Source of the DNA: Hydrogenophaga sp.
Lineage (GTDB): Bacteria; Pseudomonadota; Gammaproteobacteria; Burkholderiales; Burkholderiaceae_C
Length of the DNA: 64,000 bases
Direction: 5' to 3'
NCBI GenBank assembly: GCA_030653975.1
Contig: JAURYH010000005.1
Coordinates: 1-64,000, forward strand
Position 1 is the first letter of the stretch. Each line of letters begins with the position of its first letter. A program made the position numbers and the translations under genes. Below are positions 1 to 64,000 of this stretch, one piece after another. Under the pieces are notes generated by a model that did no database searches, was not told the DNA's origin, and worked only from the letters and a program-made list of their open reading frames with translations.

Positions 1-270
1 TAGGGCCTGTTCACACTATTTTTCCAAGTGCGAATGGGTTGAAAACAGCGCCAATCTAGGCGCGCGACGACGGCCAGACTGGATGTCTGGCCTAGGAGTG
101 CAACAACGAGTGGCGCTGTTTTCAACCCATTCCCTTCGGGTTGTGGCCAAAAATGCCATGCGCGGCGTTGCGAAGCCTTGCCGGGGGGCGACCCCGGCTG
201 CGTTTCGCGCCTTGCGCATGGCCTTTTTGATCCGCAACGCATCTTGGAAAAATAGTGTGAACAGGTCCTA
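1..270. repeat. MITE-like palindromic element with ~28-bp terminal inverted repeats (may be clipped at the window edge)
   Basis: 1-28 tagggcctgttcacactatttttccaag is the reverse complement of 243-270 with one mismatch; internal arms 33-53/111-131 and hairpin 72-79/85-92; no transposase. Confidence 0.75.
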
Positions 271-498
271 GAACCGTCATCGCGTTGCGGAGGGCAACCG
301 TGCAGCGCAAGCAGCCTGAATCTGATTTTCGGGCTGCAGAATGGTTGACCCGCCCTGGCCGGCTCCCTACAGGCGACATGATCTTCCGGGCAAAGCTCGC
401 CTTGCTCGCTCTCCCCGACAAGGAATTGCCTGTCGCTCGTACTTCAAGCAGGTCGTCACAGACCGCGCCACACCCGCGCTGCAACACCGCCGCACTGT

Positions 499-921
499 TC
501 AAGGCTTGATATACCCGTAGTGCTTGCGGAACTGCAGCTGGCCGATGCGCACCACGCCCGACGGGGTGAAGGCGGCGTCCAACACGAACTGTTCCTTTTT
601 CAGGTTCATCGCTTTCAGGGTGAGTTCGCACACCTCGAACTTCACGCCCCGGGCCACCAGGTCGGAGATCAGGGGGCCGTATTCGATGTTGGCGTTCTTC
701 TTGTCCTTGGCGCCCTCCATCAGGAAGTTGACGCCGTCGCCCAGCGCCACGGCAATGATCTTGGTGTCGGGAGCGGTGTCCAGGTAGTTGCGCAGCGTGC
801 GCAGCCCGGCGGTGGCTTGCGTGTCGCTGTTGTCGAAGTGGTAGACCACTTTGTCCTGTGCCAGGGCGGCGGTCATGCTCACCGTGAGCAGGGCAGCGGT
901 GATGAAGGTGCGAGGGTTCAT
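499..921 (-). CDS. DsrE/DsrF-like family protein with signal peptide
   Basis: MNPRTFITAALLTVSMTAALAQDKVVYHFDNSD..., DsrE-like pattern; start chosen inside the longer ORF. Confidence 0.7.
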   Translation of the reverse strand: MNPRTFITAALLTVSMTAALAQDKVVYHFDNSDTQATAGLRTLRNYLDTAPDTKIIAVALGDGVNFLMEGAKDKKNANIEYGPLISDLVARGVKFEVCELTLKAMNLKKEQFVLDAAFTPSGVVRIGQLQFRKHYGYIKP

Positions 922-1105
922 GAAGGTCTCCGTTGAATGGCCGGTCTCACCGATGGAATGGAAAACCGGCTGGCATGCTACTCCCCCGGGCATGTTTCGT
1001 TCGCTGCTGTTCTGAAGGCCCGTGGAACATTCCGTGCATGACCGATCAGCCCAACCCGACCCTGACCGGAGCCCTGGGCCACACTGCCAGGGCCGCGGCG
1101 GCTGG

Positions 1106-1804
1106 CTAGAGGCTGCGTCGCGCCATCATTGTCTTGATCTTGCTGATGGCCCCCGCGGGCAGCAGGCCCTTGGGGCACACGTCGACGCAGTTCAGGATCG
1201 AGCGGCATCGGAACAGGCGAAAAGGGTCGTCGAGGTAGTCCAGCCGCTCGGCGGTGGCCGTGTCGCGGCTGTCGACGAGAAAACGGTAGGCCTGCAACAG
1301 GCCGGCCGGCCCGACGTATTTGTCCGGGTTCCACCAGAAGCTCGGGCACGCCGATGAGCAGCACGCACACAGGATGCATTCGTACAACCCGTTGAGTTCT
1401 TCGCGCTGCTCGGTGGACTGCAGGCGTTCCCGTTCCGGGGCGGGCGTTTCGTTGATGAGGTAGGGCCTGATCGAGTGGTACTGCTGGAAGAACCCGGTCA
1501 TGTCGACGATCAGGTCGCGGATCACCGGCAAGCCCGGTAAGGGCTTGAGCGTCACCACGCGCGGCAGCGTGTTCATGTTGGTGATGCAGGCCAGACCGTT
1601 CTTGCCGTTGATGTTCATGGCGTCCGAGCCGCAGATGCCTTCGCGGCACGAGCGCCGAAACGACAGGCTCGGGTCCAGGGCTTTGAGGCGCATGAGCACG
1701 TCGAGCAACATGCGATCGCCGGGGTGAACGTCGAGCTCCAGCGTCTGCATGGTGGGCTTGGTATTGAGGTCCGGGTCGTAGCGGTAGAGCTTGAAGGTGT
1801 GCAT
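1106..1804 (-). CDS. Succinate dehydrogenase/fumarate reductase iron-sulfur subunit-like protein (orphan SdhB paralogue)
   Basis: SCREGICGSDAMNINGKNGLAC (2Fe-2S), CILCACCSSACP (4Fe-4S), CRSILNCVDVCPKGL (3Fe-4S). Confidence 0.9.
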   Translation of the reverse strand: MHTFKLYRYDPDLNTKPTMQTLELDVHPGDRMLLDVLMRLKALDPSLSFRRSCREGICGSDAMNINGKNGLACITNMNTLPRVVTLKPLPGLPVIRDLIVDMTGFFQQYHSIRPYLINETPAPERERLQSTEQREELNGLYECILCACCSSACPSFWWNPDKYVGPAGLLQAYRFLVDSRDTATAERLDYLDDPFRLFRCRSILNCVDVCPKGLLPAGAISKIKTMMARRSL

Positions 1805-1824
1805 CGGGGGCTTCCAAAATGGGC

Positions 1825-3858
1825 TCAAGACTTCACCAGCCGCTGCATCCAGTCAAGCAACACGGTCGGCAGCGAGGCCGGCGTCTGCAGCAAGGCGTGG
1901 TGCTGGGCGCCAAACACGGCCGGCAGGTAGCTGGCGGCCTGCCGGTCCACGGCCAGGCAGAACGGCGAGATGCCCTGCAGCATGGCTTCGGTCACGGCCT
2001 GGCGGGTGTCCTCGATGCCGTAGCGGCCTTCATAGGCATCGCAGTCGTTGGGTTTGCCGTCGGACAGGAGCAGCAGCAGCCGGTGGGTGGCGCCTTCGCG
2101 CAGGAGCGTGGCGCTGGCGTGGCGCAGGGCGGCGCCGGTGCGTGTGTACTGATCGGGTTCGAGGGCCGCGATGCGCAGCGCCACGTCGGGGCTGTAGGGC
2201 TCGTCGAAGCGCTTGATGTCCCACAGGCTCACCGCGGCGGGCCCGTTGCCCGAGAAGGCCTGCACCGCGAAGGGTTCGCCCATCGCCCCGAGGGCGATGC
2301 ACACCAGCAGCAGGGCCTCGCGTTCGACGTCGATCACCCGGCGGCTGTTCGAGATCCAACCATCGGTGGAGCCGCTGACGTCGATGAGGATCAGGATGGC
2401 CATGTCGCGCCGGGAGCGCTGTTGCGAGCAATAGAGGGCGTCGGCCATGGGCCAGCCGGCGCGCAGGTTCACCAGGCCTTCCACGCAGGCTTCGAGGTCG
2501 ATGTCGTCGCCGTCCGTCTGGCGGCGGCGCAGCGTGCGTTGGGGTCGCAGGGCCGCGAAGCGCTGGCGGATGGCGCCGAGCAGTGCGCGGTGCGCGGCCA
2601 GGGTGTCGTCCACCCATTGCTGCGCGCCGGCCGGTGCGGTCATCAGCCGCACCGTGGCGCCGGGGTGGCGGTAGGCCGCTGTCCGCCAGTCCCACTCGGG
2701 GTAGCAGAAGGTCTGCGGGGCGTCTGGCGCGGCGGCGCTGGTGTGTCGGGGCCGCACGGCCGGCGGGTCGTCGGAAAGCAGCACCTCCGGGGCCTGGCCC
2801 GGGGTCCAGACCAGCCGCGCCTGTGCCAGTTCGGAGACCAGGTCGGCGAACTCGTCGGCCCCCGCCGACTGGTCGCGATCGGTGGGCCGCTGCAAACCGA
2901 ACGGGTCTTCGGCCTGTTCGTGCGGCACGTCGGGCGGGATCATCCACGCGCCCGGCGTCTTCTGGTCTTCCTGATCGGCGCCTTCGCGCACCTCGGGGCG
3001 GCGAATCAGGCGCGCGCTGCGCGGTGCGCGGGCGGCAGCGTTGCTGGTTGCGTCGCTGCCCGCTAGGGGAGAAACCAGGGCCTCGCCCGGCTGGCGCAAC
3101 TCGCCGGTCCAGCCATCGCGGAACAGGAGCGGGACGCCCAGGCGCCCCGCGCTGGGCAGGTCGCGGACCATTTCGGCCGCGAGGAGGTGCGCGATGCAGG
3201 CCGATTCTTCCGGCGATGCATGGAGGGGTGCGTGCACATTCGGTCCCTCGCAAGGCTGCGCGATCAAGTCGCGCACCCAGGTCTCCAGCGGGCGGCGCAC
3301 TGCCGGGAACTGTGCCAGCGGCGGGCGGGCTGCGAGCGCTTCGCGGCGCAAGCCGTTCAAGGAGCTGGACATGCCGCGCAACAGGCGCGCCAGCGCAGCG
3401 TCAGCCGCGATGGCTTCCAGCAGCAGGTAGATGTCGAGAACCAGCGGCGAGTCACAGAGGTCCACGCACGCGGCGCTGCCCCGACTCGCCCGCATGGCCT
3501 GCACCAGGGCCAGGGTGCGAAAGCGGTCCATGGCCAGCGCGGGGTCCGTGAGGCCGGTGTCGGGTGGCAACCAGATGCACTGACCATCGGTGGCGGGCAG
3601 CGCGACGCGTGCGCGCGGGAATTCATGGCGCTGGAACGCCTGGGCGAGCAGGGTGGGGCGGGCGGGCATCTGCGCCGTGCGCAAGCGGTAGGGGGTGCCG
3701 AACACCGCCTCGATCAGCAGGTCCAGGCGCGGCGCCACGTCCGCCAGCAGGGTCCGGGGTCGGGCGGGCGCCTGGTCCCGGTGCCGCCGCCACAGCGCCT
3801 GCGTGAAGACGGTGGCGTGCCGGGCCACGTCGGTGATCACGTCTTCGGCTTCGGCCAT
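1825..3858 (-). CDS. norD: Nitric oxide reductase activation protein NorD (VWA domain)
   Basis: C-terminal VWA with DVSGSTDGW MIDAS-like motif; adjacent to norQ/norB. Confidence 0.9.
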   Translation of the reverse strand: MAEAEDVITDVARHATVFTQALWRRHRDQAPARPRTLLADVAPRLDLLIEAVFGTPYRLRTAQMPARPTLLAQAFQRHEFPRARVALPATDGQCIWLPPDTGLTDPALAMDRFRTLALVQAMRASRGSAACVDLCDSPLVLDIYLLLEAIAADAALARLLRGMSSSLNGLRREALAARPPLAQFPAVRRPLETWVRDLIAQPCEGPNVHAPLHASPEESACIAHLLAAEMVRDLPSAGRLGVPLLFRDGWTGELRQPGEALVSPLAGSDATSNAAARAPRSARLIRRPEVREGADQEDQKTPGAWMIPPDVPHEQAEDPFGLQRPTDRDQSAGADEFADLVSELAQARLVWTPGQAPEVLLSDDPPAVRPRHTSAAAPDAPQTFCYPEWDWRTAAYRHPGATVRLMTAPAGAQQWVDDTLAAHRALLGAIRQRFAALRPQRTLRRRQTDGDDIDLEACVEGLVNLRAGWPMADALYCSQQRSRRDMAILILIDVSGSTDGWISNSRRVIDVEREALLLVCIALGAMGEPFAVQAFSGNGPAAVSLWDIKRFDEPYSPDVALRIAALEPDQYTRTGAALRHASATLLREGATHRLLLLLSDGKPNDCDAYEGRYGIEDTRQAVTEAMLQGISPFCLAVDRQAASYLPAVFGAQHHALLQTPASLPTVLLDWMQRLVKS

Positions 3859-3873
3859 CGGGGTGTTCCTCGA

Positions 3874-4722
3874 TCAGATGAAGGTGGCGTCGACCAGGTC
3901 GCGCATCGCGCCCACCAGCGCATCGTCGTCCGACAGCGGCGACACCACTGCGCTGAGACAGGCCTGCCGCGTCGGGATGCCACTGACCACCAGCGCGGCC
4001 GCCGCGATCAGCAGGCGGGTGCTCGGCACCTCGGCCAGGCCGCGGTCGCGCAGCGCGCGCAACCGTTGCCCGAGCGACACCAGCGCCACGGCCGTGGCGT
4101 GGTCGGCGCCGGCCTCGCTCTCGATGATCGCCGCCTCGCGCGGGGCCGGTGGGAAGTCGAAGTCGAGCGCGACGAAGCGCTGCCGCGTGCTGGGCTTGAG
4201 ATCTTTCAGCATGCGCTGGTAACCCGGGTTGTAGGAGATGACCAGCTGGAAGCCGGGCGCGGCCACCAGCGTTTCGCCGGTTTTGTCGATGGGCAGGATG
4301 CGGCGGTGGTCGGTCAGTGAATGCAACACCACCATGGTGTCCTGCCGGGCTTCGACCACTTCGTCGAGGTAGCAGATGGCGCCCTCGCGCACGGCACGGG
4401 TGAGCGGCCCGTCCTGCCAGGCCGTGCCGTCGTGGCGAATCAGGAAGCGGCCGATCAGGTCGCTGGCGCTCAGGTCGTCGTGGCAGGAGATCGTGATCAG
4501 GGGGCGCCGCAGTTTCCAGGCCATGTGTTCGACAAAGCGCGTCTTGCCACAGCCGGTGGGGCCTTTGAGCATCACGGCCAGTTGCAGGTTGTGGCAGTGC
4601 TCGAAGACGGCCACCTCGGCACCCGATGGCAGGTAATACGGCTCTTTGGCGGTCGACCGCCCTGATCCGTCCAGTGGGCCAACGGTGTGGAGCAGTAAAG
4701 CGGCGGCCAAGGGGTCACTCAC
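3874..4722 (-). CDS. norQ: Nitric oxide reductase activation AAA+ ATPase NorQ (CbbQ/NirQ family)
   Basis: LKGPTGCGKTRFVEHMAW Walker A, ICYLDEVVEARQD Walker B; GTG start at 4722 overlaps the norB stop by 4 nt. Confidence 0.92.
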   Translation of the reverse strand: MSDPLAAALLLHTVGPLDGSGRSTAKEPYYLPSGAEVAVFEHCHNLQLAVMLKGPTGCGKTRFVEHMAWKLRRPLITISCHDDLSASDLIGRFLIRHDGTAWQDGPLTRAVREGAICYLDEVVEARQDTMVVLHSLTDHRRILPIDKTGETLVAAPGFQLVISYNPGYQRMLKDLKPSTRQRFVALDFDFPPAPREAAIIESEAGADHATAVALVSLGQRLRALRDRGLAEVPSTRLLIAAAALVVSGIPTRQACLSAVVSPLSDDDALVGAMRDLVDATFI

Positions 4723-6092
4723 AGGGTTGACAAGATGGCTTCGGGCGAGCGAGGTGCACCGGGGCCCGTCTCGACATCGAAGCGCGGTGCATGGCGGAAG
4801 AAGTCGTAGATGAACAGCCCCACGCCGGTCGCGAACAGCGAGCCGGTGGCGATCAGCATCACGAAGTGCACCTGGATCTTCAGCTGCGCGTCGAGATAGC
4901 CCATGCCCATGATGCGCTCCAGGTAGACCTGCGCGATGCCGGCGGTGGCGAACGAGAGCGTCATGCCGAACATGCCGCCGAGCTGCATCCAGAACGCCCA
5001 GTAGCCCAGGCTGCTGCCTTGTTCGCTGCGCCCCGGCACCATCGCTGGCAGCGCGTAGGTGATCATGGCCAGCACGATCATGGCGTAGGCGCCGTAGAAG
5101 GCGGCGTGGCCGTGCATGGCGGTGATCAACGTGCCGTGGGTCCACTTGTTGACGTCGGGAAAGGTGTGCGCCAGGCCCAGCAGGCCGGCCCCGAACAGGG
5201 TGAACAGCGCGCTGCCGATGGTCCAGTGCAGCGCCAGCGTGTTGGGGTGCGAGAGGCCGGCGCGGCGCATGGCCGAATACGCGAACATGGCCATGCCCAC
5301 CAGCGCCGCGGGCTCCAGCGCGCTGAAGACGCCGCCGATGGGCAGCCAGTACGACGGCACGCCCACCCAGTAGTAGTGGTGCGCCGTGCCCAGGATGCCG
5401 GCGATGAAGACCAGACCGACGATCACGTAGAGCCACTTCTCCATGACCTCGCGGTCGGCGCCGGACAGGCGGATCAGCAGGTAAGCCAGGAAGCCGCCCT
5501 GGATCATCACCCACACACCCTCGACCCAGAGGTGGATCGTCCACCAGCGGTAGTAGATGGACACGGTGTAGTTTTCGTACTCCAGCAGCGCGGGCAAATA
5601 CAGCAGCGCGGCCAGGCCGAGGCCGAGCACGAGCACGCCCTCGGTGGTGGTGAAGCGTTTGGAGCGCCAGATCGTCATGCCGATGTTGTAGAGAAAGATC
5701 AGCATGCAGATCACGATCACGATCTTGTGCGGCAGGGGCTGTTCCAGCAGCTTGTTGCCGGTGCCATAGCGAAACAGGTAGCCCACCACGGCGGTCACGC
5801 CCATCAGGGTCCACAGGCCCAGCTGCACATAGGCGAGCCTGGTGCTGTAGAGCTCGGTGCGCGATTCGTCGGGCACCATCCAGTAGGTGGCGCCCATGAA
5901 GCCGGTGAGCACCCACACGATCAGCAGGTTGGTGTGGATCACCTTGGTCACATCAAACGGCAGGATGTTCAGCAGCGGATCGGGGCCGAGGTACTTGGCG
6001 GCCGACAGCAGGCCGAACACCAGCTGCAGCCCGAACAGCACCATGGCCACGGCGAAATACCAGTAGGCAACCGATTGAGACCTGTAGCGCAT
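4719..6092 (-). CDS. norB: Nitric oxide reductase large subunit NorB
   Basis: 457 aa multi-TM heme-copper oxidase-type protein (YRWWTIHLWVEGVW, HHYYWVG, HGHAAFYGAY). Confidence 0.96.
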   Translation of the reverse strand: MRYRSQSVAYWYFAVAMVLFGLQLVFGLLSAAKYLGPDPLLNILPFDVTKVIHTNLLIVWVLTGFMGATYWMVPDESRTELYSTRLAYVQLGLWTLMGVTAVVGYLFRYGTGNKLLEQPLPHKIVIVICMLIFLYNIGMTIWRSKRFTTTEGVLVLGLGLAALLYLPALLEYENYTVSIYYRWWTIHLWVEGVWVMIQGGFLAYLLIRLSGADREVMEKWLYVIVGLVFIAGILGTAHHYYWVGVPSYWLPIGGVFSALEPAALVGMAMFAYSAMRRAGLSHPNTLALHWTIGSALFTLFGAGLLGLAHTFPDVNKWTHGTLITAMHGHAAFYGAYAMIVLAMITYALPAMVPGRSEQGSSLGYWAFWMQLGGMFGMTLSFATAGIAQVYLERIMGMGYLDAQLKIQVHFVMLIATGSLFATGVGLFIYDFFRHAPRFDVETGPGAPRSPEAILSTL

Positions 6093-6159
6093 GTCGGGAC
6101 TCCTGGAATAGGGTGGTGACGGTTCGCGGCGTGCGCGGAGTTCGCGGCTTTGCGGCCCG

Positions 6160-6999
6160 CTACTTGAAGGTCGCCAGGTACGCAGCGAGGTGGGCCACCT
6201 GTTCGGAGGTCAGGTCCTTGGCGTAGGTGTTCGGCATGAAAGAAACCCCATCGGCCGAATACATGGCGCCCTCGGCCAGGTGCGCGCTGGGATGGGTGAT
6301 GGATTCACGGATGTAGGTCGCCAGGTCGGTGGCCGAGCCCTTGTAGTCGGGAGAAGCCAGCGTCTCCTGCGTGCGTGTGGCGATGCCGGCCAGCGAGGGG
6401 CCCGCCATGTCGGCCCCGGGGGTGAGGGAGTGGCAGGCGGTGCAGGCGGGTGCGGCAGATCGGAACACACGCTCGCCCAGGGCCACCGGGTCTTTGTCGG
6501 AAACGGTCGCGGCAGCCGCCGATCCCGCCGCGGCTGCGGGGCTTGCGGCGTTCCCTCCCGTGGCGCCCAGGCCGGTGACCATGATCGGCCGTGGTGGCCA
6601 GTCCTGGTTGTCCACCTGGCTCACCCAGTCCAGAAACGCGATCAGGCCGTCGATGTCGGCATCGCTCAGGTTCTGCTGGGGCATCAGCCGGCGGTGGCGC
6701 TGCTCGTCGTAGAACTTCGAAGGGTCTTTCAGGAAGGCCCGCAGGTAGGGCGCGCCGCGCTGTTGCGCGATCTTGGTGAGGTCGGGTGCGTAGTACGCCC
6801 CTTCACCGAACAGTGTGTGACAGTTGATGCAGTTGTTCTTGTGCCAGACATCCTTGCCCAGTGTGACCGCGGGCGTGATGTTCTGCGCGTTCGTCAGTTT
6901 TGGAAACTGGCGGTGGCTGTCGATCGTGAGACCGAGGAAGACCAGCGTGGCGAGCAGGGTTGAGCCGATCGCGAAGTAACGTGCCTGCCGCTTGTTCAT
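6160..6999 (-). CDS. norC: Nitric oxide reductase cytochrome c subunit NorC with extra C-terminal cytochrome c domain
   Basis: NorC N-terminus with TM and CINCH heme site; Ala-rich linker; second CTACH cytochrome domain. Confidence 0.9.
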   Translation of the reverse strand: MNKRQARYFAIGSTLLATLVFLGLTIDSHRQFPKLTNAQNITPAVTLGKDVWHKNNCINCHTLFGEGAYYAPDLTKIAQQRGAPYLRAFLKDPSKFYDEQRHRRLMPQQNLSDADIDGLIAFLDWVSQVDNQDWPPRPIMVTGLGATGGNAASPAAAAGSAAAATVSDKDPVALGERVFRSAAPACTACHSLTPGADMAGPSLAGIATRTQETLASPDYKGSATDLATYIRESITHPSAHLAEGAMYSADGVSFMPNTYAKDLTSEQVAHLAAYLATFK

Positions 7000-7014
7000 A
7001 GGGCTGCACCGGCG

Positions 7015-7131
7015 TCAGACGCTGATGCCCGTCCAGTAGATGACGCTGATGGTGCTGGCGTAAGCGATACCGGCGAGCATCAGACCGAGCACGACGTGGC
7101 TGAACACCTTGAGACTTCGGTACGCGGTCAT
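7015..7131 (-). CDS. Small membrane protein (38 aa) at the head of the nor operon
   Basis: MTAYRSLKVFSHVVLGLMLAGIAYASTISVIYWTGISV; single TM; 15 nt upstream of norC. Confidence 0.55.
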   Translation of the reverse strand: MTAYRSLKVFSHVVLGLMLAGIAYASTISVIYWTGISV

Positions 7132-7363
7132 GGGTAGCACCTCGACGGTTGAGCCCGCGTTCCCTCGGGGGTGAGAGAGGCCGACAGTCGGTGCATGTTG
7201 ACGGGGTCGCTTCTCATCATCTGTGCGGAAGCGCACATATCCAGAGTCGCTCACATGCAGGCGTGTTCGTGACCACCGACCGAGGTCTTTCCATTTGCGC
7301 GAAAGGGGTGGCCAGGAACCAGCGCCCACCCATGGCCCTGAAGTCCCATGGAACAATCCCACC

Positions 7364-8140
7364 ATGACCCCCATCCCGCCAGCCGTCCTCTCCGAAGCCC
7401 TGGGCCATGCCGTGAGCGACAAGCGCCTGGAGGTGTTGCGCCGGGTGGGTGAGTCGGGCTCCATCTCGCAGGCCGCGCGCGATGCGGGCATCAGCTACAA
7501 GGCGGCGTGGCAGGCGATTGACACGCTGAGCAACCTGAGTGGGCAGACGCTGGTGGAGCGCACGGTGGGCGGCTCGGGCGGTGGCGGGGCGCGCATCACG
7601 CCGCAGGGGCTGCAGCTGCTTGCGCTGGCAGACGAGCTGGCGCAGGCGCGCGGGGCGGTGCTGGCGCGCTTTGCCGGCGAAACGGCTGCGTTGCCGTTCG
7701 GCCTAGGGCTGCGCACGAGCATGCGCAACCAACTGCCTTGCCGTGTGGAGGCGGTGGAGCCGCTGGGGCCGGACGATCCGACGGTGCTGGTGCGGCTGCG
7801 CACGCCGGGGCAGGCGCTTCTCACTTCAAGCGTGACGCGCGAGAGCGTGGACTTGCTCGCGCTGCGCGCGGGGCTGGAGGTGCTGGTGCTGTGCAAGGCG
7901 ACGGCGGTGCGCATGGGGCGGGGTGAGGCGACAGAGGCGGAAGACGCGCCGGGCCAGTGTGTTTTGCACGGGCGCATCGAACGGCTGGCGCGGGGGGACG
8001 GGCGCGACGAGGTGGTGCTCGCGCTGGACGGTGGCGGTCAGTGGGTGGGCTTTGCGAACCATCCGTTCGCCGCGCGCAAGGGGCAGCGTGCCTGGGCCAT
8101 CATGGCGTCCAGCGCGCTGGTGGTGGGACTGGCGGGCTGA
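7364..8140 (+). CDS. ModE-like LysR-type-HTH transcriptional regulator with TOBE domains
   Basis: N-terminal HTH GSISQAARDAGISYKAAWQAIDTLSNLSGQTLVER; C-terminal TOBE-like repeats. Confidence 0.85.
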   Translation: MTPIPPAVLSEALGHAVSDKRLEVLRRVGESGSISQAARDAGISYKAAWQAIDTLSNLSGQTLVERTVGGSGGGGARITPQGLQLLALADELAQARGAVLARFAGETAALPFGLGLRTSMRNQLPCRVEAVEPLGPDDPTVLVRLRTPGQALLTSSVTRESVDLLALRAGLEVLVLCKATAVRMGRGEATEAEDAPGQCVLHGRIERLARGDGRDEVVLALDGGGQWVGFANHPFAARKGQRAWAIMASSALVVGLAG

Positions 8141-8293
8141 AAAGCCCGCTGGCTTTGGCAGCGGCGTTCATATGACCCGTGTGCCGTACCAGACTGGCGC
8201 AGTGGGCAGCGGCCTGGGCCTGAATGGCGCAACCCTTCACTTTGTGTTGTCAAAAAAGTGAGCACTGTTCTCAATTTGAGTCGTTTTTTCGGG

Positions 8294-8308
8294 TGGCACG
8301 GTTGTTGA
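8294..8308 (+). promoter_or_regulatory. Sigma54-like -24/-12 element upstream of aldehyde dehydrogenase
   Basis: TGGCACGGTTGTTGA (GG-N10-GA; imperfect -12). Confidence 0.55.
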
Positions 8309-8365
8309 GGATGGAGAGGCAGCCGCTTCGGCTTGTCTCATTTCCACCCTCAGAGGACGACACAC

Positions 8366-9886
<1,521 letters not shown>

Positions 9887-9911
9887 TCCGTCCGGATTGA
9901 AGTGAGATCAG

Positions 9912-9939
9912 AGGGGAGCTGGCAACGGCTCCCCTTTTT
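9912..9939 (+). terminator. Intrinsic terminator/attenuator
   Basis: AGGGGAGC-N8-GCTCCCCT followed by T-run. Confidence 0.75.
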
Positions 9940-9965
9940 GCCATTGCAAAACCAGGAGACAAGCC

Positions 9966-10337
9966 ATGGTTGAAAAAGTCATTGCCACACCGGCCGCGGT
10001 CGAGCTGATCGAATTCCTCAAGACCCAGCACGGCCCCGATCTGATGTTCCACCAGTCGGGTGGCTGCTGCGACAACAGCGCCGCCAACTGCTACCTGCCC
10101 GGCGAGATCACCATGGGCGCCGGCGACGTGTACCTGGGCCACATCGGGGGCTGCCCGTTCTACATCGGCAAGGCGCAGTACGCCACCTGGCGCCACACTC
10201 AGCTCATCATCGACGTGATCGAGGGCCACGGCGGCACCTTCTCGCTCGAAGGGCCGGAGGGCAAGGCGTTTCACACGCGCTCGCGGGTGTTCACGGAAGA
10301 AGAGAAGGCGGAGCTGGATGCGGAGAAACCGATCTGA
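9966..10337 (+). CDS. DUF779 domain protein (acetaldehyde dehydrogenase-associated)
   Basis: HQSGGCCDNSAANCY signature; follows ALDH. Confidence 0.88.
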   Translation: MVEKVIATPAAVELIEFLKTQHGPDLMFHQSGGCCDNSAANCYLPGEITMGAGDVYLGHIGGCPFYIGKAQYATWRHTQLIIDVIEGHGGTFSLEGPEGKAFHTRSRVFTEEEKAELDAEKPI

Positions 10338-10567
10338 CGGCTCCTGGTTCGTCGAAGGGGGTCGAGGTTCGCGTCGGTGCTAACCCTGATGTGCGCGCGT
10401 CGTCAACTCGCTTTGCGCGCAAGACCGGGCTGCGCCAGCAGGGCGCGCCTAAGCTGGCGGCACGGCATCGCGCTGGAGTGAACGGCAAAAGCGCCGCCGG
10501 AACCAGGGCTTGAACCGATCCCGGTCGGCCCTCGTTGCATTGCCCCACCTCAACACAGGAGACACCC

Positions 10568-10996
10568 ATGAAACCGAAGACCACCGAAGCGTATGTGCAG
10601 ATCGATGCCGTTGAATGGCAGCCCTTTCCCGAAGCCTTCTCGACCGGCGGCATTCGCTGGAAGCTGCTCAATGTGGCGCCCGAAATGGGCTCGTGGACGG
10701 CGATCTTCGACTGCCCCGCCGGCTCGTCCTTCGCCGCCCACATTCACGCCGGGCCTGGCGAGTACTTTCTCACCCGCGGGCGCATGGACGTGCGTGGCGG
10801 CAAGGCGGCCGGTGGTGACACGGCCGTGGCGCCCGGCTACGGTTTCGAGTCCTCGGGTGCACGCCACGACCGCACCAACTTCCCCGTCGACAGCGAGTTC
10901 TACATGACCTTCCTCGGCCCCTTGACGTTCATCAAGCCCGACGGCTCGCCGATCGCCGTGATCGGCTGGGAAGAGGCCCAGGGCGCCTGGGGCTGA
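10568..10996 (+). CDS. Cupin-domain protein (acetylacetone-cleaving-enzyme-like)
   Basis: HIHAGPGEYFLTRGRMDVRGG cupin motif. Confidence 0.75.
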   Translation: MKPKTTEAYVQIDAVEWQPFPEAFSTGGIRWKLLNVAPEMGSWTAIFDCPAGSSFAAHIHAGPGEYFLTRGRMDVRGGKAAGGDTAVAPGYGFESSGARHDRTNFPVDSEFYMTFLGPLTFIKPDGSPIAVIGWEEAQGAWG

Positions 10997-11005
10997 AGGA
11001 AACCC

Positions 11006-11443
11006 ATGAAACAGCTGAACAAATCCAATCGACGGCAGGCCCTTGCAGGAGGCGCGATGGCACTCACTCTTCCGATCCTCGCCATGTCCAGTGATGCCGC
11101 TGCAGGGGAACAGGCATCCAGCGCCACCCAGAAGGTTCTGGAGCACCACCTGGGCGCTTTCGCGAAGGGCCTCGACGAGCTCATGCGCGACTACTCAGCG
11201 GCCTCGGTCATCCTGACGCACGACAAACAGTACCGGGGTGTGACGGAAATCAGGGGCTTCTTCGATGGCTTCCTGAAGTCGGTCAAACCCGGATTCTGGG
11301 AGGCGTTCAGGATCAACGCGCAGGCCATTGACCGCGACGTGGCCTACCTGGTCTGGGAAGCCAAGCCGTTCGTCAACATCGCGACCGACACCCTGGTGAT
11401 CCGCCACAGGAAGATCGTGGTCCAGACGTTCACGGCGGCCTGA
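11006..11443 (+). CDS. SnoaL/NTF2-like exported protein
   Basis: Signal-like N-terminus plus NTF2-like fold pattern (LEHHLGAF...MRDYSAASVILTHDKQYRGVTEIRGFF). Confidence 0.65.
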   Translation: MKQLNKSNRRQALAGGAMALTLPILAMSSDAAAGEQASSATQKVLEHHLGAFAKGLDELMRDYSAASVILTHDKQYRGVTEIRGFFDGFLKSVKPGFWEAFRINAQAIDRDVAYLVWEAKPFVNIATDTLVIRHRKIVVQTFTAA

Positions 11444-11576
11444 GTCTCGCGCTCCTCTCGGGAGGACGGCGCTCGTCGACCACGCTCTTGCCTTGGACTC
11501 TGCCGCGTCCAGGCCTATCATGCCGACGGGGGCATGAACGGTCCGGCAGAAGACCTCGGAACCATCGGAGACGCAG

Positions 11577-12563
11577 ATGTTGATGAAGACCCGTACGGCC
11601 GATCCCGCGCCGGTTCACGAGTGGTCCACGGCGGGCCTGACACGGTCCGACACCACAGACGCCTGGCAGGCTGCGCTCACCGAGAACTACGGTGAGTGGC
11701 AGGTGGCCCAGGCGGTCGACAACGGGTTCACGGCCAGCGTTCGCAACCGGGATTTCAATGGGGTGCGCGTGGTCGAATGTGTCTGCGACCCCTGCACCGG
11801 GCGGCGCCTGCCGCAGTTCATCGAGCGGGAGCCGGAACCCTACATCGGCGTTCAGATCACCAAGGCCGGCCGCGAACGGTTTCACTTCGGCGACGAAGAC
11901 ATCAGCCTGGGCGCGGGTGACATGGTCATCTGGAGCGGCTCGCAACCCTCCGAGTTCACCGTGATGGAGCGCCTGCACAAGGTCTCGCTGGTGCTGCCGT
12001 GGGCAGACGTCCAGGAGCGGCTGCCCCGGGGCTCGGCGTTCACCGGCACCGTCATCGACAGCCGCGTGGGCATTGGGGCCGTGCTGTATTCCCATGTCGA
12101 CAGCCTGGCCCGTCAGCTGGAGGTGTTCACCGAGAACGACCACGCGGCCGTGCGACGGGCCACGCTGGAACTGCTGGCCGCGGCCATGAGCCACCGGGTG
12201 GAAGTGCCGCAGCGCGCGCTGGCGCTGCGCTACCTGAAGCAGTTGCAGGACCACATCCTGAACAACCTGCAGGACGAGCATCTCTCGCCGACCAGCATCG
12301 CAGCCGCCAACCACATGTCGCCGCGCTACGTGCACATGCTGTTCGCGCAGATCGGAGTGAGTGCGTCGGCATGGATCCGGACTCAGCGCCTGGAGCGTTG
12401 CAAGGAAGACCTGCGCAACCGGGCGTACCGCGACAGCAGCGTCGCGGAGATCGCCTACGCCTGGGGTTTCACCGACCCGTCGCATTTCACGCGCGTCTTC
12501 AAGCAGCAATACGGCGTGGGGCCGAGGGAATACCGCGAAGGTGGGACGCGGCCCGCGGGCTGA
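11577..12563 (+). CDS. AraC family transcriptional regulator
   Basis: C-terminal two-HTH AraC domain (VAEIAYAWGFTDPSHFTRVFKQQYGVGPREYR). Confidence 0.92.
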   Translation: MLMKTRTADPAPVHEWSTAGLTRSDTTDAWQAALTENYGEWQVAQAVDNGFTASVRNRDFNGVRVVECVCDPCTGRRLPQFIEREPEPYIGVQITKAGRERFHFGDEDISLGAGDMVIWSGSQPSEFTVMERLHKVSLVLPWADVQERLPRGSAFTGTVIDSRVGIGAVLYSHVDSLARQLEVFTENDHAAVRRATLELLAAAMSHRVEVPQRALALRYLKQLQDHILNNLQDEHLSPTSIAAANHMSPRYVHMLFAQIGVSASAWIRTQRLERCKEDLRNRAYRDSSVAEIAYAWGFTDPSHFTRVFKQQYGVGPREYREGGTRPAG

Positions 12564-12600
12564 CTGTTCCATTTCCGAACATCTTCAGCCGCGAAGCGCG

Positions 12601-12615
12601 TGGCACGGAACTTGT
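12601..12615 (+). promoter_or_regulatory. Sigma54-like -24/-12 element upstream of TonB receptor
   Basis: TGGCACGGAACTTGT (imperfect -12). Confidence 0.5.
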
Positions 12616-12685
12616 AGCCGGAAACGGGTGGAACAACCGCTACCGACCCAGGGTGCATCCCCGGTCAATTTGATGGAGACAAGAC

Positions 12686-14785
12686 ATGAACCCACGCCCC
12701 GGCTTTGCCCTTCGCCGCCTGAACGCCGCGCTGCTGATCGCCTTGACCGGCGCCAGCGCGGCCCACGCCCAGACCACCCTGCAAGAGGTCGTGGTCAGTG
12801 CCAACCGGCAGGAGCAGCTGAGCTTTGATGCTCCGGCTTCCATCCAGGCCGTGGGGCAGGACGTGATCGAGGCGGCGGGGCCGCGCGTGAACCTGTCTGA
12901 GTCCCTGAACCGGGTGCCGGGCATCACGGTGCTCAACCGCCAGAACTACGCGCAGGACCTTCAGCTGTCCATCCGCGGCTCGGGTTCGCGAGCGCCCTTC
13001 GGCATCCGCGGGGCGCGCCTGATCGTGGACGGCATTCCCGCCACCATGCCCGACGGCCAGGGTCAGGCCTCGACCATCAGCCTGCCGTCGGCCCAGCGCA
13101 TCGAGGTGCTGCGCGGTCCGCTGGCCCAGCTCTATGGCAACTCGTCGGCGGGCGTGCTGCAGGTCTTCACCGCCGACGGCCCCGAGCGGCCCGAGCTGCG
13201 CACGAGCGTGGACCTGGGCAGCGAAGGCCTGCGCCGCTACGGCCTGCAGGCCGCGGGGCAGAGCGGGGCGCTCAACTACGTGGTCGACGTGAGCGACTTC
13301 CAGACCGACGGCTGGCGCGCCAACAGCGCGGCCGAGCGCCAGCACCTCAACGCCAAGCTGCGCTGGGCCTTCAGCGAGCAGACCCGCTTGACCCTGGTGG
13401 CCAATGTGTTCGACCAGCCGGTGTCGGGCGATCCGCTGGGGCTGACGCGCGAGCAGTTCGAGGCCGACCCGCGCCAGGCCGTGGCCAATTCCACGCTCTA
13501 CCAGGCCGGCAAGGATGTGTCGCAGAGCCAGCTGGGCCTGGTGCTGGACCACCGGCTGGACGCCGCCAGCAGTCTCACGGCGCGGGTGTACGCCGGCCAA
13601 CGCGATCTGGACAACCGCCTTTCCATTCCGCTGTTCGTGCAGACCGCGCCCACGGCGGCCGGTGGCATCGTGCAGCTGGACCGCCGCTACAGCGGGGCCG
13701 GCCTGCGCTACACGCGCCGCATCCCGGCCGGTGAGGGCCAGGTGCAGCTCAGCGCGGGGCTGGACCTGGACCGCATGAGCGAACACCGCCGCGGCTACAT
13801 CAACAACTTCGGCGTGCAGGGCGACCTCAAGCGCGATGAGGACGACAGCGTCAACAGCGCCGGCCTCTACACCCAGGCCGACTGGGCCATCAACGAAGCC
13901 TGGAGTGCGGTGGCCGGCCTGCGCCTGAACCGGGTGGACTTCCGCGTCAAAGACCGGTTCATCAACGGCAGCAACCCCGACGACAGCGGCGAGGTGGATT
14001 TCAGCGCCACCAACCCGGTGATCGGCGTCACGCGCCACCTGAGCGCCGACACCAACCTCTACGCCAACGTGGGCCGCGGCTTCGAGACGCCCACGCTCAC
14101 CGAGATCGCCTACACCGCCAGCGGCAGCGGCCCCAACCTGGGCTTGCAGTCGGCGCGCAGCACGCACATGGAGCTGGGTCTGAAGACGAAGCTGGCCGAA
14201 GGCCACCGCCTCGATGTGGCGCTGTTCCGCATCAACACCACCGACGAGATCGTGGTGGCTTCCAGCAGCGGCGGCCGCACCATCTACACCAACGCCGGCA
14301 CCACCCGCCGCTCGGGCCTGGAGCTGGCCTACAGCGGCCAGCTCGCGCCCGAGTGGCGCACCCATGTGGCCCTGTCCACGCTGAGCGCGCGCTTCACCCG
14401 GCCTTTTGCCAGCGCCAGTGGCGCCCCGGTGGCCGCGGGCAACCGCATCCCCGGCACGGTGGACCGCGCGCTGTTCGCCGAGCTGGCCTGGCAGCCGCGC
14501 GCCGTGCCCGGCATGACCGCCGCGCTGGAGCTGGTGCACCAGGGCGGCATGGCGGTGGACGACCTCAACAGCGACCGCACCGAGGCCGCAACCCTGTTCA
14601 ACCTGCGCCTGGGTTTCGAGCAGAAGCTGGGCGCCTGGAAGCTGCGCGAATCGCTGCGCCTGGACAACCTGGCCGACAAGGCCTACGTGGGATCGGTGAT
14701 CGCCAACGACGGCAACCGCCGCTTCTTCGAACCCGCGCCGGGTCGGCAGTGGGGCCTGGGCCTCTCGGCCACCTACACGTTCTGA
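12686..14785 (+). CDS. TonB-dependent receptor, PqqU/YncD-like
   Basis: Plug LSIRGSGSRAPFGIRGARLIVDGIPATMPDGQGQASTISLPSAQRIEVLRGPLAQLYGNSSAGVLQV; C-terminal aromatic SATYTF. Confidence 0.85.
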   Translation: MNPRPGFALRRLNAALLIALTGASAAHAQTTLQEVVVSANRQEQLSFDAPASIQAVGQDVIEAAGPRVNLSESLNRVPGITVLNRQNYAQDLQLSIRGSGSRAPFGIRGARLIVDGIPATMPDGQGQASTISLPSAQRIEVLRGPLAQLYGNSSAGVLQVFTADGPERPELRTSVDLGSEGLRRYGLQAAGQSGALNYVVDVSDFQTDGWRANSAAERQHLNAKLRWAFSEQTRLTLVANVFDQPVSGDPLGLTREQFEADPRQAVANSTLYQAGKDVSQSQLGLVLDHRLDAASSLTARVYAGQRDLDNRLSIPLFVQTAPTAAGGIVQLDRRYSGAGLRYTRRIPAGEGQVQLSAGLDLDRMSEHRRGYINNFGVQGDLKRDEDDSVNSAGLYTQADWAINEAWSAVAGLRLNRVDFRVKDRFINGSNPDDSGEVDFSATNPVIGVTRHLSADTNLYANVGRGFETPTLTEIAYTASGSGPNLGLQSARSTHMELGLKTKLAEGHRLDVALFRINTTDEIVVASSSGGRTIYTNAGTTRRSGLELAYSGQLAPEWRTHVALSTLSARFTRPFASASGAPVAAGNRIPGTVDRALFAELAWQPRAVPGMTAALELVHQGGMAVDDLNSDRTEAATLFNLRLGFEQKLGAWKLRESLRLDNLADKAYVGSVIANDGNRRFFEPAPGRQWGLGLSATYTF

Positions 14786-14834
14786 TCCCGCTCCCTCTCC
14801 CCCTGGGAGAGGGTCGGGGTGAGGGCGTGTGCGC

Positions 14835-15575
14835 TCAGAGCCCCGGCTTTTCCAGCGCGCGCAGCACCCCGGTCTGGAAGTCCGGTCCCTCGGCCGCGCA
14901 CATGAAGGCGTCGATCGAGCCGTCGAAGCGCACCGTGCCCTGGTGCAGCAGCATCAGGCGGTCGGCCACCCTGGCTTCTTCGATCAGGTGCGTGGCCCAG
15001 AGCACCGCCATGCCGCGCGTCTGGCACAGGCCGCGCACGGTGTCGAGCAGGTGCTGGCGCGAGGCCGGGTCCAGGCCCACGGTGGCCTCGTCCATGAGCA
15101 GGACGGCCGGCTCGTGCAGCAGGGCGCGCACCAGCTCCACCTTGCGCCGCGTGCCGCCCGAGAGGCTGCGCACCACGGCCTTGGCCTGATCGCCCAGGCC
15201 CATGGCCGCCAGCCCGTCGGCGATGCGCTGCCGGGCCACCGCGCGCGGCAGGCCGTGCAGGTCGGTGTGGAACAGCAGGTTGGCCGTCACCGAAAGGTCC
15301 ATGTCGAGCGCGCTCTGCTGGAACACCACGCCCAGCCTGGTCAGGGCGCGGGCCGGGTGGGCCCGCATGTCGTGGCCCAGCACCTCGATGGTCCCCGAGT
15401 CGGGGGTGAACAGGCCGGTCAGCAACTGCAGCAGGGTGGACTTGCCGGCCCCGTTGGGGCCGAGCAGGGCCAGCATTTCGCCCGCCCGCAGCGCCACGGT
15501 GACGCCCTTGAGCGCGGGTTTTCCGTTGTAGGCCTTGTGCAGATCCTGCGCGGTCAGCAGACAGGTTTCGGGCAT
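14835..15575 (-). CDS. ABC transporter ATP-binding protein, PQQ-dependent alcohol dehydrogenase system-associated
   Basis: LLGPNGAGKSTLLQ Walker A, SLSGGTRRKVELVRALL signature, VLLMDEATVGLD Walker B. Confidence 0.85.
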   Translation of the reverse strand: MPETCLLTAQDLHKAYNGKPALKGVTVALRAGEMLALLGPNGAGKSTLLQLLTGLFTPDSGTIEVLGHDMRAHPARALTRLGVVFQQSALDMDLSVTANLLFHTDLHGLPRAVARQRIADGLAAMGLGDQAKAVVRSLSGGTRRKVELVRALLHEPAVLLMDEATVGLDPASRQHLLDTVRGLCQTRGMAVLWATHLIEEARVADRLMLLHQGTVRFDGSIDAFMCAAEGPDFQTGVLRALEKPGL

Positions 15576-15600
15576 CGTTCTGGTGCTCGTGGTGGAGGAA

Positions 15601-16677
15601 TCAGTTGACTGGGCGGGCCAGCAGGTTCATGCGTTTGAGCAGGCGCCTTTCGCGCTCCACCGTGGCCAGCACGGCCTGACGGTAGTCGTGCGTGTTGAGG
15701 TAGTCCAGGCCCTGATCGTACCTGGCCAGTGCCGCCTGGTGGCGCTCGCTGAACATGGCGCGGCGGAACACCTCGTGCAGTTTCTGCACCACCGCCTCGG
15801 GCGTGCCCCGCGGTGCGGCCAGGCCCCAGGGCGAGGTGTAGACCGCCTGTTCGTAGCCCAGCTCGCGCATCGTCGGCACCTCGGGCCAGCGTGGGCTGCG
15901 CTGCGCGCTGAAGGTGGCCAGCAGGCGGATCTGGCCGCGGTCCACCCAGGGGGCGAAACCGGTGGAATTGACGCCGGCCATGATCTGCGCGCCGGCGATC
16001 GCCAGCATCTGGTCGGCCGTGCCCCTGTAGGGCACGTGCACATAGCGCACGTCGTGGTTCAGCAGGATCTCTTCCATCGCCAGGTGTGCCGTGGTGCCGA
16101 TGCCGGTCGAACCCAGGATCAGTTCACCCGGGTGTTTCTGGGCCCAGTCCACCATATCGGCGAGCGTCTTCCAGGGGCTGCTCGCCGGCACCAGCACGCC
16201 GAAGGTGACGCCCGACACCTGCAGGATGGGGCTGAGGTCGGCCACCGGGTCCCAGGGCACGTGGTTCATCAAGGCATGGCGGTACACCGTGATCGGCACC
16301 TGGCCGATGGTGTGGCCGTCGGGCTCGGCGGCCTTGAGCGTGGGCGCGACCAGTGTGCCCGCCGCGCCCGGCTTGTTGCTGACCACGATAGGCTGGCCCA
16401 GCAGCGGCTCCGCTTCTTCGCAGAGGATGCGCAGCGTCAGGTCGGTCTGGCCGCCCGCGGGCCAGGGCACGATGAGCTGCAGTGGCTTGTTGGGCCACGT
16501 GGCGGCCGCAGGGCTGCCCGGCTGCGCCAAGGCGCGGGGCAGGGCGGATGCGAAAGCGAGCGATGCGCCCAGGCCCATGAAGCCGCGCCGTGAAACCCCG
16601 TTCGTGCAGTGGTGGAACGCATCGAGGGTTTTCCCTGTGCCATTTTTGAACGCTGGGCGTGACGGTGTGTGTCTCAT
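15601..16677 (-). CDS. Bug-family tripartite tricarboxylate transporter substrate-binding protein, Tat-like signal
   Basis: SRRGFMGLGAS Tat-like motif; WPNKPLQLIVPWPAGGQTDLTLRILCEE Bug signature. Confidence 0.9.
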   Translation of the reverse strand: MRHTPSRPAFKNGTGKTLDAFHHCTNGVSRRGFMGLGASLAFASALPRALAQPGSPAAATWPNKPLQLIVPWPAGGQTDLTLRILCEEAEPLLGQPIVVSNKPGAAGTLVAPTLKAAEPDGHTIGQVPITVYRHALMNHVPWDPVADLSPILQVSGVTFGVLVPASSPWKTLADMVDWAQKHPGELILGSTGIGTTAHLAMEEILLNHDVRYVHVPYRGTADQMLAIAGAQIMAGVNSTGFAPWVDRGQIRLLATFSAQRSPRWPEVPTMRELGYEQAVYTSPWGLAAPRGTPEAVVQKLHEVFRRAMFSERHQAALARYDQGLDYLNTHDYRQAVLATVERERRLLKRMNLLARPVN

Positions 16678-16756
16678 GGGGCGGTGTGGATGTCTCCAGC
16701 GCCCGGGAAAGCCCCGGGCACCGGTAGTTTTCAGGCAATTTCTGTTCCCGTGCGCC

Positions 16757-16771
16757 TGGCACCGTTTTTGC
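16757..16771 (+). promoter_or_regulatory. Sigma54 -24/-12 promoter
   Basis: TGGCACCGTTTTTGC, consensus GG-N10-GC. Confidence 0.75.
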
Positions 16772-16845
16772 AGACCGTTCGTGCGCACATCAATGTGTGC
16801 CGGACGAACACCGTTCGCCGAACTAAAAAAGACAGGAGACTTTTC

Positions 16846-17841
16846 ATGCCCCTTCGTGCCCCGATCACTTCTGCCCTGCGCGCCGTGTCGCTCGCCGCCG
16901 CCGCCGCTTCGCTCGCCTTGATTGCCCAGGCCCAGGGTGCTGGCAAGGTCTATGTGTCCAGCGAGAAGGACAACAAGATCTATGTCTTCGACACCCAGGG
17001 TGAGCGCACCGGCGCCATCGACGTCTGCAAGCGGCCGCGCGACATGCGCTTCAGCGGCGACGGCCAGCAGATCCTCGTGATCTGTGGCGACAGCAACGCC
17101 ATGGGCCTGGTGAACCTGGCCACCGGCCAGCTGGCCGGCACGGTGCCCCTGGGCGACAGCCCCGAGATGTTTGCGCTCAGCCCCGACGGCAAGACCGCCT
17201 ACGTCTCGATCGAAGACGAGAACGTGGTGGCTGCCTACGACTTGGGCACGAAGAAACCGCTCTTTGAGGTCAAGACCGGCGGTGAGCCCGAGGGGGTGCT
17301 GGTCACGCCGGACGGCAAGACGGCCTACGTGACTTCCGAGGTGGCCAACGTGGTCCACGTGATCGACCTGGCCACGAAGAAGGTCACCAAGAACATCCAG
17401 GTCGGCAAGCGCCCGCGCCGCTTCGTGCTGTCGCCCGATGGCGCCGAACTGTGGGTCACCAACGAGCTCGACGCGACGGTCAGCGTGGTGGACACCAGGA
17501 CGAACACCGAAAAACAGAAGATCAGGTTCGAGGTGAAGGGCATGCGCCAGTCCGACATCACGCCCGTGGGCATGACCCTCAGCCCGGATGGCAAGAGCAT
17601 CTGGGTCGGGTTGGGCAAGGCCAATCATGTGGCGCAGATCGACGTGGCCACCAAGGCGGTGAAGACCCAGATCCTGGTCGGCAAGCGCGCCTGGGGCATG
17701 GGCTTCGCGCCCGACGGCAAGACGCTGTACGTGGCCAACGGCCTGTCGGACGACATGACGCTGGTGGACGCTGCCAGCGGCAAGGCGATCAGGACGGTGC
17801 CGGCCGGGCGGGTGCCGCACTCGGTCCTCGTCACGAAATGA
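16846..17841 (+). CDS. PQQ-dependent catabolism-associated beta-propeller (YVTN-repeat) protein
   Basis: Signal peptide plus repeats KVYVSSEKDNKIYVFDT..., LSPDGKTAYVSIEDENVVAAYDL. Confidence 0.9.
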   Translation: MPLRAPITSALRAVSLAAAAASLALIAQAQGAGKVYVSSEKDNKIYVFDTQGERTGAIDVCKRPRDMRFSGDGQQILVICGDSNAMGLVNLATGQLAGTVPLGDSPEMFALSPDGKTAYVSIEDENVVAAYDLGTKKPLFEVKTGGEPEGVLVTPDGKTAYVTSEVANVVHVIDLATKKVTKNIQVGKRPRRFVLSPDGAELWVTNELDATVSVVDTRTNTEKQKIRFEVKGMRQSDITPVGMTLSPDGKSIWVGLGKANHVAQIDVATKAVKTQILVGKRAWGMGFAPDGKTLYVANGLSDDMTLVDAASGKAIRTVPAGRVPHSVLVTK

Positions 17842-17880
17842 CCCCCCCCCGTTGCTTGCCCACTTCGTTGGGCCGCTCCG

Positions 17881-18002
17881 CCCCTCAAGGGGCTGAGGGC
17901 TGCGGCTCCGAGCCTGCCTGCGCAGGCTTGGACAGCCCGAAGGGGCTGCGACTCTGGCGCAGCCGCGGCCTGCAAGGCATGCCTGCGGCCTGGCGAAGCC
18001 AG
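17881..18002. repeat. Dispersed repeat family 1, copy A
   Basis: ggctgagggctgcggctccgagcctgcctgcgcaggcttggacagcccgaaggggctgcgactctggcgcagccgcggcctgcaaggca; matches 45971-46094 and 36021-36138. Confidence 0.85.
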
Positions 18003-19214
18003 TTCCGCGGCATTCTGGGCTGGGGGGCCCTGCGCGCTGCCGGGTTGGCGTTGCTGGGTTTGGGTGGGTTGTTTTCCTTGCCGGCTTTCGCGGCCACCAA
18101 AGTCACCATCGCGGTGGTCTCGCTCGACGGTGATCCGCGGTACGCACCGCGCCGCATGGAGAAGGCTTACCCCGGCCACCCGACCGGCCGCGCCATCGAC
18201 GGCGTGACGCTGGCGGCGGCCGATTCGGCGTTTGAGCTCGACGCGGCCGGGCTGGAGCTGGTGGTGAAAGACGTGGTCTTGCCCAACGCGGCGGCGCTGC
18301 CCAGGGCGCTGGCCGAGCTGAAAGCCCTGAGGGTGCAGCACGTGGTGGCCGACCTGCCGCTGGCCGAGCTGCAGCAACTGGTGCAGGCCGCGCCCGCGGC
18401 GCTCGGTGGGGCCATCGTGTTCAACGCCGCGCTGGACGACGACCGCCTGCGCGGGGCCCAGTGTGCGGCGCACCTGCTGCACACCGCGCCCAGCCGCGCC
18501 ATGCTGAGCGACGCGCTGGCGCAGTACCTCGCCGCGCGCAACTGGCGCAAGGCGCTGCTGCTGCTGGGGCCTCTGCCGGGCGACGCGTTGATGACCGAGG
18601 CCTTCAACCGCTCGGCCAAACGCTTCGGTATCAAGGTCGTGGCGCAGAAGCCGTTCAAGCTCACGGGCGATCCGCGCGAGCGCGACCTGGGCAACACGCG
18701 CCTGCTCACCGGCGACCGCGAACACGAAGTGGTGGCGGTGATGGACAGCGACGGCGAGTTCGCGCGAATCCTGCCGTATGCCACGCAGTGGCCGCGCCCG
18801 GTGGTCGGCGCCAGCGGTCTGGTGGCGGCGGCCTGGCACCCGCAGTGGGAACGCCACGGTGGCCCGCAGCTCAGCCGCCGTTTCTTCAAGCTCGCCCGGC
18901 GCACCATGCAGGGCCCCGACTGGGCGGCCTGGGCGGCGGGCCGCGCGGTGGCCGCCGTGCTGGCCGAGAACCCCAAGGCGCCGGTGGCGCAGCAGCTCAA
19001 GGCGTTGCGCGGGGGCAGCACCACGCTGGACGGCTTCAAGGGCCGCAACCTCTCGTTCCGCGCCTGGGACGGCCAGCTGCGCCAGCCGCTGTTCCTGAGC
19101 CATGTGGACGGCGTGGCCGGCACCGCGCCGCTCGAAGGCGTGTTGCACCCGAAGGAAGTGCTCGATACCCTCGGTGTTGATGAACAGGAGAGTGCATGCA
19201 AGTCGCGCCCGTGA
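17979..19214 (+). CDS. ABC transporter substrate-binding protein, PQQ-dependent alcohol dehydrogenase system
   Basis: MPAAWRSQFRGILGWGALRAAGLALLGLGGLFSLPAFAATKVTIAVVSLDGDPRYAP...; alternative in-frame ATG at 17838. Confidence 0.82.
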   Translation: MPAAWRSQFRGILGWGALRAAGLALLGLGGLFSLPAFAATKVTIAVVSLDGDPRYAPRRMEKAYPGHPTGRAIDGVTLAAADSAFELDAAGLELVVKDVVLPNAAALPRALAELKALRVQHVVADLPLAELQQLVQAAPAALGGAIVFNAALDDDRLRGAQCAAHLLHTAPSRAMLSDALAQYLAARNWRKALLLLGPLPGDALMTEAFNRSAKRFGIKVVAQKPFKLTGDPRERDLGNTRLLTGDREHEVVAVMDSDGEFARILPYATQWPRPVVGASGLVAAAWHPQWERHGGPQLSRRFFKLARRTMQGPDWAAWAAGRAVAAVLAENPKAPVAQQLKALRGGSTTLDGFKGRNLSFRAWDGQLRQPLFLSHVDGVAGTAPLEGVLHPKEVLDTLGVDEQESACKSRP

Positions 19215-20053
19215 ACGCTTCCGTGATGCCGCTCGCAGCGCCCTCGCTGCCCCTGCACCTGCTGCGCGCCCTGCGCGCGGTGGTGGGGCGCGAGCTCAAC
19301 CGTTTCCTGCGCCAGCCCACGCGCCTGGGCTCGGCGCTGGTGCGGCCGCTGCTGTGGTTCGTGGTGTTTTCGGCCGGCTTCAACAACGTGTTCGGCGTCG
19401 CCATCGTGCCGCCCTACGAGACCTACATCGAATACAAGGCCTACATGGTGCCCGGCCTGCTCGGCATGGTGGCCCTGTTCAATGGCATGCAGAGTTCGCT
19501 CTCCATGGTCTACGACCGCGAGATGGGCGTGATGCGCCTGCTGCTCACCGCGCCGCTGGCGCGCGGCTGGCTGCTGGCCTTCAAGCTGCTCGCGGGCACC
19601 TGCCTCTCGGTGCTGCAGATGGTGGTGTTCCTGGCCATCGCCTGGGCCTTTGGCGTCGAGGTGCCGCTGGCCCACCTGCCGGGCCTGCTGGTCGCCATGG
19701 CCTGCGGCGCCACCCTGCTGGCCGCGCTCGGACTGATGCTCTCGGTCTACGTGAAGCAGCTGGAGAACTTTGCCGGCACCATGAACTTCGTGATCTTCCC
19801 GATGTTCTTCATCAGCCCCGCGCTGTACCCGCTGTGGAAGCTCGAAGAATCGGGTGCGTGGTGGTTGCTCCGACTCGCCGAGTGGAACCCGTTCACCCAC
19901 GCGGTGGAAGCCATGCGTTTTGCGATGGTGGGGCAGTTCACGGCCTTGTCGTGGTCGGTGGTGGTGGGCTGCGGTGTGGTGTTTTTTGTCGCGGCTTTGT
20001 GGGGCTACGACCCGCAACGCGGTTGGGTCAAGAGCAAGGGAGGCGGCGGATGA
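19196..20053 (+). CDS. ABC-2 type permease, PQQ-dependent alcohol dehydrogenase system (PedC-like)
   Basis: Multi-TM ABC-2 permease ELNRFLRQPTRLGSALVRPLLWFVVFSAGFNNVFG. Confidence 0.88.
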   Translation: MQVAPVNASVMPLAAPSLPLHLLRALRAVVGRELNRFLRQPTRLGSALVRPLLWFVVFSAGFNNVFGVAIVPPYETYIEYKAYMVPGLLGMVALFNGMQSSLSMVYDREMGVMRLLLTAPLARGWLLAFKLLAGTCLSVLQMVVFLAIAWAFGVEVPLAHLPGLLVAMACGATLLAALGLMLSVYVKQLENFAGTMNFVIFPMFFISPALYPLWKLEESGAWWLLRLAEWNPFTHAVEAMRFAMVGQFTALSWSVVVGCGVVFFVAALWGYDPQRGWVKSKGGGG

Positions 20054-20853
20054 GCCCGTTCATTCAACGTCGCCATTTGCTGGGCGGTGGCGTGCTGGCG
20101 GCACTGCTGCCCGCTGCACTTCGCGCGCAAGACGACCAGACCGGCGGTGACCCGCTGGGTTCCATGCAGTACCCCAGCCTGCGCGAGCAGACCATCGGCA
20201 AGGCGGCAGCCCGGTTCTCCGACCTCGTGATCGTCAAGGGCCCGGCCTTTGCCGACGACGCGATGAACGTGCCGCTGCTGGTGGATGCGCGCGGGCTGGA
20301 CAAGGTGGGCGGCGGTGTCGCGCGCATCCGCGTGGCGGTGGACCGCAACCCGGTGCGCCAGGTGCTGGACTTCGAACCCCTGCGCGCGCTGCCCATGCTG
20401 GCCTTCCGCATCCGCATGGAGCAGGCCTCGCCCGTGCGCGCCTTCGTGCAGACGCGCGACGGCCAGTGGCACGTGGGCAGCACCTGGGTGCAGGCGGCGG
20501 GTGGCGGCTGCACGGTGCCCGGCCTCACGCGCGCCGACGGCTCCTGGAGCAAGACCCTGGGCCAGGTGCAGGCGCGCTTTTTCAACAACGTGCTCGAAGG
20601 CAGCCGCCGCCTGCGGGTGCGCGTGATGCACCCCATGGACACCGGGCTGGTCGCGGGCATCCCGGCCTTCTACATCGAAGACCTGCAGCTGGTGGACAGC
20701 ACGGGCCAGGCCTGGTGGAGGCTGGCGCTGCACGAGCCGGTGTCGGAAAACCCGCTCATCACCTTCGAGCTGCCGCCGCAGGCGGTGCCGGGCCTGCGAC
20801 TGATCGGACGCGACAACAACGGCAACCGCATCGACGCCGAGGTGGGCGCGTGA
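20050..20853 (+). CDS. Quinoprotein dehydrogenase-associated SoxYZ-like carrier
   Basis: SoxY-like N half with GGGCTVPG, SoxZ-like C half; 4-nt overlap with permease. Confidence 0.85.
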   Translation: MSPFIQRRHLLGGGVLAALLPAALRAQDDQTGGDPLGSMQYPSLREQTIGKAAARFSDLVIVKGPAFADDAMNVPLLVDARGLDKVGGGVARIRVAVDRNPVRQVLDFEPLRALPMLAFRIRMEQASPVRAFVQTRDGQWHVGSTWVQAAGGGCTVPGLTRADGSWSKTLGQVQARFFNNVLEGSRRLRVRVMHPMDTGLVAGIPAFYIEDLQLVDSTGQAWWRLALHEPVSENPLITFELPPQAVPGLRLIGRDNNGNRIDAEVGA

Positions 20854-21839
20854 AACGGCTGTTGTTGTCCGCTGCGCTCGCACTGGCGGGTGTCGTGCAC
20901 GCCCAATCCATCCCGGTGCCACCGCCGGCATCAAGGCCCGACGCCGCCAGCTTCAACTACGACCTGCGGCCGCGCCAGATCGCCGAAGGCACCTGGGTGA
21001 TCGAAGGCGCGGTGCAGGACTTCAGCCGCGCCAACGGCTGCAACATCATCAACACCGCCTTCATCGCCACCGGCGCGGGGGTGGTGGTGATCAACACCGG
21101 GCCTTCGCGCCTGTACGGCGAGCAGCAGCGCCGGGCCATCGAACGCATCACGCGCGAGCCGGTGATGCGCGTGCTGGAACTCAACCTGCACCCCGACTAC
21201 TTCTTCGGCAACCAGGCCTGGGCCGACCGGCCCACGCAGGCGCTGGCCGGCAGCATCGCCGGCATGCAGGCCGAAGGCACGGCCTACGCCGACAACCTCT
21301 ACCGCCTCTGCGGCGACTGGATGCGCGGCACCGAGTCCAGCCCCGCGCGCGAAGCCGTGTTGCCGCAGACCCTGCAGCTTGGCCAGCACCAGCTGGAACT
21401 CCAACGCCTGCACGGCCACACCGCCGACGACCTGGTGCTGCTCGACCACCGCACCGGTGTGCTGTTCGCTGGTGGCCTGGTGTTCGCCGAGCGCGTGCCC
21501 ACCACGCCGCACGCCGACTTCTCTGCCTGGCTGGCCAGTCTCGATGCGCTGGAGCAGCTCATCACCAGCGGTGCCGCAAAAACCGTGGTGCCCAGCCACG
21601 GCCCGGTGCACACGGGCCTGGCCGGTGTGCAGCAGACGCGCGACTGGCTGCGCTGGCTCACCACGCTGATGCAGGAGAGCGCCGAGCGCGGACTCGACCT
21701 CGGCGAGGTGCTGCGCACGCCCGTGCCCGAGCGCTTCAAGCGCTGGGCCGCCCAACCCGCCGAGCTGCACCGCAGCCTGACGCAGTGGTACCCGCGCTAT
21801 GAACAGCGCGCGCTGGCTGAACCCGTCCGCCGCCCCTGA
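20850..21839 (+). CDS. Quinoprotein relay system metallo-beta-lactamase-fold protein
   Basis: Signal peptide, NLHPDYFFGNQAW, HGHTADDLVLLD, AGGLVFAERVP; GTG start. Confidence 0.82.
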   Translation: MKRLLLSAALALAGVVHAQSIPVPPPASRPDAASFNYDLRPRQIAEGTWVIEGAVQDFSRANGCNIINTAFIATGAGVVVINTGPSRLYGEQQRRAIERITREPVMRVLELNLHPDYFFGNQAWADRPTQALAGSIAGMQAEGTAYADNLYRLCGDWMRGTESSPAREAVLPQTLQLGQHQLELQRLHGHTADDLVLLDHRTGVLFAGGLVFAERVPTTPHADFSAWLASLDALEQLITSGAAKTVVPSHGPVHTGLAGVQQTRDWLRWLTTLMQESAERGLDLGEVLRTPVPERFKRWAAQPAELHRSLTQWYPRYEQRALAEPVRRP

Positions 21840-22015
21840 GCCGCGTGCTGTGTTGCAGCCCGGGAGCGCTGCACCGCAGGCACTGCGACATTTCTGAACA
21901 CTGTCACAAGGGTGTCTCGCCACCCGGTTCGGGTTTGGCGCATTTGCAGCCGTCCGGCGGCCCTGGCGCGGCATTGCGGGGGTATTCCGATCAGTGAAAA
22001 CCCTAGGGTTTGCAC

Positions 22016-22030
22016 TGGCACAGAAGTTGC
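22016..22030 (+). promoter_or_regulatory. Sigma54 -24/-12 promoter of PQQ-ADH gene
   Basis: TGGCACAGAAGTTGC, consensus. Confidence 0.8.
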
Positions 22031-22146
22031 CATTTCTTCGCTGCGTGCATGTCCGAGACCGGAGGGGCTGGAGTCAGAAGAGCGGTCAGGCGGCACGGCC
22101 AGTTCCCACAAGCCATCAACCTCACAAACGAGCAGGAGACCACCCA

Positions 22147-23868
22147 GTGAAACGCACTCTATTGAGCCTTTTGGTCATGGCCGCCACGGCCCACGTCAGC
22201 GCCCAGGGCGTGACCGACGCGATGATCGCGGACGACGCCAAGACCCCCGACAACGTGCTCAGCTGGGGCCTCGGCACCCAGGGCCAGCGCCACTCGCCGC
22301 TGACCGGCATCAACGAAAAAACCATCAGCAAGCTGGTGCCCGTGTGGTCCATGTCTTTCGGTGGTGAAAAGCAGCGCGGCCAGCAGTCGCAGCCGCTGGT
22401 CAACAAGGGCAAGATGTTCGTCACCGCGTCCTACTCGCGCATCTACGCGGTGGACACCAAGACCGGCAAGAAGCTCTGGAAATACGAGCACCGCCTGCCC
22501 GAAGGCATCATGCCCTGCTGCGACGTGATCAACCGCGGCGCCGCCCTGTACGACAACCTCGTCATCTTCGGCACGCTGGACGCCCAGCTGGTGGCGCTCG
22601 ACCAGGAAACCGGCAAGGTGGTGTGGCGCGAGAAGATCGACGACTACTCCGCCGGCTACAGCTACACCGCCGCGCCGCTGATCGCCGAAGGCCTGCTCAT
22701 GACCGGTGTCTCCGGTGGTGAGTTCGGCGTGGTCGGCCGCGTCGAGGCGCGCGACCCCAGGACCGGCAAGATGGTCTGGACGCGCCCTGTGGTCGAAGGC
22801 CACATGGGCTACAAGGACGGCAAGGAAAATGGCATCACCGGCACCACCAACGCCACCTGGCCCGGCGAGACCTGGAAGACCGGCGGCGCGGCCACCTGGC
22901 TCGGCGGCAGCTACGACCCCACCACCGGCCTGGCCTACTTCGGCACCGGCAACCCCGGCCCCTGGAACAGCCATGTGCGCAAGGGCGACAACCTGTATTC
23001 CGCCTCCACCGTCGCCATCGACGTGAAGACCGGCCAGATCAAGTGGCACTACCAGTCCACCCCGAACGACGGCTGGGACTACGACGGTGTGAACGAGTTC
23101 ATCACCTTCGACATGGACGGCAAGCGCGTCGGTGCCAAGGCCGACCGCAACGGCTTCTTCTACGTCAACGACGCCGCCACCGGCAAGCTGATCAACGCCT
23201 TCCCCTTCGTCAAGAAGGTGACCTGGGCCACCGGCATCGACCTGAAGACCGGCCGCCCCAACTTCGACCCGGCCAACCGCCCGGGCGACCCGACCGCTGC
23301 GGGTGGCGACGGTGCCAAGGGCAAGTCGGTGTTCTCCGCGCCGGGCTTCCTGGGTGGCAAGAACCAGATGCCCATGGCCTACAGCCCCAAGACCGGCCTG
23401 TTCTACGTGCCCACCAACGAATGGGGCATGGAGATCTGGAACGAACCCATCACCTACAAGAAGGGCGCCGCCTACCTGGGCGCGGGTTTCACCATCAAGC
23501 CGCTGTTTGACGACCACATCGGTTCGCTGCGCGCCATCAACCCCAAGACCGGCAAGGTCGAGTGGGAAGTCAAGAACGAAGCCCCGCTCTGGGGTGGTGT
23601 GCTGACCGCAGGCGACCTGGTTTTCTGGGGCACGCCCGAGGGTTACCTCAAGGCCGCCGATGCCAAGACCGGCAAGGTGGTCTGGCAGTTCCAGACCGGC
23701 TCCGGCGTGGTCGCACCTCCCATCACCTGGACCGAAGGCGGCGAGCAGTACGTGAGCGTGGTCTCCGGCTGGGGCGGCGCGGTGCCCCTGTGGGGCGGTG
23801 AAGTGGCCAAGAAGGTCAACTTCCTCGAACAGGGCGGCTCGGTCTGGACCTTCAAGCTCATGAAGTGA
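22147..23868 (+). CDS. PQQ-dependent alcohol dehydrogenase, predicted lanthanide type (PedH/XoxF-like DxD motif)
   Basis: MPCCDV vicinal disulfide, W-motif repeats, GWDYDGVNE active site; GTG start. Confidence 0.93.
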
Positions 23869-24016
23869 TGCAGCGGCAGCGGGGTGCAGCCCGACAGGGC
23901 GGCCCTGCCACATTGGGCGGTGTCGACCGCCGCCTGCGTGCGAACGGTCGACCCCGCCCCTTTTTGGCCCCGTGTTTCCTTTCCCTTTCTCTTTTCTTCT
24001 TTCAGGTAGCCCTGCC

Positions 24017-24340
24017 ATGCGTACCGTTCTGATCCTCGCCTCCGCCCTTGCCGGCCTCAGTGCCCCGGCCCACGCGCTCGACGTGACCGCCGCCATCGAA
24101 ATGGCCAAGGCCAACGGCTGTTTCTCCTGCCACGCGGCCAACGAAAAAGTGGTCGGCCCGTCATACAGCGCCGTGCATGAAAAATACAAGGACGACAAAG
24201 ACGCCGTGGCCTCGCTGGCGCAGTCCATCCAGTACGGATCCAAAGGCAAATGGGGTCGCATCCCCATGCCGCCGCACCCCGGCATGAGCACCGCCGACAT
24301 CAAGACCCTGGCCGAGTGGGTCATGACCATCAAGCCCTGA
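24017..24340 (+). CDS. Small class I cytochrome c (c551/c552 type)
   Basis: Signal peptide, NGCFSCH heme site, RIPMPPHPGMS distal Met region. Confidence 0.9.
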   Translation: MRTVLILASALAGLSAPAHALDVTAAIEMAKANGCFSCHAANEKVVGPSYSAVHEKYKDDKDAVASLAQSIQYGSKGKWGRIPMPPHPGMSTADIKTLAEWVMTIKP

Positions 24341-24427
24341 GAGGCAGAGAGCCTTTGGCACCGGGCGCGTGACGGCACGGCAGCGCTTTTCAGGGGAGGG
24401 GCGCATTTTTTCCGGTAATGTGCCGGC

Positions 24428-26830
24428 ATGCCACTCGCCCACCCCATCAAATACGGTTTTCTCAGCCTGCTGGCGGTGCTGGGCATGGTCGCCATCGTCA
24501 ATGCCCCGCCCGACACCGCCAGTGGCCTGCTCGCCAGCCGCATGCTCGAACTGCACCTGCTGCTGGAGCTGTTTGCCATCGTGATCGCCGCGCTGGTGGT
24601 CACGGTGTCCTGGCACACCTTCGACCGCCAGCAGGACCGCAGCGCCAATGCCTTGCTCGCGGGCTTTGTGGTGGTCATCGGCTGCGACCTGATGCACGCC
24701 CTGACCTACGAAGGCATGCCACCTCTGTTGACCGAGAGCAGCACGCCCCAGGCCATCTTCTTCTGGCTCATGGGCCGCAGCTTCGAGGTGTTGACGCTGG
24801 GCGCCGTCACGGCGGGCCTGGCGCCCCGCTGGCCCCGGACGGTCTTGCTGGGGATCGGCCTGGCGGTGGCGGTGGCCACCATCGCCTTTGGCTCTTTTGC
24901 GCTCGACCGGTTTCCCGTCACCTTCGTGCCGGGGGTGGGTGTGACCCCTTTCAAGGCGGGCTACGAATACGTGCTGGTGGGGCTCAACGGCCTGCTCGTG
25001 CTGGCGCTGTGGCGCCGGGCGAAACGCGAACAATCGCGGCAACACGCGCTGCTCGCACTCTCCTGCCTCTTCATGGGCCTGGGGGGATTTGCCTTCACCT
25101 CCTACGTGGCACCCTCGGATTTCCAGAACGTGGCGGGCCACCTCTACAAGGTGGTGGCCTATGCCCTGCTGTACCGTGCCACCTTCATCACCAGCATCCG
25201 GGCGCCCTTCGAAGCCTTGCGCCTTTCAGAAGCCCGGGTGCGTGAAAGCCAGGCCCGCATGCACACGCTGGGCGCCAACCTGCCGAACGCCGTGCTGTAC
25301 CAGCTGGTGATGGAACCCGACGGCCACCGCCGGTTTACCGAGGTGTCCGACTCGGTGGAACGCGTCTGCGGTGTGACCGTGGCCGATGTGTTGCATGACC
25401 CGATCGCGATGTACGGCGGCATCCACCCGGACGACGTGGCCATCCTCGCCGCCGCCGAACAACGCTGCGCCGAAACGCTGCAGGTGTTCGACTGCGAAGC
25501 CCGCTTCTGCCGGCCCGACGGCAGCGTGCGGCGCATGCACCTGGTGTCTGCGCCGCGCGCGCTGGACGGCGGCCGCATCGTGTGGGACGGCCTGCTCACC
25601 GACGTCACCGACCGCAGCGAAGCGCAGGAGGCCCGTCGCCGGCTGGAGCAGCAGCTCGGCGAAGCGCAAAAAATGGAGTCCATCGGCACGCTGGCCAGCG
25701 GCATCGCCCACGACTTCAACAACGTGCTCGCCGCCATCCTGGGCAACGCCCGCATGGCCCGGGAAGACCTCAAGGCCGGTAAACCGGCCGATGTGGCGCT
25801 CAGCCTGGACCAGATCATCAAGGCCAGCGACCGCGCCCGGAACCTGGTCGACCGCATCCTCAGCTTCAGCCGACGCGACGCCGCCCGGCGCCAGGTGCAG
25901 CCCCTGCTGCCGGTGGTGCGCGAAAGCCTGTCGCTGCTGCGCTCCACCCTGCCGGCTGGCGTGCAGCTGATCGAACACATCGACGACCCCGAGGCCAGCG
26001 CCGAGATCGACCGCACCCAGCTTGAACAGGTGCTGCTCAACCTCTGCACCAACGCCTGGCATGCCCTGGACGACAAAGGCGGGCGCATTGAAGTCCGGCT
26101 GGGCACCGTGGTGCTCGACGCCGCGGCGTCCTTTCCCCTGGGCCTGCTGCCCGGGCGCCATGTGCGCCTGTCGGTGCAGGACAACGGCTGCGGCATGGAC
26201 GAGCCGGTGCGCCAGCGCATCTTTGAACCCTTCTTCACCACCAAGCCGGTGGGCAAGGGCACGGGGCTGGGGCTGTCCGTGGTGCACGGCATCGTGCGCT
26301 CGCACGACGGCGCCATCGGTGTGCATTCAAAGCCCGGTCAGGGCACCCGGTTCGACATCTTCATGCCGGCCCCGCCCGGCGCGGTGGTGCCCGCCCCGGC
26401 CCCGGGCGCATCGGCACAGCCTGCTGCCGAGAGCGGACACGGCGAACGGGTGCTGCTGATCGAAGACGACCTGCTCATGTCCTCCATGCTGGAAAAGCTG
26501 CTTGCCCGCCACGGCTACCGCGTGTCACACCACAACGACCCCGAGCAGGCCATGGCCGCGGTGCGTGCCAACCCGCAGGCGTTCGACATCGTGGTGACCG
26601 ACTACAACATGCCCCAGCACTCGGGGCTCGACGTGATCACCGCCATCCGCCGCCTGCGTCCTGGCCTGCCCACCATCCTGGTCTCGGGCTACGTCAACGA
26701 CGAATTGCGCGCCCGTGCTGCCGCGCAAGGCGCGCGCCATGTGCTGGAGAAAACCCGCGTGCTCGATGAGCTGGTGAAACTGCTGGCGGACACGCTGCGT
26801 CCTGCGGCGGACCAGGCGGTTGAAGTCTGA
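24428..26830 (+). CDS. Hybrid sensor histidine kinase (MASE3-like membrane sensor, PAS, HisKA/HATPase, receiver)
   Basis: H-box SGIAHDFNNVLAAILGNA, G boxes GTGLGLSVVHGIV, receiver VTDYNMPQHSG. Confidence 0.9.
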   Translation: MPLAHPIKYGFLSLLAVLGMVAIVNAPPDTASGLLASRMLELHLLLELFAIVIAALVVTVSWHTFDRQQDRSANALLAGFVVVIGCDLMHALTYEGMPPLLTESSTPQAIFFWLMGRSFEVLTLGAVTAGLAPRWPRTVLLGIGLAVAVATIAFGSFALDRFPVTFVPGVGVTPFKAGYEYVLVGLNGLLVLALWRRAKREQSRQHALLALSCLFMGLGGFAFTSYVAPSDFQNVAGHLYKVVAYALLYRATFITSIRAPFEALRLSEARVRESQARMHTLGANLPNAVLYQLVMEPDGHRRFTEVSDSVERVCGVTVADVLHDPIAMYGGIHPDDVAILAAAEQRCAETLQVFDCEARFCRPDGSVRRMHLVSAPRALDGGRIVWDGLLTDVTDRSEAQEARRRLEQQLGEAQKMESIGTLASGIAHDFNNVLAAILGNARMAREDLKAGKPADVALSLDQIIKASDRARNLVDRILSFSRRDAARRQVQPLLPVVRESLSLLRSTLPAGVQLIEHIDDPEASAEIDRTQLEQVLLNLCTNAWHALDDKGGRIEVRLGTVVLDAAASFPLGLLPGRHVRLSVQDNGCGMDEPVRQRIFEPFFTTKPVGKGTGLGLSVVHGIVRSHDGAIGVHSKPGQGTRFDIFMPAPPGAVVPAPAPGASAQPAAESGHGERVLLIEDDLLMSSMLEKLLARHGYRVSHHNDPEQAMAAVRANPQAFDIVVTDYNMPQHSGLDVITAIRRLRPGLPTILVSGYVNDELRARAAAQGARHVLEKTRVLDELVKLLADTLRPAADQAVEV

Positions 26831-26980
26831 CCCTGCTGGGTCGAATCGCGGGCTGAGGCGCTGTCGTCATCGCTGCTGTTGTGCGGTGTTTCGGCGATAC
26901 GTGTTGTCACATCTGGTGGCAGGACTGGTCCTGTACCCTGGGTAGCATCAGTCTGTCTTTTCGTTCACATGGAGAACCTC

Positions 26981-27565
26981 ATGAACACCACACACCGAAT
27001 CAATGCCCTGAACACCCTGCGCCCGCTCGTGCTGGTCATCGCCGGCCTGGCCGCTGGCGCCAGCTGGGCCCAAGTCACTGTGGTGGTCGAACCGGTGCTG
27101 ACCGTCGTCGATCCCGTCGTGGCTGCGCGGCAGCAAGAGATGGCCCTGCAACTGGCCCGGGCCAACCTCAGCCAGCAGGGCATCACCGAACCGACCACCG
27201 GGCAGATCGCCCTGGCCACCAGCGATGTGCAGGCGCTGCGCGACAGTGGCATGGGCTGGGGCCAGATCGCCAACAGCCTGGGCCTGCGCCTGGGCGCCGT
27301 GGTCAGTGCGGCCAACCGGGCCGACCAGGCCGACCGCCAGGCAGGCTGGGCCATTGGGACCCGCACCACCCGCCCTGCGGCAGCAGGCAGCCAGGCAAAT
27401 GGAGGTAACAGCGGCAACAGCAATGCCGGTGGTCAAGGCGTCGGCAGCAGCGGTAACCGGGGCGGTGGCGCCAGTGCCGGCGGCGGTTCCAATGCGGGCG
27501 GTGGTGGCAACTCCGGCAATGGCGGTGGCGGCAACGGCGGCGGCAACGGTGGTGGCAAGCGCTGA
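26981..27565 (+). CDS. Exported protein with low-complexity Gly/Asn-rich tail
   Basis: Signal peptide; C-terminal GGGNSGNGGGGNGGGNGGGKR. Confidence 0.6.
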   Translation: MNTTHRINALNTLRPLVLVIAGLAAGASWAQVTVVVEPVLTVVDPVVAARQQEMALQLARANLSQQGITEPTTGQIALATSDVQALRDSGMGWGQIANSLGLRLGAVVSAANRADQADRQAGWAIGTRTTRPAAAGSQANGGNSGNSNAGGQGVGSSGNRGGGASAGGGSNAGGGGNSGNGGGGNGGGNGGGKR

Positions 27566-27620
27566 CCTGCCCGCTGGCGAACCGCGCTTCAGGAGTCGTC
27601 ACCAGGTGACGCAGCCGTGA

Positions 27621-28409
27621 TCAGGGCTCCCACTCCGCCGTGAGAACACCCCCGGTGAGAAACCCGCTGGGCACTTTTTCTTCGCGCTGAAACTTCACCA
27701 GCCCCTCGCCCTGGCAGTACCACTCGCGGCTGATCAGGGGCACGTCGGTGAAGCCGTTGACCGGGTCGGTGTAAAGGTTCAGGCGGGCCTGGCCGACCAC
27801 GCGCAGGCAGGGCTGGTGGGTGCTGCCGTCGGCGAGCTTCACGCTGGCGTCCACCGCTTCGATGCGCCAGGTCATCTGTGCCTTGTGGGTGTACTTCAGG
27901 TCGCGCGGGTGTTCGTTCCTGCGCTGGATCAGGTAGGGCACGGTGGGCGTGGTCCATTCGGTACCGATCTGGTACGGCGCTTTCAGTACCCAGATCGGTT
28001 CGGCGTCGGCCGTGGGCTCGTTGTCGATGTCGGTGCGGGTGGCGATGCGGCGGATGCCTTGTTCGTCTACTTTGAGGTAGTAGCTCACGCCGGCGGAGTG
28101 GTGGCGCACGGCGACGGTCTGGTCCTGGAACGTTTCGGACTGGGCCACGCGCAGGGTCCATTGTTCGGGCTCGCGCGGTTCTTCGCCGGTGTATTGCACG
28201 GTGTAGTCCTGTGTTTCGCCTTCGCGCAGGGGGAACCAGACATTGCCTTGGTTGCTGGGGTTGCAGGCGGTGAGGAAGAGGGTGGCTGCTGTGGCCGCGA
28301 TGGTGGTGGTGATGGGTGAGGTGTGGGCGCGTGGGCCCTCACCCCGACCCTCTCCCGCGAGCGGGAGAGGGGGCAAGACACCGCGGCTGCTTGGGGTGCG
28401 AGCGCTCAT
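27621..28409 (-). CDS. Uncharacterised lipoprotein-like protein (member of post-pqqE module)
   Basis: LFLTAC lipobox-like after N-terminal hydrophobic stretch; overlaps upstream gene by 4 nt. Confidence 0.6.
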   Translation of the reverse strand: MSARTPSSRGVLPPLPLAGEGRGEGPRAHTSPITTTIAATAATLFLTACNPSNQGNVWFPLREGETQDYTVQYTGEEPREPEQWTLRVAQSETFQDQTVAVRHHSAGVSYYLKVDEQGIRRIATRTDIDNEPTADAEPIWVLKAPYQIGTEWTTPTVPYLIQRRNEHPRDLKYTHKAQMTWRIEAVDASVKLADGSTHQPCLRVVGQARLNLYTDPVNGFTDVPLISREWYCQGEGLVKFQREEKVPSGFLTGGVLTAEWEP

Positions 28410-28930
28410 TTTTCGGGTAACTGGGCACGTGGCAAATCAGACAGCTTGATCTCCACCTTGTCGTTGCTCGCGGGCAGCAGCCAGGCCAGGCCGCCCTGGC
28501 CGCGTTTGGGCTCGGTGCTGCCCATCTGGGTGTTGCCTTCGCGCGCTTTCTTGATGCCGTCGCCGAGGATGCGGTGCAGGTCTCTTTCGTAGGGCAGGCG
28601 AAACACGCGTGGCATCTCCAGCGGCGCGTTGTCTTTCATGGGGTTGACCCAGATGTAGATGGCGCCCTTGTGGCCGCGGCCGGGGCTGGGCTCGTCGAAC
28701 ACGGCCGAGAGCAGCATGAAGCGTTGGGGCAGGGCGTCGTCGCTCGGCCAGCCCGCGATGCCTTGCAGCGTGTGGTGGCCAAAGACATAGAAGCCGCTCA
28801 CCAGCAGCACCATCGCACCCTTCACGGTCCAGGGCCAGCGCGTGGCCAGGCACAGGCAGAGCAGCAGGAACGCGAGCAGCGCGTACACCAGCACGAGCAG
28901 CAGCAACTGGGAAGAGACGGCAGGGATCAT
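28406..28930 (-). CDS. Uncharacterised membrane protein (member of post-pqqE module)
   Basis: Two N-terminal TM segments; conserved-looking soluble tail. Confidence 0.65.
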   Translation of the reverse strand: MIPAVSSQLLLLVLVYALLAFLLLCLCLATRWPWTVKGAMVLLVSGFYVFGHHTLQGIAGWPSDDALPQRFMLLSAVFDEPSPGRGHKGAIYIWVNPMKDNAPLEMPRVFRLPYERDLHRILGDGIKKAREGNTQMGSTEPKRGQGGLAWLLPASNDKVEIKLSDLPRAQLPEK

Positions 28931-28946
28931 GGTTGTTCTTGTGGGG

Positions 28947-29558
28947 TCAGAGGCCGGAGCGTTGCACGATGGTGAGCGGGCGGGTGTTGAGGTCGATGAC
29001 ATTGCCGCCCTCGTCGATGCTGAAACGCACCAGGGTGCGCTCGTCGCCCTGGGCGGGAATCTGCTGCGTGCCGGTGTAGACGATCTCGGCCTGCGGGTTG
29101 ACCTTCACGACCGCGACCGACACGTCCACCGGCAGTTTGTCCTTGCTCTCGTAGTAGTGGGCGTTGACCACGTACTCACCGGGCACGATGCCCCGCAGGG
29201 TGACGATTTCCTGCCGGATCGGGCTGCTGAACGCGCGGCCGTTCACCAGCACGCTGCTGTTCTTGGCGCCGCGGTCGTCGCGGTCCAGGTGCAGCATGCC
29301 GGCGTCGCGCTGTCGGAACCACAGCGTCTTGCCGCCGGGCTCCAGCACCCAGGCGTCGACGTCGTTGGGGTTGTTGTCGGGCCAGGACACGGTGACCATG
29401 AACTCGGCCTTGGCCGGCACGTCGCCGGCCTTGCGGGCCTTGGGGTTGAACGAGAGCAGGGCGATGACGAAACAGAAGACGAAGGCGATCAACATGTTGA
29501 ACAACATGTCGTAGAACGGATCGGTCTCGGTGTCACGGACCGCTCGACCGATCGCCAT
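28947..29558 (-). CDS. ExbD/TolR-like membrane protein with large periplasmic domain
   Basis: DPFYDMLFNMLIAFVFCFVIALLSFNPKA resembles the ExbD/TolR TM with conserved Asp. Confidence 0.6.
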   Translation of the reverse strand: MAIGRAVRDTETDPFYDMLFNMLIAFVFCFVIALLSFNPKARKAGDVPAKAEFMVTVSWPDNNPNDVDAWVLEPGGKTLWFRQRDAGMLHLDRDDRGAKNSSVLVNGRAFSSPIRQEIVTLRGIVPGEYVVNAHYYESKDKLPVDVSVAVVKVNPQAEIVYTGTQQIPAQGDERTLVRFSIDEGGNVIDLNTRPLTIVQRSGL

Positions 29559-30306
29559 GGGGCGTCTCCTGCGGTGGGGCGGCGGGCTGCGCGAGCCGGG
29601 CGGCCAGGGTGTCGGCCACCAGCGCATCGGCAAAACGGTCGAGCCGCATGAGCTGCAGGCCGAGCAGGATGTTGCCGGTGAGGCCGGTGACGGTGGTGAG
29701 CAGGGCAATGCCGAGGCCGCCGGTGAGGTTCTTGAGCAGCAACGACGACTGGCTGGCGTCGAAGCTGTCCATCTGCCCGAGCTGCAGCGCAAGGATGGAA
29801 AAGCCGATCACCTTGCCCAGCAGACCGAGCTTGAGCTGGATGCCGTTGAGCCACCAGGCCATTTCGTGCGGGCCGTGCGCGCGCTCGCCCAGCACCTGCA
29901 GCCAGATGGAATGGTCGGCGCCGGGCAGTGCGCAGCCCTGTTGGTATTCGGTGCTCCAGCCGGCGGGCGGCGCGGTGGATGATGCCGCGAGCTGCGCGTC
30001 GAGCCGCTGGCGCTGCTGGCCCAGCACCCAGGCGCGGCGCCCGGCCCAGACCGAGCAACCGATGAACAGCAGCACGATGGTGACGGTGAGCCCGGTCGGG
30101 TCGGCTGCCACCAGCCGGTGCCAGGCGCCGGCTTGCCACAGCAGCAGGGCGCCAAACACCAGCAGGCCCATGTAGGCCAGCCAGAGCAGGAACAGGCCGT
30201 GTTCCATGCGCTCCAGCGCGAGTGGGCTGTGGCGCGCTCCCGGGATGCGGCTCACCAGCGCCGCACCGAGCATGCGGTGGTGCGGGGCGCTGGCGGGTGG
30301 GGTCAT
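29533..30306 (-). CDS. MotA/TolQ/ExbB-like proton channel family protein
   Basis: GLLGKVIGFSILALQLG ... NLTGGLGIALLTTVTGLTGNILLGLQLMRLDR; overlaps the ExbD-like gene by 26 nt. Confidence 0.65.
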   Translation of the reverse strand: MTPPASAPHHRMLGAALVSRIPGARHSPLALERMEHGLFLLWLAYMGLLVFGALLLWQAGAWHRLVAADPTGLTVTIVLLFIGCSVWAGRRAWVLGQQRQRLDAQLAASSTAPPAGWSTEYQQGCALPGADHSIWLQVLGERAHGPHEMAWWLNGIQLKLGLLGKVIGFSILALQLGQMDSFDASQSSLLLKNLTGGLGIALLTTVTGLTGNILLGLQLMRLDRFADALVADTLAARLAQPAAPPQETPHGDRSSGP

Positions 30307-30314
30307 GGGTGGGT

Positions 30315-31469
30315 TCAATCTGCGGGATGCAGGTGGCGCGATTCGGCATCGCTGCGGAACACGATGGGGATGCTGCGTCGCGTGGGCGCCAGCTTCACCA
30401 GCTGCACCACCTTCTCGTGGTGCGGCGACTTGCTGCACACCGGGTCGGCCTCGGTGGCGTCGCCGGTGATCAGGAACGCCTGGCAGCGGCAACCGCCAAA
30501 GTCCTTGTGGCGCTCGTCGCAGGTTCGGCAGGGGGCCTTCATCCAGCTGTCGCCGCGGAAGGCGTTGAAGGCGTTGCTGCGTTGCCAGATCTCGGCGACG
30601 GACGTGTCCTTCACGTTGGGCAGCTGCAGGCCGGGCAGGTCGCGCGCGTTGTGGCAGGGCATGGCCAGGCCGTCGGGCGCGATGGAGAGGAACACCGAGC
30701 CCCAGCCGTTCATGCAGGCCTTGGGCCGTTCTTCAAAGTAGTCGGGCACCACGAACAGCACACGCGTCCTGGGGCCGGTCTTGCCCTCCTGCTCGGCGCG
30801 GAAGCGGTTGACCACCGCCTCGGCCTCCACGAGTTCTTCGCGCGTGGGCATGAGGTGGTCGCGGTTGATCCAGGCCCAGCCGTAGTACTGCGTGTTGGCG
30901 AGTTCGAGGTACTCGGCTTCGAGTGCCACCGCCATCTCGATGATCTTGCCGACGTGCGGCAGGTTGTGCCGGTGCAGCACGCAGTTCATCACCATCGGCC
31001 AGTCGTGTGCCTTGATGAGCCTGGCCACGCGCTGCTTGAGTTCGAAGGTCTTGGTGTGGCTCAAAAAGTCGTTCAGCTCCTTGGTGGAGTCCTGGAACGA
31101 GAGCTGCACGTGGTCGAGTCCGGCGTCCTTCAGTTTCTGCGCGCGAATCGGCGTGAGGCCCACGCCGGAGGTGATGAGGTTGGTGTAGTAGCCCAGGCGG
31201 TGCGCTTCTTGCACCAGTTCTTCCAGGTCGTCGCGCAGCAGCGGTTCGCCACCCGAAAAGCCGAGCTGCGCTGCGCCGAGCTGGCGCGCCTGCTGCATCA
31301 CGTCCACCCACTGCGCGGTGCTCATCTCGGTTTGGATGCGCGCGTGCTGTGTGGGGTTGTAGCAGAACACGCAGTGCAGCGGGCACCGGTAGGTGAGTTC
31401 GGCCAGCAGCCACAGGGGCTGACCGATCACGGGCGGTTTGCCGGTGGGCGCTTCAGTCGATCCAGCCAC
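30315..31469 (-). CDS. pqqE: PqqA peptide cyclase PqqE (radical SAM)
   Basis: CPLHCVFCYNPT radical SAM motif; SPASM-type Cys-rich C-terminus. Confidence 0.96.
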   Translation of the reverse strand: MAGSTEAPTGKPPVIGQPLWLLAELTYRCPLHCVFCYNPTQHARIQTEMSTAQWVDVMQQARQLGAAQLGFSGGEPLLRDDLEELVQEAHRLGYYTNLITSGVGLTPIRAQKLKDAGLDHVQLSFQDSTKELNDFLSHTKTFELKQRVARLIKAHDWPMVMNCVLHRHNLPHVGKIIEMAVALEAEYLELANTQYYGWAWINRDHLMPTREELVEAEAVVNRFRAEQEGKTGPRTRVLFVVPDYFEERPKACMNGWGSVFLSIAPDGLAMPCHNARDLPGLQLPNVKDTSVAEIWQRSNAFNAFRGDSWMKAPCRTCDERHKDFGGCRCQAFLITGDATEADPVCSKSPHHEKVVQLVKLAPTRRSIPIVFRSDAESRHLHPAD

Positions 31470-31716
31470 GGCGTTGTCCTTCTTCCAGAAGCGACCGGAC
31501 TTCGGGCGCCAGGCCCTGCGCGTTGAACGCGGTTTCCAGCTCGGCGACGATGGCGTCGAGCGTGCGTTCGCCATCGCAGCGTTTCAGGATTTCCGCCGCG
31601 CTCGGGTTGAGCTGCACCATGCCTTCGGGATACAGCAGCACCCAGCGGCTCTGCGTTTCCTCGTACTGCAGGCGGAAGCGGCGTGAGAGCTTGGGTCGAT
31701 TCGGCAACGTACTCAT
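31453..31716 (-). CDS. pqqD: PQQ biosynthesis peptide chaperone PqqD
   Basis: RFRLQYEETQSRWVLLYPEGMVQLNPSAAEIL. Confidence 0.95.
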   Translation of the reverse strand: MSTLPNRPKLSRRFRLQYEETQSRWVLLYPEGMVQLNPSAAEILKRCDGERTLDAIVAELETAFNAQGLAPEVRSLLEEGQRRGWID

Positions 31717-31776
31717 CGCAGTGCCCATGTTGGTTGTTCGATGCGGTGCAGAAACCTGTCCGGCGTGCGTGTCAAT

Positions 31777-31860
31777 CCCAGCACACGCCGAAGATCCGGC
31801 TTTGCCGGTCTAAAGGCGTGGTCCCCCTGGGGGGAAGCCGCGAAGCGGCGCAGGGGGGAG
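31777..31860. repeat. Dispersed repeat family 2, copy F
   Basis: cccagcacacgccgaagatccggctttgccggtctaaaggcgtggtccccctggggggaagccgcgaagcggcgcagg; matches 40344-40430. Confidence 0.85.
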
Positions 31861-31864
31861 TCAT

Positions 31865-32596
31865 TCATTGACACGCCTTTTCAATCGCGTCCAGCATGGT
31901 CCAGAGGATGTCCAGCTTGAACTGCAGGATGTCCAGCGCGCGGTGCTGCGCTTCTCGCGTGTTGAAGTGGCTGAGCGTGACCTGCAGGCCGTGCTCCACG
32001 TCGCGGCTGGCGAGCGGGATGCGGCTGCGGAAATAGGCCAGGCCGCTGGCCTCGATCCAGGGGTAGTGCGTGGGCCAGGTGGCCAGGCGGTCCTTGTGGA
32101 TCTGCGGCGCGAACATTTCGGTGAGCGAGGAACACACGGCTTCCTGCCACGGCGCCCTGGCCGCAAAATTCACGTACGCGTCGCAGGCGAAACGCACCGC
32201 GGGCGCCACACCCTGCAGCGACCACAGGTCTTCGCGCGATATGCCGACCGCTTCGCCCAAACGCGTCCAGGCTTCGATGCCGCCCGCGGCCGAGCCCTCG
32301 TGGTCGCCATGACCGTCGTGGTCCAGGATGCGTTCGACCCACAGCCGGCGGTGCGCGCGGTCGGGCATGTTGGCGAGGATGGCGGCGTCTTTGCGCGGGA
32401 TGCAGATCTGGTAATAAAAGCGGTTGGCCACCCAGCAGCGGATCTCGTCGGGTGTGCAGCCGCCCGCGTTCATGCGCACGTTGAACGGGTGGTGGATGTG
32501 GTAGCTGCGGCCCTTGTCGCGCAGCTGGGCCTCGAAGGCTTCGGGGCTCCAGGCGGGCAGGTGGCTGTGTTGGCGGATGGCTTGGGCGATTTCCAT
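31865..32596 (-). CDS. pqqC: Pyrroloquinoline-quinone synthase PqqC
   Basis: [32 protein letters not shown]. Confidence 0.97.
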
Positions 32597-32606
32597 GGCC
32601 GGGGCT

Positions 32607-33524
32607 TCAGAACGTGATGTCCATACCGTCGTGGGCGACCTCGATGCCGTGCGCGGTGAGTTCGGCGCGTTCGTCGGAGTCTTCCACCAGCATGGGGTTG
32701 GTGTTGTTGATGTGGATGAGGACCTTGCGCACGCCGGCGGGCAACTGGTCGAGCTGTTCGATCATGCCGCCCGGGCCGCTCTGTGGCAGGTGGCCCATGT
32801 CGAGCGCGGCCTTGGGCGAGAGACCGAGGCGCTGCATCTCGTCGTCGGTCCAGAAGGTGCCGTCGATCAGCACCACGGCGCAGCCGCTCATGAGCTCGAT
32901 CAGCGCGGGCGTGACCTCCGCCAGGCCGGGCGCGTAGAACGCGCGCTGCTGGGTGGCGGGGTTGGTGATCAGCAGGCCGATGTTGTCACCCGGGCGCGGG
33001 TTGCCGCGGAACGGTGAATACGGCGGCGGCTTGGACGAGAGCGACACGGTCTGCACCTGCAGGCCAGGCAGGCCGGGTACGTTCACCGTGCTGCCGTCGA
33101 TGGGCAGTTCCTGGCGCTGCACGCCGCAGTAGTGCGACAGGATGCCGGTGATCGGGAAGCCGCTGGAGATGTCGGAGAACACCTCGGGCGTGGCCAGCAG
33201 GGGCAGCGGCGTCTGGCGTTCGCGCAGCATCAGCAGGCCGGTGACGTGGTCGATCTGCGCGTCCATCAGCAGCACGGCGGCGATGCCGCTGTCGCGGATG
33301 GCGCGGGCCGGCTGCAGCTCGGGCGCTTCGCGGATCTGGGCCAGGATGTCGGGCGACGCATTGACGAGCAGCCAGTCGGCTCCGTCGGCACTGATGGCGA
33401 TGGACGACTGTGTGCGCGCACGCGCCTGGAGCGTGCCACGGCGAAAGCCGTCGCAGTTGGGGCAGTTGCAGTTCCATTGCGGGAAGCCGCCGCCGGCCGA
33501 TGAGCCGAGAACCCGGATGCGCAT
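32607..33524 (-). CDS. pqqB: PQQ biosynthesis protein PqqB
   Basis: [33 protein letters not shown] fold. Confidence 0.97.
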
Positions 33525-33564
33525 GGTCGAGCCTGTTGTCCGTTGGGGGTGGGGTGAAGAAAAA

Positions 33565-33590
33565 AGCGCACGGAGGTGGGGCCGTGCGCT
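33565..33590 (-). terminator. Intrinsic terminator/attenuator between pqqA and pqqB
   Basis: 9-bp stem AGCGCACGG/CCGTGCGCT followed on the minus strand by TTTTTTC. Confidence 0.8.
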
Positions 33591-33618
33591 TTCCTTTCTG
33601 GTCAAAGCCCGTCGCGTT

Positions 33619-33693
33619 TCAGCGGTTGGCGATGTACATCGTGATTTCAAAACCGAAACGCAGGTCGGTGAAAGCGGGGGTGGTCCATTGCAT
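33619..33693 (-). CDS. pqqA: PQQ precursor peptide PqqA (24 aa)
   Basis: [24 protein letters not shown]; conserved E-x3-Y; not in supplied ORF track. Confidence 0.96.
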
Positions 33694-33778
33694 AGTCTGT
33701 CTCCGGTAGGTGGGTTGGCATGAAACATGTCTGCTAACTTGTCAGCACCACTGCTCTTCAAGCTGCACCCCATGAACA

Positions 33779-33793
33779 GCAATATCGATGCCA
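33779..33793 (-). promoter_or_regulatory. Sigma54 -24/-12 promoter of pqqA operon
   Basis: Minus strand TGGCATCGATATTGC, consensus GG-N10-GC. Confidence 0.7.
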
Positions 33794-34890
33794 TGAAAGA
33801 CCCATCTAGGGACAACCCTGAGGTGGCGCTTGCCGCGCGTCGGCACAGCGTCTGGCCAGCGCCGGCCTACCTGTCCGTCGGGCGCGGTCACCGCATGGCG
33901 TTTCGCACCGTGGGCAACCCGCAGGGCGCACCCTGGCTGCTGCTGCATGGCGGCCCCGGCAGCAGTTGCCAGCCGGGCATGCTCGCGCCGCTGGACCTGG
34001 CGCGCCAGTGGGCGATCGCGCCCGACCAGCGCGGCTGCGGCGCGAGCCGCCCCAGAGGGAAAACCGCGGCCAGCACCACCCACGCGCTGGTGGCCGATCT
34101 GGAGGCGCTGCGGCAACACCTTGGGGTCGAACGCTGGTCTTTGCTGGCGGGTTCGTGGGGCACGGTGGTGGCCCTGGCCTATGCACGGGCACACCCGCAA
34201 CGGGTGCAGCGCCTGGTGTTGCGCGGCGCGTTTGCGCTCAGCTGGCGCGAGGTGGGCGGGCTGCTGTTGCCGTCTCGGCGGGTGCAACAAACCCTTGGCT
34301 GTGAGGCGGCCTGGCCCGCCGCGCCGGGTGTCTCATTGCCCGCTGTACTGGCCCGGCTGAGACAACTGCTTCAAAGTGGAACACCCGGTGTTGCAGGCCT
34401 GCGCGTGTCGCGGCGCTGGGCCTTGCTGGAGTCGGCCTGCGTCTCGAACGGCATGCGCCGCGCGCTGCGGCAGGCGGTGACGCAGGCAACGCCTGCGCAG
34501 GCCGCCGCAATGCGGCGCGACTGGGCGGCGCTGCGGCGCCGGCAACGAAAGGCGCAGGCCAGCCGACACCGCCGCGCTGCGCGGCCGTCGGACCGGTTGG
34601 CGCTGCACAAATTCCGCATCCAGGCGCATTACCTGCAGCACCGCGGCTTTGTGCGGCCCGGTGCGCTCGATGGCGCCGTGACGGGCCTGGCGCGCCAGGG
34701 GGTGCCGGTGGACTGGGTGCACGGCGCCTGCGACACCGTCTGTCCGCCCGCCAACAGCCGCGCCTGGGCGGCCCTGGGCCGGCGCCTGACATCGAGGCAG
34801 GTCACGCTGACCGAGCCCTTGAGCGGCCACCTGGGCGGCGAGTCGGGCATGCTCGCGGCCTTGCGCGCGGTGGTGAGGAGACCCGGATGA
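33793..34890 (+). CDS. Alpha/beta hydrolase, prolyl aminopeptidase (S33)-like; longer starts possible upstream
   Basis: LLLHGGPGSSCQPG oxyanion motif, LAGSWGT nucleophile elbow, GACDTVCP, SGHLGG. Confidence 0.8.
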   Translation: MKDPSRDNPEVALAARRHSVWPAPAYLSVGRGHRMAFRTVGNPQGAPWLLLHGGPGSSCQPGMLAPLDLARQWAIAPDQRGCGASRPRGKTAASTTHALVADLEALRQHLGVERWSLLAGSWGTVVALAYARAHPQRVQRLVLRGAFALSWREVGGLLLPSRRVQQTLGCEAAWPAAPGVSLPAVLARLRQLLQSGTPGVAGLRVSRRWALLESACVSNGMRRALRQAVTQATPAQAAAMRRDWAALRRRQRKAQASRHRRAARPSDRLALHKFRIQAHYLQHRGFVRPGALDGAVTGLARQGVPVDWVHGACDTVCPPANSRAWAALGRRLTSRQVTLTEPLSGHLGGESGMLAALRAVVRRPG

Positions 34891-34942
34891 AGACGCCGCC
34901 GTCCGCGCTCACAGACGCGTCGCACAGCATGCAGGCCCCGCG

Positions 34943-35956
34943 ATGAGCAGCGTGTTGCTCCGCTGGCTGATCGCGCTGTTGTGCTTTGGCGGCTTCGTGG
35001 TGCCGTCGCACGCGGCCGACCCGTCAACCGATTGCGGGACGGTTGATGCCGTGCCCTGGCAGCCGATGGCGCCGGGCATCTGGGTCTGGTCCGCGGCCGA
35101 GAACGGCGAGGTGTCGCCCGCCAACGCCGGTCATGTGCTGCCCACCAGCGTGGTGGTGAGCCGCGGCGAGGCACTGGTGATCGACCCCGGCCCGAGCCAG
35201 CGCCACGGCCTGCGCGTGCGCGCGTCGCTCGCCTGCCGTTTCAAGGCGCGTGTGCGATGGCTGGTGAACACCCACGCGCACGCCGAAAACGTGATGGCCA
35301 ACTCGGCTTTTGCCGATCTGCTGGAAGCCGGTCAGCTGGAGATCCTGGCCAGCGCCGCCACGCGCAGTGCCATGCAGCAGCGCTGCCCGGACTGCCTGGC
35401 GAGCCTGACCACCCGCGCCGGTTCGGAGGCGCTGGCGGGCACGCGCACCGTGCTGCCCAACCGCGTGCTGGCGGTGGGCGAGCGGCTGCGCGTGGGTTCA
35501 CTGAGCCTGCGGGTGATGGCCATCGAGCCCGGCCACACCGAAGGCGACCTGGTGCTCTGGAACGCCCGCCACCGCGTGCTGTGGGCCGGTGGCCTGGTGT
35601 ACGACGGGCGGGTGCCCGAGCTCGCGCAGGGCAGCCTGGACGGCTGGCTCGCGGCGCTGCCCCGGCTGCAGGCGTTGCGGCCGCGCCAGGTGCTGGGCAC
35701 TGTGTGGTCCCGCGCGCCAGAGGCAGGCGATCCGCCTCCGGCACTGGCGGCCACGAAAGGCTACCTGACGGCGTTGCGTGCGCGGGTGTTATGGGCGATG
35801 GACGAGGGCCACCAGCCGCAAGAAACCGCCTGGGGCGAACTACCCGCCTACCGCAACTGGGCCGGCTACGAAGCACGCCACGGCTTCAACCTGCAACGCG
35901 CCTGGCGCGAGCTGGAGCCGGTGTGGATGAATCAGGGACCGGTACCGACCAAGTAA
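34943..35956 (+). CDS. Quinoprotein relay system metallo-beta-lactamase-fold protein (second copy)
   Basis: Signal peptide, NTHAHAENVMANSAF, PGHTEGDLVLWN, AGGLVYDGRVP. Confidence 0.82.
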   Translation: MSSVLLRWLIALLCFGGFVVPSHAADPSTDCGTVDAVPWQPMAPGIWVWSAAENGEVSPANAGHVLPTSVVVSRGEALVIDPGPSQRHGLRVRASLACRFKARVRWLVNTHAHAENVMANSAFADLLEAGQLEILASAATRSAMQQRCPDCLASLTTRAGSEALAGTRTVLPNRVLAVGERLRVGSLSLRVMAIEPGHTEGDLVLWNARHRVLWAGGLVYDGRVPELAQGSLDGWLAALPRLQALRPRQVLGTVWSRAPEAGDPPPALAATKGYLTALRARVLWAMDEGHQPQETAWGELPAYRNWAGYEARHGFNLQRAWRELEPVWMNQGPVPTK

Positions 35957-36020
35957 CCCGGCGCGCAATGCCTCCACCCCAGGATGCGGTGGAACCGGCT
36001 TTGCCGGGCCACTCGCATCG

Positions 36021-36138
36021 CCCCCTGGGGGGCTGAGGGCCGCGGCTCCAAGTCTGCCTGCGCAGACTTGGACAGCCCGAAGTGACACCGGCTCCGACGG
36101 TGGCGCGGCCTGCAGGGCACACCGAAGGCGGCGCGGGG
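36021..36138. repeat. Dispersed repeat family 1, copy B
   Basis: ggctgagggccgcggctccaagtctgcctgcgcagacttggacagcccgaag. Confidence 0.8.
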
Positions 36139-36140
36139 GG

Positions 36141-38306
<2,166 letters not shown>

Positions 38307-38573
38307 GTGATTTTCTTCATATCTGCTCCATGAATCAACACTGGGTATTCCCTGTGAGAAACACGATGTAGCAATTGCCTCCTTCTGGCACATAGCAATT
38401 AGCCCGCCACCACACAATGCCGCCAGCAGCGGGCGCCTGTGTCGCTGCGGATGTCAGTCTGTGACAGCTGGCCGGTCAGGCAGGGTGCAATTGATTCAAT
38501 TTGGAACACATGGACCGGGCACCGTCTGCCGGGAAAGCCGGGGGGACAGGAATTTCAGGTGGCTGGTCGCCAG

Positions 38574-38588
38574 TGGCCCGCATATTGC
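38574..38588 (+). promoter_or_regulatory. Sigma54 -24/-12 promoter of pedF-like gene
   Basis: TGGCCCGCATATTGC. Confidence 0.7.
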
Positions 38589-38631
38589 TGACTGGGGGTG
38601 TGAAAGCATTTTTCCAACAGGAGACACCCCG

Positions 38632-39129
38632 ATGAAATTCCCTCTCTTCAACAAACCCACCCGTACCACGCTGCGCGTGCTGGCCCTGGCGGCCAGTGGT
38701 CTCGTGGCCGCCGCCGTGATGGCCCACGGCGACGTCGTCCCGCAGAGTGTGGACACCACCACGCTGCCGCAGCTCGGCGCCAAGTGGCTCGATGCCAACC
38801 CCTACAACGAACAGAGCCCGGCCCGCAGCGAAGCGCTGCGCATCGGCACCTCGGCCTACAACCAGAACTGCGCACGCTGCCACGGCCTGGAAGCCATTTC
38901 AGGCGGCATCTCGCCCGACCTGCGCAAGATCGACGGCGATTGCACCGGCCTGGCGGACGTGGCCAAGAAAGCCGCCTGTTTCAAGGAAATGGACGACTAC
39001 TTCATCTCCACCGTGCGGCGTGGCCGCGTGCGCGATGGCCGCGTCTACATGCCGCCGTTCGAAGGCACGCTGACGCAGGAAGCGGTGTGGGCCATCCGGA
39101 CCTACATCGAAACCCGTCGCGAGCCCTGA
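38632..39129 (+). CDS. pedF: Cytochrome c-550 PedF-like (four-Cys cytochrome)
   Basis: NCARCHGLEAISGGISPDLRKIDGDC...KAACFKEMDDYFISTVRRGRVRDGRVYMPPF. Confidence 0.88.
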   Translation: MKFPLFNKPTRTTLRVLALAASGLVAAAVMAHGDVVPQSVDTTTLPQLGAKWLDANPYNEQSPARSEALRIGTSAYNQNCARCHGLEAISGGISPDLRKIDGDCTGLADVAKKAACFKEMDDYFISTVRRGRVRDGRVYMPPFEGTLTQEAVWAIRTYIETRREP

Positions 39130-39173
39130 AACCGTCCCCGCCGCGCCTTCTACAAACACATGAGAGACAAACC

Positions 39174-40085
39174 ATGCCGTCCGTTTCAAAAAGCTTTCAG
39201 GTGCTACCAACCCCTGCAACCCCCGGCTTGACCCGGCGGCAGACCCTGGCCGTGTTGATGCCGCTGGTCGCCGGGCACTACTCGGTGTACGCGCAGACCG
39301 AACTCACCGACCTCGCCCGCATCCGCGCCAGCGGCCTGCTGAAGGTCGCGGTCTACAAGGACAACGCCCCGTTCTCCGACGGTGCCGCGGCCGACATGCA
39401 GGGGCTGGACGTGGCGCTGGCCGAGGCGCTGGCGCGGCAGATGGGCCTGAAACTTTCGCTGCTGCCGTTTGACGCCGGCGAGAACATGGGCGACGACCTG
39501 CGCAACATGGTCTGGAAAGGTCACTACCTGGGCTACGGCCCGGCCGACGTGTTGCTGCAGGTGCCGGCCGACAAGTTCCTGGCGCAGAAGAATCCGCAGG
39601 TGATGATTTTTGCGCCGTACATGCGGCAATCGGTGGTGCTGGTGCACGACACGCGAAAACTGGCCGATGTGGCAGCGCCCGAAGACCTCCAGGGCGTGCC
39701 GCTGGCGGCAGAGCGTGGCGCGGGCGCGGCCAGCGTGCTCATGGGCTACGGTGGTGGCCTGTTGCGCAACCAGGTGTCGATCTACAACACCGGCACGGAA
39801 GCGGTCCAGGCCGCGGTGGACGGCAAAGCGGCTGCGGCCCTCGTGACGCGCGCGCAGGCCGAGTCGGTGCTGTCGCGCAACCCGGGCAGCGCCACGCATT
39901 TCCGCATCACCAGGCTCAATTTCAACAACGGCATCGCCGACACCGGCTGGCCGGTGGGCATGGCGATCAAGTCGGGCAACAAGGAACTGGGCCAGGCGCT
40001 GGAGACGGCGCTCAAGTCGCTGCGTGAGAGTGGTGAACTGCTGAAGATCTTTCAGCAGCACGGCATGACGCTCACCGCGCCTTGA
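39174..40085 (+). CDS. Quinoprotein dehydrogenase-associated substrate-binding protein (MoxJ-like)
   Basis: Periplasmic binding fold; LKVAVYKDNAPFSDGAAADMQGLDVALAEALARQMGL. Confidence 0.88.
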   Translation: MPSVSKSFQVLPTPATPGLTRRQTLAVLMPLVAGHYSVYAQTELTDLARIRASGLLKVAVYKDNAPFSDGAAADMQGLDVALAEALARQMGLKLSLLPFDAGENMGDDLRNMVWKGHYLGYGPADVLLQVPADKFLAQKNPQVMIFAPYMRQSVVLVHDTRKLADVAAPEDLQGVPLAAERGAGAASVLMGYGGGLLRNQVSIYNTGTEAVQAAVDGKAAAALVTRAQAESVLSRNPGSATHFRITRLNFNNGIADTGWPVGMAIKSGNKELGQALETALKSLRESGELLKIFQQHGMTLTAP

Positions 40086-40087
40086 CA

Positions 40088-40155
40088 GGTTCCCCCCTGC
40101 GCCGCTGCGCGGCTTCCCCCCAGGGGGGCCACGCCCTTTGACCGGCGAAGCCGAG
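40088..40155. repeat. Dispersed repeat family 2, inverted partial copy D
   Basis: ctgcgccgctgcgcggcttccccccaggggggccacgccctttgaccggcgaagccg, reverse complement of copy E core. Confidence 0.75.
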
Positions 40156-40343
40156 GTACTGGCCCCACCCCCGTCGCTTGTTCGCTTCGCGTAACCGTTC
40201 CGCCCCTCAAGGGGCAACGCGAGTGGCCCGGCAAAGCCGGTTCCACCGCGTTCCGGGTTGAGGCACATCGCGCCGGTTGGGTCCTTTGCGATGCGGCAGT
40301 TTGCTCCCGTGAGCCCACAGCCTCTCCGGAGCGCGTGCATCAG

Positions 40344-40430
40344 CCCAGCACACGCCGAAGATCCGGCTCCGCCGGTCCAAGGGCGTGGTCCCCCTGGGGG
40401 GGAAGCCGCGCAGCGGCGCAGGTGGGGTCA
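40344..40430. repeat. Dispersed repeat family 2, copy E
   Basis: cccagcacacgccgaagatccggctccgccggtccaagggcgtggtccccctgggggggaagccgcgcagcggcgcagg. Confidence 0.85.
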
Positions 40431-41546
40431 CCTTCTTGCTATTTTGCGGTACACCGTGGCCCGGCTGATGCCGAGCACGCGGGCGGCTTCCATCACGTTG
40501 CCGCGCGCTTCTTCCACCGCGCGGCGGATGAGCGCGGTTTCCACGTCTTTCAGCGGCACGCTGGCACCCATCGGCCGCTGTGGGGCGCTGCTGCTGACCC
40601 GGCCGTCGTTCAGGCGCGCCAGCACCTGCAGGCGCAGGCCCGACCACAGGGGCAGTTCGATGGCACCGCGCAACGCGCGGGCGGCATCGAACAGGCTGTC
40701 GGGTGGCACGGCGATCACGTCGCTGCAATGCGGCCAGGGCGCGCCGGCGGGCAAGGTCAGCATGTCGGCCGCGGCGCGGTTGGCGCCGGTGATGCGGCCG
40801 TCGTCATCCAGGCACACCAGACCGTCGCTGTCTTCGCCGGGCGTGCGGCCGGGCCAGTTCAGGCGCAGCAGCAGGTGGTGTGGCTGCGCCAGCGTGAGCG
40901 CGTTTTCAATGCTCAGCGCCGACTGGGTGACCAGGTGCTTGAGGGCAGGGCGTTCGGGTACGTTGATGCCGGTCAGGTCGAGCATGCCGACGCAGCGGCC
41001 ATCGGGGCCGAACAGCGGGGCACCCGCGCAGCTGTAGGCGCTGGTGTCGTCGAAAAAGTGTTCGCCGCGGTGCAGCCACACCGGTTGCAGTTCGGCCAGG
41101 GTGGCACCGATGGCGGTGGTGCCCACCGCCTGCTCCGACAGGTCCACGCCCACGCGGGCGATCAGGTGCGCCAGGCGGTTGTGGTGGTCGATCGGGCCAT
41201 TGACGTCGATCACCACCCCCTGGGCGTCGGTGAGGATGGCGAAGTAGCGGGTGTCGGCCATGGCGCGCGCAAGCTGCTGGATGACCGGCGCTGCCGCACG
41301 CAACAGCGGCTGGTTGGCCTCGATCACGCGGCGCATGGTCGAGCTGGAAACCGGGTCGAAAGCCAGGCGCTGCTCGGGCTGCAAGCCCTGCGCCAGGCAG
41401 CGCCGCCAGGAGCGCTCGATCCAGGGCTCCAGCTGCGGTGCCGCAGCGATGCTGCCGCCCTGGAACACGGCCTGGCGCGCGTTCTCGATGCGGGTGAGGC
41501 GGTCGGCCGTGGTGCTGGCTGCCGGAGAGTGCTGGCGGATGCTCAT
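40428..41546 (-). CDS. AcoR-like GAF/PAS Fis-family regulator lacking the AAA+ domain
   Basis: GAF-like sensor and C-terminal HTH VEEARGNVMEAARVLGISRATVYRKIARR; no Walker or GAFTGA motifs. Confidence 0.85.
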   Translation of the reverse strand: MSIRQHSPAASTTADRLTRIENARQAVFQGGSIAAAPQLEPWIERSWRRCLAQGLQPEQRLAFDPVSSSTMRRVIEANQPLLRAAAPVIQQLARAMADTRYFAILTDAQGVVIDVNGPIDHHNRLAHLIARVGVDLSEQAVGTTAIGATLAELQPVWLHRGEHFFDDTSAYSCAGAPLFGPDGRCVGMLDLTGINVPERPALKHLVTQSALSIENALTLAQPHHLLLRLNWPGRTPGEDSDGLVCLDDDGRITGANRAAADMLTLPAGAPWPHCSDVIAVPPDSLFDAARALRGAIELPLWSGLRLQVLARLNDGRVSSSAPQRPMGASVPLKDVETALIRRAVEEARGNVMEAARVLGISRATVYRKIARR

Positions 41547-41770
41547 GGGAGTGTCTCGTATTTGTTCAAATTTTTGTCTGCCATGCCAAAGACAGCATCA
41601 AGTATGCCAACGGCCGCGGTGTTTCATTTTGAGAATTTCCGTGGCCGACCCAGGCCGAATGAGGGATAACCCTCAAGCCGAAGTGCTTCAGGCAACCAAC
41701 AATGGCCAGGCAAATCTTTTCATATGCATGGCGCAGCACAAGTGGCGCCGCACCCCCACAGGAGAACCTC

Positions 41771-42247
41771 ATGCAGAAAGTCCTGCACATCAACCCGGAC
41801 AAATGCACCGGCTGCCTGCAGTGCGAAATGGCCTGCTCGTTCGAGAACTACGGCATCTACGCCACCTCGAAGTCGCGCATCAAGGTGTTCGACTTCCACC
41901 ACACCGGCAAGAAGGTGCCTTACACCTGCACCCAGTGCGACGAAGCCTGGTGCCTGCACGCCTGCCCGGTGGAAGCGATCACGGTGGACAAGATGACCGG
42001 CGCCAAGGTGGTCAACGAGACCACCTGCGTGGGCTGCAAGGTCTGCACCATCGCCTGCCCCTTCGGCACCATCAACTACGTGCAGGAAACCGGCAAGGTC
42101 CAGAAGTGCGACCTCTGCGGCGGTGAGCCGGCCTGCGCCGAAGCCTGCCCGACCGCGGCGATCACGTTTGTCGACGCCAACTGGACCGGCATCGACAAGA
42201 TGAAACAGTGGGCCGACAAGCTGGGCAACCAGCCGTCTGCAGCCTAA
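41771..42247 (+). CDS. Polyferredoxin subunit of AOR complex (AorA-like)
   Basis: Four 4Fe-4S motif sets: CTGCLQCEMAC, CTQCDEAWCLHACP, CVGCKVCTIACP, CDLCGGEPACAEACP. Confidence 0.9.
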   Translation: MQKVLHINPDKCTGCLQCEMACSFENYGIYATSKSRIKVFDFHHTGKKVPYTCTQCDEAWCLHACPVEAITVDKMTGAKVVNETTCVGCKVCTIACPFGTINYVQETGKVQKCDLCGGEPACAEACPTAAITFVDANWTGIDKMKQWADKLGNQPSAA

Positions 42248-42318
42248 AGACTTGCGGGTCAGACCACTCGCGCAGCGATGTGCTCTGGCCCCAACCGATC
42301 AAATCAAGGAGCATCAAC

Positions 42319-44166
42319 ATGTCTTGGGCTGGAAAAATCCTCCGCGTCAACCTGAGCGCGGGCACCGTGAAGTCCGAACCGCTGAACATGGAGTGGGCGC
42401 GCGCCTACCTCGGTTCACGCGGCCTGGGCAGCAAGTACCTGATCAGCGAAGTCGACCCCAAGGTCGATCCGCTGTCGGCCGACAACAAGATCATCTGGGC
42501 CACCGGCCCGCTGACCGGCACCATGGCCTCCACCGGCGGCCGCTACACCGTCATCACCAAGGGCCCGCTCACCGGTGCCATCGCCTGCTCGAACTCGGGC
42601 GGCTACTGGGGCGCCGAGCTCAAGATGGCCGGCTGGGACATGGTGATCTTTGAAGGCAAATCGGCCAAGCCGGTCTACCTCTACATCAACGACGACGATG
42701 CCGAACTGCGCGACGCTTCGCACCTTTGGGGTCAGAGCGTGTGGAAGACCGAAGAGATGCTCAAGACCGGCCTGCAGGACCCGCTGCTGCGCGGCTCCAG
42801 CCTCGGCAAGGCCCGTGAAAACGGCGTGCTGCACGCCGCCGTGGGCCACGACCAGCACCGTCCGGCCGGCCGCTCGGGCGTGGGCGCCGTCATGGGCAGC
42901 AAGAACCTCAAGGCGATTGCCGTGCGCGGCACCAAGGGCGTGGGCAACATCCGCGACCCCAAGGCCTTCATGAAGGTCACCTTCGAGAAGAAGAAGATCC
43001 TGGCCGAGAATGCCGTCACCGGCCAGGGCCTGCCGGCCTACGGCACCCAGGTGCTGATGAACGTGATCAACGAGATGGGCGCGCTGCCCACGCGCAACCA
43101 CCGCGACGTGCAGTTCGAAGGCGCCAAAGACATCTCGGCTGAAGCCATGGCCACGCCGCGCGAGAGCGACGGCAAGAAGCACCTGGTGACCAACCAGGCC
43201 TGCTTCGGCTGCACCATCGCCTGCGGGCGCATCAGCAAGATGGACGAAGGCCACTTCACCGTCGCCAACAAGCCGCAGTACTGGGGCGCCAACGGCGGCC
43301 TCGAATACGAAGCGGCCTGGGCGCTGGGCGCGGCCAACGGCGTGAACGACCTCGAAGCGCTGCAGTACGCCAACATGCTGTGCAACGAAGAGGGCTTCGA
43401 CCCGATCAGCTTCGGTGCCACCGTGGGCGCGGTGATGGAGCTGTACGAAATGGGCGTGCTCACCGCGGAGCAGCTCGGCATCGACGCCAAGTTCGGCTCG
43501 GCGCAGGCACTGGCCCACTTCGCCGAGATCACCGCCAGGGGCGAAGGCTTCGGCAAGGAGATCGGCCAGGGTTCCAAGCGCCTGACCGAAAAGTACGGCC
43601 ATCCCGATCTGTCCATGAGCGTGAAGGGCCAGGAATTTCCGGCTTACGACGGCCGTGCGATCCAGGGCATCGGTCTGGCCTACGCCACGTCCAACCGCGG
43701 CGCCTGCCACCTGCGCGGCTACACCATCGCGTCTGAAGTGCTGGGCATCCCGGTCAAGACCGATCCGGTCGAGAGCGAAGGCAAGCCGGAACTGGTGAAG
43801 GCGTTCCAGGACGCCACCGCCGCGTTCGACTCGTCGGGCCTGTGCGTGTTCACCACCTTCGCCTGGGGCGTGGCCGATCTGGCACCGCAGCTGCAGGCCG
43901 CGTGCAACGAAGAGTTCACCACCGAAGAACTGGAGAAGATCGGTGAGCGCATCTGGAACATGGAGCGCGAATTCAACAACGCCGCCGGCTTCACCGCCAA
44001 GGACGACAACCTGCCCAAGCGCCTGCTGACCGAGGCGGCCAAGACCGGTGCCTCCAAAGGCATGGTCAGCAAGCTGCCCGAGATGCTGCCCAAGTACTAC
44101 GCCGCGCGCGGCTGGGACCCGGAAGGCCGACCGACCGCCGAGACCCGGGCACGCCTGAGCCTCTGA
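42319..44166 (+). CDS. Tungsten-type aldehyde:ferredoxin oxidoreductase large subunit (AorB-like)
   Basis: AOR N domain SWAGKILRVNLSAGTV..., NQACFGCTIACGR cluster motif, GRSGVGAVMGSKNLKAI. Confidence 0.95.
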   Translation: MSWAGKILRVNLSAGTVKSEPLNMEWARAYLGSRGLGSKYLISEVDPKVDPLSADNKIIWATGPLTGTMASTGGRYTVITKGPLTGAIACSNSGGYWGAELKMAGWDMVIFEGKSAKPVYLYINDDDAELRDASHLWGQSVWKTEEMLKTGLQDPLLRGSSLGKARENGVLHAAVGHDQHRPAGRSGVGAVMGSKNLKAIAVRGTKGVGNIRDPKAFMKVTFEKKKILAENAVTGQGLPAYGTQVLMNVINEMGALPTRNHRDVQFEGAKDISAEAMATPRESDGKKHLVTNQACFGCTIACGRISKMDEGHFTVANKPQYWGANGGLEYEAAWALGAANGVNDLEALQYANMLCNEEGFDPISFGATVGAVMELYEMGVLTAEQLGIDAKFGSAQALAHFAEITARGEGFGKEIGQGSKRLTEKYGHPDLSMSVKGQEFPAYDGRAIQGIGLAYATSNRGACHLRGYTIASEVLGIPVKTDPVESEGKPELVKAFQDATAAFDSSGLCVFTTFAWGVADLAPQLQAACNEEFTTEELEKIGERIWNMEREFNNAAGFTAKDDNLPKRLLTEAAKTGASKGMVSKLPEMLPKYYAARGWDPEGRPTAETRARLSL

Positions 44167-44206
44167 AGCCGGATTCCGGGTCGCCTCCGCGGCCCGTCAA
44201 CACAGC

Positions 44207-44236
44207 GGGGGCAGCCAGAACAGCTGCCCCTTTTTT
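44207..44236 (+). terminator. Intrinsic terminator/attenuator between aorB and aorC
   Basis: GGGGCAGC-N8-GCTGCCCC-TTTTTT. Confidence 0.8.
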
Positions 44237-44254
44237 GTTTCGCAGGAGAACCAG

Positions 44255-45604
44255 ATGCACCACGTCATCCTCGGCGCCGGCCCGGCCGGTGTCATCGCGG
44301 CCGAAACCATCCGCAAGCACGCGCCACACGACACGATCACCATCGTCGGCGACGAAAACGAGGCGCCGTACTCGCGCATGGCCATTCCCTACCTGCTGAT
44401 CGGCAAGGTCGGCGAAGAAGGCACGCACCTGCGCCACACGGCGGGCCACTTCGAGGCGCTGAACATCCAGGTCTTGCGCGGTGTGCGGGCCAAGCTGCTG
44501 GACCCGGCCAAACGAACCATCGCTCTGAGCAACGGCCACACCATCGGCTTTGACACGCTGCTCATCGCCACCGGCTCCTCGCCCGCCACGCCGCCCATTC
44601 CCGGTATCGACGGCCCGGGTGTGCACAGCTGCTGGACGCTGGCCGACGCGCGCGCCATCGCCAACCTGGCCAAACCCGGTGCCAAGGTGCTGCAGATGGG
44701 CGCCGGTTTCATCGGCTGCATCATCATGGAATCGCTGCAGCAGCGTGGTGTGGAGCTCTCCGTGGTGGAGATGGGCGACCGCATGGTGCCGCGCATGATG
44801 GGCCCCACGGCGGGCGGCATGATCAAGGACTGGTGTGAGAAAAAAGGAGTCAAGGTCTACACCGGCGCGCGGGTCGAAGCGATCGAGCGCGGCGACGGCG
44901 CCGAGCCGGGCCTGCTGGGCAAGATTGCGCAGGTGGTGGGCATCGGCTCGTCGGCCGCATCCAGCGGCAAGATGCAGGTGCGCCTGTCCACTGGCGACCG
45001 CCTGGAGGCCGATCTGGTGATCAGCGCCACCGGGGTCAAGCCCAACATCGGCTTCCTGGAAAACAGCGGTGTGCGCTGCCTGGTCGGCGTGCTGACCGAC
45101 GAGCACCTGCAGACCAATGTGCCCGGCATTTACGCCGCGGGCGACTGCGCCGAAGCCTTCGACAAGGTTTCGGGCAAGACCATCGTGAGTGCCATCCAGC
45201 CCAACGCCGCCGAGCAGGCCCGCGTGGCGGCACTCAACATGGTGGGGCAGAAGGTGGAGCTCATGGGCGTGACGCAGATCAACGTGCTCGACACCCTGGG
45301 CATGATCTCCACCAGCTTCGGCAACTGGGAAGGTCTGCCGGGCGGCGAGCACGTGGAACTGACCGATCAGAAGGCCGGTCGCCACCTGAGCCTGCAGTTC
45401 AAGGACGACCTCATGGTCGGCTGCAACAGCGTGGGCTGGACCGAGCACGTGGGTGTCATGCGGGGCCTGGTGGAAGGCCAGGTGCGCCTGGGTGAATGGA
45501 AAGACACGCTGATGGCCGATCCGACCAAACTGATGGACGCCTACCTCGCCAGCGCGCAGGGGCAGGGGCAATGGAGTGGCGCTGCCGATGGCCGCCGCCG
45601 TTGA
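44255..45604 (+). CDS. FAD-dependent NAD(P)H oxidoreductase subunit of AOR complex (AorC-like)
   Basis: GAGPAGVIAAETIR FAD motif, NVPGIYAAGDCAE. Confidence 0.9.
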   Translation: MHHVILGAGPAGVIAAETIRKHAPHDTITIVGDENEAPYSRMAIPYLLIGKVGEEGTHLRHTAGHFEALNIQVLRGVRAKLLDPAKRTIALSNGHTIGFDTLLIATGSSPATPPIPGIDGPGVHSCWTLADARAIANLAKPGAKVLQMGAGFIGCIIMESLQQRGVELSVVEMGDRMVPRMMGPTAGGMIKDWCEKKGVKVYTGARVEAIERGDGAEPGLLGKIAQVVGIGSSAASSGKMQVRLSTGDRLEADLVISATGVKPNIGFLENSGVRCLVGVLTDEHLQTNVPGIYAAGDCAEAFDKVSGKTIVSAIQPNAAEQARVAALNMVGQKVELMGVTQINVLDTLGMISTSFGNWEGLPGGEHVELTDQKAGRHLSLQFKDDLMVGCNSVGWTEHVGVMRGLVEGQVRLGEWKDTLMADPTKLMDAYLASAQGQGQWSGAADGRRR

Positions 45605-45682
45605 ATCCATTCCGTGTCTCCCGCTGGGGCGATACACCGCGCCGCTGACGCGTTGCAGCCCCGGAATGGGAAAATCACCTTC

Positions 45683-45937
45683 ATGAAAATCACGTTCAAG
45701 CTCTTCGCCACCCTGACAGACTACCTGCCCGCCGAGGCGCGGCGCAGCAACCTCGTCGAGCTGGACGTGGACCCGTCTGCGCCCATCAGCCGGATCATCG
45801 AGCCGTTCGGGCTGCCGCCGAAGCTGGTGCACCTGGTGCTGGTCAACGGCAAGTACATCGAACCCGACAAACGCATGAGCACCACGCTCACCGATGGCGA
45901 CGTGCTGGCCATCTGGCCACCGATTGCGGGCGGCTGA
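45683..45937 (+). CDS. MoaD/ThiS-like sulfur carrier protein, AOR-associated
   Basis: Beta-grasp with C-terminal LAIWPPIAGG (GG). Confidence 0.88.
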   Translation: MKITFKLFATLTDYLPAEARRSNLVELDVDPSAPISRIIEPFGLPPKLVHLVLVNGKYIEPDKRMSTTLTDGDVLAIWPPIAGG

Positions 45938-45970
45938 AACAATGAAACACCCCCGCCGCGCTGTGCGCGA

Positions 45971-46094
45971 CCCCCCCCAGGGGGCTGAGGGCCGCGGCTC
46001 CAAGCCTGCCTGCGCAGGCTTGGACAGCCCGAAGTGGCTGCGACTCTGGCGCAGCCGCGGCCTGCAAGGCACACCAGCCGTCTGGCAAAGCCAG
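45971..46094. repeat. Dispersed repeat family 1, copy C
   Basis: ggctgagggccgcggctccaagcctgcctgcgcaggcttggacagcccgaagtggctgcgactctggcgcagccgcggcctgcaaggca. Confidence 0.85.
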
Positions 46095-46101
46095 CCCGGC
46101 G

Positions 46102-46464
46102 GTGTCTCTGGGGTGGACGATTCACCCCGGTTCGGATCATGGTCCGCGTGCCGGGAACGCTGACGTGCAGTCGAGCTACGCCGAGGCTTTCGAACGCGAC
46201 ATGGGTTGCACCGAGACCGAATGGCTCGGCTGGTTGCCCGCGGCCATTGGCAGCTGCCCCTGGCAGATCGACGGCGGTTCGGCCCGGGTTGTCATCGCAC
46301 CGGGTTCGCTGCAACTGCGCTGGCAGGTCATGCCGCCGCGTGTCATCGCCCTCATGCGCATGCCGGTGCTGCGCGTGGGTTTCGCCTTCAGCGGGCTGGA
46401 CGCGGCTCAGCGCTTCGCGTTCATGAAGCGCTTCGACCTCTACATGCAGCGCGGGGGCGGATGA
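46102..46464 (+). CDS. Conserved-looking hypothetical protein downstream of AOR cluster; start uncertain
   Basis: Coding-like ORF SSYAEAFERDMGCTETEWLGWLPAAIGSCPWQID... Confidence 0.6.
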   Translation: MSLGWTIHPGSDHGPRAGNADVQSSYAEAFERDMGCTETEWLGWLPAAIGSCPWQIDGGSARVVIAPGSLQLRWQVMPPRVIALMRMPVLRVGFAFSGLDAAQRFAFMKRFDLYMQRGGG

Positions 46465-46471
46465 CCCGGAT

Positions 46472-47734
46472 TCAGGCGGGCACGGCCTCGGGCTCGGGCA
46501 TCGCCACCCGGTTGTCGGTGCTGAACTGGTAGTCCTTGAACACGTGTTCTGCGCTCAGCAACTGGAAGCTGCCATCGGCGTTGCGCACGCTGGTGTCTTT
46601 CAGGCGCCAGGTGAGCTGGCCGCAGGTCCAGATGTCGAAGTTGCGCATGTGGGTGCACAGGCAGGTCTTGTCCATGACCTTGATGCGTTTTTCACCCGGG
46701 TGTGCCAACACTTCGCGGTTGTACGAGGTGACGTAGGCGCATTTGCCGTTGGCGTCGAGCAGGTAACCATAGGCCTCGCAGTTCGGGCGGATGCCGTCGC
46801 CGATGCCCGGGCTGCTCTTGATCATGCGCATCGGGTAACCCGTGGGCGAAATCTCGTTGACTTCGATGTCGTCTTCGTTGGCCTTGAAGTACTCCTGCTT
46901 GATGTCGTCGGGCAGGCCACATTCCTTGGTGACGGTGAAGCGCGTGGCCACCTGCACGCCCGAGGCGCCCATTTCCATGAAGCGCACGGCGTCGCTGCCG
47001 GTGAAGATGCCGCCCGCGGGAAGGACCGGGATGTCGAGCTGCTCGGTCTTCATCCAGGCCAGGATTTCGGCCACGATGGTGGCCAGGTCGTATTGCGCCC
47101 AGTCCATGCCGAAGCCGAGGTGACCCCCGGCCAGCGGGCCTTCCACCACCACGTAGTCGGGCAGGCGGTTCAGTCGGCTGTTTTTCTTCAGGAAGAGCTG
47201 CAGCGCGCGCAGCGAGCTGACGATGATGCCCAGCTTGGCGTCGCGGAAACGCGGGTGGTCTTCGATCAGCGCGAACGAACCCAGGTGCAGACCGGCCGCG
47301 AGCGTGATGCCGTCGATGCCGGCGTCCAGTGCCGAGGACATGCGGATCTTGAGCGTCTCCTTGGGCGCGTTCATCGTCAGCTTTTCCATGCAGTTGATGA
47401 ACACCATACCGCTGCCGCGCTTGCGGCCCATGGTGTGCTCGACGTGCAGGCGGGTGGCCTCGGCCAGATCACCGAGATCGAACTTGATGGCCGACTTGTC
47501 CTCGGAGTCCATGTTGTATTTGTACAAGGCCTGTTTGGCCTTGACGAACTTGGTCTTGTAGCGGCGGTCGGTCACCGTCTTGATCATGGCGTCGGAGATG
47601 TGCCCCACGCCGCCCAGGCGGGATGCTTCCAGTGCCAGGTCGGCAGAGGAAATGTCCACACCCATGCCGCCGATCATGATGGGCACCATTTCCTGGCGGC
47701 CCATCTTCAGGCGGAAATCTTCCAGTCGTCTCAT
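46472..47734 (-). CDS. Nitronate monooxygenase / NPD-type flavoprotein
   Basis: TIM-barrel MVPIMIGGMGVDISSADLALEASRLGGVGHIS; VLPAGGIFTGSDAVRFMEMGASGVQVATRF. Confidence 0.85.
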   Translation of the reverse strand: MRRLEDFRLKMGRQEMVPIMIGGMGVDISSADLALEASRLGGVGHISDAMIKTVTDRRYKTKFVKAKQALYKYNMDSEDKSAIKFDLGDLAEATRLHVEHTMGRKRGSGMVFINCMEKLTMNAPKETLKIRMSSALDAGIDGITLAAGLHLGSFALIEDHPRFRDAKLGIIVSSLRALQLFLKKNSRLNRLPDYVVVEGPLAGGHLGFGMDWAQYDLATIVAEILAWMKTEQLDIPVLPAGGIFTGSDAVRFMEMGASGVQVATRFTVTKECGLPDDIKQEYFKANEDDIEVNEISPTGYPMRMIKSSPGIGDGIRPNCEAYGYLLDANGKCAYVTSYNREVLAHPGEKRIKVMDKTCLCTHMRNFDIWTCGQLTWRLKDTSVRNADGSFQLLSAEHVFKDYQFSTDNRVAMPEPEAVPA

Positions 47735-47938
47735 AGTCAGCTTTCGAATGTACGGCCCAAGCTTACCCGGTCCATGACACTGTTTTTTTCACGGATTTGT
47801 CAAATATGAACCGGCGTTGGCCGGCGCCCGTCGTTGGGCGCGCAGGTTCATGGTTTCAGTGCAGGTGTGATTTTCGGTCAAACCCGCAACGCTACCCGGA
47901 AAATGCGACATAGCCCTTACGCGATGTCATTGAAAAAA

Positions 47939-47965
47939 GCGAAGGCCGCGTGTGGCGGCCTTCGC
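47939..47965 (-). terminator. Intrinsic terminator for the minus-strand SQR/DUF5368 operon
   Basis: 11-bp perfect stem GCGAAGGCCGC/GCGGCCTTCGC; minus strand T6 follows. Confidence 0.85.
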
Positions 47966-47986
47966 AAATCGGCTGGCGTGTCGTGG

Positions 47987-48340
47987 TCAGCGGGGCGCTC
48001 GCCGCGGTGAGATCCAGCCCATGATGGTGTAGGTCAGGACCACGGTGGCGACCAGACCCACGCCGTAGACGAGGGCAATCAGGAACCAGTCGGCCGGGCC
48101 GCCAGCGTCGGTGAAGCCCGAGGACGATACCTTGGCCATGATCACCAGCGCGAGTGCACCGCCAAAAATGCCCAGCACTTCGGCGCGCACGAGGCGGCGC
48201 GAAACCAGGCCGCGCTCGCGCACCAGCAGCGCCAGGAAGGCCACGGTGCCAAGCACCGCGACCAGCAGCATGATCCAGAGCAGGGGGCCGAGCATCTCCT
48301 GGAACACGGAGAGAAAAACCATCGGATCGAGTTCTTTCAT
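47987..48340 (-). CDS. DUF5368-like integral membrane protein
   Basis: 118 codons, several TM segments, follows SQR gene. Confidence 0.65.
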   Translation of the reverse strand: MKELDPMVFLSVFQEMLGPLLWIMLLVAVLGTVAFLALLVRERGLVSRRLVRAEVLGIFGGALALVIMAKVSSSGFTDAGGPADWFLIALVYGVGLVATVVLTYTIMGWISPRRAPR

Positions 48341-48357
48341 GGGGTGTCTCCTGGGGG

Positions 48358-49698
48358 TCAGGCGCGGCCGCGCAGCATGCTGATGTAGGTGGGTTTGAGG
48401 GCCATGGTCTTCATGACCCAGCTGATCCAGAGCTCTTCGAGCGGCGCGATGACGCCGGGGAAGGACATGATCAGGTTGTCCTTGTAGTCGAACTCGATCA
48501 GCATGGCCTGGCCCAGGCGGGTGATCAGCGGGCAACTGGTGTAGCCGTTGTAGACCTCGCTGGAGGCCTTGCCCGAAATGTCACCGATCAGGTGCGACAC
48601 GGCCACCGGCACCTGCCACTTCACGCTGGCCGCCGTCTTGCCCTTGGGTACACCGGCGATGTCACCCACGCCAAAGACGTTGGGGTAGCGCTTGTGGCGC
48701 AGCGTGTCGCGGTCGACTTCGACCCAGCCATCGGACGCGAACGGCCCTTCGGTCCAGGGCAGGGGGCTGTTGCGCACCACCTCGGGCGCGCGCATGGGCG
48801 GCACCACATTGATGAAGTCGTACGGCTGCTCCGCCGTTCCGGTGAGGGTCTTGTAGGTCGCGATGCGTTTGTCCAGATCGATGGCCTGGAGCACATGTTC
48901 GTGGTTGACCTTGACGCCGCGGTCCTGGAACAGCATGCGCACTTTTTCGGCCACGATGGGCACGCCGAACAGCGACTTGCTCTGGGCCATGTAGATGATC
49001 TCGGCCTTGCCGCGGTTGCCGCGGCGGCGCAGGTGGTCGTCGGTGATGAAGGTGTATTTGAGCGGGGCGCCTGCACATTTCATCTCGCCCGCCGGCCGGC
49101 CGAAGACGCCGATACCGCCCTTGTCCGCGAAGGCCGACATGGCTTGCCAGGTGGCGGTGGCGGCCTGCGGACTGTGGTAGATGCTGCCCATGCCGTTCTG
49201 GCCGATGCGCGCCGTGTCCATGCCTTCAATGCCGGCGTAGTTCAGCTCCAGGCCGGTCGCCAGGATCAGGAAATCGTAGGGGACGGCCTTGCCACTTTCG
49301 GTGACCACCTTGTTGCCTTCCGGATCGATCTCGGCCACCCGCTCCGTGATCCACTCGACGCCCTGGGGCAGGTAGTCACCGGTGTTCGAAACCGTGTAGT
49401 TCTGCGACTTGATGCCCGCGGCGACCAGGGTGAAGCCAGGCTGGTAATAATGCTCTTTGCGTGCGTCGATCACGGTGATGCTGGCGCCCTGCAGGCGGGC
49501 CGCCAGTTGCGAGGCTGCCGACAGGCCCGCAGCACCCGCACCCGCGATCACGATGCGGGCGCTGCTCTTGACGCTGTCGGCATGTGCCGGGGTGCTGGTC
49601 TGCGACAGCGCCGCGGCCAGCGGCAGGGCGCCCAGACCGGCCAGGAAGCGGCGGCGTGCGGGTTCAACCCGCTGGTCGGGTTGCAGGGTCTCGGACAT
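48358..49698 (-). CDS. sqr: Sulfide:quinone oxidoreductase-like FAD flavoprotein with exported N-terminus
   Basis: ARRRFLAGLGALPLAAAL Tat-like signal; IVIAGAGAAGLSAASQLAARL; EMKCAG and YTSCPL cysteines. Confidence 0.85.
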   Translation of the reverse strand: MSETLQPDQRVEPARRRFLAGLGALPLAAALSQTSTPAHADSVKSSARIVIAGAGAAGLSAASQLAARLQGASITVIDARKEHYYQPGFTLVAAGIKSQNYTVSNTGDYLPQGVEWITERVAEIDPEGNKVVTESGKAVPYDFLILATGLELNYAGIEGMDTARIGQNGMGSIYHSPQAATATWQAMSAFADKGGIGVFGRPAGEMKCAGAPLKYTFITDDHLRRRGNRGKAEIIYMAQSKSLFGVPIVAEKVRMLFQDRGVKVNHEHVLQAIDLDKRIATYKTLTGTAEQPYDFINVVPPMRAPEVVRNSPLPWTEGPFASDGWVEVDRDTLRHKRYPNVFGVGDIAGVPKGKTAASVKWQVPVAVSHLIGDISGKASSEVYNGYTSCPLITRLGQAMLIEFDYKDNLIMSFPGVIAPLEELWISWVMKTMALKPTYISMLRGRA

Positions 49699-49781
49699 GG
49701 TTGTCTCCTTTGGGTGATCGGCCCCGTCGGTCTTATACCCCGGGGAGTTTTATAATGTAAAGGTCGACCGCAGAACGGGAG

Positions 49782-49795
49782 TTGACCTTTGTCAA
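49782..49795. promoter_or_regulatory. FNR/DNR-type box between sqr and osmC
   Basis: TTGACCTTTGTCAA, perfect TTGAC-N4-GTCAA palindrome. Confidence 0.6.
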
Positions 49796-49875
49796 TTTCG
49801 TGGCCCGTGCGCCCTATCGGAAACCCTTGTCCGTTGGACCGTTGTGTCCAGCGGTCGCATTCTTCAGGAGACCTC

Positions 49876-50322
49876 ATGAGCGACAACGCCAGCGTGACCA
49901 TCACCCGCCAGTCGGGCTACCAGTTTCTGGTTGATTTCGGTGCGGCCATCCCGCAGCTGCTGGCCGACGAACCCGCGCCTCTGGGTCTGGGCGCGGGCCC
50001 GGCGCCCGACCACATGCTGCTGGCCGCGGTGGCCAACTGCCTGAGTGCCAGCCTGCTGTTTTCATTGCAGAAGTTCAAGCAGGACCCGGGCACCCTCAAG
50101 GCCACGGCCACGGCCGAGGTCGGGCGCAATGAAGACAAGCGGCTGCGCATCATGGGTATCCATGTGAAGCTGGAACTGGGGCAGGCTGCGGCCGACATCG
50201 AGCACCTCGACCGCGTGCTCGCGCAGTTCGAAGCGTTTTGCACCGTGTCCATGAGCGTGCGCCAGGGCATCGCCATCAACGTGCAGGTTCAGGACGGCAC
50301 CGGCGCGATCCTCAAAGGCTGA
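49876..50322 (+). CDS. OsmC family protein
   Basis: DHMLLAAVANCLSASLLFSLQKF and CTVSMSVRQGI cysteines. Confidence 0.88.
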   Translation: MSDNASVTITRQSGYQFLVDFGAAIPQLLADEPAPLGLGAGPAPDHMLLAAVANCLSASLLFSLQKFKQDPGTLKATATAEVGRNEDKRLRIMGIHVKLELGQAAADIEHLDRVLAQFEAFCTVSMSVRQGIAINVQVQDGTGAILKG

Positions 50323-50435
50323 GCAGGTGACCGCAAGGCCTGTGGCCTTGATGCAGGGCTCAAGGTGCCCGCCGTTTTGACGGTACAGTGAACCATTCTC
50401 GTCCCCGCCCTTTCTTCTGACAGGCTGATGACCCC

Positions 50436-51002
50436 ATGCGACTCACCCAATGGACCGACTACAGCTTGCGCATGCTGATGTATTGCGCAGCTTGTGAAGG
50501 GCGCGAGCATCCGCCCACGGTGAACGAGATCGCCGAGGCGCATGGCATTTCGCGCAGCCATCTCACCAAGATCGCGATGATCCTGGCCGCGTGTGGCTGG
50601 ATCGCGACCACGCGGGGTCGGGGCGGTGGCCTTCGCTTGCTCAAGCCGGCCGGAGAACTGACCCTGGGCGAAGTCATCCGCCAGACCGAAACCGATATGA
50701 CGCTGGTGGAGTGTTTTGACCGCAAGACCAACACCTGCCGCCTGGATGGCTATTGCCGGCTCAAGGATTCCTTGTACAAGGCCATGCAGGGCTTCTTCGA
50801 TGTGCTGGATGGCATCACGCTGGCCGACCTGCTCGCGCCCATGGCGGCAGGCAAGGCGCCTGCGGGCCAGTTGCCCCACCTGATTCCCATCCAGTTTGCT
50901 TCGCTGGCCCCGCCGAAAAAGGCGCCGGCCTCCACCAGGAAGGCCGCCGCCCGGCACAAGCCGGCGGCGGCGCGAAAACCCAAGCCGGCCAAGGCCGGTT
51001 GA
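50436..51002 (+). CDS. nsrR: Rrf2 family NO-responsive regulator NsrR with Lys/Ala/Pro-rich C-terminal tail
   Basis: MRLTQWTDYSLRMLMYCA; CFDRKTNTCRLDGYC Fe-S cysteines. Confidence 0.88.
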   Translation: MRLTQWTDYSLRMLMYCAACEGREHPPTVNEIAEAHGISRSHLTKIAMILAACGWIATTRGRGGGLRLLKPAGELTLGEVIRQTETDMTLVECFDRKTNTCRLDGYCRLKDSLYKAMQGFFDVLDGITLADLLAPMAAGKAPAGQLPHLIPIQFASLAPPKKAPASTRKAAARHKPAAARKPKPAKAG

Positions 51003-51017
51003 CGCGCCGGGGCCGTT

Positions 51018-52034
51018 TCAGGCCGCTTGCAGGCGCACGTCCATGCGTCCCGTGGTCCGGACGCTGGCATTTCCATCCACGATCAGGCTGTCCACCTCGT
51101 GCAGGGGTGAGAGCAGATGCAGTCCAGCAGCGGCGCCCGCCGCCATGACCGCGGCACCCAGGCCGTTGACGGGGTCCGGCTGGCGCGACACCAGGACCAC
51201 ACCCCGCACGCCGCTGCTGGGCATGCCGGAGGCCGGATCGAGCACGTGGTGATAGCGCCGCCCGTTGCGCACGAAGCACCGTTCGTAGTCGCCGGACGAT
51301 GCCACGCAACCGTCGCCGAGAAACACCGTGCCGATCAGCCGCTCGGGCGCCCGCGGGTCGCGAATGCCGACGCGCCAGTCGCGACCCAGGAGCTGCCCAC
51401 GTGTCAGCACATCACCGCCGCCGTTCAGCATGGCGTTGCGCAGCCCGTGTCGTTCCAGCACCCGCAGGCCGGCCTGCAGGATGGGCAGCTTGGCCACCCC
51501 GCCCAGGTCGATGCGCATGCCCGACCGGCTCAGACCGACCTGGCCAGCCAGGGGGTTGATCGACACCTCGCGAAAATCCACCAGCCGGCGTTCGCGGCGC
51601 AGTTCTTCGGGCGACGGGATGCGCGCATGGTTGGCGTCGAACGACCAGCCGTCATACGCTCCCACGGTGATGTCAAAGGCGCCGTCGCTGAGCCGGGACA
51701 GTTCGGCGGCGCGCTGCAGCACCGCCATCAGCTCGGGCGGCGCATCCACCCATGACCGACCCGCGCTGCGGTGCAGTGCGGACACCAGGCTGTCGGCCCT
51801 GTAGCGGCTCATCATGCGTTCCAGGCGCTGCATCTCCGCAAAGGCGGCCTGGATGGCGACCGCCGTGCTGGCGGGGTCGCCGCCCTGCGCCACGATGTCC
51901 ACCCTTGTGCCCATCAGGGTGCGGGATGCGCGCTGGACCGTGGGACTGGCCAGTGCCGGGCGCAAGCCCAGGCCCGTGACGAGCAGGCCGCCCAGCCCGG
52001 CCAGACAGCGACGGCGTTGGAACAGGTGCGTCAT
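51018..52034 (-). CDS. FAD:protein FMN transferase ApbE family (NosX-like)
   Basis: MGTRVDIVAQ, LERMMSRYRADSLVS, RIDLGGVAKL, GGDVLTRG. Confidence 0.9.
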   Translation of the reverse strand: MTHLFQRRRCLAGLGGLLVTGLGLRPALASPTVQRASRTLMGTRVDIVAQGGDPASTAVAIQAAFAEMQRLERMMSRYRADSLVSALHRSAGRSWVDAPPELMAVLQRAAELSRLSDGAFDITVGAYDGWSFDANHARIPSPEELRRERRLVDFREVSINPLAGQVGLSRSGMRIDLGGVAKLPILQAGLRVLERHGLRNAMLNGGGDVLTRGQLLGRDWRVGIRDPRAPERLIGTVFLGDGCVASSGDYERCFVRNGRRYHHVLDPASGMPSSGVRGVVLVSRQPDPVNGLGAAVMAAGAAAGLHLLSPLHEVDSLIVDGNASVRTTGRMDVRLQAA

Positions 52035-52050
52035 GGTGCCGGCGTGTCGT

Positions 52051-52464
52051 TTACTGAGACAAAGCGACCATGTGGTCCACGGCGGCCTTGAGGTCGTCGT
52101 CGGAGAGGGTCGTGCCACCCCCGCGTGCGGGCATCATGCCTTTGGCGCCGGTGTAGCCTTCGATGGCGTGTTTGTAGAGCGTGTCGTTGCCCTGTGCGAT
52201 GCGCGGACCCCAGTCGGCCTTGTCGCCGGGCTTGGGCGCGCCGGCCACGCCAGCCGCATGACACATGGCACAAGTCGCACCATAGACTTTTTTGCCCACG
52301 GTGTTTTCGGCCACCGGGCTTGGTGCGGGTTCCGGGGCGGGTGCGGGCGCAGCGGCCACCGGGGCAGGAGTGGCTGGCGCCGCCGCGGTCTCGGCGGGCT
52401 TTTCGCCGCAGGCCAGCAGGGCAGCACTGCAGCCCAGGATCAGGAGGAGGTTCTTGGCGTTCAT
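52051..52464 (-). CDS. Lipoprotein cytochrome c (c5-like)
   Basis: LLACGE lipobox; Ala/Pro linker; CAMCHAAG heme site. Confidence 0.9.
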   Translation of the reverse strand: MNAKNLLLILGCSAALLACGEKPAETAAAPATPAPVAAAPAPAPEPAPSPVAENTVGKKVYGATCAMCHAAGVAGAPKPGDKADWGPRIAQGNDTLYKHAIEGYTGAKGMMPARGGGTTLSDDDLKAAVDHMVALSQ

Positions 52465-52512
52465 GGGGTGTCCTTGAATGAAGTGGTGAAGGGAGTGGGG
52501 TGTGTTTTTAAC

Positions 52513-52529
52513 ATTCATTTTATATGAAT
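52513..52529. promoter_or_regulatory. Candidate NsrR-like operator ATTCA-N7-TGAAT
   Basis: ATTCATTTTATATGAAT inverted repeat, recurs at 61795-61811. Confidence 0.5.
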
Positions 52530-52543
52530 AATTAAACCAGTTT

Positions 52544-52557
52544 TTGACACGCATCAA
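52544..52557 (-). promoter_or_regulatory. FNR/DNR-type box upstream of cytochrome c gene
   Basis: TTGACACGCATCAA. Confidence 0.75.
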
Positions 52558-52570
52558 TGTGAACCGGGCT

Positions 52571-53185
52571 TCAGCCATGGGTGTGCGGGGCGAGCCGCTG
52601 CAGCGGTGCGGGCAGGCCTTTGCGCAGGCGCGCGGCCGTGAGCCATTCGCCTCCGTGCTGGTCGATGAACGCCCCTGCCTGGTGTTCGGTGGCGAACGCA
52701 GGCAGGTTGCCCGATCGCATCGGGCCCATCAGCCTGGACCCATGCACATACAGGGCCTGTTCGGCGGGCACCCAGACGCCGCTGTCCAGATCGGTGACGT
52801 AGGCGGCCACGATGCGGTCGACGCTCTGGCCGGCGGTGTAGCGCGGGACCTGCTGCAGGTACAGGAACAGGCTTAGGGGCGAGTCCAGATACTGCACCTC
52901 GCCGTTGGCAAAAATGACCTGTGCCGCCCAGCGCCGCTGGCGGGCAGGGAACATGCCGCAGACCGGGCAGCGCGCCTCGGGGGGCACTTCGCGTGCTGCG
53001 TCCAAGGGCAGGCCGGAGGCGGCGTCGTAAGAAAAAGTGGGCGCCACCAGGCAGACGTCGGACGGCAGTTCCGGGCCGGCACGGGCCGCTGCCACCGGGT
53101 CACCGGGCGGGCGCAAGCCCAGACCGGCGAACACTGCCACGCTGCCCAGCAACGAGAGACCGATGAACCGGCGGCGTTGCGGCAT
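52571..53185 (-). CDS. nosL: NosL-like copper chaperone (copy 2)
   Basis: CPVCGMFPARQRRWAAQVIFANGEVQYLDSP. Confidence 0.82.
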   Translation of the reverse strand: MPQRRRFIGLSLLGSVAVFAGLGLRPPGDPVAAARAGPELPSDVCLVAPTFSYDAASGLPLDAAREVPPEARCPVCGMFPARQRRWAAQVIFANGEVQYLDSPLSLFLYLQQVPRYTAGQSVDRIVAAYVTDLDSGVWVPAEQALYVHGSRLMGPMRSGNLPAFATEHQAGAFIDQHGGEWLTAARLRKGLPAPLQRLAPHTHG

Positions 53186-53730
53186 CACATGCGGGTGTCG
53201 TGCAGGGCACCACCGCTCAGATCGACCATCTCGGGTTTGATATCGGCGTAGCGCAGCAGGCGGCCACCGTGTTGCTGCACGAAGGTCTGGGCCTCGGCTT
53301 CCCCGGCGAAGCTCGCGGCCGTGGGCCCCATGGAGCCGTGGCGTTGGCTGCCCAGCACGTAGAACGCCTGGCGCGCGTCGATCCAGTGCCCCCGGGGCTG
53401 GTCCCAGTCGGCCTGGCCCATGTCCTGCACGTGCACAGACACCACCGCGCGCACCTGTTCGGGCGCCAGCAGCACCGACAGCAGTTCCACCGAGTCGCAG
53501 AACCATTGCACCTCGGCCACGCCGGCGTAGCGGATCTGGCCTTTGGGACCGGGGTAGTCGGACAACAGCATGCCGTCCAGCGAGCAGCTGGACTGGGCGC
53601 TGATCTCGGCCGGGGCGCCTGAGGCGGTATCGCCGCTCTGGCCGCAGCCCAGCAGGCTGAGGGTGGCGAGGCCGGCGCAGCCGCACAGCAGGCGCCGGCG
53701 GTTCAGGGGAAGGTGGGAAGGGGTGTTCAT
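53185..53730 (-). CDS. nosL: NosL-like lipoprotein (copy 1)
   Basis: SLLGCGQ lipobox; CSLDGMLLSDYPGPKGQIRYAG. Confidence 0.82.
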   Translation of the reverse strand: MNTPSHLPLNRRRLLCGCAGLATLSLLGCGQSGDTASGAPAEISAQSSCSLDGMLLSDYPGPKGQIRYAGVAEVQWFCDSVELLSVLLAPEQVRAVVSVHVQDMGQADWDQPRGHWIDARQAFYVLGSQRHGSMGPTAASFAGEAEAQTFVQQHGGRLLRYADIKPEMVDLSGGALHDTRM

Positions 53731-54554
53731 GGTCGGAATCTCCAGGAGGCCAGGGCAAGGGGGGCGATGATCCAGGCCAGCATGGCGCTGGTGAGCCAGC
53801 CCACCTGGCTGAGCGCCGGGGGCAGGATGCTGGCCAGGCCGTACAGGCGCTGCACGTCGTCGAGCGAAAACACGTTGAGGATGCGGAAGATGTCGGCCGG
53901 GTTCAGCAGCAGCAGGTAGGCGAAGACCTGGCCGCCGAACTGGCCGCCGGTGGCCACCAGCAGGCCCAGCAGCAGCAGGTCGAACACCAGCACCAGCGCA
54001 AACCACAGCGCGATGGCCAGGCCCGAGGCGCGGGTGCGGTCGCGGGCCAGCACCGACAGCAGCACCGCCAGGCTCAGGAACGCCAGTCCCAGCAGCACCG
54101 AGCTGAGCACGAAGCCGGCGTAGTGGTACAGGCCGGCCCAGCTGAAACGCTGGTACAGCAGCAGCGCCACCAGCGCAAAGCCCGAGACGGTGGACAGCGT
54201 CAGCGCACCGGCAAGCCCGAGGTACTTGCCCAGCAGCAGTTCCAGCCGCGTGATGGGCAGGGCCAGCAGCAGGTCAAGCGAGCCACGCTCGCGCTCGCCG
54301 ACGATGGCGTCGAAGCCGAGCAACAGCGCGATCAGCGGGATCAGGTAGATCACCAGGCTGACCAGGCTGGCGATGGTGAGCTCGATCGAGCGCGGACCGA
54401 TCTGCCCTTGGGCTGCCGAGCCGAAGTAGGTGATGAGCAGCGAGAACACGGTGAAGACCACGGCCACGGCCAGCACCCAGCGGTTGCGCAGCCGGTCGCG
54501 GAATTCCTTGGCGGCCACGGCCTGCACCTGGCGCCATTGCAATGAAACGTTCAT
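53727..54554 (-). CDS. nosY: ABC permease NosY
   Basis: ABC-2 multi-TM; AKEFRDRLRNRWVLAVAVVFT. Confidence 0.93.
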   Translation of the reverse strand: MNVSLQWRQVQAVAAKEFRDRLRNRWVLAVAVVFTVFSLLITYFGSAAQGQIGPRSIELTIASLVSLVIYLIPLIALLLGFDAIVGERERGSLDLLLALPITRLELLLGKYLGLAGALTLSTVSGFALVALLLYQRFSWAGLYHYAGFVLSSVLLGLAFLSLAVLLSVLARDRTRASGLAIALWFALVLVFDLLLLGLLVATGGQFGGQVFAYLLLLNPADIFRILNVFSLDDVQRLYGLASILPPALSQVGWLTSAMLAWIIAPLALASWRFRP

Positions 54555-55495
54555 GGGGCCTCCCTCAGGCCGAAGTACACGTCCTCCAGCGAGGGTTCGT
54601 GGATCTGCAGATCGCTCAGGCTCGCGCTGGCCAGCCAGGACAGCACGCGCATCTTGTGCTCGCGCGGGCAGCGCAGTTCCATCAACCCCGGTTCCGGGTG
54701 GTGCAGTCCGACGTCGGCACCGGCCAGTTGCCCGGGCAGATCGTTGGCCAGGGTCTGCAGCCAGGTTGGCGCGGCGCGCAGCTGGAACACCAGGGGCATG
54801 CGCGAGCGCTCGCGCAGCGCCTGCACCGTGCCCTGCGCGCACACGCGGCCGTTGCTGAGCATGGCCAGTGCATCGACGCGCTGTTGCAGTTCGGCCAGGA
54901 TGTGCGAGCTGATGACCAGGGTCACGCCCTGCGAGCGCAGCAGGTCGAGCTGGTCGTAGAAATCGCGGATCGCCGACGGGTCCAGGCCGGTGGTGGGTTC
55001 GTCGAGCAGCAGCAGCTGCGGGTCGCCCAGCAGAGCCTGGGCAAAACCCAGCCGCTGGCGCATGCCCTTGGAGTATTCGCGCACCGCGCGGTGGCCCGCC
55101 GGGGTCAGGCCGACGCGGTCGAGCAGGTCGGCGCATTGTGTCTGCGGCGCGCCCTTGAGGCGCGCGAAGAAGCGCAGCGTCTCCAGCCCGGTGAGGTTGT
55201 CGTACAGCACCAGGTTCTCGGGCAGGTAGCCCAGGGCGCGCCGGGTGGTTCGGAAGTCGGGGCCGTTCACCGCGCAGCCGTTGACACGGATGTGGCCCCG
55301 GCTGGGGGTGATGAGGCCGAGCACGAGCTTGAACAGCGTGCTCTTGCCGGCGCCGTTGTGGCCGATCAGGCCGAAGAGCTGGCCACGCGGCACTGTCAGA
55401 CTCACGTTGTCCAGCGCCAGCAGCGGCGCACGCCGGCTGCCATAGGGTTTGGTGACGCCCTCCAGGTGCAGGGCCTCAGCGGAAAAACTTGTCAC
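54551..55495 (-). CDS. nosF: ABC ATP-binding protein NosF
   Basis: GLIGHNGAGKSTLFKL; YSKGMRQRLGFAQALLGDPQLLLLDEPTTGLD. Confidence 0.95.
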   Translation of the reverse strand: MTSFSAEALHLEGVTKPYGSRRAPLLALDNVSLTVPRGQLFGLIGHNGAGKSTLFKLVLGLITPSRGHIRVNGCAVNGPDFRTTRRALGYLPENLVLYDNLTGLETLRFFARLKGAPQTQCADLLDRVGLTPAGHRAVREYSKGMRQRLGFAQALLGDPQLLLLDEPTTGLDPSAIRDFYDQLDLLRSQGVTLVISSHILAELQQRVDALAMLSNGRVCAQGTVQALRERSRMPLVFQLRAAPTWLQTLANDLPGQLAGADVGLHHPEPGLMELRCPREHKMRVLSWLASASLSDLQIHEPSLEDVYFGLREAP

Positions 55496-56759
55496 GCCAT
55501 GTGCTCCAGTCGGGGTGTTTCGGCGCCATGGCCGGATGGGGGTCGATCACGCTGGGCACGCGCAGAACCGGGAACTGGTGCCCCAGCACACGCAGGGCCT
55601 GCACCGCGGGGCTGCCCAGCAAGAGTTGAATGGAAGGGTGGCGCCACTGCAGGCGGTCCACCAGGTCGTTGGCTTCGTAGGACAGGTCGCCGATGCCGTT
55701 GCCGTCGCGGTCCCAGCCCAGGTAGTTGCTCCAGTGATTGCCCTGTCCGGGCTGGGGATGGCCCCAGGGTTCGTCGCGCGCGCCGACGTAGCGCACCTGC
55801 TCCCGGTTGGCGATGAAGTCGTTGCCCACCACCTGGTTGCGCGTCGACCCGGCGGACAGGTGCACCCCGACGCGGTTGTCCACCACCAGGTTGTTGCGCA
55901 GCGTCACGTACTCGACGTCGTAGATGAAGAAGCCGCGGTCGTTGCCGGCCACCACGTTGTTTTCGATCACCGAGTCCTGCAGGGTGCGCAGCATGATGCC
56001 GTGGTCGGAGTTGCCCCAGGTGCGGTTGCCGCGCACCACCTGGTCGCGCACCTCCATCAAGGCCAGGCCGCCGCGGTTGTAGTAGCTGTCGTTGTCTTCC
56101 CACAGGTTGTGGTACGAGTTCATGTAGTGCGCGCCATAGCGGCTGTGGTGCAGCCGGTTGCCGCGGAACTCGGCGTGGTGCGACACGTCGACGTACAGCG
56201 CGTCGCGCACGAAGCTGATGTCGTTGCCGGTGATGCGCGCGCCCTGCGTGTTGTAGAGCTGGATGCCGTTGCCGCGCTGCGAGGAGTTGAGGTCGCGCAG
56301 GCCGGTGATGCGGTTGTGTTCGATGCGCACCTCGTTGGCCTTTTCGATCCACAGGCCGAAGAGGTTGTAGGTCAGGTCGCAACGCCGCACCACGGCACGG
56401 TGCGAACCGGGCTGCACGTAGATGCCCGCGTGCTGGCTCTTCAGGCTGGTGCCCGAGTCGCGCACGATCAGGTTTTCGATCAGCACGTCGGGCGAGGCTA
56501 TGCGGATGGTGTCGCCGCGCTGGCCGCCACTGAGGGTGGGGCGGTTGATGCCGCGCAGGGTCAGGGGCTTGTCGATGCGCAGGTTGACGCTGTAGAACCC
56601 GCGTGCCACTTCCACCACGTCGCCGGCGGCGGCCTGCGCCACGGCGGCCTGGATGTCGCCGCCCGGCTCCACCCGCCACACGGCGGACCACGCGGGCAGG
56701 GCCAGGCCCAGCAGCCACAGACAGGCCAACCGTTGGCGCCAGGTGGGTCGGGTCTTCAC
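55476..56759 (-). CDS. nosD: Periplasmic copper-processing protein NosD
   Basis: Parallel beta-helix repeats; GTG start overlaps nosR stop. Confidence 0.93.
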   Translation of the reverse strand: MKTRPTWRQRLACLWLLGLALPAWSAVWRVEPGGDIQAAVAQAAAGDVVEVARGFYSVNLRIDKPLTLRGINRPTLSGGQRGDTIRIASPDVLIENLIVRDSGTSLKSQHAGIYVQPGSHRAVVRRCDLTYNLFGLWIEKANEVRIEHNRITGLRDLNSSQRGNGIQLYNTQGARITGNDISFVRDALYVDVSHHAEFRGNRLHHSRYGAHYMNSYHNLWEDNDSYYNRGGLALMEVRDQVVRGNRTWGNSDHGIMLRTLQDSVIENNVVAGNDRGFFIYDVEYVTLRNNLVVDNRVGVHLSAGSTRNQVVGNDFIANREQVRYVGARDEPWGHPQPGQGNHWSNYLGWDRDGNGIGDLSYEANDLVDRLQWRHPSIQLLLGSPAVQALRVLGHQFPVLRVPSVIDPHPAMAPKHPDWSTWRDKFFR

Positions 56760-59374
56760 GCCAGGTGTCCCAGGGTCTTGAGGACGAGGAACAGCGTCGC
56801 GCCGATCAGCAGGTTCTTGAACCCTACATAGCTGAGCATGTCCATCCAGTTCGCCACCCGGTAGCGCGCCTGCCACCACGGGCCGTCCTTCACATAGCGC
56901 TTGCCCGCCATGCGGATCAGCACCTCGTACACGCTCCAGCCAAACCACCAGCCGATGATGGCGCTGGCCGAGAGCCGCCCGTCGGCCGCCAGCAGCCAGG
57001 CCACGCTCGCGGCCAGGGCCAGCGAGAGCCCGGCGAACTGCAGGGCACGCTGGCTCTTCCAGCCGTCGCGGCTCCAGGGCCACAGGTGGTGCTGCAGCTC
57101 CTGCCACAGACCTTTCAGGCCCGGGGCACGGCCACCGGGCCAGGGCTGGGCGGGCGCGGTGGGCATGCGCGGATCGGGGCCCTGCGCCGCCCGGGCGCTG
57201 ACGGGCGAAACCGGTTGGATGGGGATGAAGTAACCGTCGCGCCCGATCGGCGTGATGAGCAGGCCGTCGCGTTCGCGGCGCTTGCGTTCCTTGGCCAGCG
57301 GCGGGCAGCCCTTCTGGTCGGTGTAGAGCACCATGCAGTCCAGGCAGTGCAGGCATTCGCGGTGGTCGATGCGGCCATCGGCGTCGATCGCCTGCGCTCC
57401 GCAGCCCACGGCGCAGGCCTTGCAGCTGTTGCAGTCCTGCTTGCGCTGCAGACCGAACCAGCGGAAGGTGCTGGGCATGGCCAGCGAGGCGCCCAGCGGG
57501 CAGATGTACTTGCAGTAGGGGCGTTCGATGAACAGCGACAGGCCCAGGATCACCACCACGAACAGACCATAAGGCCAGCTGCGGTGGGTGATGCCGACCA
57601 GGAAGGTGGTCTTGAACGGCTCCACCTCGGCCAGCACCTCGGCCAGCCCCATGGAGAACATCGACACCACCAGCAGGCCGAAGAAGATGGCGTACTTCAG
57701 CCACTTGAGCCGGTCGTGCCAGACCTGCGGCAGCTTCGTCTGGAAGCGCTTGAGGCCGATCACCCGCCCCACCTTGTAGAGCGCCTCGGAGAGCGAGCCG
57801 AAGGGGCACATCCAGCCGCAGAACAGCCCACGACCGAACACGAACACGGTGACGATGATGAAGACCCAGAAGATGAAGATGAACGGGTCCGACAGGAACA
57901 GCGACCAGGTCCACTGGAACAGCAGGGCGTGGAACCAGGTCAGTACCTGGGTGATGGAGGGCTGCGCCATGAGGCCGAAGCCGATGAAGCTGATGCTGAT
58001 GGCCCAGGCCGAGTATTTGAAGGCGTTGACCGGCCACTTGTTCTTGTGGGTCGAGCGCCGCGTGAGCTGGTCGCGCAGGGCATAGACCACGGCCACCGCC
58101 AGCAGCAGGGCGGAAAAGAGGGCGATCTCGATGGCGCGCGACTTCCAGATGCGCACCCAGGGGGCGTCGGGCTCGGTCACGGCGGGGCGGCCGCCTTGCA
58201 GCATCTCGGTGGGCAGCCAGTACTTGGTCTCGAAGACCGCGAAGCTGCGGTGCCCGGTGGCGCGGTCCACGCGATTGCCCAGGAATGCCAGCTTCCAGGG
58301 GTAGGCCGCCGAGAAGCTCTCGGAGCGGACCACGAAGATCGCCGACTCGGAGTAGCGCGGCGCCCCCTCGGCTTCCAGCCCATAAAGGTTGAACGAGTCC
58401 AGGTCCCGGAAGGTGAAGGCATCGGCGCCCTGCTTGACCTGGATGCGGTCGTAGATGCCGCCGCGCACGAAGCCCGAGCCCTTGAAGGATTCGATGCCGG
58501 CACTGCGCACCACGAACAGTGCCTGTTCGCTGTCTTTCAGGCGCGAGCGCAGCGTGGCGAAGCCCGACTTGCCGAGCAGGCTCTGGCCCACATCGGGGTG
58601 GTTGAGGTCACCGAACCACAGCTCGATGAAGGGCTCGGCGCTGCGCTCCAGGCCCAGCTGCTCGGGCATCACGCGCAGGCGCTGCACCGCGCCCATCTTC
58701 ACCAGCTCGTCCCAGCGGTAGGGCCGGCCGCTGGTCACGAAACGTGCCGGGTCGCGGCGGGTGGGTTCGATGATGCCGACCTGGCGGGCCACCGCCGAGC
58801 CCGAGAGCTGCATCACCTGGTTCTGCGCGATCACCGTGACGGTGGCGCCGGAGATGGCGTCCAGGCCCAGGATGTTCTCGTCCGGGCGCGAAGGACCGAC
58901 CTCGATCTGGTCGGTGACCGACTTGCCGAGGTACTGGTTGTTGAAGTTGACCAGCGTGGACTCTGGAATGCCCAGCAGCAGGATGGGCTCGGAGTGCTTG
59001 AGCACCTTCACGCCGACGTAGCGGCCGCGCGCGTCCATGCCGATCAGCGTGATCACCGGCTTGCCGGAATAGGCCGGGGTGTCGGTGATGTCGGTCGAGA
59101 GCATCACGTAGCCCAGCAGGGTCTTCTTGCCCGGCTGTTGCGGGTCGGCCTCGCCGTAGGCCTCCACATACGGTGGCTGGCCCTTGCGCTGGGAAAAACT
59201 CTTGGCGCCCGGGAACACCTCCGCGCAGGGCACGAGGGCGCACAGGTCGGGGTTGGTGGCCAGGTCGGCGGGCAGATGGGCCTCGTAGGCCTGCGCCTGG
59301 GCTTCGTTGCCGAGCGGGCTCAGCAACAGAGCGGCGGCGGTCAGCGCGGCCGAGAAAAGTCGTGCAATCGACAT
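56756..59374 (-). CDS. nosR: NosR regulator/electron donor, FMN-binding and polyferredoxin
   Basis: SGATVT FMN-type motif; CGWMCPFGSLSE; two C-terminal 4Fe-4S motifs. Confidence 0.95.
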   Translation of the reverse strand: MSIARLFSAALTAAALLLSPLGNEAQAQAYEAHLPADLATNPDLCALVPCAEVFPGAKSFSQRKGQPPYVEAYGEADPQQPGKKTLLGYVMLSTDITDTPAYSGKPVITLIGMDARGRYVGVKVLKHSEPILLLGIPESTLVNFNNQYLGKSVTDQIEVGPSRPDENILGLDAISGATVTVIAQNQVMQLSGSAVARQVGIIEPTRRDPARFVTSGRPYRWDELVKMGAVQRLRVMPEQLGLERSAEPFIELWFGDLNHPDVGQSLLGKSGFATLRSRLKDSEQALFVVRSAGIESFKGSGFVRGGIYDRIQVKQGADAFTFRDLDSFNLYGLEAEGAPRYSESAIFVVRSESFSAAYPWKLAFLGNRVDRATGHRSFAVFETKYWLPTEMLQGGRPAVTEPDAPWVRIWKSRAIEIALFSALLLAVAVVYALRDQLTRRSTHKNKWPVNAFKYSAWAISISFIGFGLMAQPSITQVLTWFHALLFQWTWSLFLSDPFIFIFWVFIIVTVFVFGRGLFCGWMCPFGSLSEALYKVGRVIGLKRFQTKLPQVWHDRLKWLKYAIFFGLLVVSMFSMGLAEVLAEVEPFKTTFLVGITHRSWPYGLFVVVILGLSLFIERPYCKYICPLGASLAMPSTFRWFGLQRKQDCNSCKACAVGCGAQAIDADGRIDHRECLHCLDCMVLYTDQKGCPPLAKERKRRERDGLLITPIGRDGYFIPIQPVSPVSARAAQGPDPRMPTAPAQPWPGGRAPGLKGLWQELQHHLWPWSRDGWKSQRALQFAGLSLALAASVAWLLAADGRLSASAIIGWWFGWSVYEVLIRMAGKRYVKDGPWWQARYRVANWMDMLSYVGFKNLLIGATLFLVLKTLGHLA

Positions 59375-59471
59375 CGTTGGAATCCGGGGGGCGGGGACCG
59401 GTGCCAGCGCCACACGGCGCGGGCATCGGTCCCGGCAAAACAGGACCTCCCCGGGGGGAGGTTTTGAAGGC

Positions 59472-61397
59472 TTATGCCTCCACGATCATGCGGGTGCGCA
59501 TCTCCAGGTGCAGGGCGTGGCAGAAGTGCGTGCAATAGCACCAGTACACGCCGGGGTCGCCCGCCGTGAAGGTGACGGAGGCGGTTTCGCCCGGGTTGAC
59601 GATGAAGTTGACGTCGTGGTTCGGGATCGCGAAGCCGTGCGTCAGGTCTTCGATCTTGTCCAGGTTGGTCAGGATCAGCGTGACCTCGTCACCCGCCTTC
59701 ACCTTGAACTCGCGCAGCGAGAAGGCCGGTGCCTGAGACGTCATCTTCACGGTCACCTTCTTGCCGTTGCGCACCACGCCCGAGTCCTTCGGGTCCTTGA
59801 CGGCGTTCGGGAAGTCGTCGAGGCTGTAGACCTGCTTGGGCTTGACCAGGTCGCGCTTGAAGATGATGAAGTCGTGTGGTTCGCCGCGCACCGGGTGGTC
59901 GGCCAGCAGCACCATCTTCTCGCCCGACATGTCGATGATCTGCTCGTTCTCGGCGTGCAGCGGGCCCACTGGCAGGAAGCGGTCTTTCGAGAACTTGCAG
60001 CCCACGGCCAGGTACTTGCCGTCGGCGGCAATGGTCTCCGACTGCGAGCCGTTGATGTGGCCCGGCTGGTACTGCACGTCCAGGCGGTCGACCACGTACT
60101 TGGCGGCCTTGTCGCCGGCGTGGAACTTGATCGCGGCGTCCACGTTCCATTTCACGATCTGGCTGTCCAGGAACAGCGTGGTGTAGGCGTTGCCACGGCC
60201 GTCAAAGGCGGTGTGCAGCGGGCCCAGGCCGATCTCGACCTCGGCCACGATGGCGTCGTCCAGCTTCTCGACCTTGCCGTCGAACCATTCCAGCACCTTG
60301 GCCAGCTCGATCACCGTGGCGGTGGGCGAGAGCTTGCCGGCGCAGATGAAGTACTTCTGGTCCGGGCTGGCGTTGACGCCGTGCGGGTTCTTGGGCACCG
60401 ACACGTAGGCGGTCAGCGCGGTCGTGGGATCCTGGTTGGTTGCTTGCGTGCCATCAACCACGGGCACCTTGGAGCTGCCGAAGGTCTTGAACTTGCCGGC
60501 CTTCACCGCCGCTTCGATGCGGGCGATGTTGAAGAAGATGCAGGCATCGCGCTCGGCGGACATCATGTCCTCGTACCTCGCGCCCATCTCGGTGTTGTAC
60601 TGGTTCGACGCGGCCAGCTTGCCGTCGTAGGACGTGGCCACCAGGTCGCAGTTGCCGTCGATCAGCACCTGCCAGCGCACTTCCATGGTTTCGGCGTCGA
60701 CGCAGCTGAACAGGGAACGGTACGTGCCCGCGTCCTCGAGGCCGGAGTTGGGCAGCGGAATGCCGAATTCGCCGCCGCAGAACACGCGCGTGGTGTAGTT
60801 GATGGCGGGGTCCACCGGATCGCGTTTGTCGGGGAAGATGCCGTGGAAGCCCTGCACGTTGGGCAGCTGGGTGATCTTGTCGCAGATGAAGTAGTCCAGA
60901 CGGATGCGTGCGATGCGGCTGTTGATCTTGTCGTTGATCCAGGCGTAGCGGCCGTCGTAGTTGCCGTCTTTGTACGAGGCGTGCGTGTGGTGGGTGTCAC
61001 CCACGGTGTAGCGCAACGCGCCGTTGGGCTTGGTGCCCATGATCGCCTTGGACTCGTTGGTGATGCCCCAGCCCACCAGGGCGTCGGGCACGAAGCAGGG
61101 GATGCGAAGCAGTTCGCGACCCGAGGGCAGGCCGAGCACACGCATGTCGCCGGTGTGGCCACCGCTCCACAGACCGTAGTAGGTGTCGAGTTCACCGGGC
61201 TTGAGGTGCGTGGCGTTGGCGCCGGCGTGTGCCGCATCGGGGGCCGCGGCCGGTGCCGTGGCGGGGGCGGCACCCGACTCCTTCTCGGTGCAGGCCGCGG
61301 CGCCCATCGTCAGTCCCGCCAGCGCGGCGGTGTTGAGAAAACGCCGGCGACCCCATACGGTGGTGTCGCTGGCAGACAAGGTGCTGTCGTCTTTCAT
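59472..61397 (-). CDS. nosZ: Nitrous-oxide reductase NosZ (Tat-exported)
   Basis: WGRRRFLNTAALAG Tat-like signal; CuA motif YWCYCTHFCHALHLEMRTRM. Confidence 0.97.
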   Translation of the reverse strand: MKDDSTLSASDTTVWGRRRFLNTAALAGLTMGAAACTEKESGAAPATAPAAAPDAAHAGANATHLKPGELDTYYGLWSGGHTGDMRVLGLPSGRELLRIPCFVPDALVGWGITNESKAIMGTKPNGALRYTVGDTHHTHASYKDGNYDGRYAWINDKINSRIARIRLDYFICDKITQLPNVQGFHGIFPDKRDPVDPAINYTTRVFCGGEFGIPLPNSGLEDAGTYRSLFSCVDAETMEVRWQVLIDGNCDLVATSYDGKLAASNQYNTEMGARYEDMMSAERDACIFFNIARIEAAVKAGKFKTFGSSKVPVVDGTQATNQDPTTALTAYVSVPKNPHGVNASPDQKYFICAGKLSPTATVIELAKVLEWFDGKVEKLDDAIVAEVEIGLGPLHTAFDGRGNAYTTLFLDSQIVKWNVDAAIKFHAGDKAAKYVVDRLDVQYQPGHINGSQSETIAADGKYLAVGCKFSKDRFLPVGPLHAENEQIIDMSGEKMVLLADHPVRGEPHDFIIFKRDLVKPKQVYSLDDFPNAVKDPKDSGVVRNGKKVTVKMTSQAPAFSLREFKVKAGDEVTLILTNLDKIEDLTHGFAIPNHDVNFIVNPGETASVTFTAGDPGVYWCYCTHFCHALHLEMRTRMIVEA

Positions 61398-61771
61398 GTG
61401 TGAACCTCTTGGGTCTGGTGATGGAAAAAGGGTGGGCCTCGCGCGGGAGGCGGCATGGCCACAGGGGCAGGGGGCACGCTGCTTTCGCCACCGGCCGCCA
61501 GCGTGTGAGGGCGCGGCCGTTCGGCGAACGCCGTCTCTGCGGGGGGTGCAGGCAAGGCGGCGGGCAGGCACAGGGCGCAGTCCAGCGTCGGGGTTGGCAG
61601 GCTGTCGGGGCTGTCGTCGGCGTTGACCCACTTGATGCCACTGCTGCCGCAGACCTCGGTCATGCCGTGTTGGGTCGGCAGGGGCGATGCAAAGACGATG
61701 CCCCAGCAGAACAGCAGGCACCACAGGACCCAGCGCTGCCGGGCTCGTGTGGGCTGGGTGAATGTGGGCAT
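61394..61771 (-). CDS. DUF2946-like Cys/His protein preceding nosZ
   Basis: HGMTEVCGSSGIKWVN...LDCALCLPAALP; 4-nt overlap with nosZ. Confidence 0.75.
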   Translation of the reverse strand: MPTFTQPTRARQRWVLWCLLFCWGIVFASPLPTQHGMTEVCGSSGIKWVNADDSPDSLPTPTLDCALCLPAALPAPPAETAFAERPRPHTLAAGGESSVPPAPVAMPPPARGPPFFHHQTQEVHT

Positions 61772-61794
61772 GCCCGGACTATAAGTCCGATATG

Positions 61795-61811
61795 ATTCAA
61801 ATGAAATGAAT
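61795..61811. promoter_or_regulatory. Candidate NsrR-like operator ATTCA-N7-TGAAT
   Basis: ATTCAAATGAAATGAAT inverted repeat. Confidence 0.5.
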
Positions 61812-61823
61812 ATTTAAAAACGT

Positions 61824-61837
61824 TTGACCTGGATCAA
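61824..61837 (-). promoter_or_regulatory. FNR/DNR-type box upstream of DUF2946-nosZ
   Basis: TTGACCTGGATCAA. Confidence 0.78.
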
Positions 61838-62196
61838 TGAATGCTGTCCCGTGGTCGCCTGCGCGCGGTGGTTGCGTGAGGTTGTCAGGACCGGCGCCGG
61901 TGCGCAGTGCGCAGTTTGACCACGGCCTTGGCCACCGCACGCGCCACGTTGCGGGTTTCAATTTTCACCCGGGCAGGTGCCTTCGTTGCGCGCCGAGCCG
62001 CAGACCCGCGGCACCCGTGATCGCGTGGCCGGGTCCGGCCAGCGCGATAGCGTGGCATCCAGCGAATCCAAATCAAGGTCAACCCCCGGCTGGAAATTCT
62101 GGGGAGTCCAGTCTGGGCGCATGGCGCGGGTGCGTCTGTGTGACAGCCCACCCAAGCCTGGCGGGCGTGGCCGCGCGGGCTTTCAACGGGTCCGGG

Positions 62197-62580
62197 TCAG
62201 GCCGGGGCCCACCACCAGCCCGCCATCTTCATGCCGAGCACGGTGAGCAGCAGCGAGCCGAACAGATGCAGGCCCGCGGTACCGGTGGCCAGCAGCCAGC
62301 GGCCGTGTTGCAGCATGCTCACCACCTCCACCGAGAAGGTGGAAAACGTGGTCAGCGCGCCCAGAAAGCCCGTCACGATGGCGAGCCGCCAGGCCGGGTC
62401 GAGCTGCGTCTGGCTCTGGAAGAACACCACCGCCACCCCCACCAGCCAGGCCCCGGTCCAGTTGGCCGTCAGGGTCCCCCAGGGCAACACGGCATGGCCC
62501 TGGTTGAGCCAGAGGCTGAGCTGCCAGCGCGAGAGCGCGCCGATGCTGGCACCGAGGCTGATGGCGATGACTTGCAGCAT
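62197..62580 (-). CDS. crcB: Fluoride channel CrcB/FluC
   Basis: GASIGALSRW, GTLTANWTGAWLVG, GFLGALTTFSTFSVE. Confidence 0.95.
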   Translation of the reverse strand: MLQVIAISLGASIGALSRWQLSLWLNQGHAVLPWGTLTANWTGAWLVGVAVVFFQSQTQLDPAWRLAIVTGFLGALTTFSTFSVEVVSMLQHGRWLLATGTAGLHLFGSLLLTVLGMKMAGWWWAPA

Positions 62581-62594
62581 GGTTCAGTGGGGGG

Positions 62595-63599
62595 TCAAAA
62601 CGGCGGATCGTCGTCGCCCACGGCGGTGACGGCTTCCTGCCTGGGCTTCGCCGGCGCGGTCGCCGGCGCATCGGGCATCGCCATGCCGGGCACGATCTCG
62701 CCGCCCAAGGCTTCGATGAGTTCGGGGATCAGCTTGCCCAGCTCGCCGGTGCTCAGCGCCACGTCGGTGTCGAAACCGCTCTCGCCATCGTCGGCGCGGT
62801 CGTCGAACACGCCTTCAAGAAACGCGAGCTTCTTGAGCTGCAGGGACTCGGTGAGAACAAAGCCGATGCGGCCTTCCCAGCTCATGGCCAGGCGCGTGGG
62901 CAGCTTGCCCTCGGTGATGTGCTTGCGCACCTCGTCGGTGGCGAGGTTGTGGCGGGTGAACTTCACGACCGACTTCTCTTCATCGCCCGATTTCAGCTCG
63001 CACTCGCGCTCCACCGAGAAGCCGCCGGGCGCGCCGCCTTCGTCTTCGTCGGACACCGGGGCCGAGAGCCACGAGGTCATCGCGGTCTGCGGTGTGACAG
63101 CGGTCTGCAGCAGGGTGAGGGACAGGTCGTTGAAGGCGTTGACCAGCGCGGTCACCAGTTCGTCGAGCTTGCCCTGGCTGCTGGCGTCTGTGACCAGCAG
63201 GCCGTTGGCCAGGTCGATCCAGACCCAGACGCTCATGCGGCGCGGAAAGGCCTGCGGCAGCAGGGACAGCAGCGCGTCTTCGCGCAACTCCTTCATCTGC
63301 TTCTTGCCGGGCTTGCGACCGGTGGTGGCCTCGATGTGTTCGGCTTCTTCATCCGCCTTTTCGCGCACCACCGAACCAGGCACGGCCTTGGTCTCGATCA
63401 TCAGCTTGAGGATGCGCTGTCCGGCCACGGACTCGGCCAGCGGGCCATGCGCCTCGCCGCGCGGCTCGACCCAGCCCACGGCCTTGTCCTGCGTGGCACC
63501 GCAGGGCACAAAACGGGCCACGTCGAGCGCGGTTTCCATCGACTCCAGCGTCGCCGTCCAGCCGGGCGCGATGCGGTAGATCGTTACATTCTTGAACAC
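62595..63599 (-). CDS. rdgC: Recombination-associated protein RdgC
   Basis: MFKNVTIYRIAPGW...; ALSWEGRIGFVLTESLQLKKL-type C-terminal region. Confidence 0.95.
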   Translation of the reverse strand: MFKNVTIYRIAPGWTATLESMETALDVARFVPCGATQDKAVGWVEPRGEAHGPLAESVAGQRILKLMIETKAVPGSVVREKADEEAEHIEATTGRKPGKKQMKELREDALLSLLPQAFPRRMSVWVWIDLANGLLVTDASSQGKLDELVTALVNAFNDLSLTLLQTAVTPQTAMTSWLSAPVSDEDEGGAPGGFSVERECELKSGDEEKSVVKFTRHNLATDEVRKHITEGKLPTRLAMSWEGRIGFVLTESLQLKKLAFLEGVFDDRADDGESGFDTDVALSTGELGKLIPELIEALGGEIVPGMAMPDAPATAPAKPRQEAVTAVGDDDPPF

Positions 63600-63705
63600 G
63601 AAAATCCTTGGGTTGTGCCGGTGCGTTGTGGGCCGGCGCCCCGTCCCGACAGCGGGAGAGGGTTGGGGTGAGGGGCTTTGATGATACCCAGCCCAATCCC
63701 GGGGG

Positions 63706-64000
63706 TCAGACCAGTGCGGTCAGCGGTGCGAGCCGGTAGCCTGCCACTTCCAGCGCGAGGCGGATCTGCTGCGCCGAGGCCACAGCGTCGGGCCCGTCGC
63801 CGTGCACGCAGATGCTGTGAATGGGGGTCGGCAGGCGCTGGCCGTCGGCGGTGACGATGCCGCCGGCGTCGAGCATGCGCAGCACGTGTTGCACGCAGGC
63901 GGGCGCGTCGTGCAGCACGGCGCCGGGCTGTGAGCGCGGCGTGAGCTGACCGTCGCCCTGGTAGCTGCGGTCGGCAAACACCTCGCGACCCACGCGCAGG
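63706..64000 (-). CDS. pxpA: 5-oxoprolinase subunit A PxpA (LamB/YcsF), partial at window edge
   Basis: VFADRSYQGDGQLTPRSQPGAVLHD...ICVHGDGPDAVASAQQIR. Confidence 0.9.
   Translation of the reverse strand, partial: LRVGREVFADRSYQGDGQLTPRSQPGAVLHDAPACVQHVLRMLDAGGIVTADGQRLPTPIHSICVHGDGPDAVASAQQIRLALEVAGYRLAPLTALV

Follow-up and report, generated by a model that had tools for sequence, protein, structure and literature searches.

Four genes, which we designated mod1 to mod4, followed the last gene of a pqqABCDE operon in the window, i.e., the whole 64,000-nucleotide stretch of DNA that was analysed. The contig carrying this cassette is C12 of a 4.1-Mb genome, among whose named relatives Hydrogenophaga is the closest. 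The cassette and the related genes of the window were as follows.

29533-30306, minus strand: mod1, 257 aa, predicted diverged MotA/TolQ/ExbB-type membrane protein
28947-29558, minus strand: mod2, 203 aa, predicted N-terminal Asp-bearing TM helix and periplasmic beta-sandwich-like domain
28406-28930, minus strand: mod3, 174 aa, small membrane protein
27621-28409, minus strand: mod4, 262 aa, predicted lipoprotein with a YmcC-like fold
30315-31574, minus strand: pqqE, directly upstream of mod1 (NCBIfam TIGR02109, E 1.9e-154, match from residue 49)
31453-31728, minus strand: pqqD (NCBIfam TIGR03859)
31865-32596, minus strand: pqqC (NCBIfam TIGR02111)
32607-33521, minus strand: pqqB (NCBIfam TIGR02108, residues 99-401 of a long ORF)
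33619-33693, minus strand: pqqA-like precursor peptide (24 residues), preceding pqqB
21994-23868, plus strand: PQQ-dependent alcohol dehydrogenase (PQQ-ADH) with the lanthanide-type motif WDYDGVNE
20053-21839, plus strand: SoxYZ-like carrier and quinoprotein relay zinc metallohydrolase 1 (TIGR04557, TIGR04558)
17451-20053, plus strand: PedA1-like substrate-binding protein and PedC-like permease of a PQQ-ADH-associated ABC system (TIGR03863, TIGR03861)
14835-15575, minus strand: PedB-like ABC ATPase, PQQ_ABC_ATP (TIGR03864, above cut-off)
12686-14785, plus strand: PqqU-like TonB-dependent receptor, without a clear statistical link to the cassette

The initial annotation had described four packed minus-strand ORFs starting 8 nt past the pqqE stop, and the positions and overlaps matched this description: 8 nt separated the pqqE stop from the ATG of mod1, mod1 and mod2 overlapped by 26 nt, mod2 and mod3 were 16 nt apart, mod3 and mod4 overlapped by 4 nt, and the same order was kept in 78 of the 80 loci counted below (best 80 of 218). 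This tight packing predicts a single transcript; a promoter scan gave one site, near the number expected by chance. Because the longest ORF of pqqE overlaps pqqD, the true start of pqqE is probably nearer 31430, and that of pqqB lies within a longer ORF, which ends at 33815. Elsewhere in the window, a glycine-rich, secreted-looking protein without a known family was encoded at 26879-27565 and had relatives in nine other cassette loci. Ferredoxin-like and aldehyde ferredoxin oxidoreductase-like proteins were encoded beside the PQQ locus at 41702-44166, and their relatives recurred near several other cassette loci. The regions 56759-59413 and 51021-52118 encoded a NosR-like membrane protein and an ApbE flavin transferase; in another locus, L105, the genes for these two proteins lie directly 3' of mod4.

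Two segments of mod1, KLGLLGKVIGF and GLGIALLTTVTGL, were MotA/TolQ/ExbB-like. The MotA/TolQ/ExbB family (PF01618) was matched by 60 of 61 mod1 homologues, with a best E of 2.2e-6; the window mod1 alone gave 14.6 bits (E 0.028), under the Pfam cut-off of 22.9, and one relative scored 22.5. When the mod1 profile was compared by hhalign with a canonical ExbB/TolQ profile of 28 proteins encoded in this genome and its relatives, the two aligned across the last two (pore) helices with a probability of 82% and E 1.1e-5, and controls with a wrong partner were negative. Sequence and profile searches of solved structures (PDB) with mod1 and mod2 returned nothing useful. Judged by its sequence, mod1 is a diverged, distant relative of MotA/TolQ/ExbB. 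Contigs C41, C57, and C58 of the genome carry three further ExbB/TolQ-type genes together with three of the ExbD/TolR type; since canonical-type pairs are present elsewhere, the cassette represents an additional, diverged set. An apparent mod1 paralogue beside pedC, which ORF clustering had suggested as a second motor gene, was most likely a clustering artefact, and its counterpart in the window is the SoxYZ-like carrier gene.

The single TM helix of mod2 was N-terminal (residues 14-37 in the predicted model; DPFYDMLFNMLIAF) and contained DPFYDMLFN. Its Asp17 was invariant in 64 of 64 sequences and was also kept in distant mod2 homologues at 28-44% identity. Against the ExbD profile, the TM helix alone aligned, with Asp17 opposite the functional Asp of ExbD (PF-x-D motif), although this match was weak (18 residues, probability 3.9%). 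The periplasmic part, residues ~51-191, was modelled with moderate confidence (pLDDT 78) as a beta-sandwich-like domain with predicted beta strands. There was no useful match to this domain in Pfam, NCBIfam, or PDB, and a fold search with the mod2 model gave no match at E<=0.001. The ExbD domain (PF02472) was absent from mod2 in the Pfam search, and the three PF02472 proteins of the genome are encoded elsewhere. By these comparisons, mod2 is not an ExbD, and its periplasmic domain is apparently new.

One strong TM segment (residues 9-27) and a conserved C-terminal QLPEK were found in mod3, which had no family match over the Pfam cut-off. The lipobox LTAC occupied residues 46-49 of mod4, and most mod4 homologues carried a lipobox, usually followed by Ser or Gly. 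The window mod4 had no Pfam match; its predicted model was a confident all-beta fold (pLDDT 90), and the nearest solved structures in Foldseek were the YmcC-like lipoproteins 4fvs (E 7e-5) and 3fzx (E 1e-4), with a probability of 1.00. The low TM-scores (0.31-0.38) indicated that mod4 shares only part of this fold. The N-terminus of mod4 contained a low-complexity repeat, VLPPLPLAGEGRGEG, before the lipobox, so that the true start of mod4 is uncertain. In this part of the coding sequence, a palindromic repeat-like stretch at 28335-28371, CCCTCTCCCGCTCGCGGGAGAGGGTCGGGGTGAGGGC, yields these odd residues and looks like either the in-frame insertion of a REP-type element or the product of a misplaced start. 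Neither mod3 nor mod4 gave a TonB match in Pfam. The genes had been read in order as a MotA/TolQ/ExbB-like protein, an ExbD-like Asp-bearing TM helix joined to an unfamiliar periplasmic domain, a small membrane protein, and a lipoprotein-like protein. This reading was borne out by the family and hhalign matches of mod1, by the invariant Asp17, helix-only ExbD alignment, and absence of a domain match in mod2, and by the TM segment of mod3 and the lipobox of mod4.

A scan of the genome collection yielded 218 mod2 relatives, and the best 80 were kept for locus counts; the named taxa among these 80 were nearly all Burkholderiales. The four genes were complete and in order in 78 of these best 80 of 218 loci. 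The incomplete loci were L110, cut by a contig end, and L037, cut inside mod1 and without a match to mod4. Such conservation of both the proteins and their order indicated that the arrangement is not due to chance. A ped- or pqq-type gene lay within 10 kb of the cassette in 78 loci of the same best 80; the two loci far from ped genes belonged to Comamonas, and their genomes have pqqE and PQQ-ADH elsewhere. Directly upstream of mod1, the best 80 of 218 had pqqE (33 loci), pedC (19), a MoxJ-like gene (1), a contig edge (2), or another gene (25). The gap or overlap between mod1 and the upstream pqqE or pedC was usually a few bases, and in the 19 pedC loci the cassette was co-directional with pedC. 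The clearest case was L105, in which one strand encoded PedB, PedA2, a TonB receptor, PedA1, PedC, mod1-4, the NosR-like protein, ApbE, a D-x-D ADH, a MoxJ-like protein, and a PqqU-like receptor. Limnohabitans and others had the same locus without pqqBCDE, the cassette still being in place. A distant three-gene form (mod1, mod2, and a mod3-like gene; mod4 not found) at 6792-11043 of locus L025, from genome G045, adjoined genes for a SorA-like sulfite dehydrogenase and a c-type cytochrome; as G045 also had no PQQ-ADH over the cut-off, the core might work for different periplasmic systems as well. Another distant three-gene form, at 11142-13085 of a locus on an Azospirillum brasilense plasmid (L022), adjoined genes for an OsmY-like lipoprotein and an amidase, and the same plasmid had a second, weaker mod2 match at 960351-960770.

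Within the genus, pqqE was present in 18 of 18 cassette-positive genomes vs 4 of 18 cassette-negative genomes (Fisher p=1.6e-6, ignoring phylogeny). Outside that genus sample, pqqE was absent from 12 of 27 cassette-bearing genomes, a proportion that is no population estimate, as the 27 were picked as loci mostly without pqqE beside the cassette; PQQ-ADH was over the cut-off in all 27. The 12 genomes without pqqE ruled out a role in PQQ biosynthesis, and the cassette is therefore not for PQQ synthesis. The PQQ-operon linkage proposed in the initial annotation thus stood in part: ped or pqq genes lay within 10 kb in 78 of the best 80 of 218 loci, but the tie to pqqE as such did not hold, given these 12 genomes and the 19 of 80 loci with pedC upstream. 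The window itself holds a ped-like locus, in which a D-x-D PQQ-ADH occurs together with PedA1, PedB, and PedC homologues. The D-x-D motif is the signature of lanthanide-type enzymes (XoxF/ExaF/PedH), and the motif of the window ADH, WDYDGVNE, is of this type. Among ADHs near cassettes, 52 of 54 were D-x-D, and in sampled genomes with a readable motif a D-x-D ADH was found in 17 of 17 cassette-positive vs 6 of 12 cassette-negative genomes (p=0.002). This computation showed that the cassette is linked to the lanthanide-type PQQ-ADH (ped-like) locus, independently of PQQ synthesis.

Three of the six cassette-negative genomes with a D-x-D ADH were Hydrogenophaga with the same locus and pqqE and no intact cassette (G005, G033, and G008). 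Other genes occupied the cassette position in G005 and G033. In G008 (L144, 10380-10617), what was left of the cassette after pqqE was the beginning of mod1 and the last part of mod4, and the rest of the locus, with its D-x-D ADH, was intact; this appears to be an internal cassette deletion, although an assembly error is possible in a draft genome. These genomes ruled out a strict need of the lanthanide-type ADH for the cassette. Because their D-x-D ADH is retained although the cassette is not intact, the cassette is an accessory of the locus and is not essential to it.

The receptor at 12686 is PqqU-like, and it had been suggested that the cassette energises it. Within the genus, however, a PqqU-like receptor was found in 13 of 18 cassette-positive vs 10 of 18 cassette-negative genomes; this proposal was therefore not adopted, and an obligate partnership with the PqqU-like receptor was ruled out. 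The other roles raised in the initial annotation, in metal uptake or quinoprotein assembly, are hypothetical. As a dedicated TonB-type energiser, the cassette would serve a PqqU-like or siderophore-type TonB-dependent receptor in PQQ or lanthanophore uptake. Such a receptor lay within 10 kb in 26 of the best 80 of 218 loci, the cassette directly followed a siderophore-type receptor gene in G038, a gene of the same type lay directly 3' of mod4 in L084, and both receptors were in one run with the cassette in L105. We nevertheless consider this role distinctly unlikely, as the cassette encodes no TonB-like protein, mod2 is without an ExbD domain, three canonical ExbB/ExbD-type pairs are encoded elsewhere in the genome, and the co-occurrence counts above also argue against it. 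In several Hydrogenophaga relatives (G003, G011, G012, G014, and G029), several of them without pqqE, a PQQ-ADH gene lay ~1 kb or less from a PqqU-like receptor gene, which suggests that these pairs are PQQ-scavenging units.

The reading that we prefer, with a probability of roughly 0.4, is that mod1-4 form an envelope complex of the ExbBD/TolQR/MotAB type, driven by the proton motive force and accessory to the lanthanide-type PQQ-ADH (ped-like) system, most likely powering the transit of lanthanide or lanthanide/PQQ. We infer the assembly, stoichiometry, proton use, and cargo or powered step of this complex: by analogy with known motors, several mod1 subunits would surround mod2 helices, protons passing Asp17 would move mod2, and the periplasmic domain of mod2 would act via mod3 on the lipoprotein mod4. 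The motor might thereby power a step by which lanthanide, or a lanthanide/PQQ complex, crosses the envelope and reaches the PedABC importer or the apo-enzyme. Since the cassette follows pedC immediately or else shares its locus, the simplest reading is that it powers a further envelope step of the Ped system. In favour of the preferred reading are the PF01618 and ExbB/TolQ profile matches of mod1, the four-gene order kept across loci, the closeness to ped/pqq genes, and the D-x-D ADHs nearby; in addition, the gene beside mod1, mod2, encodes a putative B subunit with one N-terminal TM helix and an Asp conserved in 64 of 64 sequences and in distant homologues. Counting against this reading are the score of the window mod1 under the Pfam cut-off, the empty PDB profile searches, the 18-residue extent of the mod2-ExbD match, and the lack of a TonB/TolA-like partner in the cassette, together with G005, G033, and G008 without an intact cassette, the two Comamonas loci apart from ped genes, and the G045 form without PQQ-ADH. 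The more specific proposal, that the cassette is an undescribed proton-driven trans-envelope motor for lanthanide (or lanthanide-PQQ) handling, which in Burkholderiales works alongside the Ped ABC importer and whose own periplasmic domain and lipoprotein replace TonB/TolA, seems to us somewhat unlikely.

Enzyme maturation is the main rival to envelope transit. In that case, the motor would aid the insertion of Ln3+ and PQQ into the periplasmic dehydrogenase, or its assembly, and mod4 would be a periplasmic chaperone or carrier. The Mxa accessory proteins of the Ca-type methanol dehydrogenase are ATPase-linked, and the cassette might be their proton-driven counterpart. A maturation role would fit the tie of the cassette to the ADH locus and not to PQQ synthesis, the absence of clear co-occurrence with the PqqU-like receptor, and the position of the G045 three-gene form beside another periplasmic cofactor enzyme. 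According to existing descriptions, however, P. putida PedH (PMC12997753) and Methylorubrum XoxF1 (PMC7391723) function in the absence of the cassette, which several Hydrogenophaga that have a D-x-D ADH also lack. We judge maturation unlikely. We give little credence to general Tol-Pal-like envelope maintenance, co-regulated with periplasmic alcohol oxidation, e.g., to protect the outer membrane from stress by alcohols or aldehydes. In its broad layout, an inner-membrane motor with a lipoprotein does resemble Tol-Pal, the fold of mod4 is like that of YmcC-like lipoproteins, and distant forms were found outside PQQ loci, but the linkage to lanthanide-type PQQ-ADH loci is very tight across many genera, and no OmpA/Pal-like or TolA-like part was found.

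Returning to the transit reading, P. putida needs PedA1A2BC to grow in a lanthanide-dependent manner at nanomolar La3+, and this system is the proposed La3+ importer (PMC6839425), whereas the outer-membrane step of lanthanide entry in this organism is unresolved, and its ped cluster functions without such a cassette (PMC12997753). In Methylorubrum, a TonB receptor and an ABC system take up lanthanide (PMC7391723). A conserved, motor-like four-gene set in the lanthanide alcohol-oxidation locus of many Burkholderiales would offer a direct genetic handle on lanthanide crossing of the outer membrane. The searched open-access literature on lanthanide uptake and 5:2 motors contained no description of the set, in keeping with the initial view of it as undescribed.

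Among known systems, the Zorya ZorAB anti-phage stators share a weak similarity of ZorA to mod1 on the same helices (E 0.21-0.32), but mod2-4 match no Zorya protein and the context is metabolic; a Zorya defence role was ruled out, as PADLOC gave only ZorA (E 0.21) for mod1 and none for mod2-4. The mod4 model resembles the YmcC-like lipoproteins (PDB 4fvs and 3fzx; Foldseek E ~1e-4, probability 1.00) and differs from them in its low TM-scores (0.31-0.38). Unlike Tol-Pal, the cassette encodes neither a Pal-type (OmpA-like) lipoprotein nor TolA, mod4 having a YmcC-like fold and no Pfam match, and unlike the Ton system it encodes no TonB-like partner. With the Ped/Lut uptake systems (PedA1A2BC; LutA-H) it shares a gene set, near overlap with pedC in 19 of the best 80 of 218 loci, and a nearby lanthanide-type PQQ-ADH, whereas ExbB has 0 occurrences both in the ped review of 2026 (PMC12997753) and in the lut study (PMC7391723). 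Compared with the 5:2 motors ExbBD/TonB and TolQR/TolA, the window mod1 falls under the Pfam cut-off, the periplasmic domain of mod2 appears unrelated to ExbD/TolR/MotB, TonB/TolA is absent, and two extra conserved proteins are present; nevertheless, mod1 has both pore-helix motifs, mod2 has a single Asp-bearing TM helix, and the A and B genes are adjacent and overlapping. Non-flagellar ion-driven motors are structurally diverse and include members of unknown function (PMC12505986), and with mod1-4 the ion-driven motors would gain a branch.
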